A stretch of 64,000 nucleotides of DNA from Halopseudomonas pelagia (GTDB lineage: Bacteria > Pseudomonadota > Gammaproteobacteria > Pseudomonadales > Pseudomonadaceae): NCBI RefSeq assembly GCF_009497895.1, contig NZ_CP033116.1, positions 3,224,001 to 3,288,000 on the forward strand, in the 5' to 3' direction. Of this stretch, positions 1 through 64,000 are shown piece by piece. The notes under the pieces are model-generated. The model did not search any database, was not told where the DNA came from, and saw only the letters and a list, made by a program, of their open reading frames with translations. Position numbers and translations under genes: made by a program. Numbering within the stretch: position 1 is the stretch's first letter; every line of letters begins with the position of its first letter.

Positions 1-2463
1 CAGCGGTGTTTCGGCCAGCCCGCTATACATATGATCAAGCACCTGACTGAAACTGTAACCGTCCTCCAGGCCCGCGGTAACGGTATACACCCGCACCCCG
101 TTGCGTTGGCGGATACCCGCTGGCTGCCAGCCCGGCTGGATACGCGCCAATGCCGTCAACGGAATCGCCTCGCCCTCGTCATTGAATACGCTGGCTGACA
201 TCAAGCGCTCCAACGACTGCCGCGTGCCCTCCGGCGAGCGCAGCACCAGCGGCAGAGGATCGCGCTCCTGGCGATATTGCTCCACGGTGAGACCCAGGCT
301 GCGGGTATTCAATGCCTGAGCAACATCTGCTCGGGTCAGACCGTAACGCGACGCCAGGGCATCATCCACGTCCACGCGTAGCATCGGCACACCCAGATCG
401 ATGTCATGCCGCACATCCACCGCGCCCTCGCTGGCCTTGAGCAGCGCAAACACCTGTTCGGCTGCGGCTATGCGCACGTTGTCGTCAGGGTGATAGAGCC
501 GCACCTCGACCGGCGCTGCCCGCGGCGGGCCTTGACCCAGAGTGCTGGCGACCACATCCAGTTCAGGCATGCTGCTGGCCACATGCTCGCGGACCCAGTG
601 GATGATCCCGTTAGTGGCAGCCAGATCCTCGGTATGAATAACAATGCGCGCCCGATTAGGCGCCTGGGGTGCGCGCATCAGGTTGTAATAGAAGCTGGGG
701 CCGGCAGACCCGGCGAACCGATGCACCTGCGTGACCTGGGGCCGCTGGCGAATCCGACTCTCCAGCTCGGCGGCCACTTGTTCAGTACGCTGCTGGTCGG
801 TGCCTTCCGGCATATACAGCTCGACCACCACTAACGGCCGATCAGCATTGGGGAAAAATTGCAGTTTCAACTGCGGCAGCAAAGCCAGGCTCAGGCAAAC
901 CATGACCACGCCAAGCAGGATCATCCACACCGGCGATCCGGTACTGAATCGGGCAAGGCCATTGCCGATATTTTCCATTACCCGGCTAGAGCGTGTTTGC
1001 GTTGGCTTGAGAAAACGGCCGGCGAGCAAGGGTGCGACGCCTATCGCCAGAAGGTAACTGACCGTCAGCGTCAGCATGATCATCACTGGAATGCCCCGGG
1101 TAAAATCGGCTGTGCCACCCTTGGCTAGGAGCAAGGGCGTAAAAGCTGCCAGGGTTGTCGCTGTCGAGGCGCCCAAAGGCCCGGCCAGCTCAGCGATGGC
1201 ATGACGCACGGCCTGAGCTCGGGATTCGCCACGGTTGAGCCGATCCTGCACGTTTTCGACCATGACGATGGCGTTATCAATCAGAATGCCCAGCGAAATG
1301 ACCATGCCGATTACCGCAATCTGATGCAGTATGCCGCCGCCAAGATCGTAAATGCCCAGGCTGATAAGGGCGACCATCGGCAGCATGGTGGCGACCAGAA
1401 TGCCCATGCGCCAGCCCATGCCGGCAAACACCACCAGCACGATGATCAGCACACTGCCAAGCAGGTTCCACTCCAGCCCGTCCAGCCGCTCCTTGACCTG
1501 ATCCGGCTGAAAGAACATCTCTTCTATATGCAACGGCGCAAACTCGGGCCGCAACTGCTCAAGGCGTTCACGCACCTGCTCCCCGAAGCGGATCGCATCG
1601 AGCTGACCCCTTACCGCCGTCAGACTAACGATGACCGCTTGTTCGCCGTCGAACCAGGCTTTCGGCTGAGCCGGTTCCAGGGGCCCGCGCCAGATATCGG
1701 CGATGGCTTCCAGCGGTATCTCACCACCTTCCGGCAGTGGGATCTGGGTACCGCGCAGGGCATCAATACTGACAAATTCGCTATTGGGTAACAGGCCCAT
1801 GCGCTTGTCACCGGAGACCACAAAGCCACCCGGAATAACCTGGTTGCGCTGCGCCAGGATCGATGCCAGATAGGCGGGGGAAATGCCCAGGCGGCTCATC
1901 TGCGCGTCACGCAGGGCGATGGTGACCTGCTCGTCAGCCTTGCCTTCCAGATCAATACGCGACAATCCGGGAATATCCAGCATCTCGCGCTTTAGGCGTT
2001 CCGCCTCCAGCCCCAGGTGCACCAGCGAGGCATCGCCGCGCACGGCCAACACCACGGCGGGAATATCGATCATGCGATCATCCAGTGAAATCTGCGCCAC
2101 GCCGTCCGGAAACTCCAGCTCGGCGCGCGTCATCGCCTGGCGCACCCGATCCCAGGCGGAATCCGTGTCATAGATCGCATCTTCGAGAGTGAGGCTGATC
2201 AGCGCCACACCCGTGCGCGCGGTGGCGGTAAAATATTCCAGCTCCTCGACCTGGGATAGCTCATCTGATAACGGCTCAAGCACCAGCCGCTCTACTGCTT
2301 CAGCCGTCGCGCCGGGATAAACCACCGTAATCAGCCCGGCACGGTGCGGAAAGCTCGGGTCTTCCTGGCGGGCCATGGTCAGGTATGAGGCTATGCCGAG
2401 CAGGCACAGCATGACCACCACCAGGCTGATCAGTCGTGGGCGTACCAGCCCGAGAAGGTTCAT
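1..2463 (-). CDS. RND efflux transporter permease (partial, C-terminus beyond left edge)
   Basis: The first 821 codons of an inner-membrane RND pump of the AcrB/MexF type are present. The protein would exchange protons for drugs or other toxic compounds as part of a tripartite pump. The frame is open from the ATG at 2463 to the window edge, and roughly the last 200 residues are missing. It starts with a transmembrane segment (VRPRLISLVVVMLCLLG), followed by porter-domain sequence and a cluster of membrane helices around residues 330-500, including the stretch ILIDNAIVMVENV. The start overlaps the adaptor stop by 4 nt (ATGA), so the two genes are translationally coupled. No outer-membrane partner gene is visible, and the substrate cannot be read from the sequence. 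Confidence 0.93.
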   Translation of the reverse strand, partial: MNLLGLVRPRLISLVVVMLCLLGIASYLTMARQEDPSFPHRAGLITVVYPGATAEAVERLVLEPLSDELSQVEELEYFTATARTGVALISLTLEDAIYDTDSAWDRVRQAMTRAELEFPDGVAQISLDDRMIDIPAVVLAVRGDASLVHLGLEAERLKREMLDIPGLSRIDLEGKADEQVTIALRDAQMSRLGISPAYLASILAQRNQVIPGGFVVSGDKRMGLLPNSEFVSIDALRGTQIPLPEGGEIPLEAIADIWRGPLEPAQPKAWFDGEQAVIVSLTAVRGQLDAIRFGEQVRERLEQLRPEFAPLHIEEMFFQPDQVKERLDGLEWNLLGSVLIIVLVVFAGMGWRMGILVATMLPMVALISLGIYDLGGGILHQIAVIGMVISLGILIDNAIVMVENVQDRLNRGESRAQAVRHAIAELAGPLGASTATTLAAFTPLLLAKGGTADFTRGIPVMIMLTLTVSYLLAIGVAPLLAGRFLKPTQTRSSRVMENIGNGLARFSTGSPVWMILLGVVMVCLSLALLPQLKLQFFPNADRPLVVVELYMPEGTDQQRTEQVAAELESRIRQRPQVTQVHRFAGSAGPSFYYNLMRAPQAPNRARIVIHTEDLAATNGIIHWVREHVASSMPELDVVASTLGQGPPRAAPVEVRLYHPDDNVRIAAAEQVFALLKASEGAVDVRHDIDLGVPMLRVDVDDALASRYGLTRADVAQALNTRSLGLTVEQYRQERDPLPLVLRSPEGTRQSLERLMSASVFNDEGEAIPLTALARIQPGWQPAGIRQRNGVRVYTVTAGLEDGYSFSQVLDHMYSGLAETPL

Positions 2464-3626
2464 GGCAGCAGTTCCACGGCATCGCCATCGGCCAAGCGTG
2501 TCAGCCCCGCATACACAACCTGGTCACCCTGCTTTAGCGGGCTGTTACTTAAAATCGCCTGTTCGCCCTGCATTGCGCTCACGCTGACTGGTACGCGCTT
2601 GACCTTGCCCTCCTCGGTCACCTGAAATACCGCCAATCCATCGGCGGAGCGCATTACCGCTGACAGCGGCACCCGTAAAGCATCGCCCATGTTGCGCTCG
2701 ATGCCGACCTCCACCGCGTCGCCGGAACGGAACTGGGTCGAGTCAAGGCTGACCACCATCGGGTACAGAACCCCCGCCTGGGAAGCACCTTGCCCCAACT
2801 CCAACAACCGCCCTACTGCCTGCCGCCCGTCCGCCTGCGGACCGGTCAGGCTAGACCCGGTCAGGCTAGACCCGGTCAGGCTCGACCCGGTCAGGCTCGA
2901 CCCGGTCAGGCTAGACCAGACCGGCAACGTTTGACCTACCACCAGATCGCCGATCAGATGCGCAGGCACCCTGACCTCGACTTCCAGCCCGTTGGATGAA
3001 GCCAGCCGCATGACCGCCTGGCCAGGCGCGACAAATTCCCCTGGTTCCACCAGCAGCGCCTCTACCCGGCCGGTAAAAGGTGCCCGCAGCTGGCTTTCAG
3101 CACTCAACTGTTCGCTCTGTTTCAATGCGGCCCTGGCACTGCCAACGCCCGCATCCAATGCCGCCAATCGGGCGCTCTGTTGTTCCAGTTCCTGGGTCGA
3201 CAGCACGCCGCGCTCGAACAGTTGCTCACCGCGCTGCTGCTCACGACGCGCCTGCTCTGCCTGCGCCTGTAATTCATTCAATCGGGCGCGCGCGGCGTCA
3301 CGCGCAGGTACCAGTTCCGGATTGTAAAGCGCGGCCAACACTTCGCCGGCCTGCACCTGCTGACCTATTTCCACCTGCCTTGAACGCAGCACGCCACCCA
3401 CCTGAAAGGTCAGGCTGGCGCGATCTCTGGCACGCACCGAGCCGGCAAAACGCAGTGGCTCCGCGGCGACACTACCGGTGACCTCCACCGCGCGTACGGG
3501 CACCACATGTGGCTGCGCACTGATCGCCGCATCCGCGCTGCCAGCAGGCCCGCAACCGTTCAGGAAAACGACCGAAGCAAGCAGAGCGAGTATGAGAGCA
3601 TTAGCTTTAACCGTTGCCGTTGACAT
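2460..3626 (-). CDS. RND efflux periplasmic adaptor (membrane fusion lipoprotein)
   Basis: This is the periplasmic adaptor that would link the RND permease to an outer-membrane channel. The ATG at 3626 is preferred because GGAG lies 6 nt upstream; an ATG 12 nt further upstream would contain that ribosome site. The signal peptide ends in a lipobox (VVFLNGC), so the mature protein is probably a lipoprotein. A lipoyl/barrel-sandwich half (FQVGGVLRSRQVEIGQQVQAGEVLA), an alpha-helical hairpin rich in Q, E, A and R, the second lipoyl half and a beta-barrel follow in the usual order. Within the barrel region five copies of SSLTG occur in tandem, encoded by a 15-bp DNA repeat. The gene is first in the operon with the permease and is divergent from a TetR gene. 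Confidence 0.93.
   Translation of the reverse strand: MSTATVKANALILALLASVVFLNGCGPAGSADAAISAQPHVVPVRAVEVTGSVAAEPLRFAGSVRARDRASLTFQVGGVLRSRQVEIGQQVQAGEVLAALYNPELVPARDAARARLNELQAQAEQARREQQRGEQLFERGVLSTQELEQQSARLAALDAGVGSARAALKQSEQLSAESQLRAPFTGRVEALLVEPGEFVAPGQAVMRLASSNGLEVEVRVPAHLIGDLVVGQTLPVWSSLTGSSLTGSSLTGSSLTGSSLTGPQADGRQAVGRLLELGQGASQAGVLYPMVVSLDSTQFRSGDAVEVGIERNMGDALRVPLSAVMRSADGLAVFQVTEEGKVKRVPVSVSAMQGEQAILSNSPLKQGDQVVYAGLTRLADGDAVELLP
2842..2916. repeat. Five tandem 15-bp repeats inside the efflux adaptor gene
   Basis: Five adjoining copies of the unit CCGGTCAGGCTAGAC lie here; units 3 and 4 differ by one base (ctcgac instead of ctagac). The unit length is a multiple of three, so the array is in frame and gives five SSLTG blocks. 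Near-identity between copies suggests recent slipped-strand expansion. Confidence 0.95.
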
Positions 3627-3672
3627 GATGTACTCCAAAATATCGGCCGCTGGGGAACCTATGCTTTACATA

Positions 3673-3697
3673 TTGTCATTAATTGACATTTTGTCAA
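3673..3697. promoter_or_regulatory. Overlapping palindromes, probable TetR operator
   Basis: Between the divergent adaptor and TetR genes there are two overlapping inverted repeats. TGTCA-N5-TGACA lies at 3674-3688 and TTGACA-N3-TGTCAA at 3683-3697. TTGACA at 3683-3688 also has the sequence of a -35 box for the rightward gene, with TAAAAC 17 bp downstream. This would fit autorepression together with control of the pump operon by the adjacent TetR. The function is inferred from position and symmetry only. Confidence 0.55.
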
Positions 3698-3750
3698 CAA
3701 GCTAGTAAAACAAACCAGCAAATGCGTATTTCAGAACGACCTCGGGTAGC

Positions 3751-4419
3751 ATGAAAGAGAACAGAACAGGATTGAAAAGAACGCCTATGAGCCTAGATCA
3801 ACGTCGTGAGCAGGAAAAACAGGAACGCCGGGACAGCATTCTCGACGCCGCCGAGAAGGCCTTCTTCAGTAAGGGCTTCGATAAATGCTCAATGGATGAA
3901 ATTGCTCGTACAGCGCAGCTGAGCCGTGCATTGCTGTATGTGTATTTCAAAGACAAAACCGCGATCATGCGCGGCATCATGTTGCGCTCAGTGCAGGCGC
4001 TGCGTGACAGGTTTGTCGCGGTGGCCCAGTCCGATGCCGTGGGCATAGAAAAGGTCGGGGCTTTGGGCGCGGCTTATTACGCGTTCAGCTGCGAGGAACC
4101 TGATTATTTTGACGTGCTGACCCAGTCAGGTACTTTTCCGCATTTGCTTGATGAGGACGATCAAAGCCAGGCACTGCAAGGCTGCGGTAACCAGGTCATG
4201 CAGTTGATGGTGGAGGTGTTGCAACAGGGCATCGCCGACGGGAGCCTGAGCCCAGAGCGCGTGGCCGATCCGGTAATGACCGCTTACTTTCTGCGTGGTG
4301 CACTGCATGGCGTGATCATGGAGGCCCGTCAGCCGGATCAAAAGGCCACGGATCTACCCGATGCCGATGCGCTGATCAGCTACACCATTGGCATGCTTGG
4401 ACATTCGATGCGGCCCTGA
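3751..4419 (+). CDS. TetR/AcrR family transcriptional regulator
   Basis: This is a 222-residue repressor-type protein. Its N-terminal helix-turn-helix is typical of the family (AFFSKGFDKCSMDEIARTA, then LSRALLYVYFKDK), and the rest is a helical ligand-binding domain. It is divergent from the RND operon, so local control of that pump is the natural inference. The start is uncertain: a second ATG at 3787 (MSLDQRREQ) begins a more typical family N-terminus, and neither has a strong ribosome site. Its stop lies 7 bp from the convergent dsdA stop. Confidence 0.88.
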   Translation: MKENRTGLKRTPMSLDQRREQEKQERRDSILDAAEKAFFSKGFDKCSMDEIARTAQLSRALLYVYFKDKTAIMRGIMLRSVQALRDRFVAVAQSDAVGIEKVGALGAAYYAFSCEEPDYFDVLTQSGTFPHLLDEDDQSQALQGCGNQVMQLMVEVLQQGIADGSLSPERVADPVMTAYFLRGALHGVIMEARQPDQKATDLPDADALISYTIGMLGHSMRP

Positions 4420-4426
4420 ATACCCG

Positions 4427-5683
4427 TTACAGGCCTAACCACTGCTGGAATTCGGCGTCAGGCACCAGACTGCCGCCCGTGCACCAAAGGATGTGGGTCG
4501 CTCGGGAAGGATCAATCTGATGCCGGGCACACCACTGTAGGCCCGCCTGCGACCCAGTGATCCAACCAGGTCCGGGAAAGGCCGCCGCTGCCGAGGGCTC
4601 GACGCGCTCGCCCAGCTTTTCCCAGGCCAACTCGAGATAATAGCCTAGCGACGTATCCGGCACGGTGAACACCCCCGCCAGACGATCCTGCATGCAGGTC
4701 GACGCAAGCATTGAGGCCTGGCCTACCGCCAAACCATCAGCCAGCGTGCGGTTACTCAGCCCTATATCGTGCACCGACATCGGATCACGCACACCGGACG
4801 CCAGCTGCACCAACACGCTGGGCGATTCAAGTGGTTCGGCAAAAAAACAGTGCACATTGTTACCAAACACCTGCTTGAGCCCATAGGTGATGCCCCCTGG
4901 TGCGCCACCGACGCCACAGGGCAGATAGATCAAAAGTGGGTTGGCGGCGTTAACTTCGATACCCTGCTCCGCCAACTGCGCCGCGACGCGCCGCCCGGCC
5001 ACGGCGTAACCGCAAAATAGCGAAAGAGAGCGCTCGTCATCGACAAAATGCGCCTGCGGATCGGCTTCGGCAATGGCCCGACCGGCAGCGACCGCCTTGG
5101 CGTAGTCACCGGCGTGCTCCACGACATCTACACCCTGGTCACGCAGCAGCTGTTTTTTCCATTGCTTGGCGTCATCTGACATATGCACTTGGGCAGCAAA
5201 CCCCAACGCGCGGGACATCAGCCCGATGCTGATACCCAGGTTACCGGTGCTACCCACCACCAGTTGGTAGGTAGCAAAGCAGGCGCGCCAGCGCGGCTCA
5301 GCCAGGTCGGCGAAATTGACTCCATCCCATCCGTGGCTCAGGGCGACTTGCTCCGCAAACTCCAACACCTCATGAAACCCGCCCCGGGCTTTCACCGAGC
5401 CCGCGACCGGCAGACGGTTGTCCGCCTTGAACAGCCAGCGTGACTGACCGCCCAGCGCATCACGCAAGGCTTGCGCATCCATTAGTGGCGATTCGATCAG
5501 GCCATCGCTACCAGCCAAGCCGGGCAATATCTTTGCCAGCAATGGGCCGGCACGCAGCAACCGCCGCTCCGCGGCATCAACCAGATCGGGGGATAAAGGA
5601 TCTTCCAGGCTGCGACTACCAGGATTAAGCCAGAGCATGGGCATGCGGCCGCGCAGAGTATCGGCCAACTCGGGTGCAAGCAT
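4427..5683 (-). CDS. dsdA: D-serine ammonia-lyase (D-serine dehydratase)
   Basis: This cytoplasmic, PLP-dependent enzyme converts D-serine to pyruvate and ammonia. The 418 residues are slightly short of the E. coli enzyme (about 440). The PLP lysine sits in GSVKARGGFHE, the phosphate-binding loop is GSTGNLGISIG, and a glycine-rich loop CGVGGAPGG lies near residue 270. No dsdC-type LysR regulator or D-serine permease is next to it, so it stands alone here and may serve detoxification more than growth. Confidence 0.9.
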   Translation of the reverse strand: MLAPELADTLRGRMPMLWLNPGSRSLEDPLSPDLVDAAERRLLRAGPLLAKILPGLAGSDGLIESPLMDAQALRDALGGQSRWLFKADNRLPVAGSVKARGGFHEVLEFAEQVALSHGWDGVNFADLAEPRWRACFATYQLVVGSTGNLGISIGLMSRALGFAAQVHMSDDAKQWKKQLLRDQGVDVVEHAGDYAKAVAAGRAIAEADPQAHFVDDERSLSLFCGYAVAGRRVAAQLAEQGIEVNAANPLLIYLPCGVGGAPGGITYGLKQVFGNNVHCFFAEPLESPSVLVQLASGVRDPMSVHDIGLSNRTLADGLAVGQASMLASTCMQDRLAGVFTVPDTSLGYYLELAWEKLGERVEPSAAAAFPGPGWITGSQAGLQWCARHQIDPSRATHILWCTGGSLVPDAEFQQWLGL

Positions 5684-5749
5684 AATTTGCCTTGTTAACG
5701 GGTGTTGAGCATCATGAAGCTATGGACAACTGCCCAGAGGAAAATGCTC

Positions 5750-5926
5750 ATGTCTTTAATTGGCTGGATATTCGTAGTACTCGCGGTGTTAACCGTCGCG
5801 GGTGCACTCTATAAAGTCTACATAACTGCTTACAAAATGCCCATCAGCAAGGAAAAAATGAAGCGAATCAAGGCGCGGCAGGCTGAAGTTGAAGCACAGG
5901 AAGCGCGGGAAAAAGAGCAGGATTGA
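5750..5926 (+). CDS. Small membrane protein, DUF2897-like
   Basis: This short protein of about 58 residues has one N-terminal transmembrane helix (LIGWIFVVLAVLTVAGALY) and a charged, helical C-terminal tail ending in EAREKEQD. The layout matches DUF2897 proteins of pseudomonads, whose role is unknown. Upstream ATGs at 5714 and 5744 are possible; 5750 is chosen because AGAGG precedes it at a usable distance and the helix then begins at once. Confidence 0.65.
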   Translation: MSLIGWIFVVLAVLTVAGALYKVYITAYKMPISKEKMKRIKARQAEVEAQEAREKEQD

Positions 5927-5978
5927 CGTTAGAATGTGCCCTTTATTATTCACCGCTCGAGGCAGGTAGCTCCCCAGT

Positions 5979-6509
5979 ATGGTCAATTCACTGCAAGCTC
6001 AGTTACTCAAGTCCGGCTTGGTCGACGAGAAGAAGCTCAAACAAGCCCAGCGGGCAAAAAAGAAAGCCGCGAAAAACGAACCGGAAAAGTCTTATGATTC
6101 AGCTGCTGCGGTAGATAAAGCCCGTGCAGAGAAGGCCGAGCGCGACCGCGCCCTCAATCAGCAACGCAAGGACGACGCTGCACGCAAGGAACGTGAGGCC
6201 CAGGCCAAGCAGTTGATCGAACAGAACAAATTGGACAGGGCCGGCGGTGAGACCGCCTACCAGTTCGCCAGCAAGAACAAGATCAAGAAGATCTATGTCA
6301 CCGAAGAGCAATTTGGCAAGTTGAGCCGAGGCCAGCTGGGCGTGGTTCGGATGTCAGGCAACTTTGAACTGATACCGATTGAGATCGCGCACAAGGTCAG
6401 TGAACGGGCGCCGCAGTGGCCCGTGCATATTGCCAAGGTGGAACAGCAGGCCCCGGCAGAGGATGACCCCTACGCTGCCTTTCAGGTACCGGATGACCTC
6501 ATGTGGTGA
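5979..6509 (+). CDS. DUF2058 family nucleoprotein/polynucleotide-associated protein
   Basis: This 176-residue protein has the DUF2058 (YaiL) layout: an N-terminal MVNSLQAQLLKSGLVDEKK segment, a long K/R/E-rich coiled region (about residues 25-85) and a compact C-terminal domain with KIYVTEEQFGKLSRGQLGVV. The family is conserved in gammaproteobacteria and has been associated with nucleic acids, but its function is not established. It is preceded by the DUF2897-like gene on the same strand. Confidence 0.9.
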   Translation: MVNSLQAQLLKSGLVDEKKLKQAQRAKKKAAKNEPEKSYDSAAAVDKARAEKAERDRALNQQRKDDAARKEREAQAKQLIEQNKLDRAGGETAYQFASKNKIKKIYVTEEQFGKLSRGQLGVVRMSGNFELIPIEIAHKVSERAPQWPVHIAKVEQQAPAEDDPYAAFQVPDDLMW

Positions 6510-6533
6510 GTCAATAAAGACGTTCACCACATG
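6500..6533. repeat. Perfect 10-bp inverted repeat at the DUF2058 stop
   Basis: CATGTGGTGA (6500-6509) and TCACCACATG (6524-6533) are exact inverted copies 14 bp apart. The left arm contains the stop codon. There is no T-tract, so this is a weak terminator candidate at best, lying between two convergent genes. Confidence 0.4.
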
Positions 6534-6569
6534 CTGGTCAAGAGCACTTAGTCAGTATGCTACTGAAGA

Positions 6570-7241
6570 TTACTCTTCGTGCTCTTCCTCTACTTCTTCA
6601 GGTGCATCGACGTCACTATCCAACGCCTCGTCATCCTTGATGCGCTCCTGCTTGTCACGCTCTTCTTCTTCATCCGATTTGGAGCATTCCAGCGGCAGCA
6701 TGAAGGTGCGTGACACATCGATCAGGCCGATATGCTCAATAGTCCGACGGCCAATCAACACCGGATAGGTCATGTCGCCGCGATCACGCAGGGAAAACTG
6801 CTCTTCATAGACGCGGTCACCCATACAGATCGACATCTTGACCACGGGACGACGATCCTCGCCACCGGCGCCACGTACCAGAATGCGCCGGAAGACCGGG
6901 CGCTCGAACTCCATTTCAATTAATTCGCCAGTGTCAGCATCCTTCACCGGGACGTCGTAGCGGACCCACTGCTTACCCTTGCGCTTGAAATCTTCAATAT
7001 TGACGGCATGCATGGATGAGGTGAGCGCGCCCGAGTCGACCTTGATCTTGACCGCTGTGTGCTCAGGAAGAATGCGACCCTTCTCAATCCAGCCGACGAC
7101 GACCTTGTTGTCGATCTGCACTTCTTCCGAGCTCTGTTTACCTTTTTTCTTCTCTTCGGGCTCCGCATGCAGAGCACCGGCAAAGGCGATACTGGCCGTC
7201 ATCAGGGCGGCCACAAAAGACGTTTTAAAAGCTGATTGCAT
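6570..7241 (-). CDS. Exported retropepsin-like aspartic protease (RimK-ligase-associated type)
   Basis: The protein is predicted to be exported: MQSAFKTSFVAALMTASIAF is a signal peptide, with cleavage after GALHA likely. The core holds the aspartic-protease motif KVDSGALTSSMHA, where DSGA is the active-site loop, followed by a beta-rich region with RRILVRGAGG and VLIGRRTIE. The family is often annotated as an ATP-dependent zinc protease, although the fold is retropepsin-like. The C-terminus is an acidic tail rich in E and D. The ATG at 7241 is chosen because the signal peptide begins there; the frame is open further upstream. It is convergent with DUF2058. Confidence 0.82.
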   Translation of the reverse strand: MQSAFKTSFVAALMTASIAFAGALHAEPEEKKKGKQSSEEVQIDNKVVVGWIEKGRILPEHTAVKIKVDSGALTSSMHAVNIEDFKRKGKQWVRYDVPVKDADTGELIEMEFERPVFRRILVRGAGGEDRRPVVKMSICMGDRVYEEQFSLRDRGDMTYPVLIGRRTIEHIGLIDVSRTFMLPLECSKSDEEEERDKQERIKDDEALDSDVDAPEEVEEEHEE

Positions 7242-7304
7242 GGGGAATCCTTTGAAGAGAGTACTGGGTAGACAGGGCAGTTCGGCATAAGTGCCCCCTA
7301 TCAA

Positions 7305-7500
7305 CCTGTCCGCTTCACTCTGAACGGACGCGGCATTTTAGCCTATTTCCATAAAACGTACAGACTCAGTCGGCGTCAGCTAAGCCATGCAGCGCCAGCA
7401 GGCGTGAGAGCTCACCCTGGTTTCTCAACTGCTGAAACAGATCATCCATATAGCTTTTGTCTAGTTTGCCACCACAATGCCGCCAAGTGATTACCCCAGG
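7305..7500. other. Intergenic stretch with a short orphan reading frame
   Basis: Between the protease gene and atuR there is no full gene. On the minus strand a frame runs from the atuR stop to 7366, with its only ATG at 7449, giving 27 codons (MDDLFQQLRNQGELSRLL...). The bases upstream of that ATG are also open. It could be a tiny gene or the tail of a lost one. I do not recognise it. Confidence 0.3.
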
Positions 7501-8148
7501 CTAAATCGGATGCTTATTCGCGGAACAGGTCAGCATTTCCAAGGCCTTTTCGGCCAAATCGTCCAGGCTCATCTGCCCTTGAGGGTTGAACCAGGTGATG
7601 GTCCAGGATAATGCGCCAGTCAGCAGACGGCGTAGGACAAAAGGTTCCACCGTTACCAGACCTGTTTCATAAGCCTGCTGCAGCACATCCAGCCAGACGC
7701 CTTCATAGATATCACGCAGCCCCAGAATGAGTAACTGACCTTCTTCGGATAACGAACGCCATTCATAGACCAGGACCGACATGGCCTCCCCGGTACCACC
7801 CATGATCGATTGCAGCTCGCAGCGAATCAGCGCCAGCAGGCGTTCCCTCGGATCTTCCAGACCTTCGATTGCCATGCGCATCAGCGCAGTATTTCGGTGA
7901 ATGGTTTCCTCCATCACCGCCCGCAGAATGTCGTCTTTACTTCTAAAGTGATGAAAGATGCTGCCCGACTGAATGCCAACCGCCGCGGCCAGATCACGCA
8001 CCGTTGTGCGCTCAAAGCCCTTGCTGCTGAACAGATGTGCGGAGGCTTGCAGTAACCGGCCACGCGGCGTAGCCGGGTCGGTCAACAGCCCCGCGGCCAT
8101 CAGCTCGCCAAGTACTTTTTGGTTATTTTCAGGGGCGCTGTGCTGCAT
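7501..8148 (-). CDS. atuR: TetR family regulator of the atu cluster
   Basis: This repressor is divergent from atuA, the arrangement known for AtuR of P. aeruginosa, which represses the atu operon until acyclic terpenes are present. The start at 8148 (MQHSAPENNQ) is preferred over an in-frame upstream codon. The helix-turn-helix lies at residues 45-75 (TTVRDLAAAVGIQSGSIFHHF), and a helical effector domain follows. The assignment rests on position and family; the effector pocket was not examined. A palindrome between the two genes is the likely operator. Confidence 0.8.
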   Translation of the reverse strand: MQHSAPENNQKVLGELMAAGLLTDPATPRGRLLQASAHLFSSKGFERTTVRDLAAAVGIQSGSIFHHFRSKDDILRAVMEETIHRNTALMRMAIEGLEDPRERLLALIRCELQSIMGGTGEAMSVLVYEWRSLSEEGQLLILGLRDIYEGVWLDVLQQAYETGLVTVEPFVLRRLLTGALSWTITWFNPQGQMSLDDLAEKALEMLTCSANKHPI

Positions 8149-8235
8149 CAGGCTCTCTAGATTCACGAAGGAAAGATGGCATTTACGCCAAACGTCAGTG
8201 GGAGGCATTAAACGCTATTCATCATGACTTTTCAA

Positions 8236-8253
8236 ACCAAGCGCTTGCTTGGT
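8236..8253. promoter_or_regulatory. Palindrome in the atuR-atuA gap, probable AtuR operator
   Basis: ACCAAGC (8236-8242) and GCTTGGT (8247-8253) are perfect inverted arms separated by GCTT. The site lies between divergent atuR and atuA, about 30 bp upstream of the atuA start. AtuR in P. aeruginosa is reported to bind palindromes in this interval, which fits. Binding here is inferred. Confidence 0.6.
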
Positions 8254-8283
8254 AAGGTGAGTTCAGATGCAACGGAGAAGCAC

Positions 8284-10080
8284 ATGAATAAAGCTGTACG
8301 CATAGGCTGTGCCAGTGCCTTCTGGGGTGATACATCTACTGCGGCAGCCCAGTTGGTCAATGGCGCGCAGCTGGATTATCTGGTGTTTGACTACCTGGCC
8401 GAGATCACCATGTCGATCATGGCCGGCGCCCAGATGAAAAACATAGACGCCGGCTATGCCACCGACTTTGTCGAGGTGCTCGAGCCGCTGCTGCCGCAAC
8501 TGGCCACAGGCGGCATCAGGGTCATCAGCAATGCCGGTGGCATCAATCCCCAAGGCTGCGCAAACGCGCTCCAAGCGGCCTGCCAACGCGCAGGTGTAAA
8601 CCTGAATATCGCCGTGCTGCTGGGGGACGATCTGCGCCCTCAGCTTCCCACGCTGAAAAGCCAGGGCCTGAAAGACATGTTCAGTGACGAGCCCCTCCCC
8701 GCTATATGCGTTTCCGCTAATGCCTATCTGGGCGCACCCGGGATTGTCACCGCTCTGCAGCAGGACGCCGATATTGTCATCACCGGCCGTATCGTGGACA
8801 GCGCACTGGTCAGCGCGCCGCTGGTGCATGAGTTCGGCTGGGCCTGGAACGATTACGATCGCCTCGCCCAGGCGGCACTGGCAGGCCATTTGATCGAGTG
8901 TGGCGCGCAATGCACTGGCGGCAACTTTACCGACTGGCAGCAAGTACCCGACTTTGAGCACATCGGTTTTCCCATTGCTGAGATAGACCAGACTGGGCGC
9001 ATATTGATCAGCAAGCCCGACGCCAGTGGCGGGCTGATCAGTCCACTGACGGTAGGCGAGCAGTTGCTGTATGAAATCGGCGATCCGGGTAACTATCTGC
9101 TGCCTGATGTCATCTGCGATTTCACCGCGGTCAAGCTCAGGCAAGTCGCGGAAAATCTGGTTGAAGTCACTGGAGCCCAGGGCCGCGCGCCCACCGACCA
9201 GTACAAAGTCAGCGCTACCTGGCCTGATGGTTTCAAGTGCACAGCGAGTTGCCTGATGGCCGGGGTAGAAGCCGTGGCCAAGGCGGAACGCGTCAGTCAG
9301 GCGATTATCAACAGAACCCGAGAGATGTTTAGCCAACGTGGCTGGGAAGATTACCGCCGGGTGGATATCGAGCTACTCGGCAGCGAGGCTACCTACGGCC
9401 CCCAAGCGCGCCGGGGCGACACTCGGGAGGTGGTGATCAAGATGGCGGTCAGCCATACCAACAAGCAGGCGTTGGTGCTGTTCTCCCGAGAGATCGCCCA
9501 GGCCGCGACCGGCATGGCACCGGGCTTGACCGGCATCGTCGGCGGCCGACCGACGGTATACCCGATGATTCGACTGTTCTCTTTTCTCATCGACAAAGCC
9601 GATTGCGAACTCAGCGTGCAATTGAATGGGCAGACCTCGCCGGTGGGGCTGCCTGACCTGGCAGCCGTCTCAACCGGGCCGGTATCGACCGCAACGGGAC
9701 CCGCACCACCCCTCAAGGAAACCGCCAAGCTGATGCAGGTGCCCTTGATGCAGCTGGCCGTCGCTCGCTCCGGCGACAAAGGCAACCACAGCAATATCGG
9801 CGTCATGGCCCGGCGAGCGGAGTATTTGCCCTGGATCGCAGCGGCTCTGAGCGAGCAGGCAGTCGCCGAGTGGATGGCCCATGTACTGGACCCGCAGCGC
9901 GGTCGGGTAACCCGCTGGTATCTACCCGGCTGCCACAGCCTGAATTTTCTGCTGGAAAACAGCCTGGGCGGCGGCGGCGTGGCGAGCTTGCGCATCGATC
10001 CGCAGGGCAAGGCTTTCGCCCAGCAGCTGCTGGAAATCCCGATCAGCATTCCGCCCGACTTACTTCAACAACACGCTTGA
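8284..10080 (+). CDS. atuA: Acyclic terpene utilization protein AtuA
   Basis: This 598-residue protein matches the AtuA family: an N-terminal DUF1446 domain beginning IGCASAFWGDT and a smaller C-terminal domain (about residues 490-590) containing LAVARSGDKGNHSNIGV. AtuA is needed for growth on citronellol and geraniol in P. aeruginosa, but its chemical step is not defined. The ATG at 8284 is chosen because GGAG lies just upstream; the frame is open further left into the operator. It is first in an operon of six genes read rightward. Confidence 0.9.
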   Translation: MNKAVRIGCASAFWGDTSTAAAQLVNGAQLDYLVFDYLAEITMSIMAGAQMKNIDAGYATDFVEVLEPLLPQLATGGIRVISNAGGINPQGCANALQAACQRAGVNLNIAVLLGDDLRPQLPTLKSQGLKDMFSDEPLPAICVSANAYLGAPGIVTALQQDADIVITGRIVDSALVSAPLVHEFGWAWNDYDRLAQAALAGHLIECGAQCTGGNFTDWQQVPDFEHIGFPIAEIDQTGRILISKPDASGGLISPLTVGEQLLYEIGDPGNYLLPDVICDFTAVKLRQVAENLVEVTGAQGRAPTDQYKVSATWPDGFKCTASCLMAGVEAVAKAERVSQAIINRTREMFSQRGWEDYRRVDIELLGSEATYGPQARRGDTREVVIKMAVSHTNKQALVLFSREIAQAATGMAPGLTGIVGGRPTVYPMIRLFSFLIDKADCELSVQLNGQTSPVGLPDLAAVSTGPVSTATGPAPPLKETAKLMQVPLMQLAVARSGDKGNHSNIGVMARRAEYLPWIAAALSEQAVAEWMAHVLDPQRGRVTRWYLPGCHSLNFLLENSLGGGGVASLRIDPQGKAFAQQLLEIPISIPPDLLQQHA

Positions 10081-10119
10081 CCAACGTGCTTGATCAGAAC
10101 AATAACGGGATAAAAACCA

Positions 10120-10989
10120 ATGAGCTACAGCAGCATCTTCAAGCCCGACTTATTTCGAAATCAGACCATCGTAGTCACAGGCGGCGGTAGCGGGATCGGT
10201 CGCTGCACCGCCCACGAGCTGGCCTCGCTGGGCGCCCACGTGGTGCTGGTAGGTCGGCAGCCGGAGAAACTGGAAAACACCTGCGCCGAAATCATTGAAG
10301 ACGGCGGGCGGGCATCCTGGCAGCGCTGTGACATCCGCGAGGAGGAATCCGTGCGCCAGTTAGTCACGACCCTGGTGCAAGAACACGGCGCGATTCATGG
10401 ACTGGTCAATAACGCTGGCGGACAGTTCCCCTCGCCTTTAGCGGCGATCAGCCAGAAGGGCTTCGAGACCGTCATGCGGACCAATCTGGTCGGCGGCTTT
10501 CTGGTCGCCCGCGAGGTGTTCAATCAGAGTATGTGCAAAACCGGCGGGCGTATCGTCAATATGCTCGCCGATATGTGGGGCGGTATGCCGGGCATGGGCC
10601 ACTCGGGCGCAGCACGCGCCGGTATGGACAACTTCACCAAGACCGCTGCTTTTGAATGGGCGCATGCCGGGGTGACGGTCAACGCCGTCGCACCGGGATG
10701 GATCGCCTCCAGCGGCATGGACACCTACGACGGCGCCATGAAGGCAATCATCCCGCGCCTGAAAGACGGCGTGCCGCTCAAGCGGCTGGGCACTGAAGCA
10801 GAGGTGGCGGCGGCAATTGTCTTTCTGCTCTCCCCGGCAGCCGCCTTTATCAATGGCGCGAGCCTGCGCATTGATGGCGGTGCCAGCCTGGGCAACGCGG
10901 TATGGCCGCTGCCGGCAGCAAAAAACAATGCGCCTTTCGATGGTTTCCACCGCGCAGTGACCCCCGACGTGCTTAAAGAGGGTGACTGA
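10120..10989 (+). CDS. atuB: Short-chain dehydrogenase AtuB
   Basis: This 289-residue Rossmann-fold protein has the cofactor loop TGGGSGIG near residues 20-27 and the NNAGG motif. The usual SDR catalytic YxxxK is absent: the aligned segment reads GHSGAARAGMDNFTKT, with His in the Tyr position. That pattern is shared with enoyl- and dienoyl-CoA-reductase-like SDRs, so it may act on an unsaturated acyl-CoA and not on an alcohol. It lies 39 bp after atuA, and atuC starts immediately after it. Confidence 0.85.
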   Translation: MSYSSIFKPDLFRNQTIVVTGGGSGIGRCTAHELASLGAHVVLVGRQPEKLENTCAEIIEDGGRASWQRCDIREEESVRQLVTTLVQEHGAIHGLVNNAGGQFPSPLAAISQKGFETVMRTNLVGGFLVAREVFNQSMCKTGGRIVNMLADMWGGMPGMGHSGAARAGMDNFTKTAAFEWAHAGVTVNAVAPGWIASSGMDTYDGAMKAIIPRLKDGVPLKRLGTEAEVAAAIVFLLSPAAAFINGASLRIDGGASLGNAVWPLPAAKNNAPFDGFHRAVTPDVLKEGD

Positions 10990-10990
10990 T

Positions 10991-12607
10991 ATGCCCATTC
11001 TTGAATCGCAAATCAATCCGTCTGACAGTGATTTTGCTGCCAACCGCGAGGCCATGCTTGCCGCCATCGACAGCTTTCGCAGCGTCGAGCAGCAGGTGCT
11101 GGACAAGGCCCAGCAGGCCAAGGCGCGCTTTGAACAACGCGGTCAGTTATTGCCACGTGAACGTCTCGGCCTGCTGCTGGACCCCGGCGCCCCCTTTATA
11201 GAACTCTGCGCGCTGGCCGGCTACAAGCTGCATGACGACAAGGACGGCACGCTGGCCGGCGGCGGGCTGATCGCCGGCATCGGCTACGTATCAGCGGTGC
11301 GCTGCCTGGTGATTGCCAACAACAGCGCGATCAAGGGCGGCACCATTTCCCCCAGCGGGCTGAAAAAATCCCTGCGCCTGCAGCAGATCGCCGCGGAGAA
11401 CAAATTGCCGGTGATTACGCTTGCGGAAAGCGGTGGCGCCAATCTGAGTTACGCGGCGGAGATCTTCGTCGAAGGCGCGCGGGCCTTTGCCAACCAGGCT
11501 CGGCTGTCCGCTGCCGGTATTCCGCAGATCACTGTGGTGCATGGCTCCAGCACCGCCGGCGGTGCTTACCAGCCAGGGCTGTCGGATTATGTGGTGGTGG
11601 TACGCGGCAAGGCGCGGATGTTCCTCGCCGGCCCGCCGCTACTCAAGGCCGCGACCGGCGAGATCGCCACTGAGGAACAACTCGGCGGTGCGCAGATGCA
11701 CGCTGAGGTCGCCGGCACCGCAGAATATCTGGCCGAGGATGACGCCGACGGTGTGCGCCTGGCCCGCGATATTCTCGCCAGCCTGCCGTGGAATGAACGC
11801 TTACCGCAGGCTGTCGCCCAGCCTTGGGAGCCGCCATTGCATGACGCCGAAGAGCTGCTAGGCGTCGTGCCGGCCGATCCGAAAACACCCTATGACGTGC
11901 GCGAGATTATCGCCCGCATCGCCGATGCGTCGGCCTTTCTGCCGTTCAAGAACGAGTTCGACAGTCAAACCGTTTGCGGCCATTTGAGTATCTACGGTCA
12001 CCGCTGCGCGCTGATCGGCAACAACGGCCCGATCACGCCCCAGGGTGCAGCCAAGGCCGCGCAATTTATTCAGCTATGTGACCAGAGCAATACCCCGCTG
12101 CTGTTTTTGCATAACACCACCGGTTTTATGGTCGGCACCGAGGCCGAGCGCCAGGGTGTGATCAAACATGGGTCGAAGATGATCCAGGCGGTGGCTAACG
12201 CCCGCGTGCCCAAGCTGACGCTGGTGGTCGGCGGCTCCTACGGTGCGGGCAACTATGCGATGTGTGGCCGCGGCCTGGATCCACGCTTTATCTTCGCCTG
12301 GCCCAACAGCCGCACCGCGGTGATGGGCGGCGCGCAGGCCGGCAAAGTCCTGCGCATCGTTACCGAAGGCAAACACGCCCGCGACGGCAAGACTGCCGAT
12401 CCGGCGATGCTGGATATGCTTGAGCAGGCCACCGCGCAGAAGCTCGACAGCCAATCCAGCGCACTCTATGGCACCGCCAGCCTCTGGGACGATGGCCTGA
12501 TCGACCCACGCGACACCCGTACGCTGTTCGGCCTGCTGCTGGATATCTGCGCTGAAGCGGCGGCCCGGCCGCTGTCCCCCAACACCTTTGGCGTTGCCCG
12601 CCTGTAA
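10991..12607 (+). CDS. atuC: Geranyl-CoA carboxylase beta (carboxyltransferase) subunit
   Basis: The protein is a carboxyltransferase of the propionyl/methylcrotonyl-CoA carboxylase beta family, 538 residues. Glycine-rich acyl-CoA and biotin pocket segments are visible (SGGANLSYAAEIF, GSSTAGGAYQPGLSDYV, TGFMVGTEAE, GGSYGAGNYAMCGRG). In context it pairs with AtuF to carboxylate cis-geranyl-CoA. The ATG at 10991 follows GAGGGTGAC and begins 1 bp after the atuB stop. Confidence 0.9.
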   Translation: MPILESQINPSDSDFAANREAMLAAIDSFRSVEQQVLDKAQQAKARFEQRGQLLPRERLGLLLDPGAPFIELCALAGYKLHDDKDGTLAGGGLIAGIGYVSAVRCLVIANNSAIKGGTISPSGLKKSLRLQQIAAENKLPVITLAESGGANLSYAAEIFVEGARAFANQARLSAAGIPQITVVHGSSTAGGAYQPGLSDYVVVVRGKARMFLAGPPLLKAATGEIATEEQLGGAQMHAEVAGTAEYLAEDDADGVRLARDILASLPWNERLPQAVAQPWEPPLHDAEELLGVVPADPKTPYDVREIIARIADASAFLPFKNEFDSQTVCGHLSIYGHRCALIGNNGPITPQGAAKAAQFIQLCDQSNTPLLFLHNTTGFMVGTEAERQGVIKHGSKMIQAVANARVPKLTLVVGGSYGAGNYAMCGRGLDPRFIFAWPNSRTAVMGGAQAGKVLRIVTEGKHARDGKTADPAMLDMLEQATAQKLDSQSSALYGTASLWDDGLIDPRDTRTLFGLLLDICAEAAARPLSPNTFGVARL

Positions 12608-12621
12608 TCGGAGATCATCCC

Positions 12622-13809
12622 ATGCTGTTTACCGAAGAACATAACGCCCTGCGCCGCACAGTCAGGCAGTTTATCGACAGGGAGATCAATCCCCATGTAG
12701 ATGACTGGGAGGCGGCCGGCACTTTCCCCATGCATGAGCTTTTCCGCAAGGCTGGTGATCTCGGCCTGCTGGGTATCTCCAAACCTGAAGCCTATGGCGG
12801 CATGGGGCTGGATTACAGCTATTCGATCGTTGCCGCAGAAGAATTCGGCACCATTCATTGCGGTGGCGTGCCCATGGCCATCGGCGTGCAGACGGACATG
12901 TGCACCCCGGCCCTTGCGCGCTTTGGCTCGGATGCGCTACGCGAAGAGTTTTTGCGCCCGGCCATCAGCGGTGAATGGGTCGGCTGCATCGGTGTGTCGG
13001 AAACCGGCGGCGGGTCGGATGTTGCGAGCATCCGTACCACAGCGCGCAAGGACGGCGATGATTATGTGATCAACGGCAGCAAGATGTGGATTACCAACTC
13101 GCCCTCGGCGGACTTCATCTGTCTGCTGGCCAATACCTCCGACGGCAAGCCGCACAGCAACAAGTCGCTGATCATGGTGCCTATGAACACCCCCGGCATC
13201 AGCCTGAGCCAGCCACTGGATAAACTCGGCATGCGCAGCTCGGAAACCGCGCAGGTCTTTTTCGACAGCGTGCGCGTGCCCCAGCGCTACCTGCTCGGCC
13301 AGGAAGGCGCCGGTTTCATGATGCAGATGGTGCAATTCCAGGAAGAGCGTTTGTTCGGCGCAGCGAATATCCTCAAAGGCCTGGAGCATTGCATCAGCAG
13401 CACCATCGCCTATTGCAAGGAACGCCAGACCTTCGGCCAGCCGCTGATCAACAACCAGGTGATTCACTTCCGCCTGGCGGAATTGCAAACCGAGATCGAA
13501 TGCCTGCGCGCGTTGGTCTACCAGGCCACCGAGCAATACGTGGCCGGCAAGGACGTCACCCAACTGGCCTCAATGGCCAAGCTCAAGGCCGGCAGGCTCG
13601 GCCGTGAAGTGACCGACGCCTGCCTGCAGTACTGGGGCGGCATGGGTTATATGTGGGACAACCCGGTCGCCCGCGCCTATCGCGACGTGCGCCTGGTCTC
13701 CATCGGCGGTGGTGCCGATGAAATCATGCTCGGCATCATCTGCAAGCTGATGGGCACCCTGCCCGGCAAACGGCCAGCCTCACCCACCCAGCGTGAGGGC
13801 ACCCAGTGA
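12622..13809 (+). CDS. atuD: Acyl-CoA dehydrogenase, citronellyl-CoA dehydrogenase type
   Basis: This 395-residue FAD enzyme has the acyl-CoA dehydrogenase layout: an N-terminal helical domain, a middle beta domain with CIGVSETGGGSDVASI and MWITNSPSADF, and a C-terminal helical domain ending in QYWGGMGYMWDNPVAR and GGGADEIML. AtuD in P. aeruginosa oxidises citronellyl-CoA to geranyl-CoA, which feeds the carboxylase encoded by atuC and atuF. It lies 14 bp after atuC. Confidence 0.9.
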   Translation: MLFTEEHNALRRTVRQFIDREINPHVDDWEAAGTFPMHELFRKAGDLGLLGISKPEAYGGMGLDYSYSIVAAEEFGTIHCGGVPMAIGVQTDMCTPALARFGSDALREEFLRPAISGEWVGCIGVSETGGGSDVASIRTTARKDGDDYVINGSKMWITNSPSADFICLLANTSDGKPHSNKSLIMVPMNTPGISLSQPLDKLGMRSSETAQVFFDSVRVPQRYLLGQEGAGFMMQMVQFQEERLFGAANILKGLEHCISSTIAYCKERQTFGQPLINNQVIHFRLAELQTEIECLRALVYQATEQYVAGKDVTQLASMAKLKAGRLGREVTDACLQYWGGMGYMWDNPVARAYRDVRLVSIGGGADEIMLGIICKLMGTLPGKRPASPTQREGTQ

Positions 13810-14603
13810 TGACCTACCCTGCCTGCCAGACGTTACTGCTGGACCAGCAGCCCGGCGTGCTGCAAATCACCCTGAATCGGCCAGACAGCCGCAACGCCAT
13901 GAACCTGACGATGCTTGAAGAGTTGATCGATACCCTGACCATCGCCGCCAATGACGAGCAGCTACGGGCCATCGTTCTGCGCGGCGCCGGTGGTCATTTC
14001 TGTGCCGGCGGCGACATAAAGGACATGGCCAACGCCAGAGCCACTGGCCAGAACGCCTACCGCGAACTGAACAGGCACTTCGGCCGTCTGCTGGAGCTGG
14101 CCGAGCGACAGCCGCAAGTGGTGCTGGTGGTGCTGGAAGGTACGGTGCTGGGCGGTGGCCTGGGTCTGGCCTGCATAGCGGATATTGCCTTGTGCCTGGA
14201 GGATGCCCGCTTCGGTCTGCCAGAAACCAGCCTGGGTGTCATTCCTGCGCAGATCGCACCCTTCGTGGTCAAGCGCATCGGCCTGACCCAGGCCCGTCGC
14301 CTGGCGCTGACCGCCGCCCGCTTCAATGGCGACGAAGCGCTACGTCTGGGATTGGTGCACCACAGTGAGAACAATAGCGAGGACTTGCAAATGCAGCTCG
14401 ACAGCTATCTGCAGCAGATCCGCCAATGCGCACCCCAGGCCAATGCCCGTACCAAACACCTGTTACTGGCCTGCGGCGAGCAGTCGATGCACAGCCTGCT
14501 CGACCAGGCAGCCGAGGCCTTTGCCGAGTCCGTCACCGGAGCCGAAGGCGCCGAGGGCACCCAGGCATTTGTGCAGAAAAGACCGCCCAGCTGGGCTGAA
14601 TAA
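13809..14603 (+). CDS. atuE: Isohexenylglutaconyl-CoA hydratase (crotonase family)
   Basis: This 264-residue crotonase-fold protein carries the oxyanion-hole segments HFCAGGDIKDM and EGTVLGGGLGLA. AtuE hydrates isohexenylglutaconyl-CoA, the product of geranyl-CoA carboxylation. The ATG at 13809 overlaps the atuD TGA by one base (TGATG), so the genes are translationally coupled. A GTG one codon upstream is possible but less likely. Confidence 0.88.
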   Translation: MTYPACQTLLLDQQPGVLQITLNRPDSRNAMNLTMLEELIDTLTIAANDEQLRAIVLRGAGGHFCAGGDIKDMANARATGQNAYRELNRHFGRLLELAERQPQVVLVVLEGTVLGGGLGLACIADIALCLEDARFGLPETSLGVIPAQIAPFVVKRIGLTQARRLALTAARFNGDEALRLGLVHHSENNSEDLQMQLDSYLQQIRQCAPQANARTKHLLLACGEQSMHSLLDQAAEAFAESVTGAEGAEGTQAFVQKRPPSWAE

Positions 14604-14624
14604 TCGAATGCCCAAGGAATCCGC

Positions 14625-16592
14625 ATGAGCGCCTTCAACTGCATACTGGTCGCCAACCGTGGCGAAATCGCCTGTCGCATTCTGCGCACCGTGCGCGCTC
14701 TCGGCTATCGCAGCGTAGCGGTTTATTCCGAGGCAGATGCCGACAGCCTGCATCCGCAGCTGGCTGACCAAGCGATCTGTATCGGCCCGGCGCAGGTCAA
14801 CCAGTCTTACTTGAATATCGAGGCAATCATTGCTGCGGCCAAGCGCACAGGCGCCGACGCCATCCACCCGGGCTATGGCTTTCTCTCCGAGAACGCCGAT
14901 TTTGCCGAGGCCTGCGCCCAGGCGAATATCTGCTTTATCGGTCCCTCCGCTGCGGCCATTCGCCTGATGGGCAGCAAACGCCTGTCGAAGATCGCCATGC
15001 TCGCCGCTGGCGTTCCCTGCATCCCCGGTTACGAAGGCGCCGCACAGGATGACGAGACCCTGAGCAAGCACGCCCAATCAATTGGCTATCCGCTGATGAT
15101 CAAGGCCAGCGCCGGTGGCGGCGGTCGCGGTATGCGCCTGGTCAGCGAACCCGGCGAGTTGCTCGCACAACTTCGCAGCGCCCGCTCGGAAGCGCTCAGC
15201 GCATTTGGCAGTGATGAACTGATTCTGGAAAAAGCACTGCTGCGGCCACGGCATGTCGAGGTGCAGGTGTTTGGCGATCAGCACGGCAATCTTTTGCACC
15301 TGGGCGAGCGTGATTGCTCGGTGCAGCGCCGCCATCAGAAAGTCATCGAAGAGGCGCCCTGCCCGGTGATGACCGCCAAACTGCGCCAACGCATGTGCGA
15401 TGCCGCAGTCAAGGCCGCCGCCAGCGTTGACTATTATGGCGCCGGCACAGTGGAGTTCATGCTCGACGAGCAGCGTGATTTCTACTTTCTGGAAATGAAT
15501 ACGCGCCTGCAGGTCGAGCATCCGGTGACCGAAATGCTCACGGGTGTGGATCTGGTCGCCTGGCAGATCAGCGTAGCCCAAGGGCGCCCGCTGCCGCTGC
15601 AGCAAGAGCAGATAGCCCTGCGAGGTCATGCTATGGAAGTGCGCCTGTACGCCGAAGACAGCACCCGCGACTTTATCCCGCAGACCGGCCAGATTCGCTG
15701 CTGGCAGCCCACCGATAGTGCCGGCGTAAGGGTGGATCACGGCCTGAAAGAGGGCCAGATCATCAGTTCCTTTTACGATCCGCTACTCGCCAAGGTGATT
15801 GCCCACGGCAACTGCCGTGAAGAGGCCCGCCTGAAACTGATTCGCGCGTTGGAGCAGTCGGTGCTGCTGGGCGTTGTCGCCAACCAGCGCTTCCTGATCA
15901 ACCTGTTGCAAAGCACCGCCTTTATTTCAGGCGAGGCGACCACCGCGCTGACCACCGAACAATTCGCCGCAGACCCGAGCCTGACGCCGCAACCACCCTC
16001 CGCTCCGGAACTGGCAATGGCAGCGGCCCTTCTCTTTCAACAGTCCGCCGCGCGCTACCGGATGCCGGGCTGGAGCAACAGCGCAAGTCTGCCCAGCCGC
16101 TACTTGCTTGAGCATGCAGGCGAAATATATCCGGTTTATCTCACACCGAAAGCCCCCACTACCCCCGGCTTGATGCAGGCCCGCGTCGGCGAGCAACTGC
16201 TCGAACTCAAGTTACCAGCTCTTGATCAGCCGCCATCCTGGATTGAGCTCGACGGCGTGCGCATGCCCCTGGCCTATCGAATCGATGGTCAGCAGATCTG
16301 GCTCAAGGGCGAAAACGGCAGTCTGACGTTACGGGATGCCAGCCAGCGGCCAGCCAGCACTGCACAGTCATCCGACAGCAACAGCCTGCATGCACCGATG
16401 GACGGCGCCATCGTCAGCGTACTTGCCAGCGAAGGTGATCAGGTCAGCCGCGGGCAACTGCTCATGGTGATGGAAGCGATGAAAATGGAGCATCAGCTCA
16501 AAGCCGGCTGCGACGGCGTTATCTCCAGCGTCGCGGTCAGCGCCGGGCAACAGGTGCGGCATCGTCAGCGGTTGCTGGAAATCAGCCCATAA
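14625..16592 (+). CDS. atuF: Geranyl-CoA carboxylase alpha subunit (biotin carboxylase plus BCCP)
   Basis: The 655-residue protein carries biotin carboxylase (residues 1-450) and a biotin carrier domain at the C-terminus. The ATP-grasp loop is KASAGGGGRGMR, the catalytic region is EMNTRLQVEHPVTEM, and the biotinylated lysine is in VMEAMKMEHQ. It would charge biotin with CO2 for AtuC. It is the last atu gene here: the atuG and atuH genes of the P. aeruginosa cluster do not follow, and the next gene is an unrelated chemoreceptor behind a 209-bp gap. Confidence 0.92.
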   Translation: MSAFNCILVANRGEIACRILRTVRALGYRSVAVYSEADADSLHPQLADQAICIGPAQVNQSYLNIEAIIAAAKRTGADAIHPGYGFLSENADFAEACAQANICFIGPSAAAIRLMGSKRLSKIAMLAAGVPCIPGYEGAAQDDETLSKHAQSIGYPLMIKASAGGGGRGMRLVSEPGELLAQLRSARSEALSAFGSDELILEKALLRPRHVEVQVFGDQHGNLLHLGERDCSVQRRHQKVIEEAPCPVMTAKLRQRMCDAAVKAAASVDYYGAGTVEFMLDEQRDFYFLEMNTRLQVEHPVTEMLTGVDLVAWQISVAQGRPLPLQQEQIALRGHAMEVRLYAEDSTRDFIPQTGQIRCWQPTDSAGVRVDHGLKEGQIISSFYDPLLAKVIAHGNCREEARLKLIRALEQSVLLGVVANQRFLINLLQSTAFISGEATTALTTEQFAADPSLTPQPPSAPELAMAAALLFQQSAARYRMPGWSNSASLPSRYLLEHAGEIYPVYLTPKAPTTPGLMQARVGEQLLELKLPALDQPPSWIELDGVRMPLAYRIDGQQIWLKGENGSLTLRDASQRPASTAQSSDSNSLHAPMDGAIVSVLASEGDQVSRGQLLMVMEAMKMEHQLKAGCDGVISSVAVSAGQQVRHRQRLLEISP

Positions 16593-16700
16593 CGCTTTGG
16601 CCAATAGTGCTCGATAGATGCCAGCTATACAGATCAATGCCTATTGAATCAAAGCGCAAATGCCGTCAAATTGACATCATTGGCGCCAAGAAAATATCGC

Positions 16701-16727
16701 TCAGGTTTTTCCTCCGGCTGCCGACAT
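16701..16727 (+). promoter_or_regulatory. Possible sigma-28 (FliA) promoter for the chemoreceptor gene
   Basis: TCAGG at 16701-16705 and GCCGACAT at 16720-16727 resemble the flagellar sigma-factor promoter of pseudomonads (TCAAG, about 13-14 bp, GCCGATAA). The site is 75 bp upstream of a chemoreceptor gene, a class often driven by FliA. The match is imperfect. Confidence 0.45.
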
Positions 16728-16801
16728 AGATTGCAGGATGTGTCAGGTCATTAGACCCTTAATAAAAATAGCAGTTGGCCGCGGTAACCTGGAGGTTGTA
16801 G

Positions 16802-18451
16802 ATGAATTTGTTGCGCCGGATAAAGATCAGTCAAAGGATCTGGTTGATACTCATCGTTGCGCTGGCAAGTATGACCTTGCTCGCCGTGGTCTCGCTTCTG
16901 AGCATGCGTGAAGAGTTTCGCCAGGCGGAGATTACCAAGGCCACCCATCTGGTGGAGAGCGCCCATGACATGATGGCGTATTTCCACAGCCTGGAAGTCA
17001 GCGGCGAGCTAACCGGCGAACAGGCTCGTCAGCAAGCGCTGGCCGCATTGCGCGGGCTCCGCTATGACGAAAAAGAATACTTCTGGGTCAATGACATGGA
17101 CAACGTCATGATTATGCATCCCATGGCGCCACAGACCGAAGGCATGGACCTGAGCAACATCAACAGTTCCACCGGCGGCAGTAACGTCATCGTTGACATG
17201 GTCAACATGGCCCGTACGCAAAGCACCGCTTTTATCGAGTACACCTGGACCCGCCCCGGGCAGGAACCCGGTGAAGATGTAGGCCAGGACAAGATCGCCG
17301 CCTTCAAGCATTTCAAACCCTGGGATTACATGGTCGGTACCGGCATCTTTATCGAAGATATGGAGGCCAAGTTCCGTGATGAGGTGATCCGTCTGCTGCT
17401 GATTATCACCGGCATTACCGCAGTCATGATCGCTATTCTGTTCGTCATTGGCAGCAGCATCTCCAAACCGCTGAACCGCGTGGTCGAGGCCATGCGTGAC
17501 ATTGCCAGCGGCGAAGCCGACCTGACGCGCAAACTCGATGATGACGCCAGAGACGAGCTGTCTCTACTGGCTCTGCACTTCAACACCTTCACCGCCAATT
17601 TGCGCGGCATTGTGCAACAGCTAGGCGACAGTGCCAGGCAGTTGATCAGCGCGGGCCAGCAATTGGACCAGATCAGTGATAACAGCCTGCGCGGCATGAC
17701 CAGCCAATCCGAACGTATGGAGTTGATGGCGACCGCGATCAACGAGATCACCTATGGTGTACAGGACGTCGCGCAGAACGCCAACGCCGCCGCTCAGGAA
17801 GTGGAAAATGCCAATGAAGGCGCCAACAACGGTCGCGTTCAGGTAGAGAAAACCATCGAGCAGATCCAGCATTTGTCTGGCAGCGTGAAGACCGCTGTGC
17901 AGCATATGGAAACCCTGTCCAGCGATGCCAACGAGATCACTTCGGTACTGGACGTTATCCGCAACATTGCCGAGCAGACCAACCTGCTGGCACTCAACGC
18001 GGCTATCGAGGCGGCACGGGCCGGGGAAATGGGTCGTGGCTTTGCGGTGGTTGCTGATGAGGTGCGTAACCTGGCTCAGCGCACGCAGAAGTCCACCGAA
18101 GAAATTCACAACATGATCAGCAAACTGCAGACCAACACCCAGGTGGTGGTCGACGTGATCAATCAGAGCGACAAGTATTCCGAGCAGAGCGTCGAACAGG
18201 TGAATGCTGCGGGTGCTGCGCTGGAACAGATTGCCCATTCCATGCAGCAGATGGTCGCGCTGAACGCTTCGATTGCCAGTGCCACCACCCAACAGTCAAC
18301 CGTGGTCGAAGACGTTAACCGCAACGTGACCGAAGCGGCCGAACTGGCCCGCGAAACCACCGAAGGTGCGCAGCAAACCGCCGAAGCCAGCCAGCATCTG
18401 ACCCAGTTGGGCAAGCAGATCGACGGTCTGGTAAGTCGCTTCCGGATCTAG
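16802..18451 (+). CDS. Methyl-accepting chemotaxis protein with sCache-type sensor
   Basis: This 549-residue chemoreceptor starts with a transmembrane helix (residues 12-32), then a periplasmic single-Cache-like domain containing [17 protein letters not shown] second helix (about 198-220), a HAMP linker and a long coiled signalling domain follow, with the conserved hairpin tip [20 protein letters not shown]. It would feed ligand occupancy to CheA/CheW. The ligand is unknown; the position after the terpene operon suggests, weakly, a related cue. GGAGG precedes the ATG. Confidence 0.93.
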
Positions 18452-18461
18452 ACCCGGAAGC
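18438..18461. terminator. Hairpin at the chemoreceptor stop
   Basis: GCTTCCGG (18438-18445) and CCGGAAGC (18454-18461) form an 8-bp perfect stem with an 8-nt loop spanning the stop codon, between convergent genes. No clear T-run follows on either strand, so terminator activity is uncertain. Confidence 0.35.
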
Positions 18462-18473
18462 TTCAAGCGGCCT

Positions 18474-19793
18474 TTAGAGCACCATCACCGCTAACCAGCC
18501 AAAGGCAATCAATGGCAGGTTGTAGTGCAGGAAGGTTGGCACCACCGTGTCCCAGATATGGTTGTGCTGACCGTCTACGTTCAAACCCGCAGTCGGGCCC
18601 AGAGTTGAGTCTGACGCGGGCGAGCCGGCATCGCCCAGTGCGGCCGCAGTGCCCACCAGCGCGACGATGGCCAATGGACTGAAACCCAGCTGCATGGCCA
18701 ACGGAACATAAATCGCCGCGATGATCGGGATGGTCGAGAACGACGATCCAATGCCCATGGTGATCAGCAGACCCACCAGCAGCATGAGCAATGCAGCCAG
18801 TGCGCGGTTATCACCGATGATGCCCGCCGAGCTGTCCACCAACGTCTGAATGGACCCGGTAGCACGCATGACCTCGGCGAAGCCCGCCGCGGCGATCATG
18901 ATGAAACCGATCATCGCCATCATCTTCATGCCTTCGGTAAAGACGTCATCGGCTTCACGCCAGCGCACCACACCGGAGATGGAAAAAATCACAAAACCGG
19001 CCAGCGCACCAATGATCATCGAGTCCAGCCACAGCTGCACCGCAAAGGCGGCGACCACCGCCACTAGCGCGACCAAAAGCGAGCGCGGGTTGTAGCCCTT
19101 TTCCAGGCGCTCGACCGTCTCTATTGGTGTCACATCGTACTCACGTGGCCGGCGGTAGCTGATAAACACCGCTACGCCCAAACCCAGCAGCATCCCCAGT
19201 GCCGGCAAGGCCATGGCCTGCATCACGTTCACACCTTCGATCTCACTGCCACTCTCGGCCACGTTCGCCAGCAGGATGTCATTCAGAAAGATCCCGCCAA
19301 AGCCGACCGGTAGAAACATATAGGGCGTTATCAGGCCGAAGGTCAGTACACAAGCCACCAGACGGCGATCCAATTTGAGGCGCGCCATGACGAACAGCAA
19401 GGGCGGCACCAGCAGCGGGATGAAGGCGATATGGATCGGCAGAATGTTCTGCGAAGAGATCGCCACCGCCAGCAACACCATGAGCAACAGCCCACGCAAC
19501 ATGCCCTGCCCGCCCGATTCCTGGCGGTTGACCAGAATCAGGGCCTTGTCCGCCAGCGCATGGGCCAGGCCGGACTTGGCAATCGCCACCGCGAAGGCAC
19601 CCAGCAGGGCGTAGCTCAGCGCCACATTGGCGCCCTTGCCCAGGCCGCCCTGAAAGGCCTCTAACGTGGCTTCAAGGCCCAGGCCACCCATCAGGCCACC
19701 GACTACCGCGCCGATGATCAACGCGACTACTACATGCACGCGGCACAGACTCAGGGCCAGCATCACCGCTACAGCGGCTATCACAGCGTTCAT
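18474..19793 (-). CDS. Na+/H+ antiporter family protein (YuiF-like)
   Basis: This 439-residue inner-membrane protein is very hydrophobic, with about 11-12 predicted helices. Family-like segments are the amphipathic [19 protein letters not shown] in the first half and [18 protein letters not shown] near the C-terminus, the latter conserved in NhaC-superfamily transporters. A Na+/H+ or substrate/Na+ antiporter is the family prediction; the ion is not established. It is convergent with the chemoreceptor and divergent from the FMN reductase. Confidence 0.82.
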
Positions 19794-19990
19794 TGTCCAG
19801 TTCTCATATCAAGGAAGGAAGGCAATTGCCGAAGGGCGCGTACTCTGCCGTAAGCTGCGAGAACTGTCAAAAAGCCCGGGGCAAAATTGCTCGTCAGACT
19901 CCTTCGATAGTTTCGATCACTTTTTTGCGCTATTGCCCTGCCGCCAGCAGCGCTAGCATGTCGCGCATCATCCATTTCAGAGGACGCCCC

Positions 19991-20587
19991 ATGCTCAATG
20001 TCGCCATCGTCGCCGGCAGCAGTCGCAGCAACAGCCAGACCGCCAAAGTAGCGCGTTTTATGCGCCAGGCGCTGATCAGTCAGCATCAACTGGATGCCGA
20101 ACACGTATCGGTAATCGACCTGGGCAACTATCCGTTACCGCTGTGGCCTGCAGAAGATACTGGCCCTTGGAGCATGTTTGAAAAGCAACTGGCCAAGGCC
20201 GATGCGCTAGTGATTCTTGCTCCCGAATGGCACGGCATGGCCTGTCCGGCCATCAAGAACTTCTTCCTGTATGCAACCAAGGCGCAGCTGGCGCACAAGC
20301 CGGCGATGTTGGGCGGCATTTCCTCAGGCGTTGGCGGCGCCTATCCGATCAGCGAACTGCGTGCCTCCAGCTACAAGAATTGCCGGCTTTGTTACATCCC
20401 CGAGCACCTGATCGTGCGCAACGTGGAGAACGTGCTGAACATGCCTGAACCGGTCGCTGAGGATGACCGCCGTATTCGCGCCCGAATGGATTACAACCTG
20501 GATATCCTGCTGCGCTATGCTCAGGCGCTCAAACCTTTGCGCAGTGAAATCGACATGAGCAATCCGGATTTTGCCAACGGCATGTGA
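19991..20587 (+). CDS. NAD(P)H-dependent FMN reductase family protein
   Basis: This is a flavodoxin-fold oxidoreductase of 198 residues. The FMN phosphate-binding loop is IVAGSSRSNSQTAKVARFM near the N-terminus, and APEWHGMACPAIKNF is the second family motif. It would transfer electrons from NAD(P)H to FMN or to quinone or azo substrates. The ATG at 19991 follows GAGGACGCCCC. The preceding 197 bp hold no gene. Confidence 0.85.
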   Translation: MLNVAIVAGSSRSNSQTAKVARFMRQALISQHQLDAEHVSVIDLGNYPLPLWPAEDTGPWSMFEKQLAKADALVILAPEWHGMACPAIKNFFLYATKAQLAHKPAMLGGISSGVGGAYPISELRASSYKNCRLCYIPEHLIVRNVENVLNMPEPVAEDDRRIRARMDYNLDILLRYAQALKPLRSEIDMSNPDFANGM

Positions 20588-20857
20588 GCCCACCCACCGC
20601 GCTTTTATGACTGAAAGTGCGGCACCCTGCTAAAGTCTAATAGCCGCTGGCCGTCACGATTGACGTCGCTGTCAGCGGCATCGAGCTGTCAAAAACAACT
20701 GTTTCGCCGCGAGGTCGATCAGCCTCTCGAGGGTCGGTCTGGGCCGAATTATGACAGTTCGACGAATGTCTTAGAGAGCATCTCCTGCTTAAGTGCTTTA
20801 TTTGTTTCCGCGCCCGGCGAGCACCGGCCTGCACTTGATCACACCAGGAGAACAATA

Positions 20858-22102
20858 ATGAAGCATGTGAAGACCAACGCCCTGGCAGCTGCTGTGGCCC
20901 TTACTCTGGCAGCTCCCCTAGCCACCACCGCCAACGCGGCTGGTTTTATCGAAGACACCAAAGCGTCGCTGCAACTGCGCAACTTCTATTTCAATCGCGA
21001 TTTCCGCTCCACTCCTCCCGGCGCTGCGTCCAAAGCTGAAGAATGGGCTCAAGGCTTTATCTTGCGAGCTGAATCAGGCTACTCGCAGGGCGTTGTCGGT
21101 TTTGGCCTGGATGTTTATGGCGCTGCGGGGCTTAAGCTCCACTCCGAGGACGACACTGCCGGTACCGGCTTGCTGCCCAGCGCTTTTGGCAACGAAGGCC
21201 CGGATGGTTACAGCCACATTACCGGCACGGTAAAAGCCAAGGCCTCCAACACCGTCCTCAAGGTCGGTAATTTGTTCCCGACCATTCCGATAGCCCAGGC
21301 CAGCGACATCCGTCTGTTGCCACAGACTTATACCGGCGGCGCCCTGAGCATGGGTGAGATCGAAAACCTGGATGTTCAGGCCGGCCAGCTGCGCCAGGTC
21401 AACTACCGCGCCAGTACGGATCGTCAGGACATCGGCGCGACTGTGGGCGGTACTTCTGATCGTTTCAACTACCTGGGGGGTACCTACAAGTTTACTGAAA
21501 TCGGCTCGACCCTCGGTTTGTGGCGTGGCGAACTGGACGATGTGTACGAGCAGAACTTGGTTAACCTGATTCAGACGGTCAGTCTGGGTGACTGGGCGTT
21601 GGGTGCCAATCTGGCGTACTTTGATACGTCCGACAACGGCAATCAGCCGCTCGATATCGATCACCAGATGAAGTCGATTATGCTCTCAGCCGGAACGGGC
21701 CCACACGTGTTCCGCCTCGGCTACCAGCACAGCGACGGTGACACCGCGTTCCCCTACCTTGCCGAAAACAACCCCTATATCGCCAACTATATTCAGATTC
21801 TGGACTTTGCTCGCTCAGACGAAAAATCCTGGCAGGCACGCTACGATCTGGACTTTGCGCAATACGGCATCCCCGGCTTGAAGGGTCTGATCCGCTACGT
21901 TAGCGGCGACAACTTTACTGCTGTTGGCGGCGGAGAAGGCAAGGAATGGGAACGGGATATCGACTTCACCTACACCATTCAGTCCGGCCCGCTGAAGAAC
22001 GTAGCGCTGCAATGGCGTAATGCGATGGTGCGCTCTAACGCAGCTACGGGTGATCTGGATGAAAACCGTCTGATCGTCAACTACACCATTCCTTTGATGT
22101 AA
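20858..22102 (+). CDS. OprD family outer-membrane porin
   Basis: This 414-residue outer-membrane channel has a clear Sec signal peptide (MKHVKTNALAAAVALTLAAP, cleaved near TANAA). The mature part begins GFIEDTKASLQLRNFYFNRDF, the usual first strand of OprD porins, and the rest is an 18-strand-type pattern of alternating aromatic residues. OprD proteins admit small organic acids or amino acids; the substrate is not evident. CAGGAG lies 7 nt before the ATG, and a strong terminator follows the gene. Confidence 0.92.
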   Translation: MKHVKTNALAAAVALTLAAPLATTANAAGFIEDTKASLQLRNFYFNRDFRSTPPGAASKAEEWAQGFILRAESGYSQGVVGFGLDVYGAAGLKLHSEDDTAGTGLLPSAFGNEGPDGYSHITGTVKAKASNTVLKVGNLFPTIPIAQASDIRLLPQTYTGGALSMGEIENLDVQAGQLRQVNYRASTDRQDIGATVGGTSDRFNYLGGTYKFTEIGSTLGLWRGELDDVYEQNLVNLIQTVSLGDWALGANLAYFDTSDNGNQPLDIDHQMKSIMLSAGTGPHVFRLGYQHSDGDTAFPYLAENNPYIANYIQILDFARSDEKSWQARYDLDFAQYGIPGLKGLIRYVSGDNFTAVGGGEGKEWERDIDFTYTIQSGPLKNVALQWRNAMVRSNAATGDLDENRLIVNYTIPLM

Positions 22103-22117
22103 TCGTCTTTGTATTGC

Positions 22118-22149
22118 AAAAAAGCCCGAGCAAATGCTTGGGCTTTTTT
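22118..22149 (+). terminator. Rho-independent terminator after the OprD porin
   Basis: AAAAAAGCCCGAGCA pairs with TGCTTGGGCTTTTTT across a short AAA loop, with one mismatch in the stem and a T-run at the end. It lies 16 bp after the porin stop. Confidence 0.9.
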
Positions 22150-22203
22150 ATGATTTCGGAGTTTGGGGACATGCTGTGGCTTGGGATTGAGTGCTGTGGC
22201 GAT

Positions 22204-22301
22204 CTTGACCTGGCCCCGTCCAGGACACGCTCCAAGCCGTCCCTGGGGCTCGTCATCGCACATCCCTGTGCTCTGACGGTCCTGGACGGGGCCAGGTCAA
22301 G
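22204..22301. repeat. Long inverted-repeat element, copy 1
   Basis: Perfect 23-bp arms at 22204-22226 and 22279-22301 (ACCTGGCCCCGTCCAGG core) flank a 52-bp interior. The interior includes caagccgtccctggggctcg and cgcacatccctgtgc. This interior matches the reverse complement of the interior of copy 2 with few differences, but the outer arms do not match. It is probably a REP- or MITE-like dispersed element. Confidence 0.8.
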
Positions 22302-22377
22302 ACCGCCAATCAGACACCGAGCGTGCGACAAGAAAACCCGCTTTTATGGTTCAGACTACTCAATGCTCTCGGGCGTT

Positions 22378-22478
22378 GCTGGCTGTTAGCCTGTGCGCGT
22401 ACCGTCGGCGCACAGGGATGTGCGCCGCCGAGCCCCAAGGATGGCTTGTAGCGTGTCGCGCACAGGCTAACAGCCAGC
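22378..22478. repeat. Long inverted-repeat element, copy 2
   Basis: Perfect 22-bp arms at 22378-22399 and 22457-22478 (GGCTGTTAGCCTGTGCG core) flank an interior of 57 bp. Read on the minus strand, that interior matches copy 1 (acgctacaagccatcc, ttggggctcg, cgcacatccctgtgcg). The copies lie 76 bp apart in opposite orientation between the porin terminator and amt. Confidence 0.8.
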
Positions 22479-22528
22479 GGCGCCCCTGCACGGGACTGGA
22501 CACAACCTACGCTTAGAAAAAGACCCAA

Positions 22529-23737
22529 TTAGTCATCAGACACAGACCCAATCTTGTGAATGGCCAAATCCGCACCCATGAACTCGTCTTCTTCGTTCAG
22601 ACGAATACCCGCGGTAGCCTTGATCACGCCGTAAACCAAAACACCGCCTGCCAGCGCAAAAATGGCACCAGCCAGCGACCCGACCACCTGGGAAACCAGA
22701 CTGACACCACCCAAACCGCCCAGCGCCTGAGCGCCGAAGATACCTGCCGCTACACCACCCCAGACGCCACACAGTCCGTGCAGGGGCCATACACCGAGCA
22801 CGTCATCGATTTTCAACTTGTTCTGGGTAAGGATGAAGGTCCAGACAAATAGCCCGCCGGCAATTGCACCCGTGGCCAACGCACCGATCGGGTGCATGAT
22901 GTCCGAGCCGGCGCATACCGCCACCAACCCTGCCAGCGGGCCGTTGTGCAAAAAGCCGGGGTCGAAGCGGCCGACCAGCAGCGCGGCTAACGTCCCGCCA
23001 ACCATCGCCATCAGCGAATTGACGGCCACCAGACCACTGATGCCATCGATGGTTTGCGCCGACATCACGTTAAAGCCGAACCAGCCGATGGTCAGGATCC
23101 AGGCTCCCAGTGCCAGAAACGGAATATTCGATGGCGGCATAGCCACCACATGCCCGTCGCGGTAGCGCCCGCGCCGTGCACCCAGCATCAGCACCGCGCC
23201 CAGCGCCAACCAGCCGCCGACCGCATGCACTACAACCGAGCCGGCAAAGTCATGGAAGGGCGCGCCAAAGCGTGCTTCCAGCCAGCCTTGAAAGCCCATG
23301 TTGCCGTTCCATACCAGGCCTTCGAAAAAAGGATAGATAAAGCCGACTATCAACAGCGACGCCACCAGTTGGGGCGCGAAGCGTGCGCGCTCGGCAATGC
23401 CGCCAGAGATGATCGCCGGGATGGCTGCAGCAAAGGTCATCAGGAAGAAGAATTTAACCAGCGAATAACCGTTCTGGTCGGTCAGCGCCTCGGCCCCCTG
23501 AAAAAAGGTCACGCCGTAAGCTATCCAGTAGCCGATGAAAAAGTACGCCAAGCCAGAGATGGCAAAATCACTGATGATTTTCGATAGCGCGTTAACCTGG
23601 TTCTTTTGCCGTACAGTGCCTACCTCAAGAAACGCAAAGCCGGCGTGCATGGCCAGAACCATAATCGCGCCCATCAAAATGAACATGGTGTTGGCGCCAT
23701 GCATTAGTGTTTCCACAGCGCTGTGCAGGTTTTCCAT
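22529..23737 (-). CDS. amtB: Ammonium transporter
   Basis: This 402-residue Amt/MEP/Rh channel has about 11 transmembrane helices. Signature segments include FAFLEVGTVRQKNQVN near the N-terminus, FAGSVVVHAVGGWLALG in the middle (with a conserved pore His) and WPLHGLCGVWGGVAAG with the second pore His. It would pass ammonium across the inner membrane under nitrogen limitation. No glnK lies beside it, unlike the common glnK-amtB pair, so its PII partner must be elsewhere. Confidence 0.93.
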   Translation of the reverse strand: MENLHSAVETLMHGANTMFILMGAIMVLAMHAGFAFLEVGTVRQKNQVNALSKIISDFAISGLAYFFIGYWIAYGVTFFQGAEALTDQNGYSLVKFFFLMTFAAAIPAIISGGIAERARFAPQLVASLLIVGFIYPFFEGLVWNGNMGFQGWLEARFGAPFHDFAGSVVVHAVGGWLALGAVLMLGARRGRYRDGHVVAMPPSNIPFLALGAWILTIGWFGFNVMSAQTIDGISGLVAVNSLMAMVGGTLAALLVGRFDPGFLHNGPLAGLVAVCAGSDIMHPIGALATGAIAGGLFVWTFILTQNKLKIDDVLGVWPLHGLCGVWGGVAAGIFGAQALGGLGGVSLVSQVVGSLAGAIFALAGGVLVYGVIKATAGIRLNEEDEFMGADLAIHKIGSVSDD

Positions 23738-24130
23738 AGCGAGCCTCTTTTATATGAAAAACGCACCAGATAAATGCATGAATACCTGTTTCAGCGTCTA
23801 AATGGTGCGCATCACACCAGCGCGACACCAATAGGAATTACGCATAAATTCTGTCCGGTGAATTTTTTCTATGTTTTTCAGACATTTATTAAGGGTGTAG
23901 GTTACTGGCTGAATGGATTGGCACCATAATCGTGCGCACCATCTGCAATAACTCACCACAAGAGTGCAAACGCCATACCAAGATGATTTCAACGCACCAA
24001 TAACAGACAGGATAGATTTCAACTAAAGGCAGGCGGCCGTCTAAACCCGGTAATGCCACCGCGTTCATTTCCCTTGGCTATAATCTTGCATGCACCGCCC
24101 AGCCGCTGTCCCTCTCAATTGGAGTAAGTT
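23738..24130. other. 393-bp divergent intergenic region upstream of amt and the EAL gene
   Basis: There is no gene here. The region is AT-rich and contains several GGTGCG/CGCACC half-sites (around 23764, 23802, 23935 and 23994), plus one near-complete NtrC-type site and a sigma-54-like element, described separately. GGAGTAAGTT at 24121-24130 is the ribosome site of the EAL gene. Confidence 0.6.
23921..23980 (-). promoter_or_regulatory. NtrC-like site and possible sigma-54 promoter upstream of amt
   Basis: GCACCATAATCGTGC at 23921-23935 differs from the palindromic NtrC consensus (GCACCAnnnTGGTGC) at few positions. On the minus strand TGGTATGGCGTTTGC (23980-23966) has the GG and GC dinucleotides exactly 10 bp apart, as in -24/-12 promoters. 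The order is unusual, because the NtrC-like site is downstream of the promoter-like site for amt. Nitrogen control of amt is the known rule; this site assignment is inference. Confidence 0.4.
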
Positions 24131-25294
24131 GTGTTCAATGGTCAACCACTGCCGTTTTTTCAACCGCTGATCGATACCGCCACCGGTCGCATTGCTGGCT
24201 ACGAAGCCCTTGCCAGGCTTCGCGACGAACAGGGCCAGATTGTCAGCGCCGGCCCGCTGTTCACCGACCCCGGTGTAGACCCTGACGATCTGCTGGAACT
24301 CGACAGAACGATCCGGCGCATGGCTCTGGAAGCCTTCAGGGACAACCCCGATGGCTTTATCAGCATCAATATCTCGCCGCTATGGGTCAGCCGGCTTGAA
24401 CCGGGCAAGCCCTTGCCCAGCCTGCAACTCCTGGAAGAAATAGGCCTGCCGCCGGAACAGGTGGTCTTTGAAATCACTGAGCTGCAAGGGGACCTTCAGG
24501 AGCTCACGGACGCCGTACGTCGCTATCGAGAAGCAGGCATCCGCATTGCGATAGACGACTTTGGCGCTGGTTATTCCATGCTGGATCGCGTGTTGGCCCT
24601 GGAGCCGGATATTCTCAAACTGGATATACAGCTATTCCGTCAGGCCGCCAGCGGCAACGGCAATAGCGGCGATTTCGTCAAGGCTCTGGCTTTGATGGCG
24701 GAAAAGAGTGGCTGCTGGATTATTGCTGAAGGGGTGGAAACCGAACAGGAGCTGCACTTTGCTCTGGAATGTGGCGCGCGTTATGTGCAGGGCTACCTGT
24801 TTGCTCGCCCCGCGGAGAACTTTCTCCCGCCCGATGCGGTACAAGCAGAATTCTCACGCATGCGTGATGACTACGCGGCAGGCAAGCTGGCAGAGCGCGC
24901 GAAACTGATGGAACTGCGCAACTCGCTCTCGGTACTCTTCGGTGATTTAAGACAATGGCTGGCCAAGGGCGGCAAACCGACCGACCTGCCCTCGCCCAAA
25001 GCCTACCCCTGGCTACTCCGCTGTTTTCTCTGCGATGCCCATGGCACGCAGATTTCGCCCAACTATGAGTGGACCAATAATAGCTGGCAGGCTGACCCCC
25101 GCTACCTGGATCACAACTGGTCCTGGCGCCCCTACTTCTATCAGATCCTCGCCGAAGCCGGGCAAGACAGCCGGGTGATCCTGTCCAACCGCTATAGGGA
25201 CGCCACAACCAACCAGTACTGCATCACCTCAGGGCTGTTCATCGACAACAGTCGACATCTGCTGCTGGTCGACATCGATACAGCATTGATCTGA
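24131..25294 (+). CDS. EAL domain cyclic-di-GMP phosphodiesterase-like protein with YkuI-type C-terminus
   Basis: This 387-residue protein starts at GTG with GGAGTAAGTT upstream. The EAL domain (about residues 1-235) keeps catalytic-type motifs: YEALARL, the EITE motif, IDDFGAGYSML, LKLDIQLF, AEGVETEQE and QGYLFARP. Hydrolysis of c-di-GMP is therefore plausible. No GGDEF domain is present. The C-terminal part (about 265-387, with LLRCFLCDAHGTQISPNYEW) resembles the Cache-like YkuI C-terminal domain, a probable ligand sensor. No membrane helix is seen. Confidence 0.85.
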   Translation: MFNGQPLPFFQPLIDTATGRIAGYEALARLRDEQGQIVSAGPLFTDPGVDPDDLLELDRTIRRMALEAFRDNPDGFISINISPLWVSRLEPGKPLPSLQLLEEIGLPPEQVVFEITELQGDLQELTDAVRRYREAGIRIAIDDFGAGYSMLDRVLALEPDILKLDIQLFRQAASGNGNSGDFVKALALMAEKSGCWIIAEGVETEQELHFALECGARYVQGYLFARPAENFLPPDAVQAEFSRMRDDYAAGKLAERAKLMELRNSLSVLFGDLRQWLAKGGKPTDLPSPKAYPWLLRCFLCDAHGTQISPNYEWTNNSWQADPRYLDHNWSWRPYFYQILAEAGQDSRVILSNRYRDATTNQYCITSGLFIDNSRHLLLVDIDTALI

Positions 25295-25310
25295 TCAACC
25301 TGACCACGGA

Positions 25311-26642
25311 TCAGTTCTGCCAGGGCAGCACCACTGTCACCTCGAGGCCGCCCAGGGCGGCCTCTGCCAAGGTCACCTGCCCGCGGTAAACCTCGACCAG
25401 ATCACCGACAATAGCCAAACCCAGACCTTGGCCGTTGACGGTTTGGTCAAGCCGCTGACCCCGACGCAGGATCCGCGCGTGTTCTTCTTCCGGCACGCCG
25501 GGACCGTCATCACGGACATGCAAGATCAGCTCCTTGTGGTTCAGTGCGCATTCGAACTGCACTGTTGCCCCCGCCCACTTGCAGGCGTTATCCAGCAAGT
25601 TGCCTAGTAGCTCGAGCATATCTTCGCGTTCAAACGGCCAGTCCGCAGCCGCCTGGGGATGAATCAAGGTTTGCATGCGTACCTTGTCACCATGAATACG
25701 CTCCAGTGACTCCAACAGCCAGGGTAGATCCTCAGCGGCGTTGAAACGTCGTCCGGCCTGGCTTTCCGGCGCCAGTCTGGCGCGCTGCAAGGCGCGCTCC
25801 ATCTGCCCGCGCATCGACACCAATTGAGTTTTCAGCGCTTGCACCTTGTCCTCTGGCAGGCGTCCGGAGCATTCGCCTACCAGCGTTTCCAGGACCGCCA
25901 ACGGCGTTTTCAGTGCATGGCCAAGGTCTGCCTGGCCACTACGCGATCGTTTGATGATCTGCTCCACCTGGCGACCCAGATGATTGATCTCGGCGACCAG
26001 AGGCTGCAGCTCCTCAGGCACTTCTTCACTGAGCTGCAGGCGCTTGCCAACATGCCACTCGGCTAACTCCCCCCGCGCGCGGCGCAACGGCAGCAGCGCG
26101 CGCCTGAGTAGCAATTGCTGGACCAGCAGGCTGATCAGAATGGCTACGCCGCCCAGCCCCCAGATCAGCCAGCGAGTCCGATCAAAGGCTTTGAGCAATG
26201 GCAGGTAATCGATGGCGACGCTGATCCGCACCGCCTCTTCTGGCAGCTCGTAGCGCCCGGACCAGACCAACAGCTGTTGATCATCCGGGCCAGCTACCAG
26301 AGTGTTGTGCAGGCCTTCGGCGTCCAGCGGCAGGCGGGTGTCCCAGAGTGAGCGCGAGCGCCAGCGCTCGCCGGCGTCGATGACAAAATAGCGCCCTGAA
26401 TACAGCCGCTGATAATCCGGATCAATCCGTTGCACATCCAGATACAGCCCGTCGGGACCGGAACGCAGGGCGGTCAGCAGGCTATCGGTTTCCCGCTGCA
26501 GCACCGTAGTCAGGTAGCCGCGCAGGGCCTGATCGAACAGCCAGACACTACCCTGCCCCACCAGCATGACGGTGGCCAGCATGATCGCAATCAACCCCAG
26601 GCCCAGTTGCCGGCCAATGCTTCTCACTGCGCGCGCCCGCAA
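25311..26642 (-). CDS. Sensor histidine kinase (PhoQ/QseC-like)
   Basis: This 443-residue membrane kinase has two helices (about residues 13-35 and 160-180) around a periplasmic sensor of about 120 residues. A HAMP-like linker follows, then the phospho-acceptor segment [21 protein letters not shown], with His in the H-box. The ATP-binding N box reads [12 protein letters not shown], with [12 protein letters not shown] and GQGLGLAIV. It forms a two-component system with the response regulator, whose end overlaps its start by 19 bp. The signal is unknown. Confidence 0.92.
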
Positions 26643-27298
26643 AATATGTAACCTTGCCCACGCCGGGTCTGGATACTGTCGCGACCGACCTTGTGACGCA
26701 GGTGATTGATCTGTACTTCGATCACGTTGGAATCGCGTTCGCTTTCATATTCATACAGATGCTCGGACAACCGCGTTTTCGACAACAACTGGCCAGTGTG
26801 CAGCATGAAATAGCGCAGCAGCTTGAATTCGGTAGCAGACAGTTGCACAGCGTCCAACCCTGCTCCAGACACCTGCTGCTTGCTTTCATCCAGCGCCAGA
26901 CCGCCCGCCTGCAATAGCGCTTGCGGTTGACGCCCGTGGCTGCGCCGCAGCAATGCCTGCACCCGCAGCAGCAGCTCCTCGGAGTGGAAGGGTTTGATCA
27001 GATAATCATCCGCGCCGGCGCGCAAGCCCTCGACTCGCTCGCTCCAATTGCTGCGGGCGGTCAGTATCAGCACTGGCAAGGCGACTCCGGCGGCGCGCCA
27101 ACGCGTCAGAATCTCCAGCCCATCCATCCCCGGCAAACCCAGATCCAGAATGCACAGATCATAAGGCTCCTGTTCACCCAGAATCAGCGCATCGCGGCCG
27201 TCGGCACGCCAGTCCACCGCGTAACCAGCATCCTTGAGCACAGCACACAGACTGTCCGCCAGCTCGACGGTGTCCTCCACCAGTAACAACCGCATCAA
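26624..27298 (-). CDS. OmpR/PhoP family response regulator
   Basis: This 224-residue regulator has a receiver domain with the acidic pair EDT near residue 8, phospho-acceptor Asp in [13 protein letters not shown] and the conserved Lys in DYLIKPF. The C-terminal winged helix (about 125-220) contains [30 protein letters not shown], split here by description only. It is coupled by a 4-nt overlap to the upstream PepSY gene and precedes its kinase. Confidence 0.92.
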
Positions 27299-27648
27299 TC
27301 TTCCTCATCGATATCCAACAGCTTGCCCGTCACCGCATCGTATTCCAGCTCCAGGACTCGGTGCGCGTTGGTGACGATTTCCAACTCATAGACATAGCGC
27401 CCATCGTCCCACTCCAGTTCCGCCTCCAGAAAGCGCCCGGGGAAGCGTTCGAGCGCATCGTCGAGAAATTCCTGCAGGGGTTTGACCACGCCCTGCTCGA
27501 CCAGATACAGCGCTTCATCCTGATCGATATCCCGCCCTGCGTAACTGACTGTGGCCCAGCCCAGCGACAAACTTAACAGCGCCCAACAGAAAAAGCCGCG
27601 CAAGGCGGCTTTCTGGTTACTGCGGGAACGATTAGCTGTCTTTTTCAT
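27295..27648 (-). CDS. PepSY domain membrane-anchored protein
   Basis: This protein of about 117 residues has an N-terminal hydrophobic segment ([20 protein letters not shown]), acting as signal or anchor, followed by one PepSY domain with [12 protein letters not shown] and a C-terminal strand pair ending [19 protein letters not shown]. The ATG at 27648 is favoured because the upstream PepSY gene ends inside it, a 17-nt overlap. The ATGA at its end couples it to the response regulator. PepSY domains beside PhoPQ-like systems are thought to modulate the sensor. Confidence 0.8.
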
Positions 27649-27937
27649 TCTTGAGAATTTCAGCATTGGTAGCATCCATATCAATATCCCACTCTGCACC
27701 TTGTGCATCGCGGATTTCGACTTTGTAGATATAACGGCCGTATTCCTGCTCCAGCTCGGTATCAGTAATGGTACCGGCCTGAGTGGCCAGGGCTTTTTCG
27801 TTCAATTTGTCAAAGGACTGAATAGTACCGTCAGTGATCAGCTTTTGAGCTTCATCAATGCGTACGTCATCGGCCAACACAGCAGCACTACCCAGAGTCA
27901 GAACAGCAGCACAGGACATTGCGATAAGATTTTTCAT
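27632..27937 (-). CDS. Periplasmic PepSY domain protein
   Basis: This 101-residue exported protein has a signal peptide (MKNLIAMSCAAVLTLGSAAV, cleaved near LADD) and a single PepSY domain. The domain has RIDEAQKLITDGTI, then YGRYIYKVEIRDAQGAEWD and [13 protein letters not shown]. It is first in the four-gene operon PepSY, PepSY, response regulator, kinase. It is probably controlled by that system; no operator was identified. Confidence 0.85.
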   Translation of the reverse strand: MKNLIAMSCAAVLTLGSAAVLADDVRIDEAQKLITDGTIQSFDKLNEKALATQAGTITDTELEQEYGRYIYKVEIRDAQGAEWDIDMDATNAEILKNEKDS

Positions 27938-28044
27938 ACTATAGATCTCCGTTGTTTGAGTACGCTTGCATACTAGTAGCCCAAGCTGAAGCCAAACTTA
28001 AAAACGGTCGGTCCTGGAAAAACAGGCTGCAACAAGGATACCGC

Positions 28045-29124
28045 ATGACCGCAATACATATTTCATCCCCGGCACTGGAACTACGCGCCGGCCATCAGGC
28101 ACTAGTGCATATCCGTGAGCAAGGGCTGCAGCCGGCTGACGTGCACATGATCCCCGGTGCTGCCGGCGGCCCCAAGGCGCTGGGCATTCAGGGTCTGGAT
28201 CTGGCCCTGTTCGGTGACTGGCTGCCGCGCACGCCACAACCGCGCAGCCTGATTGGCGCATCGATTGGCAGTTGGCGGTTTGCCAGCGCCTGCTTGCCCG
28301 ATCCGGTAGAGGGTCTTCGTCGGCTCGGCGAGCTGTACACCAGCATGCAGTTTCCCAAGGGCATCAGTATGGCGCAGATCAGCCAGCGCTGCGGAGCCAT
28401 GCTCGACGACCTGCTGGGTGGGGATGCGCACAGCATTCTGCACAACCCCCAGTACCATCTGAACATCATGGTGGTGAAAAGCCTGGGCCTGCTGCAACAC
28501 GATACGCGCTCGCGGCTGGGTTTGGGGCTGGGCGGGGTGATTGGCGCCAACCTGCTGGGCCGCCGACATCTGAAGCGCTATTTCGAACGGGTGATCCTGC
28601 ATGATCCGCGTCAGCGTCCGCCGTTGGCGGACCTGGTCGACTTTCCCAGTGAGCACATCAGTTTAAACACCGGCAACCTGCGCTCTGCGTTGATGGCCTC
28701 CGGCGCCATCCCCTGGGTTATGCAGGGGGTACGCGATATTCCCGGCGCTCGCCTTGGCGTCTATCGGGATGGCGGTCTGCTCGACTATCACCTCGACCTG
28801 CCTTACCAGGCCCCCGGCGTGGTGCTTTACCCGCACTTTCTTGATCGCGTTGTCCCTGGCTGGTTCGACAAGAGCCTGCCCTGGCGTCGGGGTAATCTCG
28901 AGCAGTTGAAAAACGTGTTGTTGATGTCGCCCTCGCGCGACTATCTCGCCAAATTACCCTTCGGCAAGTTGCCGGATAGGCGCGACTTCAATCGTTTTCT
29001 CGGCGATGACGCTGGCCGCCAGCGTTACTGGCGCACCGCCATGGCCGAGAGCCAGCGGCTCGGCGATGAATTTCTCGAATTGGCTGACTCAGGAAAAATG
29101 CATGAACGCATCAAGCCGCTGTAA
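28045..29124 (+). CDS. Patatin-like phospholipase
   Basis: This 359-residue protein has the patatin-type Ser-Asp dyad: oxyanion loop GAAGGPKALG near residue 40, nucleophile elbow GASIGSW (GxSxG) near 75 and DGG in YRDGGLLDY near 240. It would hydrolyse acyl esters. No signal peptide is seen, so it is probably cytoplasmic. The ATG at 28045 is chosen because family similarity begins near it; the frame is open about 30 codons upstream into the PepSY promoter region. Confidence 0.85.
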   Translation: MTAIHISSPALELRAGHQALVHIREQGLQPADVHMIPGAAGGPKALGIQGLDLALFGDWLPRTPQPRSLIGASIGSWRFASACLPDPVEGLRRLGELYTSMQFPKGISMAQISQRCGAMLDDLLGGDAHSILHNPQYHLNIMVVKSLGLLQHDTRSRLGLGLGGVIGANLLGRRHLKRYFERVILHDPRQRPPLADLVDFPSEHISLNTGNLRSALMASGAIPWVMQGVRDIPGARLGVYRDGGLLDYHLDLPYQAPGVVLYPHFLDRVVPGWFDKSLPWRRGNLEQLKNVLLMSPSRDYLAKLPFGKLPDRRDFNRFLGDDAGRQRYWRTAMAESQRLGDEFLELADSGKMHERIKPL

Positions 29125-29184
29125 CAGTAGGGACCTGCAATCACCTGGTCGATTGGCCGCGTGAGGCGCCAACTGGCGCTGCCC

Positions 29185-29901
29185 ATGGATAGCAGGCATG
29201 CCTTGGACGATGCGCTGATCCTGGCGCGGCTGGCCATCGCCTACGCCCTGCTCGCCCTGTTCAGCCATCATGCCGCAGCCCTGTTGATGCAATTGAGCGG
29301 CATCCGTTGGCATATCGATACGCAATTCCTGCTGCTGGATGCGCTGTTTGCCGGGTTAGTCATTCTGGGCAGCCTGATTATTGCCTGGTTACTTTCACCG
29401 CGCCAGCCGATGCCCTGGCTCTGGGGCGCCGGCCTCTCGTTGCCCGGTTTGCTGCTAGCCAGCCTGTTTGCTGTTGCCATGGTGCTGGGCGCAGATCCGC
29501 TCGCCAGCTGGCTGGATATCCGCCTACCCATCGCGTTGGAGCCCGAAGCACCCAGTCGGCCCCAAGCCATTACACCGTTGCTCGATCTACCCTGGCCGCG
29601 CCTGATAGCCGGGCTACTGATCGCCATCCTCTGGGTACCGATCGCCGAAGAAGTGGTCTTTCGCGGCTGGTTATTCAAGTCGCTGCAACGCACCCGCCCG
29701 GGCATTTGGCTGGCATTGCCAGTGACCACGCTGATCTTTGCCTTAATGCACAGTTTCTACAGCCCCGGGGGCGTGTTGGTGATTGCCTTGCTCGGCGCCC
29801 TGCTCGGCTGGCTGCGCTGGAAATACGACCAGTTGATCCTGTGCATTGCTGCCCACGCGCTCTACAACGGCCTGACGCTGCTACTGGTAGCGCTGGAATG
29901 A
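29185..29901 (+). CDS. CPBP family intramembrane metalloprotease
   Basis: This polytopic membrane protein of about 238 residues carries the CPBP (CAAX protease and bacteriocin-processing) motifs: EEVVFRGWLFKSL (EExxxR) near residue 155, LIFALMHSFY with the second His, and a third element near the C-terminus ([10 protein letters not shown]). The ATG at 29185 is used; a GTG at 29161 is also possible. The last 40 bp overlap the convergent ptxE end. The substrate is unknown. Confidence 0.82.
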   Translation: MDSRHALDDALILARLAIAYALLALFSHHAAALLMQLSGIRWHIDTQFLLLDALFAGLVILGSLIIAWLLSPRQPMPWLWGAGLSLPGLLLASLFAVAMVLGADPLASWLDIRLPIALEPEAPSRPQAITPLLDLPWPRLIAGLLIAILWVPIAEEVVFRGWLFKSLQRTRPGIWLALPVTTLIFALMHSFYSPGGVLVIALLGALLGWLRWKYDQLILCIAAHALYNGLTLLLVALE

Positions 29902-30764
29902 GGCGCCGGGCTGGCAAGTAAATGTTGGATAAAATGCGGCACCTGGGCTCCGGCGGTCGTGCGCCAAACCAGCATCAGCTCCTTGTTCAAGCCAGCCCCC
30001 GCCAGAGGAATAGCACAGAGCGCACCCCTCTCCACCTCTTGCGTTACAGTAGACGCAAGCACCAGCGAAATACCCAGCCCTGCACGTACCGCCTGCTTGA
30101 CCGCTTCGGTGCTGCCCAATTGCATGGACACGCTGGGAAGCTGATCAGCGCGTGCGAAGAACTCAGCCAGCAGCCGCCCGGTACCCGTACCGGATTCTCC
30201 GCCTATCAGTGCCATACCGGCGAGATGTTCCGGCGTAATCTCTGCCAGGCAGGCGAACGGATGATCCGGCGGCACAATCACCACCACAGGCTCATTGCGC
30301 CACGGCCGGGACTCGAAGCCATCGAGCGGCTGCCACCACTCCATTACCGCCATATCGATCTCAGCCTGGCTCAGCTTCTGCGCAATAGTCGGATTGTTGT
30401 CGATCACCAGGTCGAGTGCGGCATCGCCTTGCTCGGCCAAAAACGACCGTACGTGCGGTTGCAGCAGATAGATGCCGATATTGGAGCTGGCACCGACCCG
30501 CCACTGCTCGCCATGCACCGCTGCCAGTGCACGCTGGTTCAGGCTCAGCATGCTCAGGGCAAAAGGCATCAACCGCTGGGCCCCCGCAGTGGGGTGGCAG
30601 CCACTGCGGCCGCGCTGCACCAGGGCGATACCCAGTTGCTCCTCAAGCTTCTGGATATGCTGGGTCACCGTAGGCTGGGCCAACCCCAGGCTGTCAGCAG
30701 CGGCCTTGAAACTGCCCTGCTGAAACAAGGTAACCAAGGTATTGATCCAGGTGAGGTTCAACAT
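29862..30764 (-). CDS. ptxE: LysR family regulator of the phosphite operon
   Basis: This 300-residue LysR protein has an N-terminal winged helix ([20 protein letters not shown]) and a C-terminal co-inducer domain. Its start overlaps the ptxD stop by 7 nt, as in ptxABCDE operons, where PtxE is the linked LysR regulator. Its exact regulatory role is not well established. The name rests on position and family. Confidence 0.8.
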
Positions 30765-31768
30765 ACAACCGCCCGGGGATTGACCGGCCGATTAGCCGCG
30801 TCCTGCGGCTCCTCGCCCAGCAGCACCTGCAAAATGTTATCCGCGGCGCGACGCTCTATCGCCAGCCTCACGCGGCTGACGGCTGATCCAATATGGGCAC
30901 TGAACAGGGTATTGGGGTGGGCCAGCAGGTCCGGATCAATGCAGCGCGGCCGCCCTTCCAGAGCCCAGTCTTCCATTTCGAATACATCGGCTGCATAGCC
31001 CGCCAGGTGTTCGTTTTGCAGCGAGCTCAATACGGCTTTCTCATCAACTACCGAGCCCCTGCAGGGATTGATCAGAAAGGCCCCAGGTTTCATCTGCGCG
31101 AGTCGCGCGGCGTTCAGCGTGTGCAACGTTCTGGGCGTCAATGCCAATGCCAGGATCACCACGTCGGACTCCTCGAGCAGCGTATCCAACGCGCAGTGTT
31201 GCATCTCCAGCGCCGTCTCTTGCGCCTTATCCAGCGGCTGTACCTCACTGTAGCAAATCTGCGCACCCCAGCCCTTGAAGCGCTGAGCCAGGGCTTGGCC
31301 AATCGCGCCCATACCGATGATGCCCAGACGCGTACCTTCGATACCCAGCCCGTAGAACTGCGGCCGCCAGCCCTGGAACTGCCCCGTGCGCACATACGCG
31401 TCAGCGGCCCTGACCTGACGTAGCAAGCCGATCGTCAGTCCCACTGTCAATTCTGCCGTCGGCACTGTCAGCAGGTCCGGCACAAAGGTCAGCCACACAC
31501 CACGTTCGCTACAGGCCTGTGTATCGAAGTTATCGAAACCCTTGAGCGCCGCGCCTATCACCTGCAGATGTGGGCAGGCGTCAAGAAAATCAGCCCCGAC
31601 ACGGTCCGGCATGAACGCCATCATCGCCTGGGCATCGCGGACCCGATGTAGAACTTCCTCGGGCGGCAGCGTGTCATCGCTTTGGTTGGTGATTAATTGG
31701 CAATGCGGCGCCAGCATGTCGAGCACTTCCTGATGTACCCGATGCGTAATGACTACACGTGGTTTCAT
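30758..31768 (-). CDS. ptxD: Phosphite dehydrogenase
   Basis: The enzyme oxidises phosphite to phosphate with NAD+, letting the cell use phosphite as a phosphorus source. The 336 residues align without shift to the characterised P. stutzeri PtxD: Lys76 (ALKGFDN), Arg237 (NPCRGSV), Glu266 (FEMEDW) and His292 (SAHIGSA) are all present at the same numbers. The nucleotide loop is GMGAIG at 152-157. Glu175 is kept, the residue that favours NAD over NADP. It is the fourth gene of ptxABCDE. Confidence 0.97.
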
Positions 31769-31777
31769 AAAATTCTC

Positions 31778-32608
31778 TTATTTGAATGCTTTACGCAGGC
31801 GGCCACTGAGGGCGTCAACCAGGGTGACCATCAACAGGATGACCAACAGAATGGCGAACACTTCCTGGTACTGCATGATGCGCAGCGAGCCCATGAGCTC
31901 GAAGCCGATCCCGCCTGCGCCAACCATGCCCATCACCGTGGACGCGCGGAAGTTGTATTCCCAGCGGTAGATGGATACGTCCGCGAACTGCGGCATCACC
32001 TGGGGCAGCACCGCGTGATAGAGCACCTGCAATGGCGAGGCGCCCGCCGCCCTGGCCGCCTCTACCGGGGCTTCATCCACATGCTCAATCGCTTCAGCAA
32101 AAAACTTGCCGACCATGCCTATCGAGTGCAGACCCAACGCCAGTACGCCCGGCAACGCGCCAAAACCCACGGCGGCCACAAAGATGATGCCCATGATCAG
32201 CTCTGGCACCGAACGCAATGCATTCAGCAGTACGCGTGCAAGCTGGAACACCACTGGGTGAGGCGACGTATTGCGTGCCGCCAGAAACGCCAGAGGCAGC
32301 GAAAACAGCACTGCCACGGCCGTACCAGCGATACTCATCGCCAGGGTATCCACCAGTGGCAGAAACCAGTCGGCTGCGTTGCCAAAGTCGGGGGGGAAGG
32401 ACTCCCCCGCCAGTGTCATGATCGCCGGTACACCCTCGGCGAGTGTGCCTGCGTTCAACAAGCCGACATACCAGGCGGCAGTCAGTATGATGCCGAGCAG
32501 TACCAGCAGCTGCAGCAGGCGCCGCTTCCAACCCTGGCTGTAGCGATCAAGTGTCTGTTCATGCTCAGAGAGCGGTTGGGGCATTGCTTCGCTGGAGTGC
32601 ATGTTCAT
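31778..32608 (-). CDS. ptxC: Phosphite ABC transporter permease
   Basis: This 276-residue inner-membrane permease of the PhnE/PtxC family has about 5-6 helices and a binding-protein-dependent transport domain with the EAA-type loop EAARAAGASPLQVLYHAVLPQ. It works with PtxA and PtxB to import phosphite or phosphonate-like anions. It starts 9 bp after ptxB and stops 9 bp before ptxD. Confidence 0.93.
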   Translation of the reverse strand: MNMHSSEAMPQPLSEHEQTLDRYSQGWKRRLLQLLVLLGIILTAAWYVGLLNAGTLAEGVPAIMTLAGESFPPDFGNAADWFLPLVDTLAMSIAGTAVAVLFSLPLAFLAARNTSPHPVVFQLARVLLNALRSVPELIMGIIFVAAVGFGALPGVLALGLHSIGMVGKFFAEAIEHVDEAPVEAARAAGASPLQVLYHAVLPQVMPQFADVSIYRWEYNFRASTVMGMVGAGGIGFELMGSLRIMQYQEVFAILLVILLMVTLVDALSGRLRKAFK

Positions 32609-32617
32609 CGGTACCCC

Positions 32618-34308
<1,691 letters not shown>

Positions 34309-34375
34309 ATGATCACCTTTTGCAATAATGCGAGCCGCTGTATTGCAACTCACAATGCAACGCTAGGGTGATTTC

Positions 34376-34404
34376 ATGACACGACGGTGACGGGGCAATG
34401 ACAT
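34376..34404 (-). promoter_or_regulatory. Three-unit Pho box upstream of ptxA
   Basis: On the minus strand three 7-bp units recur at 11-bp spacing: ATGTCAT, CCGTCAC and GTGTCAT, with 4-bp spacers TGCC and CGTC. The PhoB consensus is CTGTCAT repeated every 11 bp. The match and its place before ptxA imply induction under phosphate starvation. Confidence 0.8.
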
Positions 34405-34494
34405 TTCAACGACAGCTCGGCCACGCCTGAATAGAACTACAAGCGCAATCCGATCTTGAGCATCAAATAAACGAGGGGTAAAAACGCAGCGGGA

Positions 34495-35073
34495 TTACTC
34501 GAGTACCCGGCGGGCGCCGGTGTAAGTGCGCTGCCAGAAGTTGGCCTGCAGACTGTCCATCCGGACTTTGCCGCCACTGCTGGGGGCGTGCAGGAAACGC
34601 CCATCGCCGACATAGATACCGGCATGGTTAACGCGGTTGCCACCGTTCATCGCGAACAGCACCAGATCACCCGGCTCCAGAGCACCCACAGCCGGGTTTT
34701 CCGCAGAGAGGGCATTCAGGCCGGCAGTAGTGCGCGGCAGCGCCATACCCACAGCCTGGCGGTAGACATAGTTGATCAAGCCACTGCAATCAAAGCCGGT
34801 CTCCGGCGTGCTGCCGCCGTATTGGTAGGGCGTGCCCACCAGGCTGATGGCGTGGAACACAACATCCTGATTGATTGGCGGCAAAGTGCGCACCAGAGGA
34901 GCGTAGTTCGAGGTTGATCTGGGTGATTTGGTTGACCTGGACGAGGTCGAGGAGGAGTCAGTAGAGGTATTCCAAGCGGGCGTCGAGGTGGCCGCGACAC
35001 GTGGCTTGGGCGCGCTGGAACACCCTGCCACCAAGGCAAGCATGACCAGAACAGCGAGAGCTTTTACGCGCAT
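34495..35073 (-). CDS. NlpC/P60 family lipoprotein peptidase
   Basis: This envelope enzyme of about 192 residues probably cuts peptidoglycan stem peptides. The start at 35073 (MRVKALAVLVML) gives a lipoprotein signal ending LVAGC. A Ser/Thr-rich linker follows, then the NlpC/P60 domain with catalytic Cys in FDCSGLI, His in NHAGIYVG and a third polar residue in FLHAPSSG. An upstream in-frame codon exists but would bury the signal peptide. Confidence 0.9.
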   Translation of the reverse strand: MRVKALAVLVMLALVAGCSSAPKPRVAATSTPAWNTSTDSSSTSSRSTKSPRSTSNYAPLVRTLPPINQDVVFHAISLVGTPYQYGGSTPETGFDCSGLINYVYRQAVGMALPRTTAGLNALSAENPAVGALEPGDLVLFAMNGGNRVNHAGIYVGDGRFLHAPSSGGKVRMDSLQANFWQRTYTGARRVLE

Positions 35074-35157
35074 AGGGACTACCGGCAAGTGTGACAATGG
35101 TTGAACCATGCCGTTCAAGTCCCAGATAGTCAACTTATTTCCCAAAATTCGACCCAC

Positions 35158-35829
35158 TTAATTATTGACGGTGCTGGCTAACATGACAGATAACTGGCAC
35201 ATAGGTCGGCCACTTTGCGCGTGCAATTCATTGAAAAACGCCTGAGTAGCGGCCAGATCCCGTTGGCTGGTCGGCTTTTTATCAACAATGTTCTGAGCCT
35301 TCAGCGCTGCGGCTACATCGTCGGTAGCGACAAAAGTATCTTTGCCGACCATGCGTAAAAACCGCGGTGCAGATAGCCCTCCCAACTGATTGCCTTGCTT
35401 GCTGAGCAAACGCCAGAGCCCGGTGATATCCGTCACCGGCCAATCTGCAATCAGGTTGCCGACGCTGCCGTGTTCCGTACGTATATCCATCAGCATCTGC
35501 GCATTGCGCGGTACGCTGCGAAGCTTGCCCAGGTGCCGGATCAAACGCGCGTCCTGCATCAGGCGTTCGATATGCTCCCCGCCCATCAACACGACCTTAT
35601 CGAGATCGAAACCGAAAAAGGCTTGTTCGAAAGCCGGCCACTTGGCGTCCACCAGACTGTGCTTCAAGCCCGCGCGGAATACCCCCAGAGCCAGCGTGGA
35701 GAGATAGCGGTCGTCGGCTATCTGGCGCAGTGTCTCGGGGCTGCGCGGCGTCGGCAACCGCGCCTCCAACGCAGCGGCAGAGCCAAAACGGTTCAGACAG
35801 AACTCGTGCAACCAGCGATAGTCACGCAT
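35158..35829 (-). CDS. DNA-3-methyladenine glycosylase I-like protein
   Basis: This 223-residue, mainly helical protein resembles Tag-like glycosylases of pseudomonads (N-terminus MRDYRWLHEFCLNRFGS, central VGNLIADWPVTDITGLWRLL). It would remove alkylated bases from DNA. The zinc-binding residues of E. coli Tag were not all found, so it may be a divergent family member. It lies next to ttcA on the same strand. Confidence 0.65.
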   Translation of the reverse strand: MRDYRWLHEFCLNRFGSAAALEARLPTPRSPETLRQIADDRYLSTLALGVFRAGLKHSLVDAKWPAFEQAFFGFDLDKVVLMGGEHIERLMQDARLIRHLGKLRSVPRNAQMLMDIRTEHGSVGNLIADWPVTDITGLWRLLSKQGNQLGGLSAPRFLRMVGKDTFVATDDVAAALKAQNIVDKKPTSQRDLAATQAFFNELHAQSGRPMCQLSVMLASTVNN

Positions 35830-35863
35830 TTAGGCCCCCCAGGCAAAAAACAGCTTTGTAGCG

Positions 35864-36565
35864 TCACAGATTCATCAATTTGACCATGCGTGGCGTCGCT
35901 GCTTCATCAACACGAAGATTGGCGAAATCGAACAGCTGGGTATCAGCCAGTTGCGACGGATGAATGTGCCGCAACGAGCGAAAGATGCTCTCCACCCGCC
36001 CTGGATTTTCGCGCTCCCAGCCCTGCAGCATCTCCTTGATCACCTTGCGCTGCAGATTTTCCTGCGAACCGCACAGGTTGCACGGGATAATCGGGAATGC
36101 CTGTAGCTCGGCGTACGCGGTTATGTCCTTCTCATTACAGTAAGCCAGCGGTCTGATCACCACATTGCGACCATCATCGGAACGCAGCTTGGGCGGCATG
36201 GCCTTGAGACTGCCACCGTAGAACATGTTGAGAAAGAAGGTTTCGACTATGTCGTCACGATGGTGCCCGAGCGCCAACCGATTCGCGCCTATTTCATCGG
36301 CATAGGTGTACAGGTTGCCGCGGCGCAAGCGCGAGCACAGTGAGCAGGTGGTTTTACCCTCCGGCACTTTTTCCATCACCACCGAGTAGGTGTCGCGCTC
36401 AAGGATGTGGTATTCCACTCCCAATGCCTGCAGGTACGCTGGCAATACCTCCTCAGGAAAGCCAGGCTGCTTCTGGTCGAGATTCACCGCGACCAGATCA
36501 AAGCGGATGGGCGCAACCTTTTGCAGGTGCAGCAGCATATCCAGCAAGGTGTAGCTGTCTTTGCC
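35864..36565 (-). pseudogene. ttcA: 5'-truncated chromosomal ttcA (tRNA 2-thiocytidine synthase)
   Basis: The remaining 233 codons code for TtcA from [11 protein letters not shown] onward, including both cysteine pairs that hold the iron-sulfur cluster ([10 protein letters not shown] and [14 protein letters not shown]). The first part, about 45 residues with the SGG of the ATP PP-loop SGGKDS, is missing. The frame meets TAA directly before the GGC codon, and sequence to the right is AT-rich and unrelated. This looks like an island insertion within the PP-loop codons. A complete ttcA copy lies 175 bp away. Confidence 0.92.
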
Positions 36566-36739
36566 TTATAGGCCATAAACATATCAAAGAAAGCCCCGCG
36601 ATGCTCATAACACGGACTATTGGACATAAATACCTTTACACAATTGGAATTTTTTGTAAAGAATATAAAATCCTTGATGCGCGAACCGGGTATAAACATG
36701 AAGATGCACTCGCATTTGAACCTCCGACTTCACTCAATA
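36566..36739. other. Left junction of the genomic island
   Basis: These 174 bp are AT-rich and non-coding, between the cut ttcA and the complete island copy. The break from ttcA homology falls at 36565/36566. I saw no Tn7-type end repeats or integrase-core duplication, but the partner end lies outside the window, so attL cannot be defined. Confidence 0.6.
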
Positions 36740-37606
36740 TCAGAGATTGATTGCCTCAATAAAACTAGTCGAAGATATCTCTACACGCATGTCTTGAGTA
36801 CGGTTAACCTCATCCTCCCTGTTTAAAGCGAGGCTATGGAAGTCGAAGAGAGCTCGATCTGCTAATTGGCTGGGACTGATATTTTGCGTGCTATTAAAAA
36901 TACTCTCAATGCAGCCTGGTTGGCGTTTTTCCCAATCAAGCAGCATTTGCTTTATATTCTGACGCTGGAGATTTTCTTGGGAGCCGCACAGATTGCAAGG
37001 GATTATTGGGTAATTATTCAGCTCAGCCAATTTCGCAATATCTCTCTCACGACAATACGCCAAGGGCCGTATGACAATATTTCTTTTGTCATCGCTTAAC
37101 AATTTTGGAGGCATCGCCTTCATTTTCCCGTTGAACAGCATATTCAAGAAAAGTGTCTCAACCATGTCATCCATATGGTGCCCCAGAGCTAACTTCGTAG
37201 CGCCAATTTCTTCTGCAAAACCATACAGCGAACCTCTTCTAAGGCGCGAGCAAAGCGCACACGTAGTTTTACCTTCCGGCACTTTTTCCTTAACTATCGA
37301 GTATGTGTCCTTATCAATAATGAAGTAGTCAATTCCATTGTTTTCAAAATATTCCGGCAGGATACGCTCAGGGAAACCTGGCTGTTTCTGATCAAGGTTG
37401 ACAGCAACAACATCGAAATTAAACGGCGCTACTCTCTTTAAATGCAGGAGGCAATCTAACATAAAATATGAGTCTTTCCCCCCGCTGACCGCAGCTAATA
37501 TTTTGTCTCCCGCCTCAATCATCGAAAAATCAGCTACAGCCTTTCCAACATTGCCACGAAGCCTCTTTAGGAGCTTGTTTGCATTGTGCTGCTCTTTTTC
37601 TCTCAT
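36740..37606 (-). CDS. ttcA: Island-borne complete TtcA (tRNA 2-thiocytidine synthase)
   Basis: TtcA thiolates C32 of certain tRNAs. This copy of about 288 residues is complete: PP-loop [10 protein letters not shown] near residue 42, then [10 protein letters not shown] and [12 protein letters not shown] cysteine motifs, and a normal N-terminus ([20 protein letters not shown]). The ATG at 37606 matches where family members start; the frame is open to 37675. It is clearly diverged from the truncated copy and much more AT-rich, so it came with the island. It probably restores tRNA thiolation lost by the insertion. Confidence 0.93.
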
Positions 37607-37690
37607 TAGATATGCGCCTTGTCTCGTCACAAATTTAGCCTGAGGTTCTTCAAAAAATAATAAAACCCCTATCAACCGCCAATCAGTTTC

Positions 37691-37706
37691 AGTGTAATTT
37701 TACACT
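37691..37706. promoter_or_regulatory. Perfect palindrome upstream of the island ttcA
   Basis: AGTGTAA and TTACACT are exact inverted arms separated by TT, 85 bp before the ttcA start, in the 230-bp gap before the next gene. It has the form of an operator; no regulator is assigned. Confidence 0.4.
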
Positions 37707-37906
37707 TCTCTCGGACGGAAGCGAACCCAAAACGAGTAAGCGTGAGGTTAAACCTGAAACAAGAGGGATGCCCTCTATTTTGGGCTGTGCTGAGCCGTGA
37801 GTGTCGAAGGAAAGCCTAGGGGCTAGCAAACGCAACTAGCCGAGCTGGCTCAAAATGGCTGACTCAATGATGCCTCTTCCTCTGCGGCCACACTTGCAAC
37901 TCGCCC

Positions 37907-38311
37907 TCAAAAAATACGTCCTACCATTTCTACCTTCGCAAGCTTACGCACACCATTTCCCAGCAATACATAAGTTGTGTTTGCAGTCGCAAACAGGTAC
38001 CCATCCTCGAAAGCAACAAGTGGCGAAGTGCGCACAAAATCACCAATATCGAGGCGTTTTTCGGAGTCAAACAGGACAGTGTGCGCATATATTATAGCTG
38101 GCTGCTTACCAGTTGACTCTAAGACATTTAGCTGCTGTTGATTTAAGTCCAGATCAACCCATATCCAGTCGCGTACAATGCAGTACGGTCTAAGATCTTG
38201 TCGCTCTCGCATATACAAAAGAGCATCTTCTTTGGTCATGCTTGACCCCGGCATGGCCACGCCGGGGCCATACAAAAGTTGTGACATTTCTTCAAGACCT
38301 CTCATGCTCAC
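37907..38311 (-). CDS. Hypothetical protein, DUF6957-like
   Basis: This 134-residue soluble protein has a conserved-looking C-terminal half: YAHTVLFDSEKRLDIGDFVR, then TSPLVAFEDGYLFATANTTYVLLG. This resembles the DUF6957 family common in Pseudomonas, of unknown role, and is offered tentatively. It begins 20 bp after the helicase stop on the same strand, so it may share that operon. Confidence 0.6.
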   Translation of the reverse strand: MSMRGLEEMSQLLYGPGVAMPGSSMTKEDALLYMRERQDLRPYCIVRDWIWVDLDLNQQQLNVLESTGKQPAIIYAHTVLFDSEKRLDIGDFVRTSPLVAFEDGYLFATANTTYVLLGNGVRKLAKVEMVGRIF

Positions 38312-40075
38312 CCCCCCAACTTATGCAAAGGTTATTTCAGAAAACTTGACTCGCGTCTGATATATGAAGTCCACTCACGATGACTCTCAGGAATGTATAG
38401 CTTACCAGAAGCTCTCGTCATTGCTGTGTACAGCAATGCCAACTTTTTAGACATCAACTTTTTACCTCTTAAATCAGGTGCATAGTACAGATCTTCAGAA
38501 ATCGTTAATCGTGAGAACTCAAAGTTTTTGACAGTAAAAACTGTTGCGATTAATGATCGTGCAAGTCTTTTGTTTGAAAGCTCGCCAATGTGGGCACACT
38601 TATAAAGGCCTGAAACACCATATCTGGCACCAACCGTCCCCAGCCATTGCTCAACCCGGACGAAAGCGTCATTCCACATCATCTGATCACGAAGCTGACC
38701 CCACGTTTTATAGTGTGTAATCGGACCCGATATTGGTTTTTCATCGCGTAAATACAAATTAAGGCAGCTTTCTAAAAACCGCTCAAAACTCGAATCCCAG
38801 TCTACAACGGCCACACTCTGATTCATGTGACGGCTGCGTATAAGCCAATCAAAAAGCCCCCAATCATCTGCTACAAGTATCACGGTATGCTCAGGTGGAA
38901 AAGAGTTAGCCGGATACTCTGCAACAATCATCTCCTTCTCTTTATCCGCGACGAAGGGGTCTGACGGCGCGGCAGGAAAAAGCTCTATGATTTGATTGAT
39001 ATGATGAACTAAAGGCTGGCCTGCCCGGAGGGAAATACTCATATCCCGATGTCGTACTAGTGCATTATGAGGAATATAACTACCTTCAAGATTTTGGAGC
39101 TGGTCACCGAGGGATATTACCGTTTGAGGAGATCTATCGAGTATTTCAACCATCGGCGCAGTAAGGTCATGAGCCTCGTCGATCAGTATCGTGTCAATGC
39201 TCTCAGGAATGTAGAGCTGAGCCAATGAAGCTTGTTTTATTCTATGGTAGCCTCGGATTGGTAGAAGAGGGGCTTCTAAGTCCCAATGTGAGAGCTTTAC
39301 CCATAGAGTGGTAGCCGCAGCTATCAAGATTTGTTTTTCATAGTTGCTATACCCTTGAGCAGGTAATAATGGAATATGATCCAGGGTGATCTGAGGATCT
39401 TTTGACATGCAAAACTTGAAGATAGCTGCCCAGCATATTGCTGCTACCTGAGTCGCACTCTGACTGCCTATACCACTAAGAGAGGCTCGCTCAGCTAGAC
39501 CTGAATAAGATAGTGTTAACCTAGATGCCTCTACCATTCTAATTTGTAGAGCTCTGCTTCCATTTGATAGCAGAGACTCAGCTAATCTTTTAAAAGTTGA
39601 AGTCTTTAGACGTTCTTTAGGAAAGCGATCACGAATCGCTCTGAGCTTGGGTTCAACGTCTGCCAAAAAAATGAATTTTCGATCTGGCATTCTTGCCATG
39701 ATTTCGTCTAAAACGAACGTCTTTCCCGTGCCTGCGTAAGCTTGAGCTTCTATGGAGTCCTCTTGATTTGCCTGAATGTTGTTGATCAATCGAATCTGAT
39801 GGTCGCTTAATTTGGTGGTGACGCCACTAGGTCGTACAAGTTGGTGATTCAAAGCCGAATTTTTTCTCCGGTAAAGCTCAGCAAAATCAAAATTCCAACA
39901 TCCATCTGACCTTACAAAGGAATGCCTTGAGATGCTCTCGTTATCGACAATACCTATTCCTAATTCAGACAACTGTGCAAGGTGCGTATTCCGGCGAACG
40001 TGACCGGTCATTCCGGTGATCGTGACCGATTTGCACACGGCCTTCACGCTGGAACGGGTTTTGTACTCTGAGCGG

Positions 40076-40831
40076 TCACGATGGGTCAATCGATACCGCG
40101 TTTTGAGCGTTAGCCTTTCTCAGTGATTCCCCCTTCAGATTGAGCCGGTGGGCGCCGTGCAGGAGCCGGTCCAGGATGGCGTCGGCGAGCGTGGCGGAGC
40201 CGATGTACTCGTGCCAGTGTTCGGTGGGTAGCTGACTGGCAATGAGCGTTGAACCACGTCCATGACGGTCCTCGATCACCTCCATCAGATCCTGTCGTTG
40301 CTGGGCATTGACCTTCTGCATGCCCCAGTCATCTAGAATCAGCAGATCGGTTTTCAACAGCTGCGTCATCAGGCGGGCGTAGCTGCCATCGCCGTGGGCG
40401 ATCCGCACTTGCTCGAACAGCCGTGGCACCCGCAAGTAGCGGACGGATAGCCCTTGGCGGCAGGCCTGGTTGCCCAGGGCGCAAGCCAGCCATGTCTTGC
40501 CACAGCCGGTGGGACCGGTGATACACAGATTCAGCGATTGACCGATCCAGTCACAGCTGGCCAGGCCTGCCATACGGGAACGTTCCAGCCCTCGCGGGTG
40601 GCGATAGTCGATGTCTTCGATGCAGGCCTGCACGCGCAAGCGAGCAGCCTTCAGTAGCCGGTCCAGCCGACGGTTCTCCCGGTGCAGCACTTCCCGGTCT
40701 ACCAGCAGGGCCAGGCGCTCCTCGAACGCCAGGTCATGGGTTGCGGGCTGCGCCCGCTGCTGTTCCAAGGCGTCGCACATGCCCGTTAGCTTGAGGTGGC
40801 GCAGGGTGTTGAGTGTGTTGTGAGTCAGCAT
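40076..40831 (-). CDS. istB: IS21 helper ATPase IstB
   Basis: This 251-residue AAA+ ATPase (DnaC-like) assists IstA in target choice. Walker A is GPTGCGKTWLACALG, Walker B DLLILDDWGMQ, and the usual C-terminal ILDRLLHGAHRLNLKGESLR is present. It starts 14 bp after istA ends. Confidence 0.95.
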   Translation of the reverse strand: MLTHNTLNTLRHLKLTGMCDALEQQRAQPATHDLAFEERLALLVDREVLHRENRRLDRLLKAARLRVQACIEDIDYRHPRGLERSRMAGLASCDWIGQSLNLCITGPTGCGKTWLACALGNQACRQGLSVRYLRVPRLFEQVRIAHGDGSYARLMTQLLKTDLLILDDWGMQKVNAQQRQDLMEVIEDRHGRGSTLIASQLPTEHWHEYIGSATLADAILDRLLHGAHRLNLKGESLRKANAQNAVSIDPS

Positions 40832-40845
40832 AGGTCTCTCCGGGA

Positions 40846-42390
40846 TCAGTGGTAGTAATGCGGGCCGCGAACGTTGGTGTGCGCCGGCAGGTCGGTCAGG
40901 TCACGCTCATCGTCGGCCAGAGGCAGCGGGAACTGGTCCAGCCCCTGTTTCAGGATCGAGGTGATGCTCTGGTAGCTGGCCGAGTTGATCGACAGCGCCC
41001 GGGCACAGGCTTGTTCAAGGCGTTCACGGCTGTAGCGCCGACTGAGACTCAGCAATCCCAAACAAGCGCGGTAGCCATGCTCTGGATGAGGGCGGTCCTT
41101 GAGCTGGCTCTGCACCACCTCCAGCGTGCCGGGGCCGATGTCCTTGGCCCAGTTGAGGAAGCGCTGCGGCGACCAGTCCTTGTGGGCCTGATGCGCCTTG
41201 GGCATGTGTTCGGTCAGGGTTACGAAGCGGCTCTTCCCGTGGCGGGGATGTAATGCCACCCGCTGGCCCTTGTGCATGACCTCCAGGGCGGTATCCGTTA
41301 ACCGTACGTCCAGAACCAGCCCCACCAAGGCGTGAGGTACGCTGTACAGGCGTTTGTCGACCTCGATGTGGTAGTCGATGCCTGGCCTGGCCTTGCGCCA
41401 TTCGGCGTAGGTATAGGGCGCTACTGGCAGAGGCCGCAGTGCCGGTCGATCAAGTGCGTCGAACAGGCTCTGACGGCTCTCGGTTCGACCCTGGAACAGG
41501 CGCTGGTTCAGGGCTGGTAGCAACGCTGCAATGGCGGCATTGAGTTCGGCCAGGGAGAAGAACATCTGATGCCGTAAACGGGCCAGGATCCAGCGCTCGA
41601 CCAACAGCACCGACGTCTCGGCCTTCGCCTTATCCTTGGGCTTGTAGGGCCGTGCTGGCAATACCGCCGTCTGGTAATGGCAGGCCAGCTCAGCATAGGT
41701 CTCGTTGATCGTCGGACTGTAGCGGTCCGCCTTGGTCACCGCCGCCTTGAGGTTATCCGGAACCAGCAGTTCCGGTACCCCGCCAAAGAACCTGAACATC
41801 CTTTGGTGGGAGGCGATCCAGTCTGGAAGGCTCTGGCTCCAGGTAGCCTCGGCGAAGGTGTAACTGGACGCGCCCAGCACTGCCACAAAGACCTGGGCCT
41901 TGCGCACCTCACCGGTAGAGCGGTCCACCACCGGCACAGTAGGGCCGCAGTAATCGATAAAGATCTTCTCGCCAGCCCGGTGGACCTGTCGCATGCTGCG
42001 GCGCTGCCGGCCACGCCAGAGCCGGTAGTGGTGGCAGTACTGGCTGTAGCGATACGCCTTGTCGCCGTGGCGTTCTACGTATTCGGCCCAGAGCAGTTGC
42101 AGAGTGACGCCTTTGGTCTTGAGCTCTTGATGAACCTCGAAGTAGTCGGGCTCGGCAAAGCGTGACGGTGGCGCCTTGGCCGGGAACAGCAGCGCGTACA
42201 GCCGAACCTTGTCCAGGTCCTTCGGCAGTGGCCAGGTAACGCCCTGAACCTGGGCCAGGCTGACGTACTTGCCGACCACGCCCTTGGAGAGTCCGCAGGC
42301 ACGAGCAATGCGCTCGTGACTGAGACCGGCTTCGTATTTGAGGCGCAAGACCTCGATGATCTGTCGCATGGAAATCCTCGCAGCCGGCAT
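40846..42390 (-). CDS. istA: IS21 transposase IstA
   Basis: This 514-residue DDE transposase begins at ATG 42390 behind GAGGAAGAG. It has an N-terminal helix-turn-helix (HERIARACGLSKGVVGKYVSL). The rve core includes FIDYCGPTVPVVDR (first Asp), LLVPDNLKAAVTKADRY (second Asp) and the Glu in KAKAETSVLL. No frameshift is seen, so it should be active. Confidence 0.95.
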   Translation of the reverse strand: MPAARISMRQIIEVLRLKYEAGLSHERIARACGLSKGVVGKYVSLAQVQGVTWPLPKDLDKVRLYALLFPAKAPPSRFAEPDYFEVHQELKTKGVTLQLLWAEYVERHGDKAYRYSQYCHHYRLWRGRQRRSMRQVHRAGEKIFIDYCGPTVPVVDRSTGEVRKAQVFVAVLGASSYTFAEATWSQSLPDWIASHQRMFRFFGGVPELLVPDNLKAAVTKADRYSPTINETYAELACHYQTAVLPARPYKPKDKAKAETSVLLVERWILARLRHQMFFSLAELNAAIAALLPALNQRLFQGRTESRQSLFDALDRPALRPLPVAPYTYAEWRKARPGIDYHIEVDKRLYSVPHALVGLVLDVRLTDTALEVMHKGQRVALHPRHGKSRFVTLTEHMPKAHQAHKDWSPQRFLNWAKDIGPGTLEVVQSQLKDRPHPEHGYRACLGLLSLSRRYSRERLEQACARALSINSASYQSITSILKQGLDQFPLPLADDERDLTDLPAHTNVRGPHYYH

Positions 42391-42884
42391 CCGCTCTTCC
42401 TCGTGAAAAAAGGAAGCGGTATGCGCGATTAAGTTGAAGAATTCCAGTGTGTTGGCAGTGATTCCGGGGGAACGTGACCGACGATTCCGGCATCGTGACC
42501 GGTGATTCCGGGATATCACCCAAAATCGGTCACGATAAAACGGAATGAGCGGTCACGTTAGCCCGGAACAGGCGGTCACGTTCAAACGGAATGGGCGGTC
42601 ACGATGGGCCGGAATATGCACAAGGCCTTTAATGAAGCCCCCTGTATCGTAGACTTCAGCTAAAGCAGCCTTAAGCTGATCGCTGGAAATATTGAAGATA
42701 TTTGAAAACTTCCGCTCCATGTCGAGAGCAGACCGTACGGGTGATGTTAGGGGTTTAGAAAGCTGAAGCACGAAATGGATAGCAGCGAGCTCGCACTTGG
42801 GCAGGCTTAGTAAATCAGGAGGCGCTCCGCCAACCAGAGTATCTACCGTTGCTTCGCTGAGAGGTATGAACCAGCTTAGCTTTT

Positions 42885-43088
42885 TCATAAAGGCTTAACC
42901 ATCCTTGGCAGCTTGTTTACCCGCTTGCCACAGTACCGTGATTTTAAGTGGTGAATGTCAATTGGCTTTGCATAGCGTCGTCGAATAATCGCGCATGTGT
43001 GAAATGCCTTAGCCAAATGCCGCGTACTGACGAAACGCCTACTCCCCATTGGAATAACACCTTGTGGAGATCCTTGGGTCACCATCAA
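42885..43088 (-). CDS. Small basic hypothetical protein upstream of the split helicase
   Basis: This 67-residue frame is rich in R, K and H and has no recognised domain. Its stop overlaps the helicase ATG by 4 nt (ATGA), the usual sign of translational coupling and the only reason to keep it. An internal ATG 13 codons in (MGSRRFVSTRHLAK) is an alternative start. Confidence 0.4.
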   Translation of the reverse strand: MMVTQGSPQGVIPMGSRRFVSTRHLAKAFHTCAIIRRRYAKPIDIHHLKSRYCGKRVNKLPRMVKPL

Positions 43089-43155
43089 GAGTAGACGAAA
43101 GCAACGCCTTGGCCAGCCGCACTGTGTTTGTCCCGCTAACTAGGCTGTCATGAAC

Positions 43156-43641
43156 CTAACGCCTTAAGGTAGAAATAATCTCTTGCCGAACCCTTGCCTC
43201 GGAAATTCCAAGCATGCCATCAGTCTTAACTAATCTATGCAGACTGTCCTCTGGCCAGCCGGATCCATCATCATCAATTGCAAGCCAGCTATCGAATCGG
43301 CCTAAGCGATTGAGATAGGTGGCAATTTGTTCATAACGACTTTGTTGATCCCAAAGAACAGTGTCTGTGCTGTTTCGCTTCATAGCAGAATGCCACGTGG
43401 CACCCACCAGCCTAGCTGCAAGCGCGGCTGATAACATACCTTTGGCTCGCTGAAACCCTAGGTTCCTAACCCAGCTCGTGGACAGTACGATACCTACTTC
43501 AGGGAAGGGTTGGAGCAGTTCTTCAAGCAGCGGTGCCCACATAAACAGAGCGCCCTCAGACAGGAGCTCGATCTGACCATCCACTCGCCTATAGACGGCG
43601 TCGGGATGTAAGACACCATCGTAATCGAGAAATAACAGCAT
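43156..43641 (-). CDS. HAD domain protein of the RNA-repair-associated type
   Basis: This 161-residue protein opens with the HAD motif I LFLDYDGVLHPDAV. Motif II is in VGIVLSTSWVRN, and a late acidic motif is WLAIDDDGSGWP. The shape matches the HAD domain found in Swiss-Army-Knife RNA repair proteins, though no ligase or kinase domain is present. It would be a phosphatase. It is divergent from a PPP-type phosphatase gene, with 98 bp between starts. Confidence 0.75.
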   Translation of the reverse strand: MLLFLDYDGVLHPDAVYRRVDGQIELLSEGALFMWAPLLEELLQPFPEVGIVLSTSWVRNLGFQRAKGMLSAALAARLVGATWHSAMKRNSTDTVLWDQQSRYEQIATYLNRLGRFDSWLAIDDDGSGWPEDSLHRLVKTDGMLGISEARVRQEIISTLRR

Positions 43642-43739
43642 CTGGATAACCTGTGCATGATAATAAACCCTCTGAGTAGTACTCTAAGCTGGGCAAGTCC
43701 GAATGCCAACGCCATATATGAAGTCATGGGAACCTTCCA

Positions 43740-44447
43740 ATGAGACTTAATGAGCCAGTCTCACCAGTGCTGAGTGTTCACCGCATCCTTCCAGCTAACT
43801 TGAACGGAAGAGATTGGGTTTGCTCAGACCTTCATGGACATCTGCCAAAACTTTTGGAACAGCTGAGGTCAGTGAAATTTAACCCCCTCTCTGACAGACT
43901 AATATTACTGGGTGACCTGATTGATCGCGGACCCCATTCTTATCAAACCCTACAATGGGTGCTCACCACCCCGTGGTGCCACAGCGTGATAGGTAACCAT
44001 GAGCTTATGCTATGGGCTGCTGTCCAGAACCCCGAACTCACAAGTAAACGATTAGCCATGGGTGGAGCTTGGACCCACTCGCTGGATAGTGAGGAGCTGC
44101 GTATCCTCGCAGAGGCCGTACAGACTCACTTCCCTTTATCCTATAGCGTACCAACAGATATAGGGATGATTGGGCTGGTCCATTCTCAAAGCCCTGTCGA
44201 CGACTGGAACGAAATGCAGCACATTGTTTTCTCTGAATCATTGGCTAAGTGCTGTACCTGGGCATGGTCGCGTGCCTACCAGCATGGCGAATATATCCAG
44301 AATGTGGAAGCTGTTGTCTCTGGTCATATTGGTACAGACAAGATTGTCATACGCGGTAACCAGCTTTGGATAGATACTTTAGAACGGACCGGACAACCAA
44401 CCCTACTGAGCGCAAAGGAATTACTAGATCTTGTAAGAAGCCGCTAG
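43740..44447 (+). CDS. PPP-family metallophosphoesterase (PrpA/PphA-like)
   Basis: This 235-residue protein has the bimetal phosphatase motifs in order: SDLHGHLPKLLEQL (GDxHG-type, with SD for GD), LLGDLIDRGPHS and VIGNHELML, with later His residues in LVHSQSPVDDW and VVSGHIGTDK. Bacterial relatives dephosphorylate phosphoproteins or diadenosine polyphosphates. Its place in the island beside a HAD gene and near a kinase-containing system is notable, but no functional link is shown. Confidence 0.85.
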   Translation: MRLNEPVSPVLSVHRILPANLNGRDWVCSDLHGHLPKLLEQLRSVKFNPLSDRLILLGDLIDRGPHSYQTLQWVLTTPWCHSVIGNHELMLWAAVQNPELTSKRLAMGGAWTHSLDSEELRILAEAVQTHFPLSYSVPTDIGMIGLVHSQSPVDDWNEMQHIVFSESLAKCCTWAWSRAYQHGEYIQNVEAVVSGHIGTDKIVIRGNQLWIDTLERTGQPTLLSAKELLDLVRSR

Positions 44448-44634
44448 CCCATCGCCCAGGAACTTGCAATCGCGCTTTAATCACAGGCTGGCGGTGGTTT
44501 GCAGCTTTAACCACCTGACGACCAGGCTTATAACCAACCCCAGGCTCGGATGCCGGGTCTGATTCGCCTCTGATCTCTACACTCGAGTTTAGGTACTAAT
44601 CTGGGCCTCGAAATCAGGCGTGAAACCCCACACT
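44448..44634. other. Convergent intergenic gap
   Basis: There are 187 bp between the phosphatase stop and the stop of the 483-residue gene. GGTGGTTTGCAGCTTTAACCACC can form a hairpin (GGTGGTT with AACCACC), a possible weak bidirectional terminator at about 44491-44513. Confidence 0.4.
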
Positions 44635-46086
44635 TCACTCCTCCAAGAGATCAATGTCTTCTTCTGATACTCGCTCTTCTGGCACTTCAATACTACCGTA
44701 CTGTTTGAGGTAGTTTTCCGTTCTGCTGACAACTAGTGGATCAAGACTCATGAACCCAACTGGGACAGCGTGACCGATGGTAGATGAACCAGGCAGATGA
44801 ATCAAAACACCAGCCGCCACACCAGGCACCAGGAAAATCTCGACTGATTGTGGGGGACTGTCATTCAGGTAATGTTGTTTTTCCGTGAACGCTTTATGGG
44901 GGCCTTGTGCGCTGCGCTCAAGCAAGAGTACTGCACTAGGCTTTTGCTCCTCGCTACCAAGCTTCTCAGCGATTTGGTCCTGCACTCGTTGAATAATGGT
45001 GGGAAGCACCCTTGTAGTTCCCCAATAAGGCCTACGGGGAGCATGCCAATAAAACTTTCTGGGCAAACAAGTCGCTGGTGTGTAGTTGACGGCTCGGGTT
45101 ACAGCCAAGTCAAGAACAGCCGAATTGATGGGGGTAAAGAATGGACCTATTATAGCGATAGTTTTCCGTCTCTTCTGAAACTTGTGATCCTTCACCGCAA
45201 CAGCATCACGCTGGTATCGTTCAACCGAAAATCCGGTTTTAAGAGTGTAGCTCCGGAGAAACTCAGGAGCTAATTCCATCAGTATCTTATAGTCGTCAAC
45301 GGCGCTCTCTGGGACATGCAACCGTAAATCTTCTACAAATTTTCCAATTGCCGTAGCCACCTGTACCCGGTCATCCAGCTCATGCTCCGGCCGCCACTCA
45401 AGAAGATCTGGCTCTCCTTGATGTAAGAATGCTTGAGGAGATTTGACGACCACAGGCACCAAGGCAGAGAACTTATCCCCAGGAGTGACCGAATCTATCG
45501 AGTACAATGAACGTTTTAGCAGAGCACGTGACCCCTGCTTGGTGTTTAGCTCAGTAAAGTGTCGCTTGAACGAAGCCGGGATCTGCTCTTTGCCCTTGCT
45601 GACTAGCGCGTGGTCAACTTCCAGAGAATGTAAGCAGTGATCAAAAGCAGTAGTCCTAACGGAGTCTTGAGGAGCAAAGGAGATGAGATCGAAACCAAAA
45701 TTCCATGTACGCTTTTCAACATTGAAGATCTGAGGCTCCTCTCCCCCTGCTACAAAGAGATCCCGCCCCGCGCGAGTAGTCCAAAGCCGACCAGAGTCGC
45801 GGCTCACATAGCCAAGGTTGACTGCATCATTGAGCAGGTAAGTCATCTCCTGAGGGGAGAAATCAAAAAACTTGGTAACGTCCGCTTCGGGCATTCCATC
45901 CACTGAGTGGATCAATCGTAATAGGAACTCTGTGCTCTGAGACACCTTTCCTACCTCAGCGACTTTATGCTCGATCTTGTAGTTGCGACCGGCTAGCAGC
46001 GCATCGTAAACACCAATAACGACATCGACTGACTGTTCATCTCCGGAGGGCAGCTCTCGACTTCTAAGTGTCAAAGTACCTTTCAT
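44635..46086 (-). CDS. Unrecognised 483-residue partner of the NERD-kinase-helicase protein
   Basis: I do not recognise a named family. An N-terminal segment (VVIGVYDALLAGRNYKIEH) is followed by a winged-helix-like stretch (MPEADVTKFFDFSPQEMTYL... WTTRAGRDLFVAG), a mixed middle domain and a C-terminal alpha/beta part with AVLLLERSAQGPHK and VEIFLVPGVAAGVLIHLPG, ending in an acidic tail. The ATG overlaps the helicase stop by 4 nt, so the two are coupled. There is no PLD HxKxxxxD motif, membrane helix or signal peptide. A DNA- or RNA-binding partner or effector is inferred. Confidence 0.7.
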   Translation of the reverse strand: MKGTLTLRSRELPSGDEQSVDVVIGVYDALLAGRNYKIEHKVAEVGKVSQSTEFLLRLIHSVDGMPEADVTKFFDFSPQEMTYLLNDAVNLGYVSRDSGRLWTTRAGRDLFVAGGEEPQIFNVEKRTWNFGFDLISFAPQDSVRTTAFDHCLHSLEVDHALVSKGKEQIPASFKRHFTELNTKQGSRALLKRSLYSIDSVTPGDKFSALVPVVVKSPQAFLHQGEPDLLEWRPEHELDDRVQVATAIGKFVEDLRLHVPESAVDDYKILMELAPEFLRSYTLKTGFSVERYQRDAVAVKDHKFQKRRKTIAIIGPFFTPINSAVLDLAVTRAVNYTPATCLPRKFYWHAPRRPYWGTTRVLPTIIQRVQDQIAEKLGSEEQKPSAVLLLERSAQGPHKAFTEKQHYLNDSPPQSVEIFLVPGVAAGVLIHLPGSSTIGHAVPVGFMSLDPLVVSRTENYLKQYGSIEVPEERVSEEDIDLLEE

Positions 46087-48097
46087 AATCTCACCTTAGA
46101 ATCTCTTTGAGCCTTGGATGATGGGGCCGAAGCCTCTTGGGCCGCCCGCTGTCCCTCCAAGAGATCCGACGCCTCTCTGATGACTGCATTTCCCGCTGCA
46201 ACTTCGGCATCGAAGTTCTTGGCGAGCTCAGCCATGGGTTCGTCCGCAGCCCAGCCATGCTTGGCGCCGACGATGACTAATCTGTCCATTGCCCTGCTTG
46301 TGGCCACGTTAATTCGATTCGGTCTTTTCATGAACCCAGACCGGATGGTGGGCTTCCCATCAACGATCCTACCGTCCGAATTATTGCGAACGAGGGATAG
46401 AATCACGATGAGGTTTTCCTTCCCCTGATAACTGTCTACAGTATCAATCTTAATCGCCTGCCTCATTACGTTGCTCACACTGGCCACTCGTAGTTTTTGC
46501 TTTAAGGCAGTAGCCTGAGCACCATATGTACAAATTACTCCGATTGCATAATCCAAGTCATTACGAGCTTCTAGCCACTGGATAAACTCGGGAGATTTAT
46601 CCCACTCGGAAATCATCCCCATAATTACCTCAAGCTCTTTAGGATTCGTAAGTGACTTCCGAGACTTGCCGACCTCGGATTTCTGATACCCCTTTTCTTT
46701 CAGGTCGTCCGTGTAAACCCATGTCAGAGTATGCTTCAGACTATCAGGAAAGACCTCAGGGCTGTGCTCAGAAACAACCCGTCCCGAGTCAAGCTCACCG
46801 TTATAGAATGTGTTCGAGACCATACGACCAATCGGTGGCAGCATCCGGTACTGAGTTGTTATTCTTCGGCCGATCTCTTTTCCAATTGGAGACTCGAAGA
46901 CTCTTTCGAAATCGCTCTTAACAATCTCGTTAGCGGCGAATCCCGTTTCATCAACAACAGTAGAAACGACTTCCTCCTTGAACCTGGGCTCTAGCTGTTC
47001 TTGGTCACCTACAAGCACCACCCAGCTTCCAGCCTGCATTGGAACAGCCAGCTCGCTGGCAGTGGATCGAGCCGCTTCGTCGATCACAACCAAGTCAAAC
47101 ACAGTAGATGTAAGTCCAAGGGAGGACCGCCCCAGTCCAACACAGGTGCCGGCAACGATTTGACGGGTACCCGCAAGGAATGTCTCAAAGCTCCGCTCGG
47201 CGGTAGAGACACTTCCGATAATGTCTCGCGTTAAACGCGCTACTGACCTAAATCTAGCCACTAGATCTAGCGAGCAGTTGCTCCGCTTGGCAGCCTTATC
47301 AAATACTTCTTCGAGCAACTTTGGATCCGGGAGTGCGGACATGCTCGGCAATTCAATTTCTAACTCATGATCAACGTTTAATGTGTCGAGGGTTTTCATC
47401 AAGCTATCAATTCGATCAATGGCTCCGTCACGCTCTGTGTCTTCAGCTAGCGCGTTGATCTGTTCGATAACAGGCCTCACCGTGATCTCGAGCAAAATGA
47501 GCGTTGCTGAAACTTCCTGGGGAATTCCGATGGCCCTTGCAGCGACGATCAAGCGATCTTTCAGTGTGGCTTGAAATTTGTCTTTGTAGAGTTGCTCGAC
47601 GCGTGCAACGTGGAAGGGTAGTAAGCGCTCCGACACGTTGAGTTCCTGCCCTACCCGAATAATGCTTGGGGCTTCCGACAGTGCCGGATAGAGTTTAAGT
47701 ACCGCCTCTGCCGCGTTATTCACAGCCTCGTGAGATTGACTTGAGAGAAGCACGTTACGTACATACCCTTTGGTCAGCGCATAGTGGATGAGCGCCCCTA
47801 TGAAACGTGTTTTCCCCGTACCTGGTGGCCCCTGAAGAAGACCGAGCGGCCGGACCCTGAACAGCGCAGCGAAGGCCTCTGCTTGACTATCATTGAAGCC
47901 GTAAAGGGACTTAACCTCATCGACATTGACCTCAATTGAGGTTGAACTCACTTGAGCGTTACTGTCCGGATTAAAGTAATCGACCAAATTTCGTACCACA
48001 GATTGCTTATTCAGTAGGCGTGTAACGGTAATCCCCCCAAAAAACAGCGGTGATTAGAAGTAGAATTTTCCGTAAGCTATTTGGAGGGAGATTCTGC

Positions 48098-48364
48098 ATG
48101 AAGACATCACGTTTTACCGACAGCCAGATCATGGCGATTCTGAAACAAGCCGAGAGCGGCATACCGGTGCCGGAGCTCTGCCGCGAACACGGTATGAGCA
48201 GTGCCAGTTTTTACAAGTGGCGAGCGAAATTCGGCGGCATGGATACGTCCATGATCAAGCGCATGAAAGAGCTAGAAGATGAGAACCGGCGGCTGAAAAA
48301 AATGTACGCCGAAGAGCGCCTCAAATCCGAGTTACGCAAGGAGGCTCTTGAGGGAAAGTGGTAA
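48098..48364 (+). CDS. IS3-family transposase OrfA
   Basis: This 88-residue protein has a helix-turn-helix ([19 protein letters not shown], then [20 protein letters not shown]) and a leucine-zipper-like tail ([20 protein letters not shown]). The ATG at 48098 follows GGAGGGAG. Its end overlaps orfB. Confidence 0.93.
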
Positions 48365-49185
48365 AGCCATCTCTTCGCCGCGAGATGGCGCAAAAAACTG
48401 TTGCAGCTGGTCGCTGTAGTATTCGCCTGGCCTGTGTAGCCTTCAGTGTCAGTGAGTCCTGCTATCGCTACCAGGCCAGGCTCAACAGTGAGAATTCCGA
48501 GATCGCGGACCTTCTGGTTCGGTTGACCCATAACCAGCGCAACTGGGGTTTTGGATTGTGTTTTCTGTATCTGCGCAACGTAAAGGGATACCTCTGGAAC
48601 CATAAACGTGTTTATCGAATTTATCGGGAACTGGAACTGAACCTGCGCATCAAGCCCCGTAAACGCTTGGTACGCGAGAAACCCGAGCCACTCGCGGTGC
48701 CCACGGTAATCAATGCCAGCTGGTCTATGGACTTCATGCACGACCAGTTAGAAGATGGTCGCAGCTACCGGCTGTTCAATGTGATTGACGATTACAACCG
48801 GGAAGGTCTTGGCATTGAAGTAGACCTGTCGCTGCCTTCTGAGCGCGTCATACGGGCTCTGGATCAGATCATTGAATGGCGAGGAAAGCCCGTCCAGATC
48901 CGCTGTGACAATGGACCGGAATACATCAGTGCTACGCTGGCTGCCTGGGCTGAGAAGCAGGGCATTGCACTGGCCTTTATCCAGCCCGGCAACCCGCAGC
49001 AGAATGCGTACATCGAGCGCTACAATCGCACCGTGCGCTACGACTGGCTGGCCCAATACCTGTTCGACTCCATTGAGGAGGTTCAGGAATATGCAACTCG
49101 GTGGCTATGGACCTACAATAATGAACGGCCAAACATGGCCTTGGGTGGTATCACGCCCCGACAGAAGTTGGCCATGGTGGCCTGA
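48358..49185 (+). CDS. IS3-family transposase OrfB
   Basis: This is a 275-residue DDE integrase: first Asp in [13 protein letters not shown], second in [10 protein letters not shown] and Glu in [16 protein letters not shown]. It overlaps orfA by 7 nt in another frame, so expression is probably by frameshift or re-initiation. Confidence 0.94.
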
Positions 49186-52100
49186 CTCTACTTCTGAGCT
49201 CCGCTAATAATGGGGGGATTACCTAACCGCGGCAACCCGTCGATCAATGTTTGCCTGTTCCATATGGCTCTGGAAACGCAGCCTCTCATCCATCTCTACT
49301 AAATAACCACTGGCAGGCATCCAGCCCTCTGCATCTACCGAAATAATCTTATCGCTCGAACCGCTCACATCGAGCAATCCGATCTTCCTCCAGCCTTTGT
49401 TGCCCAAGCGCTCGACGTATACCCGGTCATTTCGACTGAACTCGAGCGTCCCGCACTCAAGCTCAATTGGAACGATATGAAGTCTGGTTTCCTTCCTGAA
49501 ACTGCTGATGCCCGATGCCACAGCCTCGATCGTTAACTCTTTTTCGACATCAACAAGCTTTCGCCAAAGGAGGGGGACGCTGGTAGGCTTTTTCTCTAAC
49601 TGACTATCGACTATTTCGGCTATCGCATCTTCATCGGTCTCTGCTTCAGTAGGCTCCTCTTCCGGCTGCTCTTGATATTCTTCCAGTTCCTCAGCGCCAA
49701 CTGCTTCCTTAAAATTCGGCCCCAATAGCAAGGCTGAAAAAGGTGTCTCATTGAACAGGTTTTGAAAATCATCAAAGGAATAGGCAACTCCACCCAAAAC
49801 TTGAATTTCGAGAGAAATCGACCCTAACTGACGCTGGGAAAGAATCTTGCTGTTAAGAAAAGGAATTGGTGAACGTCTTGCGTACTTAATCTGGCCACTC
49901 TGTATTGTAAAGAATAGCGCCTCACTCGCACCCCTCAGGTAAAAATATCCTCTATCAAACCCGTAACCGAAGACCCCTTCGTCAGAGAGAATCTCACCGG
50001 ATGTTGCGCCCGGCAGGCCGATAGTCAGTCGGCGAGTGAGCTTCGGAGGTTCAGGCGATAGTATGTTTTCAATAGCATCAAACAGAGGCAGAAGCGTAGC
50101 GTTCTCAAGTGCTTCTCCCCGGCAAACTTCGATCGCCTTATTAATACCCTTCCTGTCTATCTCAGCAATCTGCACACCATCCAACATCTCCGTAATCATT
50201 ACAGTTACGGCGAAGCGATCGCGCTCGAAGCGCCCCCCTTTCTGGGGCGTATAGGCAGATGACTGAATTTCCCCATCAGCTCCGCATGAAAAATCATGGT
50301 AGTCAATGAAGTTGGGTGCGAACGGCTCTCCGGTAATCAGGATGTTCCCGGGCTTTAGGTCTCCGTGAGCAGCACCTGCGTCATGCATCACGATAACGCT
50401 TCTAACTAATTCAAGGAGAAATCCAAGAATAGATTCAGGGGCTAGTGTCGCTCGGTCGCCATACAGGACGTGCTCGGCAAGAGTAGGCCCGTCCACCTGT
50501 ATTTGAGTTATAACAATAGCATCCTGAAGCCAGATAGCATCCTTGATCGGAACGCATGATGGCGGTGGCGAGCAAGATAGTTCCTGAGCCTTTTCCAAAA
50601 AGTCGAGTATTCGTGGATAGTCTGCATCGCCGTCACTCCAAGCAGTTCTCTTCCAGAGCTTTACGATCAAGCGCTCTCCATCTTTCTCAGAGGGCCACAA
50701 CATCACGTAGTTGTCTTCTTTCAGTAGGTCACCAGCAAAAGGATACAGCCTGGATAGCTGGATCTGATTAGCTACCGTTTTGAATTTTTCGAGCCTTTTT
50801 AATATGGTAGCGCCATTCACATGGCTGCTCAGAAGCGCGTTAAACCGGTCAAGCATCTCTGCGGCAGTTGAATACCTCTCCGAGGTATCCCATGACAGAG
50901 CCTTTTCAAGCACCTCGTGAACCTGACGATAAGTCCCTTCTACGTCGACGTCGGAATTCCAGTGAGGAACCGAGTCGATCAGCTCAGGGCCTATTCCAAA
51001 TAGAAAAAGATGCATCAGGCATCCGAGATGATAGACATCTTTCTGCTTCGGCGAGAGACTACCGTCAAGCACTTCTTCTGGCGTTACTAAACTGGACAAA
51101 AACTGATATCGCGACTCACCAAGCGACCTGGCCTCAGGATATCGGGCCGTCATTAGATGTGAAAACCTTACAACAGAGGGTAGATCTACCCACACACTGT
51201 GAGTACCTAGGTCAAGGTGAGCCGCATCGAAGGCATGAAACGCCTGAGCATGCGAAAGCATTTGACGGACAAGCTCCAGGCGCTCTTTAGGACGAAGCGC
51301 CGGCAACTCGCTTGGCAGGAACTCTGAAAGCCGCTTCATTTGACGCCGTCTGTCGTAAACTTCCCACGAATCAACCGAGGCCTCAGGATCGAAGGCCTTC
51401 ACTTGTAGTATTGCTGCATGGCAGTCGGGACTTCTATCGTTAAGCCATGCAATGACGTTACGCTCTCGGCTTGCTATTTCCCCGCGACCCTCCTCCGTCT
51501 GAAATCGGGTGTCAGCTTTAGAGAAGTCCCACCGCCGAAGAATTCCAATGGCCTGGGCCGCAGAGTCATCTTGAACATTGAATTCTGCGTAAATACCTGC
51601 TGGATGTTCATAAGTTGGACTGCCTATGCCTGTCGCGACGTATCCTCCGTAGCGACGCTTTCCTTCTTGGAAGACTCCATCCCTCACATTGAAAAACTTC
51701 TCCAGTCGTGGCTTCCATTCGGCAGAATTGACCGGGCGGGAGAGAAAATCGGGATTTACGGGCGGAAAGTGAGACAGCCTCTTTCGGGTATCAGTGATCG
51801 TCGCAACAAATTTCTTCATCGTGAAAACTTGACCGATCTCAGTAGGTGCAATACCGCTAAGGTCTGAACTACCAGTCAGAACAACAACCCCTTCTACGCG
51901 AGGAGTCGGTAGTCTGGGATGCTTCGTCCGCCTAGCGAGATCTGCAAGATAATCGCCAAGAAGGATTTTTACCTGCCTCGCATTCTCGATAATCTTTTTG
52001 ACAGGAGATCGTACGGGGGGCTTACCATTGTGAACCCAATCACCTCCACTACTTTCGTAATGTCCCCGACCATCTTTGAGATCTATGAGATAGATGCGAT

Positions 52101-52263
52101 CGTTGGCAAAAAGAATTACATCGATTTCTCTCGGCCCGCCGTGGGGGAGCGACAAATCCAGATTCGTGTGTGCAACCCAATCTTCAGGAAGGTTACTTTT
52201 GAAGTAGTCGATTCCAGGCACTTCACGGGCGTGGATCCCTCGGCCATGGTTTACAATTCTCAT

Positions 52264-52619
52264 GGAAGTCCTTTTCGCATTTTTTCAACGGCTGAAATTT
52301 GGGCACACAAGGCAGATTCTATTTGGCCAGTATACAAACGCCCATAGTCAAACACCACACGAACGAGAATGCTTGAGAAGCGTCTCTTCCCGCAGCTAGC
52401 TGCTTTCTAGCACTCATTTCCATGACAAATCTTTTTGGCGTGGCTCCTACCGACTCAGCAGCTAATAAAATGATCACTTGAAGCAGGTATAACTATTTTC
52501 AGATTGGCCGGTATCGGCTAAATCTGCCGGACGGGACTTAAGCAATATGTAGTCGATCAACCAGGGTTGATCGTGAGACCAGCAGCATTAGCATTCTTAT
52601 TGCAACAGCGATGATAGAA
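52264..52619. other. 356-bp intergenic region upstream of the NERD-kinase-helicase gene
   Basis: No gene is seen. The stretch must hold the promoter of the NERD operon and the end of the REase-STAND transcript. It includes a short inverted pair GTCGATCAACC...GGTTGATCG at about 52552-52572. No operator is assigned. Confidence 0.45.
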
Positions 52620-55600
52620 TCAAATCGGGAGCCGAGCAGACGCCATTGACTGCGACTTAAGCCAAGGCGCGGCATCGTTTTCGGCTTTACGATATCCGAG
52701 CAAAATTTTATCGCGCTGTTTTAGGGTAGCTTTAATCGCCTTCTTGACGTCGTCGAGAGGAAGCAACTGCGTTAGCGTCGCTCCGCAGCGGGGCCGCTCG
52801 TGTTGATTTACAGCCTCTACAAGCAGAGGCCAAAACCGAGAGTCTGCGCAATGCATAAGCAGTATGGCCGCACATTTTGCCTCAGATGAGTCGTTGGTTA
52901 ACATCATTGCCGATATCCAATGCCGCATTTGCGATAGCCTCAAGATGTAATTTTCGGCTGTTTGCACTACGTTTTCCAAACCCGTGCCACCGTCGCCTAG
53001 CTCCAACACTGCAGTATCTAATTCTGCCCTACTGCATCCAGCCCCAGCCAAAAGGAGTAGTCCCCTCCGTCTGAAATAGGGAGCATCTGAATTTATTTCG
53101 CGCGCTGCCTGTCCGAGGAGCCATTCTACATTCCCCCCTTGGATGAGTAGTTCGCAATTTGCAAGAACATAGGCGTCGCTCTTAGAAGCATCGATGCGTT
53201 CAAGCCAGAGATCGCAGGCTTCGTCAGGGCGAGGATAAGATGAGAGCGCAGCGTCTAGTTCGTCCCCCCCAGCCTGATTATCAATTGAGCGAACAACTAT
53301 GTCCTCAGTTCGGATTAGTCGCATGAGTTCCAGCCCCATTGAGTCACCAGATCTCAACAACGTTCTAGCAAGTGCGGAAACGAAGCTCCCGATAGACCTT
53401 AGACGCTTCCGGTTCTTGGCCTCTTCAATGAGGAGTTGAACTTCAGTCCGGAAACCATGCACTTTGTCGAGCATCGCAACGAGCGTTGAGTCCGACCAAT
53501 AAGCAGTGTACGCCCAGTTCCCGCGCTCTTCTGCCAACTTCATGGCCTCCCTAAGGGCGTTCTGGAGGTCTGTGAACCGGCGATCAGAAAAGCTGTCCTT
53601 TAACGTACCAAGTCCGTCACCTTGATCTAGCCCTCCCCACGTAGATAGCTCAGAGCGAAAGGATACGGTGCTGTCAATTTGACTCCAGTCAACTGAAACG
53701 GTGGCCAAGCCTCCCCGACCTGGCGCTTGCGCCTGAACTGTCACTCGCAACTCTGGAGATGGTGGCTCGTGTGGGTCAACCTGCAATCTTAGCCAAGCAA
53801 TTACATAGCCTGCGAACGCTGTAACTAATCCCTCCAGGCGTTCGCCCGTGACTGTCCCGAGGACCTCTGCACAAGTGGCTAGATCGCACCGGTCCAAGAT
53901 TAAACGAGCTGTATCTGGTGAATGCTGAAGCAGAAGCCTGGTATACCAATGACTTTCAACATGCGTAGGCTTTTCCGGCAACTGAAGGCTGCTCAACCTA
54001 CAGAGCACCTCTTTTTCGGGCATCTGGAACAGTAATCGCAACGCGAACCCACGAGCGACGTTCTCCCCATTGTCAAGGGAACGGTCAATTAGTGGCAACC
54101 AAACGGTACTTGAAGGTTCTTCCTGTTCAACTGCGTACCAAAGCACTGGTAGCAGTTGATCGTCTGCCTCCGCAAGACACGCTATCTTTTGCTGAGCCTC
54201 AGCCGATCTCAGTTGCTGAAACTCATTTGCAAAGCTCTCCAGATGAGCCCTGGATTCACCTCGCCGCAGAAGCTCTTTTACCTGGTCTTGCGGCTCCATT
54301 GTTGCCAAAAGCATGCCGAACATGAAGAACTCTACTGTCCTTAGCTCATCGGTATCGTTGCTCGCCGTAGTGATTATCCGCTCCCACGTCTGGCGGATCG
54401 ATTCAACCTCAGTGGATCCGAGCAAACTTACGTAGCTGTTTGCAGCAAATACCCAAGAATAAATAGCTTCGTCTTGCCGCTGATCGATTGTCCGGATAAA
54501 GTCACGAACCTTGGAGGCGTATACATCTCTGCAGAGTCTACAAAGCAGCGGCTCTAAGAACGTCCACTCGTGATCTTCCGAAGTTTGACCGCGAGTTATA
54601 TGAAGACCCACTGTCGAAAACTTCTGCGCATGCGCCCGCAACTCGGACACAAAATCAATCGGATATTCAAACATTGGATCAGACGCGTACTTGCTAGCAG
54701 CCTCCATCTTCGCCCAGAATCCGACGTCAGCTTCCATCAAAAAGCTAGGAAGTTCTTCTCGGGTTGGGTTCATATAATTAAGACCTAGGCCATCACGCCG
54801 CAATGTCTCTTCGGCTTCTTCCCGCGCTGACCTTAACTGCACAGCATATTCAGCAGCAGCCGCAGACTCTAAAAGGACTCTTTTGATTCGACGCTTGCCG
54901 TCGGCTGACACCAAGGTAAGCATATCCACCCGCCGGAGGGCTGCCCCCACTTGCTGGGTAAGCACAGACCTACTCGAACCCAAAATCCAACCGCTGACGT
55001 TGCTTCTTGAAGTCAGCATGACCGAATCGGCGATTAAGCTGTTGAACGCAATTTGGAAAAATGTTTCACGATCCGCTAGTGAAATCACGGCCAGGGCCAG
55101 TCTCGCGAGCCGAAGGAGCCGTTGGTTTTCCACTCGAGTGAGTATCACGGAGCCGTCTTCGGTAAGTTGAACTCGGCCGAATGTGGGAGCTGTTGCGTGA
55201 ACACTTGCACTAGACCGGGCAGCTAACTCTCCGGCATCACGACGATAGAATTCACCGTGCTCATGTATAAAGCTCGACCAGCGAGCAAGCACGTTCACAA
55301 TCGCACTTCCAGAACTTGCATTTTTTGCGATCTGTATGAGCCCATCCAAAATCATGTGCTCAATGGCGGAATCCGAGCCCGGCACCGCCCACAACTCTTC
55401 GGCTACTTGAGCAATGACATGGGGCCGCTTCGATGCGAGCGCGATAACGCCCTGTACCGAGGTCTGTTGAGCGTTCTGGCAGTCTAAAAACTCCAGAGTG
55501 AGCGCAACAGCAACCTCCTCTCGCATTTTATCATCAGCCAACGCCTTGTAAGACGCCGATGCGCATATTTCTGCGGTGAGTGGATTTCTCTGCGTGTCAT

Positions 55601-56419
55601 GCAGAAATACACCAATCTGCTGACGCAATTCAGTAACCGTTCCAGCAGCTAACGCGAGAGTATCAATTAAAAGAAGGCCCAGCCCTTCAACAAGGTACGG
55701 TCGCTCAAGAACTAACGCAGTTCCTTCCTGGCGTAGCACTCCGCCAGATGCGAGCTCGGACAAGGCTTCAAGCACATGTGGATTAAATGCAAGTAAATCC
55801 TTCAACTCACCCGAAGTGACCCGCCGACTCATCTCTTTGGCAAGGTGTCGCAGAACACTCTCAAATTCATCGGGTGCTACTGGATAGTCCATACGCCTGC
55901 GGTAAAGATTTTTCCAAGCGTGATACTGAAGCATCTCAACTGTGAGCTCGTTCGCATGACCCCCTTGTCGCAAGTACGCTAGCGCATCTGCCAGATAGCG
56001 GGGTTTTCTAGCAACAGGGCCGAGCGCCCAAAGCTTTTCAACAATCTCCCGTGGCTGACTTTGCATTGCAACAGCGAACTCTTGTTCGTTAAACCCAGAG
56101 AGATCAACCTCCGTAGCCTGAAGGTTGAGTCGAGGCTTAAGCTGCTTGCGCCAGGTATCTGCCCTGCACGTGATGACAAGCAATATCTGAGGCCCCGCTT
56201 CCGCTACTATATTCGCTATATAATCTGTCCAAAAAGTGATGTCATGCCTCTCATTGATACCATCTAGGACGATGATTCCGCATGCGTCCGACGTAATACC
56301 AAGCCACCTTCGAATCTTAGGAAAGAAGATATCTTCTTCGGATGTTTGCAACTGGATAACAGCAAGTCGTGCTAAGTCTTTTAGGCCTCGCTCGGGTTCT
56401 ACCCCGTTTCCACGGACGG

Positions 56420-57217
56420 TTATAAAACGGCTGTGAGCTTCCGATCCTGAACAGCAACTCTACGTCGCATCCTGGGGTTATGGAACCGCTCGATGTATTC
56501 AAACAGATCAGCTCTTGCCTCGTCCTGCGTACGGTAACGCCGATGGTGTACTCGCTCTCGTTTTAGCATGCCGAAGAACCCCTCACAGGCTGCGTTGTCT
56601 CCGCAATGGCCAACCGCGCTCATGCTGCTGACCAAATCGTTACTGCCTAGATATCGCTGGTAATCACCGCTGGTAAACTGACTGCCTCGGTCTGAATGCA
56701 GTATTACTGGGGTTTCGCCCTGACGTTGCCAGACAGCCATTTGAACAGCTCTGATTACCATCTGCCGATCCTGCCGGTGGTGCATAGACCAGCCAACGAT
56801 CAGCTTGCTGAATAAATCCAGAACCACGCAGAGAAATAGTTTTCCTTCCTGGGTGGAGATCTCCGTAATGTCAGTGACCCATTTGGTATCAGGTTCCAGT
56901 GCGGAGAAATCCCGTTCAAGGTGATTTTGAATACCTTGTGGCCGATTTGATGCGCGTCCGAGGCGTCCTCGCTTCCTACGGGGCCACCCCTGAATGCCGT
57001 GCTTGGCCATTAGCCTTGCAACACGATTCAGGCTGGCTGCAACGCCTTCGGCAGCCAAGTCTTCGTGCATTCGGGGCGACCCAAGCATTCCGCCACTGTC
57101 ATCGTGAATCTCTCTGATACGCGACAGCAGACGGTCGTTCGCTCTTGCCCTGCTGGACTGCGGACGAGATGCCCAAGCGTAATAGCCGCTGGCCGATACC
57201 TTCAGGCAACGACACAT
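56420..57217 (-). CDS. IS3-family transposase OrfB
   Basis: This is a DDE integrase with first Asp in [17 protein letters not shown], second in [16 protein letters not shown] and Glu in [20 protein letters not shown]. The ATG at 57217 is only the first in frame; similarity ([10 protein letters not shown] before [15 protein letters not shown]) extends upstream, so the natural product is probably an OrfAB fusion by frameshifting. Confidence 0.9.
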
Positions 57218-57264
57218 AAGACGTATCGGGAAAAGACTGCGACAGTGTTGAATCGTCTGATACC

Positions 57265-57552
57265 TCAGGACGACTCCTTTGCAAAGAACACTGCCGCTTC
57301 GCGCAAAAAATCACGTTCCTTTTTTACCCGTGCCAGTTCCCGCTTCAAGTGGGCAAGCTCTTCGTCACGCGGCGTTCCCGAGCCCTTGAAGGCCTTGCTT
57401 GGCAATTCTTCGGCTTCACGCGCCCACCGGGACAACAGGTTGGGATTAATTCCAATCTCTAAGGCCACCTGGCGGCAATTGGCACCTGGCTGGCGAGATA
57501 GCGCGATGGCTTCGCGCTTGAATTCGGGGCTGTATCTTCTGCGTTTGGACAT
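57265..57552 (-). CDS. IS3-family transposase OrfA
   Basis: This is a 95-residue helix-turn-helix protein ([20 protein letters not shown], then [17 protein letters not shown]) with a coiled tail ([19 protein letters not shown]). A TTTTTTG run near 57300 on the minus strand is a possible slippery site for frameshifting into orfB. Confidence 0.9.
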
Positions 57553-58885
57553 GAACACTCCTTTGGCACATTGTGCCTTTTTTCAAAAGTGTCCGCAGTA
57601 ACGGGGTAGAACCCCTCTTTACTCGCGGAAGACTTAAACCAGAAGACCGGGGGAGCTGATGGTTTGGAAATTAACGCCCGTACCCAAGTGGCGACTGCCC
57701 AAGACTTACCATTACCTTCATCACCTTGTACGACACATATCCGCGGAGCTCCGCTGTCCCGTGAAGGCGATGCGAAGGCGTCTAGTTGCTGTTTTACGAC
57801 GGGTCTAGGAACGTTTACTGGTGTCTGCTCGCCTGAGGTCAAGTGAGCATTTAGTTTCAATCGGCTGGTTTCCTCATTTTCTAGCGTGCTGCATAGTGAT
57901 GCATTCAACCTTGAGCGAAAGCTCGGCAACCCCACAGTCGCGCTATCGAAAGCTTTTCTGATTCGAGCTAGAGCGTCGTTGAATCCTTCTCTTTCCCGCA
58001 CTCTCCTTAGATACTCTCGGGTAGTAGCCTCGATGGCTTCGCTGCCGGAACAGAAGGAAACAACGTCATCACCGAAAGCGGCAGCGAGGTAGTCAAGATC
58101 CGCTGGTTCAGAAAGAGTGCCACAAGAGAGAACGAAAAAATCGGCGCCCATTTCCCGAGTTTTCTCCGCTAGCCACTCTACCGCCGAGGCATCCACAGAG
58201 CGCGTAGTAGCCAACACCCACATATCAAGACCTGGCGCTGCATTTGCCGAGATCTCGATTTGCGTGCGCAACGCTCGTTCATCAAGAGAACTTGACTCTT
58301 CGTATCGCTTGCACTCTATAAAAATGCACTCGGCTGCGCTGACACTCGAATCAGCATCGCGACCTTGTTGCGAACCCGCCCTTCGTACGAGGAAAGGCAC
58401 GCTAGTGAGCTTTGTAAGAAGTTTGGCAATAAGTCCTTCAAAGCCTGATTGACCGCTTGCTGGCAATGACTGGAGCACTTCAGCAAGTTCGCTGATTGCA
58501 GGCTTCCTTAGGGAGGAGCGTGTCGAATTCGAGCTCGGTTTTGCTTTTCTCTTTATTTTTGCCACGGATACTGCGCTCCTCAGGCCTAAGCCAGCCGACC
58601 TGCCGGCTTCGTGTTGATCAAGATTTGTGGGCGTCCGGTCTTGAGTGGATGCTTGGCAGCATGACGCTGCTTCGCCATCGCGCCTTGGAATTTGGTTAGC
58701 AGAACACATAAATCTACGGCAAGCGCCCCTGATATGCTTAGACTATAACCTCCAGGACATTGAATGCCCCATACTTGCCAGTGCAAATGGCAAAAATGGA
58801 CAAGGACTAAACGTGTGCGTACGAAACTAGGCCTCTAAGCTGTAACATCTGAATTAAATCTGCCTGCCGAATATTGGGAATTGCG

Positions 58886-59938
58886 ATGGAATGCTTCCGA
58901 ATCGATGAAAGCGGTTACACCGGCTTCGACCTGCTTAACCCTGAGCAACGGTTCCAGGGGGCAGCGGCCATCGCCATCGACGATGACCAGGCCAGGTGCT
59001 TGATCCGGGAGCACTTTCCCAAGCTGAAGGCGGACGAACTCAAATATCGGGCTCTGGCACGCCGCCCAGCCAACCACCCGCGTCTGTTGGCGCTACTGCG
59101 CGACATGCTAACCCAGCACAAATGCGTGACATACGTCTGCGACAAGCGCTTCCTTCTGCTGCTAATGTTCTTGGACTACGCGGTCGAGCCGTTCTACTAC
59201 GAGCGCGGGATCGACTTCTATAAAGATGGGCAGAACTATTCGCTCGCATCGCTGCTGTATGCCACAGGGCCAACGCTCCTCGGGGAAGGCGCTCTTGACC
59301 AGTTGCTGGCCTGTTTCCAACGCGCAGTAAAGGAGAAAAGCCCAGGGACACTTGCCAATTTGGTCAACGCCGCTCGTGCCTCGCGCTGGCAGGGACTGCC
59401 AGAAGCACTGGGCCCCTTGGCGCAGTTTGCGGCACCGGAATGCCTGCAAGCGATATCCACCCCTGGTGTAACTACAGACGCCGCCCTCGTGGTACTGCAG
59501 TCGCTGATCAGCCGAATGGAAGTCATCGCCGACGGCCCCTATCGGGTCGAGCACGATCAGTCCAATAACCTGCTCACTTATCACGACTTACTACAGCGCT
59601 TTATCCACCACGAGGAGGCGATCACGCTTCGCCAGTCGGAGATCGCGAGCATCACATTTCCACTCAAGCTCCAGTCGGTGACACAAGTTGACTCCAAGAC
59701 AAGTCCAGCGGTGCAACTGGCGGACGTAATGATCGGCGCGACCATAGAAGCAGCGAACACGCTCACAGAAAAACGCCACGGGACGCTGGATGCTCAGCGA
59801 GTCTTGGCCCTCTATGCAGATCATCAGTTGATCCACATGCTGCCTTCGATCGACTTCGAGGAACAGAAACGCTTCCGCAAGGGGACCCAGGCGGCGCAGA
59901 CAATCGACTATTTCGCCCGGCACTTCCATAAGCCATAA
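58886..59938 (+). CDS. DUF3800 domain protein (RNase H-like fold)
   Basis: This 350-residue protein starts near its catalytic-type motif CFRIDESGYTGFDLL. A second acidic element is in LKADELKYRAL, and a late motif QVDSKTSPAVQLADVMIGA completes the DUF3800 pattern (D-E, then D-S, then QLAD). DUF3800 proteins are predicted metal nucleases of the RNase H-like superfamily; the function is not established. The ATG at 58886 is preferred to a TTG at 58874. The gene is divergent from the split REase-STAND gene and precedes an SMC-like ATPase by 100 bp. Confidence 0.82.
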   Translation: MECFRIDESGYTGFDLLNPEQRFQGAAAIAIDDDQARCLIREHFPKLKADELKYRALARRPANHPRLLALLRDMLTQHKCVTYVCDKRFLLLLMFLDYAVEPFYYERGIDFYKDGQNYSLASLLYATGPTLLGEGALDQLLACFQRAVKEKSPGTLANLVNAARASRWQGLPEALGPLAQFAAPECLQAISTPGVTTDAALVVLQSLISRMEVIADGPYRVEHDQSNNLLTYHDLLQRFIHHEEAITLRQSEIASITFPLKLQSVTQVDSKTSPAVQLADVMIGATIEAANTLTEKRHGTLDAQRVLALYADHQLIHMLPSIDFEEQKRFRKGTQAAQTIDYFARHFHKP

Positions 59939-60038
59939 CAGCGGATAGAAGTAAAACCTGATCGCACGCCACATAGCGAGAGGCTGATTAACACCGTCAC
60001 GGACGCAGCCGAAAGCGTCTTTCTATTTAGAGGGTTGC

Positions 60039-62663
60039 ATGGCAAGCATTCATTCGGAGTACCACCGCTTCATTTCACACTTGATGCAACGAGAGGTGCA
60101 CGACGACGTTCGCCGGCTCGCGCACTTGATACTCAACCATTTGCAGCCACTTTCGGAGGTCGGTTCCGCGCGCCGCGGACGGTCAACGCGCCTCGCTCCG
60201 CTGGCGGTGACGCATCTGGCGCAGATACCTGTCGCGTACGGCGGGGATGCTGGCGGGCCTGAAGCCGGTCCAGCTCTGGGTCGCCTGCATCAGCTTGAAG
60301 TGGGACCCTTTCGCGGGTTCATGCGGCAGGAAACATTCGATCTCAGCCATGACATCACCCTGGTCTACGGTGCCAACGGTACCGGCAAGAGCAGTTTCTG
60401 CGAGGCGCTGGAACTGGCGATGCTCGGCACTATCAGCGAGGCGCAGGTTAAGAGGGTGGACCAGCGCAACTACTGCAACAACGCGCGCCTGCGCCGCCAT
60501 GTCGCCCCAGTGCTCTCGGTTAGGGGGGCAGACGAAGTCGAGGTCGTGCAGCCAAAAGAGTCTGAGTACCGCTTCTGCTTCATCGAAAAGAACCGCCTCG
60601 ACGACTTTGCTCGCATCGCAGCACGGACCCCTGGCGATCAACGACAGCTCATCGCAACCTTGTTCGGCGTAGATCAGTTCAGCGAGTTCGTGCGCGGCTT
60701 CAATCCTTTGCTCGATCAGGACCTCATGCTAATCGGGGCCCAGGCTTCTCAACTGGCACAGCGTCGCCTGCAACTGGCGAACTCTGAACAAACGATCACT
60801 GACTATCCGCAAAAGATCGCAGGGATCGAGGCTCTAGAGCACGCTCTAGCACAGCGCATGTCGCCTGGTGCGACGTACCTGGGCTGTGTCGAATGGTTGC
60901 TTGGCACCCCGCAACAACAGGGACGACTGCCGTATGTACAAGCCCAGCTCGATGCGGTTCCGCCTGCCATCCACGAGGTAACCCAGGCCAAGCTGCAGGC
61001 ACTGCTGGCAGAGTCCTACCGTCTCCAGGGCCTGTGGCAGGAATCTTCCGGGCAGCTCGCGAGCCGCGCCGGCGAAGTGTCGTATGCCAAGCTCTACGAG
61101 GCGGTGCTGGCCTTAGCCGACGGGGCAACGGCTTGTCCTGCCTGCGGGACAGGGCTGGCCAATGTGGCTCAAGACCCTTTCGCCAAAGCGCGCGCTGGCC
61201 TGGAGCAACTTGCACAACTGGCCGACCTTCAGCAGCACGAAGCCAGCCTTCGGACTCAGTTGAGTGAGGCAGTGCGAGGACTATGGGACGAGATGCGTCG
61301 CGTGCTCGCGGTTGCTGCGAACATATGCCCTGCGGAACTACAGGCGGCGGGCCTGCCTGTGCTGCCTGCCACCGCGGCAGGCAACTGGCTGGGCGCCTGG
61401 GTTGATGTTGAGCGGTGCGCCTGGAACGCTCTGCTGCAGATCGCCGAAATCATCGGACGCATGGACGCGCAAGCTCGCGAAGTGCATGACCAACGCGGCA
61501 CATTGGCCCAGGAGCGGGACAGGTTGGACCTGTATCGGTTGGAGATCGAACGCCTGCGAACGATGCGCACGACGGCGGATCAGGAACTGGCCGCAGCCCG
61601 CCAGACAGTGGCCCTGTTCGACGAGGTGAATCGCGAACTGATCCAAGCCGTCGCAGCAGAAGTGCCGGTGGTGGCGCACCATCAGCGGATCAAGGCCGCC
61701 TACGACAGTTTTCTGCCAGAGATCCAGGCCTATTTGGCCGCACTGCCGGGTGCGCTACTTCAAGGCTTGGGGGAACAAGCCCGCAATCTGTACAACGCAT
61801 TCAATCGTGGTGATCCGCCCAGCGACCTGTTGCATGCGCTGTGGCTTCCGGTGGCAGAGAACGGCAAGATCGAGGTGGAGTTTGCCGGAGAACCGGGCGT
61901 GCGCTATGACGCGCTGATCGTCTTCAGCGAAGGACATATCAAGTGCTTGGGCCTTGCGATTCTGCTGGCGAAGAACATTGCACAAGGCTGCCCCGTGGTC
62001 ATCTTCGATGACGTGGTTAACGCGATCGACGATGACCATCGCGATGGTATTTGGCGCACTTTTTTCGAAGACGGTCTATTGGACGGAAAGCAAGTCATTC
62101 TGACTTCGCATGCAGAAGAGTTTCTGCATCGGATCCAGCAGGAGCTGGGCGCGCAGCGCTCCGCGGCCATAAAGCGCTACAAGTTCTTGCCGCATAATGG
62201 CGAACATGAGTTGCGTGTCGACACCGCCCCGCCAACAAAAAATTACGTCCTGCTGGCCCAGCAGGCATTGGCGGATGACGAGAAGCGCGAAGCGCTACGT
62301 CAAGCGCGACCCGCTCTGGAGAGCCTGACAGATCGCATCTGGATCTGGCTGGGTCGTCGCACCGATGGGCGCATTGAACTCAAGCTCGGGGGACCACGCT
62401 CGCCTTGGGAGCTAAATAACAAATGCGCCAAGCTGCGGTCAGCTGTTAACCGCACCACACATCAGTATGCTGGCTCCACAGAAATCGTTGTTGCCCTAGA
62501 CCGCCTGCTAGGAATAGGTCCGGGAAGTATAGAGTGGGGTTATCTCAACAGCGGTGTGCATGACTCGCAGCGCGACCACGAATTCGACCGTGCCACCGTA
62601 CGAACAATTGTGGAATCTGTCACGGCATTGGACGCGGCGTTAGAGGCACTTATTACTCGCTAA
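60039..62663 (+). CDS. SMC/Rad50-like ATPase with a CxxC hook
   Basis: This 874-residue protein starts behind AGAGGG. After a 90-residue N-terminal extension, an ABC-type head begins (LEVGPFRGFMRQETFDL) with Walker A GANGTGKSS near 111. A coiled arm follows with a single CPAC motif (TACPACGTGL) near 367, as in the zinc hook of Rad50. A second arm leads to the signature FSEGHIKCLGLAILLA near 630, Walker B CPVVIFDDVVNAID near 653 and switch His in LTSHAEEF. A C-terminal extension of about 170 residues follows. It is probably a two-gene module with the DUF3800 protein. No anticodon-nuclease motif was found. Confidence 0.85.
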   Translation: MASIHSEYHRFISHLMQREVHDDVRRLAHLILNHLQPLSEVGSARRGRSTRLAPLAVTHLAQIPVAYGGDAGGPEAGPALGRLHQLEVGPFRGFMRQETFDLSHDITLVYGANGTGKSSFCEALELAMLGTISEAQVKRVDQRNYCNNARLRRHVAPVLSVRGADEVEVVQPKESEYRFCFIEKNRLDDFARIAARTPGDQRQLIATLFGVDQFSEFVRGFNPLLDQDLMLIGAQASQLAQRRLQLANSEQTITDYPQKIAGIEALEHALAQRMSPGATYLGCVEWLLGTPQQQGRLPYVQAQLDAVPPAIHEVTQAKLQALLAESYRLQGLWQESSGQLASRAGEVSYAKLYEAVLALADGATACPACGTGLANVAQDPFAKARAGLEQLAQLADLQQHEASLRTQLSEAVRGLWDEMRRVLAVAANICPAELQAAGLPVLPATAAGNWLGAWVDVERCAWNALLQIAEIIGRMDAQAREVHDQRGTLAQERDRLDLYRLEIERLRTMRTTADQELAAARQTVALFDEVNRELIQAVAAEVPVVAHHQRIKAAYDSFLPEIQAYLAALPGALLQGLGEQARNLYNAFNRGDPPSDLLHALWLPVAENGKIEVEFAGEPGVRYDALIVFSEGHIKCLGLAILLAKNIAQGCPVVIFDDVVNAIDDDHRDGIWRTFFEDGLLDGKQVILTSHAEEFLHRIQQELGAQRSAAIKRYKFLPHNGEHELRVDTAPPTKNYVLLAQQALADDEKREALRQARPALESLTDRIWIWLGRRTDGRIELKLGGPRSPWELNNKCAKLRSAVNRTTHQYAGSTEIVVALDRLLGIGPGSIEWGYLNSGVHDSQRDHEFDRATVRTIVESVTALDAALEALITR

Positions 62664-62729
62664 TTGGATTGCGCCGCTCTTTTTGCTTTAACGATTTATC
62701 TCAACCTCCAGGCTAGGCAGTGCAGAATC

Positions 62730-63518
62730 TTAAGCAGGAGGAAGGACTGAAGAATACATCGGGCCTGTGTAGTTGATCGGTTCCCCGTTTATTTCCTCGG
62801 CCATTCGATTTTTCGCGTCCATCCAAGCCTGAAATACTTCGACACGCTCGTGGATTAGGGGGTGATTATCGGTTGATGCCGCTGTCAGAAACGCAATCGC
62901 CTGGCCCACCTCGACACAAGCCAACAATGCAAAATTTACATACCAGCTATTCCGACCATAAACGCCAGTCAGCTCAAAACCATGCAAGTCCTCACCAATC
63001 GACCCGGTGTCCTTCAAGTGATCAATCACTGATTTTCGGTTAGGGTGAGCGCCAAAGTCGATCGAAGCGTCGTAGTAGGCCTGTACGTACTCGGCCATTC
63101 CTGAATTGATCGCCTTGAGCTCTTTCACAGCCTTCGCCACGGTGAACGCGTCCCGGCAATCTTTATGAGCGGTCTTGGAAGCATGCCGCTGAAACCAGAT
63201 GTCGGCCTTCTTCTCGTCACGAGCAATGATGAATGCATAGCATGCCGATTCAAGCGCAGTGCGAGTAATCGGAAACGTTGACACTACATGGCCAGACAGC
63301 GCTTGGCGGACACCGCTCAGGAGCATGGTGTAAGAGTTCATCACCAGCACGCCGGCTGTTGGGCTCGCGTTAAACTCACGGCCGAAGATCTCTTCTTGGA
63401 ATATCCGATCCATCTGGTCAACCAAGTACATCAACTGAGGAGGCTCAGCTGCGTGATCCTGCGCGTTCTCGAGAGTTGCTACTAGGTAGTCCTGCAGGGT
63501 ACCTGCATTGAATTTCAT
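62730..63518 (-). CDS. Hypothetical helical protein
   Basis: I do not recognise a family with confidence. The 262 residues are mainly helical, with FPITRTALESACYAFIIARDE and a later DFGAHPNRKSVIDHL. That pair loosely recalls DUF5677-like proteins, in which an R...E helix is followed by an HP motif. There is no signal peptide or clear membrane segment. It is convergent with the SMC-like gene (66 bp apart). Confidence 0.55.
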   Translation of the reverse strand: MKFNAGTLQDYLVATLENAQDHAAEPPQLMYLVDQMDRIFQEEIFGREFNASPTAGVLVMNSYTMLLSGVRQALSGHVVSTFPITRTALESACYAFIIARDEKKADIWFQRHASKTAHKDCRDAFTVAKAVKELKAINSGMAEYVQAYYDASIDFGAHPNRKSVIDHLKDTGSIGEDLHGFELTGVYGRNSWYVNFALLACVEVGQAIAFLTAASTDNHPLIHERVEVFQAWMDAKNRMAEEINGEPINYTGPMYSSVLPPA

Positions 63519-64000
63519 GATGCTTCGTCCATGTACGCAAAATTAAGGCGATAGGATTACAATACACGAAGCATCGTCCTGCGAAATTGGTTTTTTGGCA
63601 ATTGTGAGCTCATGTTGGGGCGGCTCGTCGCTCTAGAAGGCATCGAGGTCGATACTCAGCTTGCACATTGGCCGGTAAGCCTGCAGAGCCCGCCATCGGA
63701 GCAACGTCCGGTCCTATGCTGACGCGCCCGTGATGATCGTCAAAAGGCAGAGCGCTTCCAAGATACCAGCAGCTCCCGCCTAGCCTGCTCTGTAGTAAGC
63801 CCAAGCGTAATGGGGACAGGTTGATGCAAACCAGATCGTCCGTTTCTGAACGGTTCGTTTCGGCGCCTACAGGTAGGAACCGGCCAAAAGCGCCCATTGA
63901 CTAAAACCTGGACTTGCCCAGCATTCAATAACGGTAACTATTATAGTAGTTAATGCCGGACAGCACCTTCCTCGTCGATCAAGCGTTCGCCCCTCCTTGC
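63519..64000. other. Right-edge stretch without a confident gene
   Basis: Several short minus-strand frames of up to about 95 codons overlap at 63610-63928, but none has a recognisable domain or clear ribosome site. The integrase or transposase that moved the island, and the 5' half of the original ttcA, are not here and should lie further right. Confidence 0.4.

What the first reader, a model, noticed from the sequence alone, without database searches (positions are those of the whole stretch)
35864..37606. Island inserted into the PP-loop of ttcA and carrying its own replacement ttcA
Seen: the chromosomal ttcA begins abruptly at GKDSYTLL, preceded directly by an unrelated TAA codon and AT-rich DNA. 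A full, diverged ttcA with [10 protein letters not shown] lies 175 bp away in the same direction. Inference: the island targets the highly conserved PP-loop codons of a tRNA-modification gene and pays for the damage with a replacement allele. Conserved core codons would make a dependable attachment site across species. I do not know a described element with this target.
Basis: partly seen in the sequence, partly recalled or inferred. Interest (0 to 1): 0.85.

Follow-up and report, generated by a model that had tools for sequence, protein, structure and literature searches.

The report
Mobile island breaks and replaces ttcA
A 63-kb mobile DNA island has inserted itself into the most conserved stretch of a bacterial tRNA-modification gene and brings its own complete copy of that gene; related islands are found at the same codons in other bacteria, so the element looks adapted to a landing site that most hosts keep.

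Summary
[quoted passage not shown] It enters at a 6-bp crossover, GGCAAA, the Gly-Lys codons of the PP-loop signature SGGKDS; its ends are inverted repeats around that 6-mer. In all 15 genomes examined (this one included; Pseudomonadaceae, Halothiobacillus, a Geobacteraceae MAG) a ttcA-type gene is cut at the same codons. In 13 of 15 a complete extra ttcA was found, under strong purifying selection where measurable; in two (G024, G238) none was found. On a Pseudomonas aeruginosa plasmid the same kind of element sits at the same codons of another PP-loop gene, and a second plasmid shows the same distal junction, so the target is the motif's DNA rather than ttcA alone. The two 6-mers of one element differ in 7 of 13, only at wobble positions, as if the distal copy came from an earlier host. 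GInts are known, Rac prophage uses another part of ttcA, and a P. putida island replaces the tmk it breaks. New, as far as searched: a GInt lineage aimed at catalytic-motif codons that carries its target gene.

The parts
35864..36559 (-). 3' part of the host chromosome's own ttcA, cut off from its start; begins with the Asp codon of SGGK|DS
   Evidence: frame closed by a stop just upstream of the 6-mer
36560..36565 (-). 6-bp crossover at the distal junction, GGCAAA on the minus strand = Gly-Lys codons of SGGKDS; the matching copy is at G000:C1:3323938-3323943
36566..36739 (.). distal end of the island, 37.9% G+C, ending GCCTATAA against the 6-mer; imperfect inverted repeat of the other end TTATGGGC
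36740..37606 (-). island-borne complete ttcA (288 aa), PP-loop and both Cys motifs present
36566..64000 (.). the part of the 63,372-bp element that lies in the window; it runs on to G000:C1:3323937. Outside the window: ginD to ginA in listed ORFs 3318159-3323945 (the listed ginA frame runs past the junction; its probable ATG is 157 bp inside the element) and the 5' ttcA remnant
40076..42519 (-). IS21-like istB + transposase inside the island (a second, identical copy nearer the other end, L038:8877-11320)
44635..52263 (-). cargo: Mokosh-like defence genes (MkoB match; MkoA match split over two ORFs with an IS-type integrase ORF between them)

Best explanation
The island is an integrated GInt. 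Its ginABCD recombinases join a circular form, whose junction is an imperfect inverted repeat around a 6-bp spacer GGNAAR, to the chromosome at the Gly-Lys codons of the PP-loop signature SGGKDS, nearly always in ttcA (anatomy shown; the reaction inferred from the family). This splits ttcA into a 5' part followed by ginA and a 3' part that begins behind the distal end. The island supplies a complete TtcA of its own from a gene usually placed against the distal end, so the host keeps its tRNA C32-thiolating enzyme (presence, intactness and purifying selection shown; activity inferred). Because the crossover is exactly two in-frame codons that ttcA must keep, moving from host to host alters ttcA only at wobble bases; the distal 6-mer appears to be the one brought from the previous host and the ginA-side 6-mer the present host's own (inferred from spacer patterns and from the polarity reported for SE elements).
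For: 5' remnant plus recombinase operon at the far end. Junctions GCCTATAA-GGCAAA-TTATGGGC in the window's element and a perfect 8-bp repeat GGATAGAA-GGCAAG-TTCTATCC in the Geobacteraceae one. Same codons in 15 of 15 genomes: all 12 strong GinB hits among 398 family genomes plus 3 genomes from a separate scan. A complete carried ttcA in 13 of 15. dN/dS of the carried ttcA 0.04-0.08 in the 14 of 36 pairs (9 of 13 copies used) that were not saturated; PP-loop and Cys motifs kept in 13 of 13. Recent movement: G230 and G362, of different genera, have gin regions 99.7% alike (5.5 kb) but adjoining host ttcA 5' parts 85.7% alike (126 bp). In the Geobacteraceae element ttcA overlaps ginD by 4 bp. Spacer differences: 10 in 7 of 13 elements, all at third codon positions; the distal GGAAAA of G230 is absent from 27 intact ttcA of its genus, 24 of which have GGCAAG.
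Against: No excision, circle or transposition was observed. In G238 (assembly 98% complete) and G024 (75% complete) only the 5' remnant was found and no complete ttcA anywhere; lost contig ends or elements without ttcA are both possible. In 6 of the 13 the two ends lie on different contigs of draft assemblies, so that they belong to one element is inferred. In the plasmids the broken gene is not ttcA, so the carried ttcA cannot repair that damage. In the Geobacteraceae element ttcA lies next to ginD, not at the distal end. Some elements combine near-identical ttcA with very different gin operons (G246 against G088; G149 and G194 against G088). The clear flanking repeat is only 6 bp, shorter than the 10-11 nt given for GInts. 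The spacer polarity was checked against hosts of two genera only.
Confidence: 0.85

Rival explanations
1. The carried ttcA is ordinary cargo picked up once by an ancestor and kept by chance, not compensation for the broken gene.
For: Plasmid insertions hit another gene; ttcA sits at a different place in the Geobacteraceae element; ttcA and gin modules have been reshuffled; two genomes with the 5' remnant show no complete ttcA.
Against: Found in 13 of 15, and in every genome where a 3' remnant was found (13 of 13); strong purifying selection; elements as far apart as Pseudomonas and Geobacteraceae hosts.
Confidence: 0.1
2. The carried ttcA is mainly a maintenance device: once the host gene is split, loss of the island by any route other than precise excision leaves the cell without TtcA, so the island is retained.
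For: In the 13 genomes with a 3' remnant no second full-length ttcA match besides the island's was found. P. aeruginosa ttcA mutants are sensitive to peroxide (PMC6082896, passages including the abstract).
Against: Precise excision would restore the host gene, and wobble-only spacer differences suggest that restored genes stay functional. Not exclusive of compensation.
Confidence: 0.2
3. The truncated gene is a decayed tandem duplicate with no island boundary.
For: Two ttcA genes in tandem.
Against: The missing 5' part is 63 kb away, 35 of 37 genus genomes have one unbroken gene, and the same junction recurs.
Confidence: 0.01
4. Another module moved the island and the gin operon is only cargo: a phage-type integrase (an inner tyrosine integrase gene, L037:7614-8513) or the IS21-like transposase/istB pair present near both ends.
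For: Rac prophage uses ttcA; an inner integrase gene exists; two identical IS21-like copies lie 3.5 kb and about 6.6 kb from the ends.
Against: The gin genes directly follow the junction in 14 of 14 right ends long enough to read and the element's end sequence there is conserved; inverted repeats around a 6-bp spacer suit tyrosine recombinases; Rac's site is at the 5' end of ttcA. I did not search the relatives for the inner integrase or the IS copies.
Confidence: 0.02

Closest known systems
GInt elements, also called Tn6571-family transposons or the Tn6488/Tn6571 subfamilies of the Tn554 family (PMC5385486, Results and Discussion read; names from passages of PMC10121019 and PMC8865565)
   Same: ginABCD order, sizes and position at one end; variable cargo including defence genes; AT-rich other end; strict site; 6-nt staggered exchange proposed there
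   Different: Targets named in the parts read are an ABC-transporter 5' end, ssb and the end of a ribonucleotide reductase gene; no ttcA, no catalytic-motif site and no carried copy of the target is described there. Tables S1-S4 could not be opened.
Strand-biased circularizing integrative elements, SE (PMC10214605; Background part 1, section 12 and passages read)
   Same: 6-bp spacer between inverted repeats, host's 6 bp kept on the integrase side and the circle's 6 bp at the far side; the pattern seen here fits that polarity
   Different: SE genes are intA-tfp-intB-srap and the paper separates SEs from GInts by sequence; no replacement gene described in the parts read
P. putida KT2440 island in tmk with dNMPK PP_1964 (PMC10653934; abstract and passages read)
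   Same: A 65-kb island with tyrosine recombinases splits a core gene and carries a gene for the same activity at its edge; its authors call it a first-case example
   Different: Target is tmk; the replacement is a T4-related kinase, not an orthologue; its conserved flank is described as a TetR-type regulator, two recombinases and one unknown protein. Here the replacement is an orthologue and the site is the PP-loop
Rac prophage of E. coli in ttcA (PMC4632033; passages read)
   Same: Target gene ttcA; intR lies beside ttcA in an E. coli record
   Different: Inserts at the 5' end of ttcA and leaves a variant TtcA with four changed N-terminal residues; no carried second ttcA is mentioned in the passages read

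Membership tests
GInt | Four-gene operon ginABCD at one end of the island | tested here: met
   14 of 14 right ends long enough to read have four successive frames (stop to stop: A 425-467, B 550-573, C 765-786, D 139-193 aa; A lies in two frames in G077); G342's contig ends 10 bp past the junction. Four other gin-like operons of the same bacterial family match gene for gene, best hits 23-36% identity; ginA of one of them lies in two frames
GInt | Three tyrosine-recombinase-type proteins plus a small fourth protein | tested here: inconclusive
   GinA hits PF00589; GinB hits NCBIfam NF041502 below its cut-off; GinC and GinD match nothing in Pfam or NCBIfam. Their catalytic residues were not examined
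GInt | All four genes needed for excision and integration | not testable with these tools
   needs mutants
GInt | Flanking imperfect direct repeats of 10-11 (10-17) nt | tested here: inconclusive
   Only the 6-bp GGNAAR is clearly shared by both ends
GInt | Short AT-rich end opposite to gin | tested here: met
   174 bp at 37.9% G+C, against 52.3% for the island part in the window
GInt | Sequence relation to a named published GInt | not tested
   no published gin sequence was fetched by name
SE | intA-tfp-intB-srap gene set | not tested
   order and sizes are those of ginABCD; SE proteins were not compared
SE | 6-bp spacer with fixed polarity | tested here: inconclusive
   Pattern only: the ginA-side 6-mer is GGCAAG in 14 of 15, the distal one varies; host spacers read in two genera; no movement observed
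Rac-type prophage in ttcA | phage integrase at the 5' end of ttcA | tested here: not met
   the junction is in the PP-loop and gin genes abut it

The most novel reading that the evidence does not exclude
A mobile-element lineage has evolved to use the DNA of a catalytic motif (SGGKDS codons) as its attachment site, so that selection on the host protein keeps the site alive across phyla; it carries an orthologous replacement that lacks the site. In 15 of 16 island-type copies the first serine is AGY, whereas 87 of 88 host-type genes read have TCN there, and the 16 ginA-side junctions read (15 genomes, one plasmid) all have TCN. The element also records the previous host's Gly-Lys codons in its distal 6-mer. 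In this reading the replacement is both repair and self-immunity.
Probability: 0.28. Interest if true: 0.82.

Novelty: new variant of a known kind. Interest (0 to 1): 0.62.

Why it matters
Many known islands use tRNA genes or gene ends and rebuild what they cut. This lineage cuts through the active-site codons of a conserved enzyme and brings a whole substitute. If confirmed, it shows another way for an island to make a core gene a safe landing site, explains tandem truncated-plus-complete ttcA pairs, makes the ends of these GInts easy to map (the 6-mer reads Gly-Lys in every element seen), and may give a natural record of an element's previous host.

Tried and rejected
Decayed duplicate without boundary: rejected. 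Tn7-like module: the genes beside the 5' remnant are tyrosine-recombinase-type; the only transposase/ATPase pair near the ends is an IS21-like element present in two identical copies. Self-immunity by changing both serine codons: weakened. The second serine is TCN in 16 of 26 other gammaproteobacterial ttcA genes (27 of 29 loci showed SGGKDS, one of them island-like and set aside) and in two hosts that were hit (G037, G040), and one of the six other conserved serine columns also differs in class between island and host. Only the first-serine contrast remains, with one exception each side (Halothiobacillus island copy; a Shewanella host-type gene), and island copies are related to each other, so they are not independent. 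The pattern used to find the right junctions asked for TCN, but no element was missed by it. Strict co-inheritance of ttcA and gin: rejected in part. Viral contigs gave no GinB relative (only two short peptide patterns were scanned), phage records none. The named-genome scan also used two patterns only and is incomplete. In 369 genomes spread over the class a strong GinB was found only in the window's own genome; in the family sample 12 of 398.

Papers opened in vain: PMC7145413 (its 'ttca' is a primer), PMC8373256 (other sites), PMC10121019 and PMC8865565 (GInts mentioned, ttcA absent), PMC12595487, PMC6385640 and PMC6379469 (prophages at ttcA).

Full report
WHAT IS THERE. The window is G000:C1:3224001-3288000 of a single-contig genome. 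On the minus strand the host's ttcA starts in the middle, at GKDSYTLL, behind a stop codon; 174 bp upstream in the same direction lies a complete ttcA of 288 aa. Searching the genome with the latter found one further ttcA piece, query residues 30-67, at 3323938-3324051 on the same strand (the only other hit is a distant 33% match). That piece reads ...VMVCLSGGK and then runs into foreign DNA. The two pieces bracket an element of 63,372 bp, of which 27.4 kb lie in the window.

THE MACHINERY. Beside the 5' piece, reading away from it, lie four ORFs listed at 470, 548, 771 and 142 aa; the first frame runs past the junction and its probable start is 157 bp inside the element. The first is a tyrosine recombinase by Pfam (PF00589, E = 3.7e-12); the second matches an NCBIfam integrase model below its cut-off; the other two match nothing in either library. 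Order, sizes and position are those of the ginABCD operon that defines GInts (PMC5385486: Results and Discussion read). Four other gin-like operons in the same bacterial family match all four genes in order, best hits 23-36% identical, close to the 24-40% reported between GInt families. I could not compare with a GInt sequence identified by name.

THE SITE. On the ginA side the host reads CTGTCCGGT then GGCAAA, and the element follows with TTATGGGC. On the distal side the element ends GCCTATAA, then GGCAAA, then the host GACAGCTACACC. So the shared 6-mer is the Gly and Lys codons of SGGKDS, and the element's two ends are inverted repeats around it. The Geobacteraceae element has different but perfect repeats, GGATAGAA and TTCTATCC, around GGCAAG.

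RELATIVES. A GinB profile hit 38 of 398 genomes of the family, 12 of them strongly (836-1005 bits; the next score is 37.8). A scan of named genomes with two short peptide patterns gave 4 loci: Halothiobacillus sp., Pseudomonas helleri, a Geobacteraceae MAG, and the MAG HGW-Gammaproteobacteria-11, which is G024 of the family set. In all 15 distinct genomes a 5' ttcA-type fragment is cut at S-G-G-K; in 14 the gin genes follow directly, while in G342 the contig ends 10 bp past the junction. In 13 of the 15 a 3' remnant beginning at GKDS and a complete ttcA were also found. In G024 (75% complete) and G238 (98% complete) only the 5' fragment was found and no complete ttcA. Of the 13, the complete ttcA lies against the distal junction in 11; in G342 the two are on different contigs; in the Geobacteraceae element it follows ginD with a 4-bp overlap. 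Both ends are on one contig in 7 of the 13 (G000, G037, G040, G149, G194, G246, G385); in the other 6 the link is inferred. The broken genes of Halothiobacillus and Geobacteraceae are ttcA-like but distant: their 3' parts are 36% and 42% identical to the window's island TtcA. The class-wide sample has 1 strong hit in 369 genomes, the window's own, and 2 weak ones. A protein search lists 120 of 134 GinB relatives, including Burkholderia, Cellvibrio, Chitinibacter and Desulfuromonas records, whose sites I did not read.

ANOTHER GENE, SAME CODONS. In P. aeruginosa plasmid NZ_CP129201.1 the same kind of element interrupts a different gene at ...AWSGGK / GKDSSVTL; its ends match those of chromosomal relatives over the 60-70 bp compared, and a ttcA lies at the distal end. 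Its gin genes look decayed: ginB matches in three pieces over several short annotated ORFs. The 3' piece of the broken gene matches 106 plasmid records at 99% or more; 28 of the 30 listed rows are annotated 'phosphoadenosine phosphosulfate reductase family protein'; I did not check that each is unbroken. A second plasmid, NZ_OR283034.1, has the same distal junction in the same gene with a different element end and a ttcA, but no GinB match was found on it, so only that end was seen. Hence the recognised thing seems to be the PP-loop DNA; ttcA is the usual place where it occurs in the right form (TCN GGN GGN AAR GAY AGY in 55 of 56 intact host loci of two genera, 0 of 13 island copies).

THE CARRIED TtcA. 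It keeps the PP-loop and both Cys motifs in 13 of 13 copies; four cysteines of these motifs are needed in P. aeruginosa TtcA (PMC6082896, passages). dN/dS is 0.04-0.08 in 14 of 36 pairs among 9 of the 13 copies, the other 22 pairs being saturated. The genus' own TtcA are 63-68% identical to the island's.

MOVEMENT. G230 and G362 belong to different genera; their gin regions are 99.7% identical while the adjoining host ttcA parts (126 bp) are 85.7% identical; G088 and G077 have gin regions 100.0% identical with host parts 94.4% identical. GinB and TtcA distances of 12 elements correlate (r = 0.80; 1 of 5000 permutations as high), yet G246 and G088 have TtcA alike (distance 0.00) while their GinB differ by 38%, so end modules recombine.

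SPACER MEMORY. The two 6-mers of one element differ in 7 of 13 elements, 10 differences in all, every one at a wobble position; by chance (two positions of six) about 2e-5, counting differences as independent, which related elements are not. The ginA-side 6-mer is GGCAAG in 14 of 15 (GGCAAA in the window's element), as in 24 of 27 intact genes of G230's genus and 22 of 29 of the window's genus; the distal GGAAAA of G230 occurs in none of these 56. For SEs the host's 6 bp stay on the integrase side and the circle's 6 bp go to the far side (PMC10214605). The pattern here fits that rule: the distal copy would be the previous host's codons. This is inference; later mutation of a dead 3' part is the alternative, which the wobble-only pattern makes less likely.

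WHAT IS KNOWN. Text searches for ttcA with island, integrase, attachment-site, GInt and PP-loop terms and for Tn6571 listed no paper that I could recognise as describing a GInt in ttcA; the lists were capped, and I judged most rows by title and start of abstract. 'ttcA' does not occur in the main texts of PMC5385486 and PMC10214605, whose supplements I could not open, nor in PMC10121019 and PMC8865565, which name GInts as Tn6571-family or Tn554-family transposons. Rac prophage in the 5' end of ttcA and the tmk island of P. putida are the nearest precedents found for target and strategy.

SHOWN AND INFERRED. Shown: both remnants, the 6-bp junction, the operon, recurrence at the same codons in 15 of 15 genomes, a complete conserved ttcA in 13 of 15, and insertion in a second PP-loop gene. 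Inferred: that ginABCD performs the recombination, that the carried TtcA works in place of the broken one, the spacer polarity, and any self-immunity. For the last, island-type copies have AGY at the first serine in 15 of 16 (13 elements, two plasmids, one island-like gene in G439), whereas host-type genes have TCN in 87 of 88 (29 and 27 of two genera, 26 of 28 further class loci with the motif found, 5 of 6 from named records); the exceptions are the Halothiobacillus island copy and a Shewanella gene.

Confidence in the best explanation went from 0.86 to 0.85, in the cargo rival from 0.08 to 0.10, in the bold reading from 0.30 to 0.28 and interest from 0.63 to 0.62, because the recount showed that G238 and G024 have no complete ttcA in their assemblies and that several ends are on separate contigs.

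Noticed in passing
window 44635-52263: Mokosh-like defence genes in the island: MkoB match and an MkoA match divided between two ORFs (profile 1-980 and 990-1603) with an IS-type integrase ORF at 48358-49185 between them.
   Followed up: partly
window 60039-62663 and L037:1950-5720: An SMC-like ATPase with weak matches to many defence models (LmuB best) and a 1256-aa protein with a weak LmuA match: possibly a Lamassu-like pair.
   Followed up: no
window 40076-42519 and L038:8877-11320: Two identical IS21-like copies (2444 bp, identity continuing 94 and 101 bp outward) toward opposite ends of the island.
   Followed up: partly
L037:7614-8513 and 8553-14741: Inside the island: a further tyrosine integrase gene, and a run of genes with CcmH-like TPR, CcmF, AhpC-type, cation-efflux matches, with a fatty-acid-hydroxylase match beyond.
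   Followed up: no
L130 (Photobacterium toruni plasmid NZ_CP101696.1): A distant four-gene gin-like operon on a plasmid (GinB 32.7% identity); its insertion site was not determined.
   Followed up: partly
G246: Junctions about 106 kb apart; its TtcA equals that of G088 and G077 but its gin operon is very different, suggesting exchange of end modules.
   Followed up: no
PMC5385486 text: P. aeruginosa GInts are said to lie at the end of a 'duplicated' ribonucleotide reductase alpha gene; this may be a second GInt lineage carrying its target.
   Followed up: no
G439:C204:3433-4272 (L168): A TtcA 68% identical to the island's with the island-type first-serine codon; no junction within the fetched flank.
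   Followed up: partly
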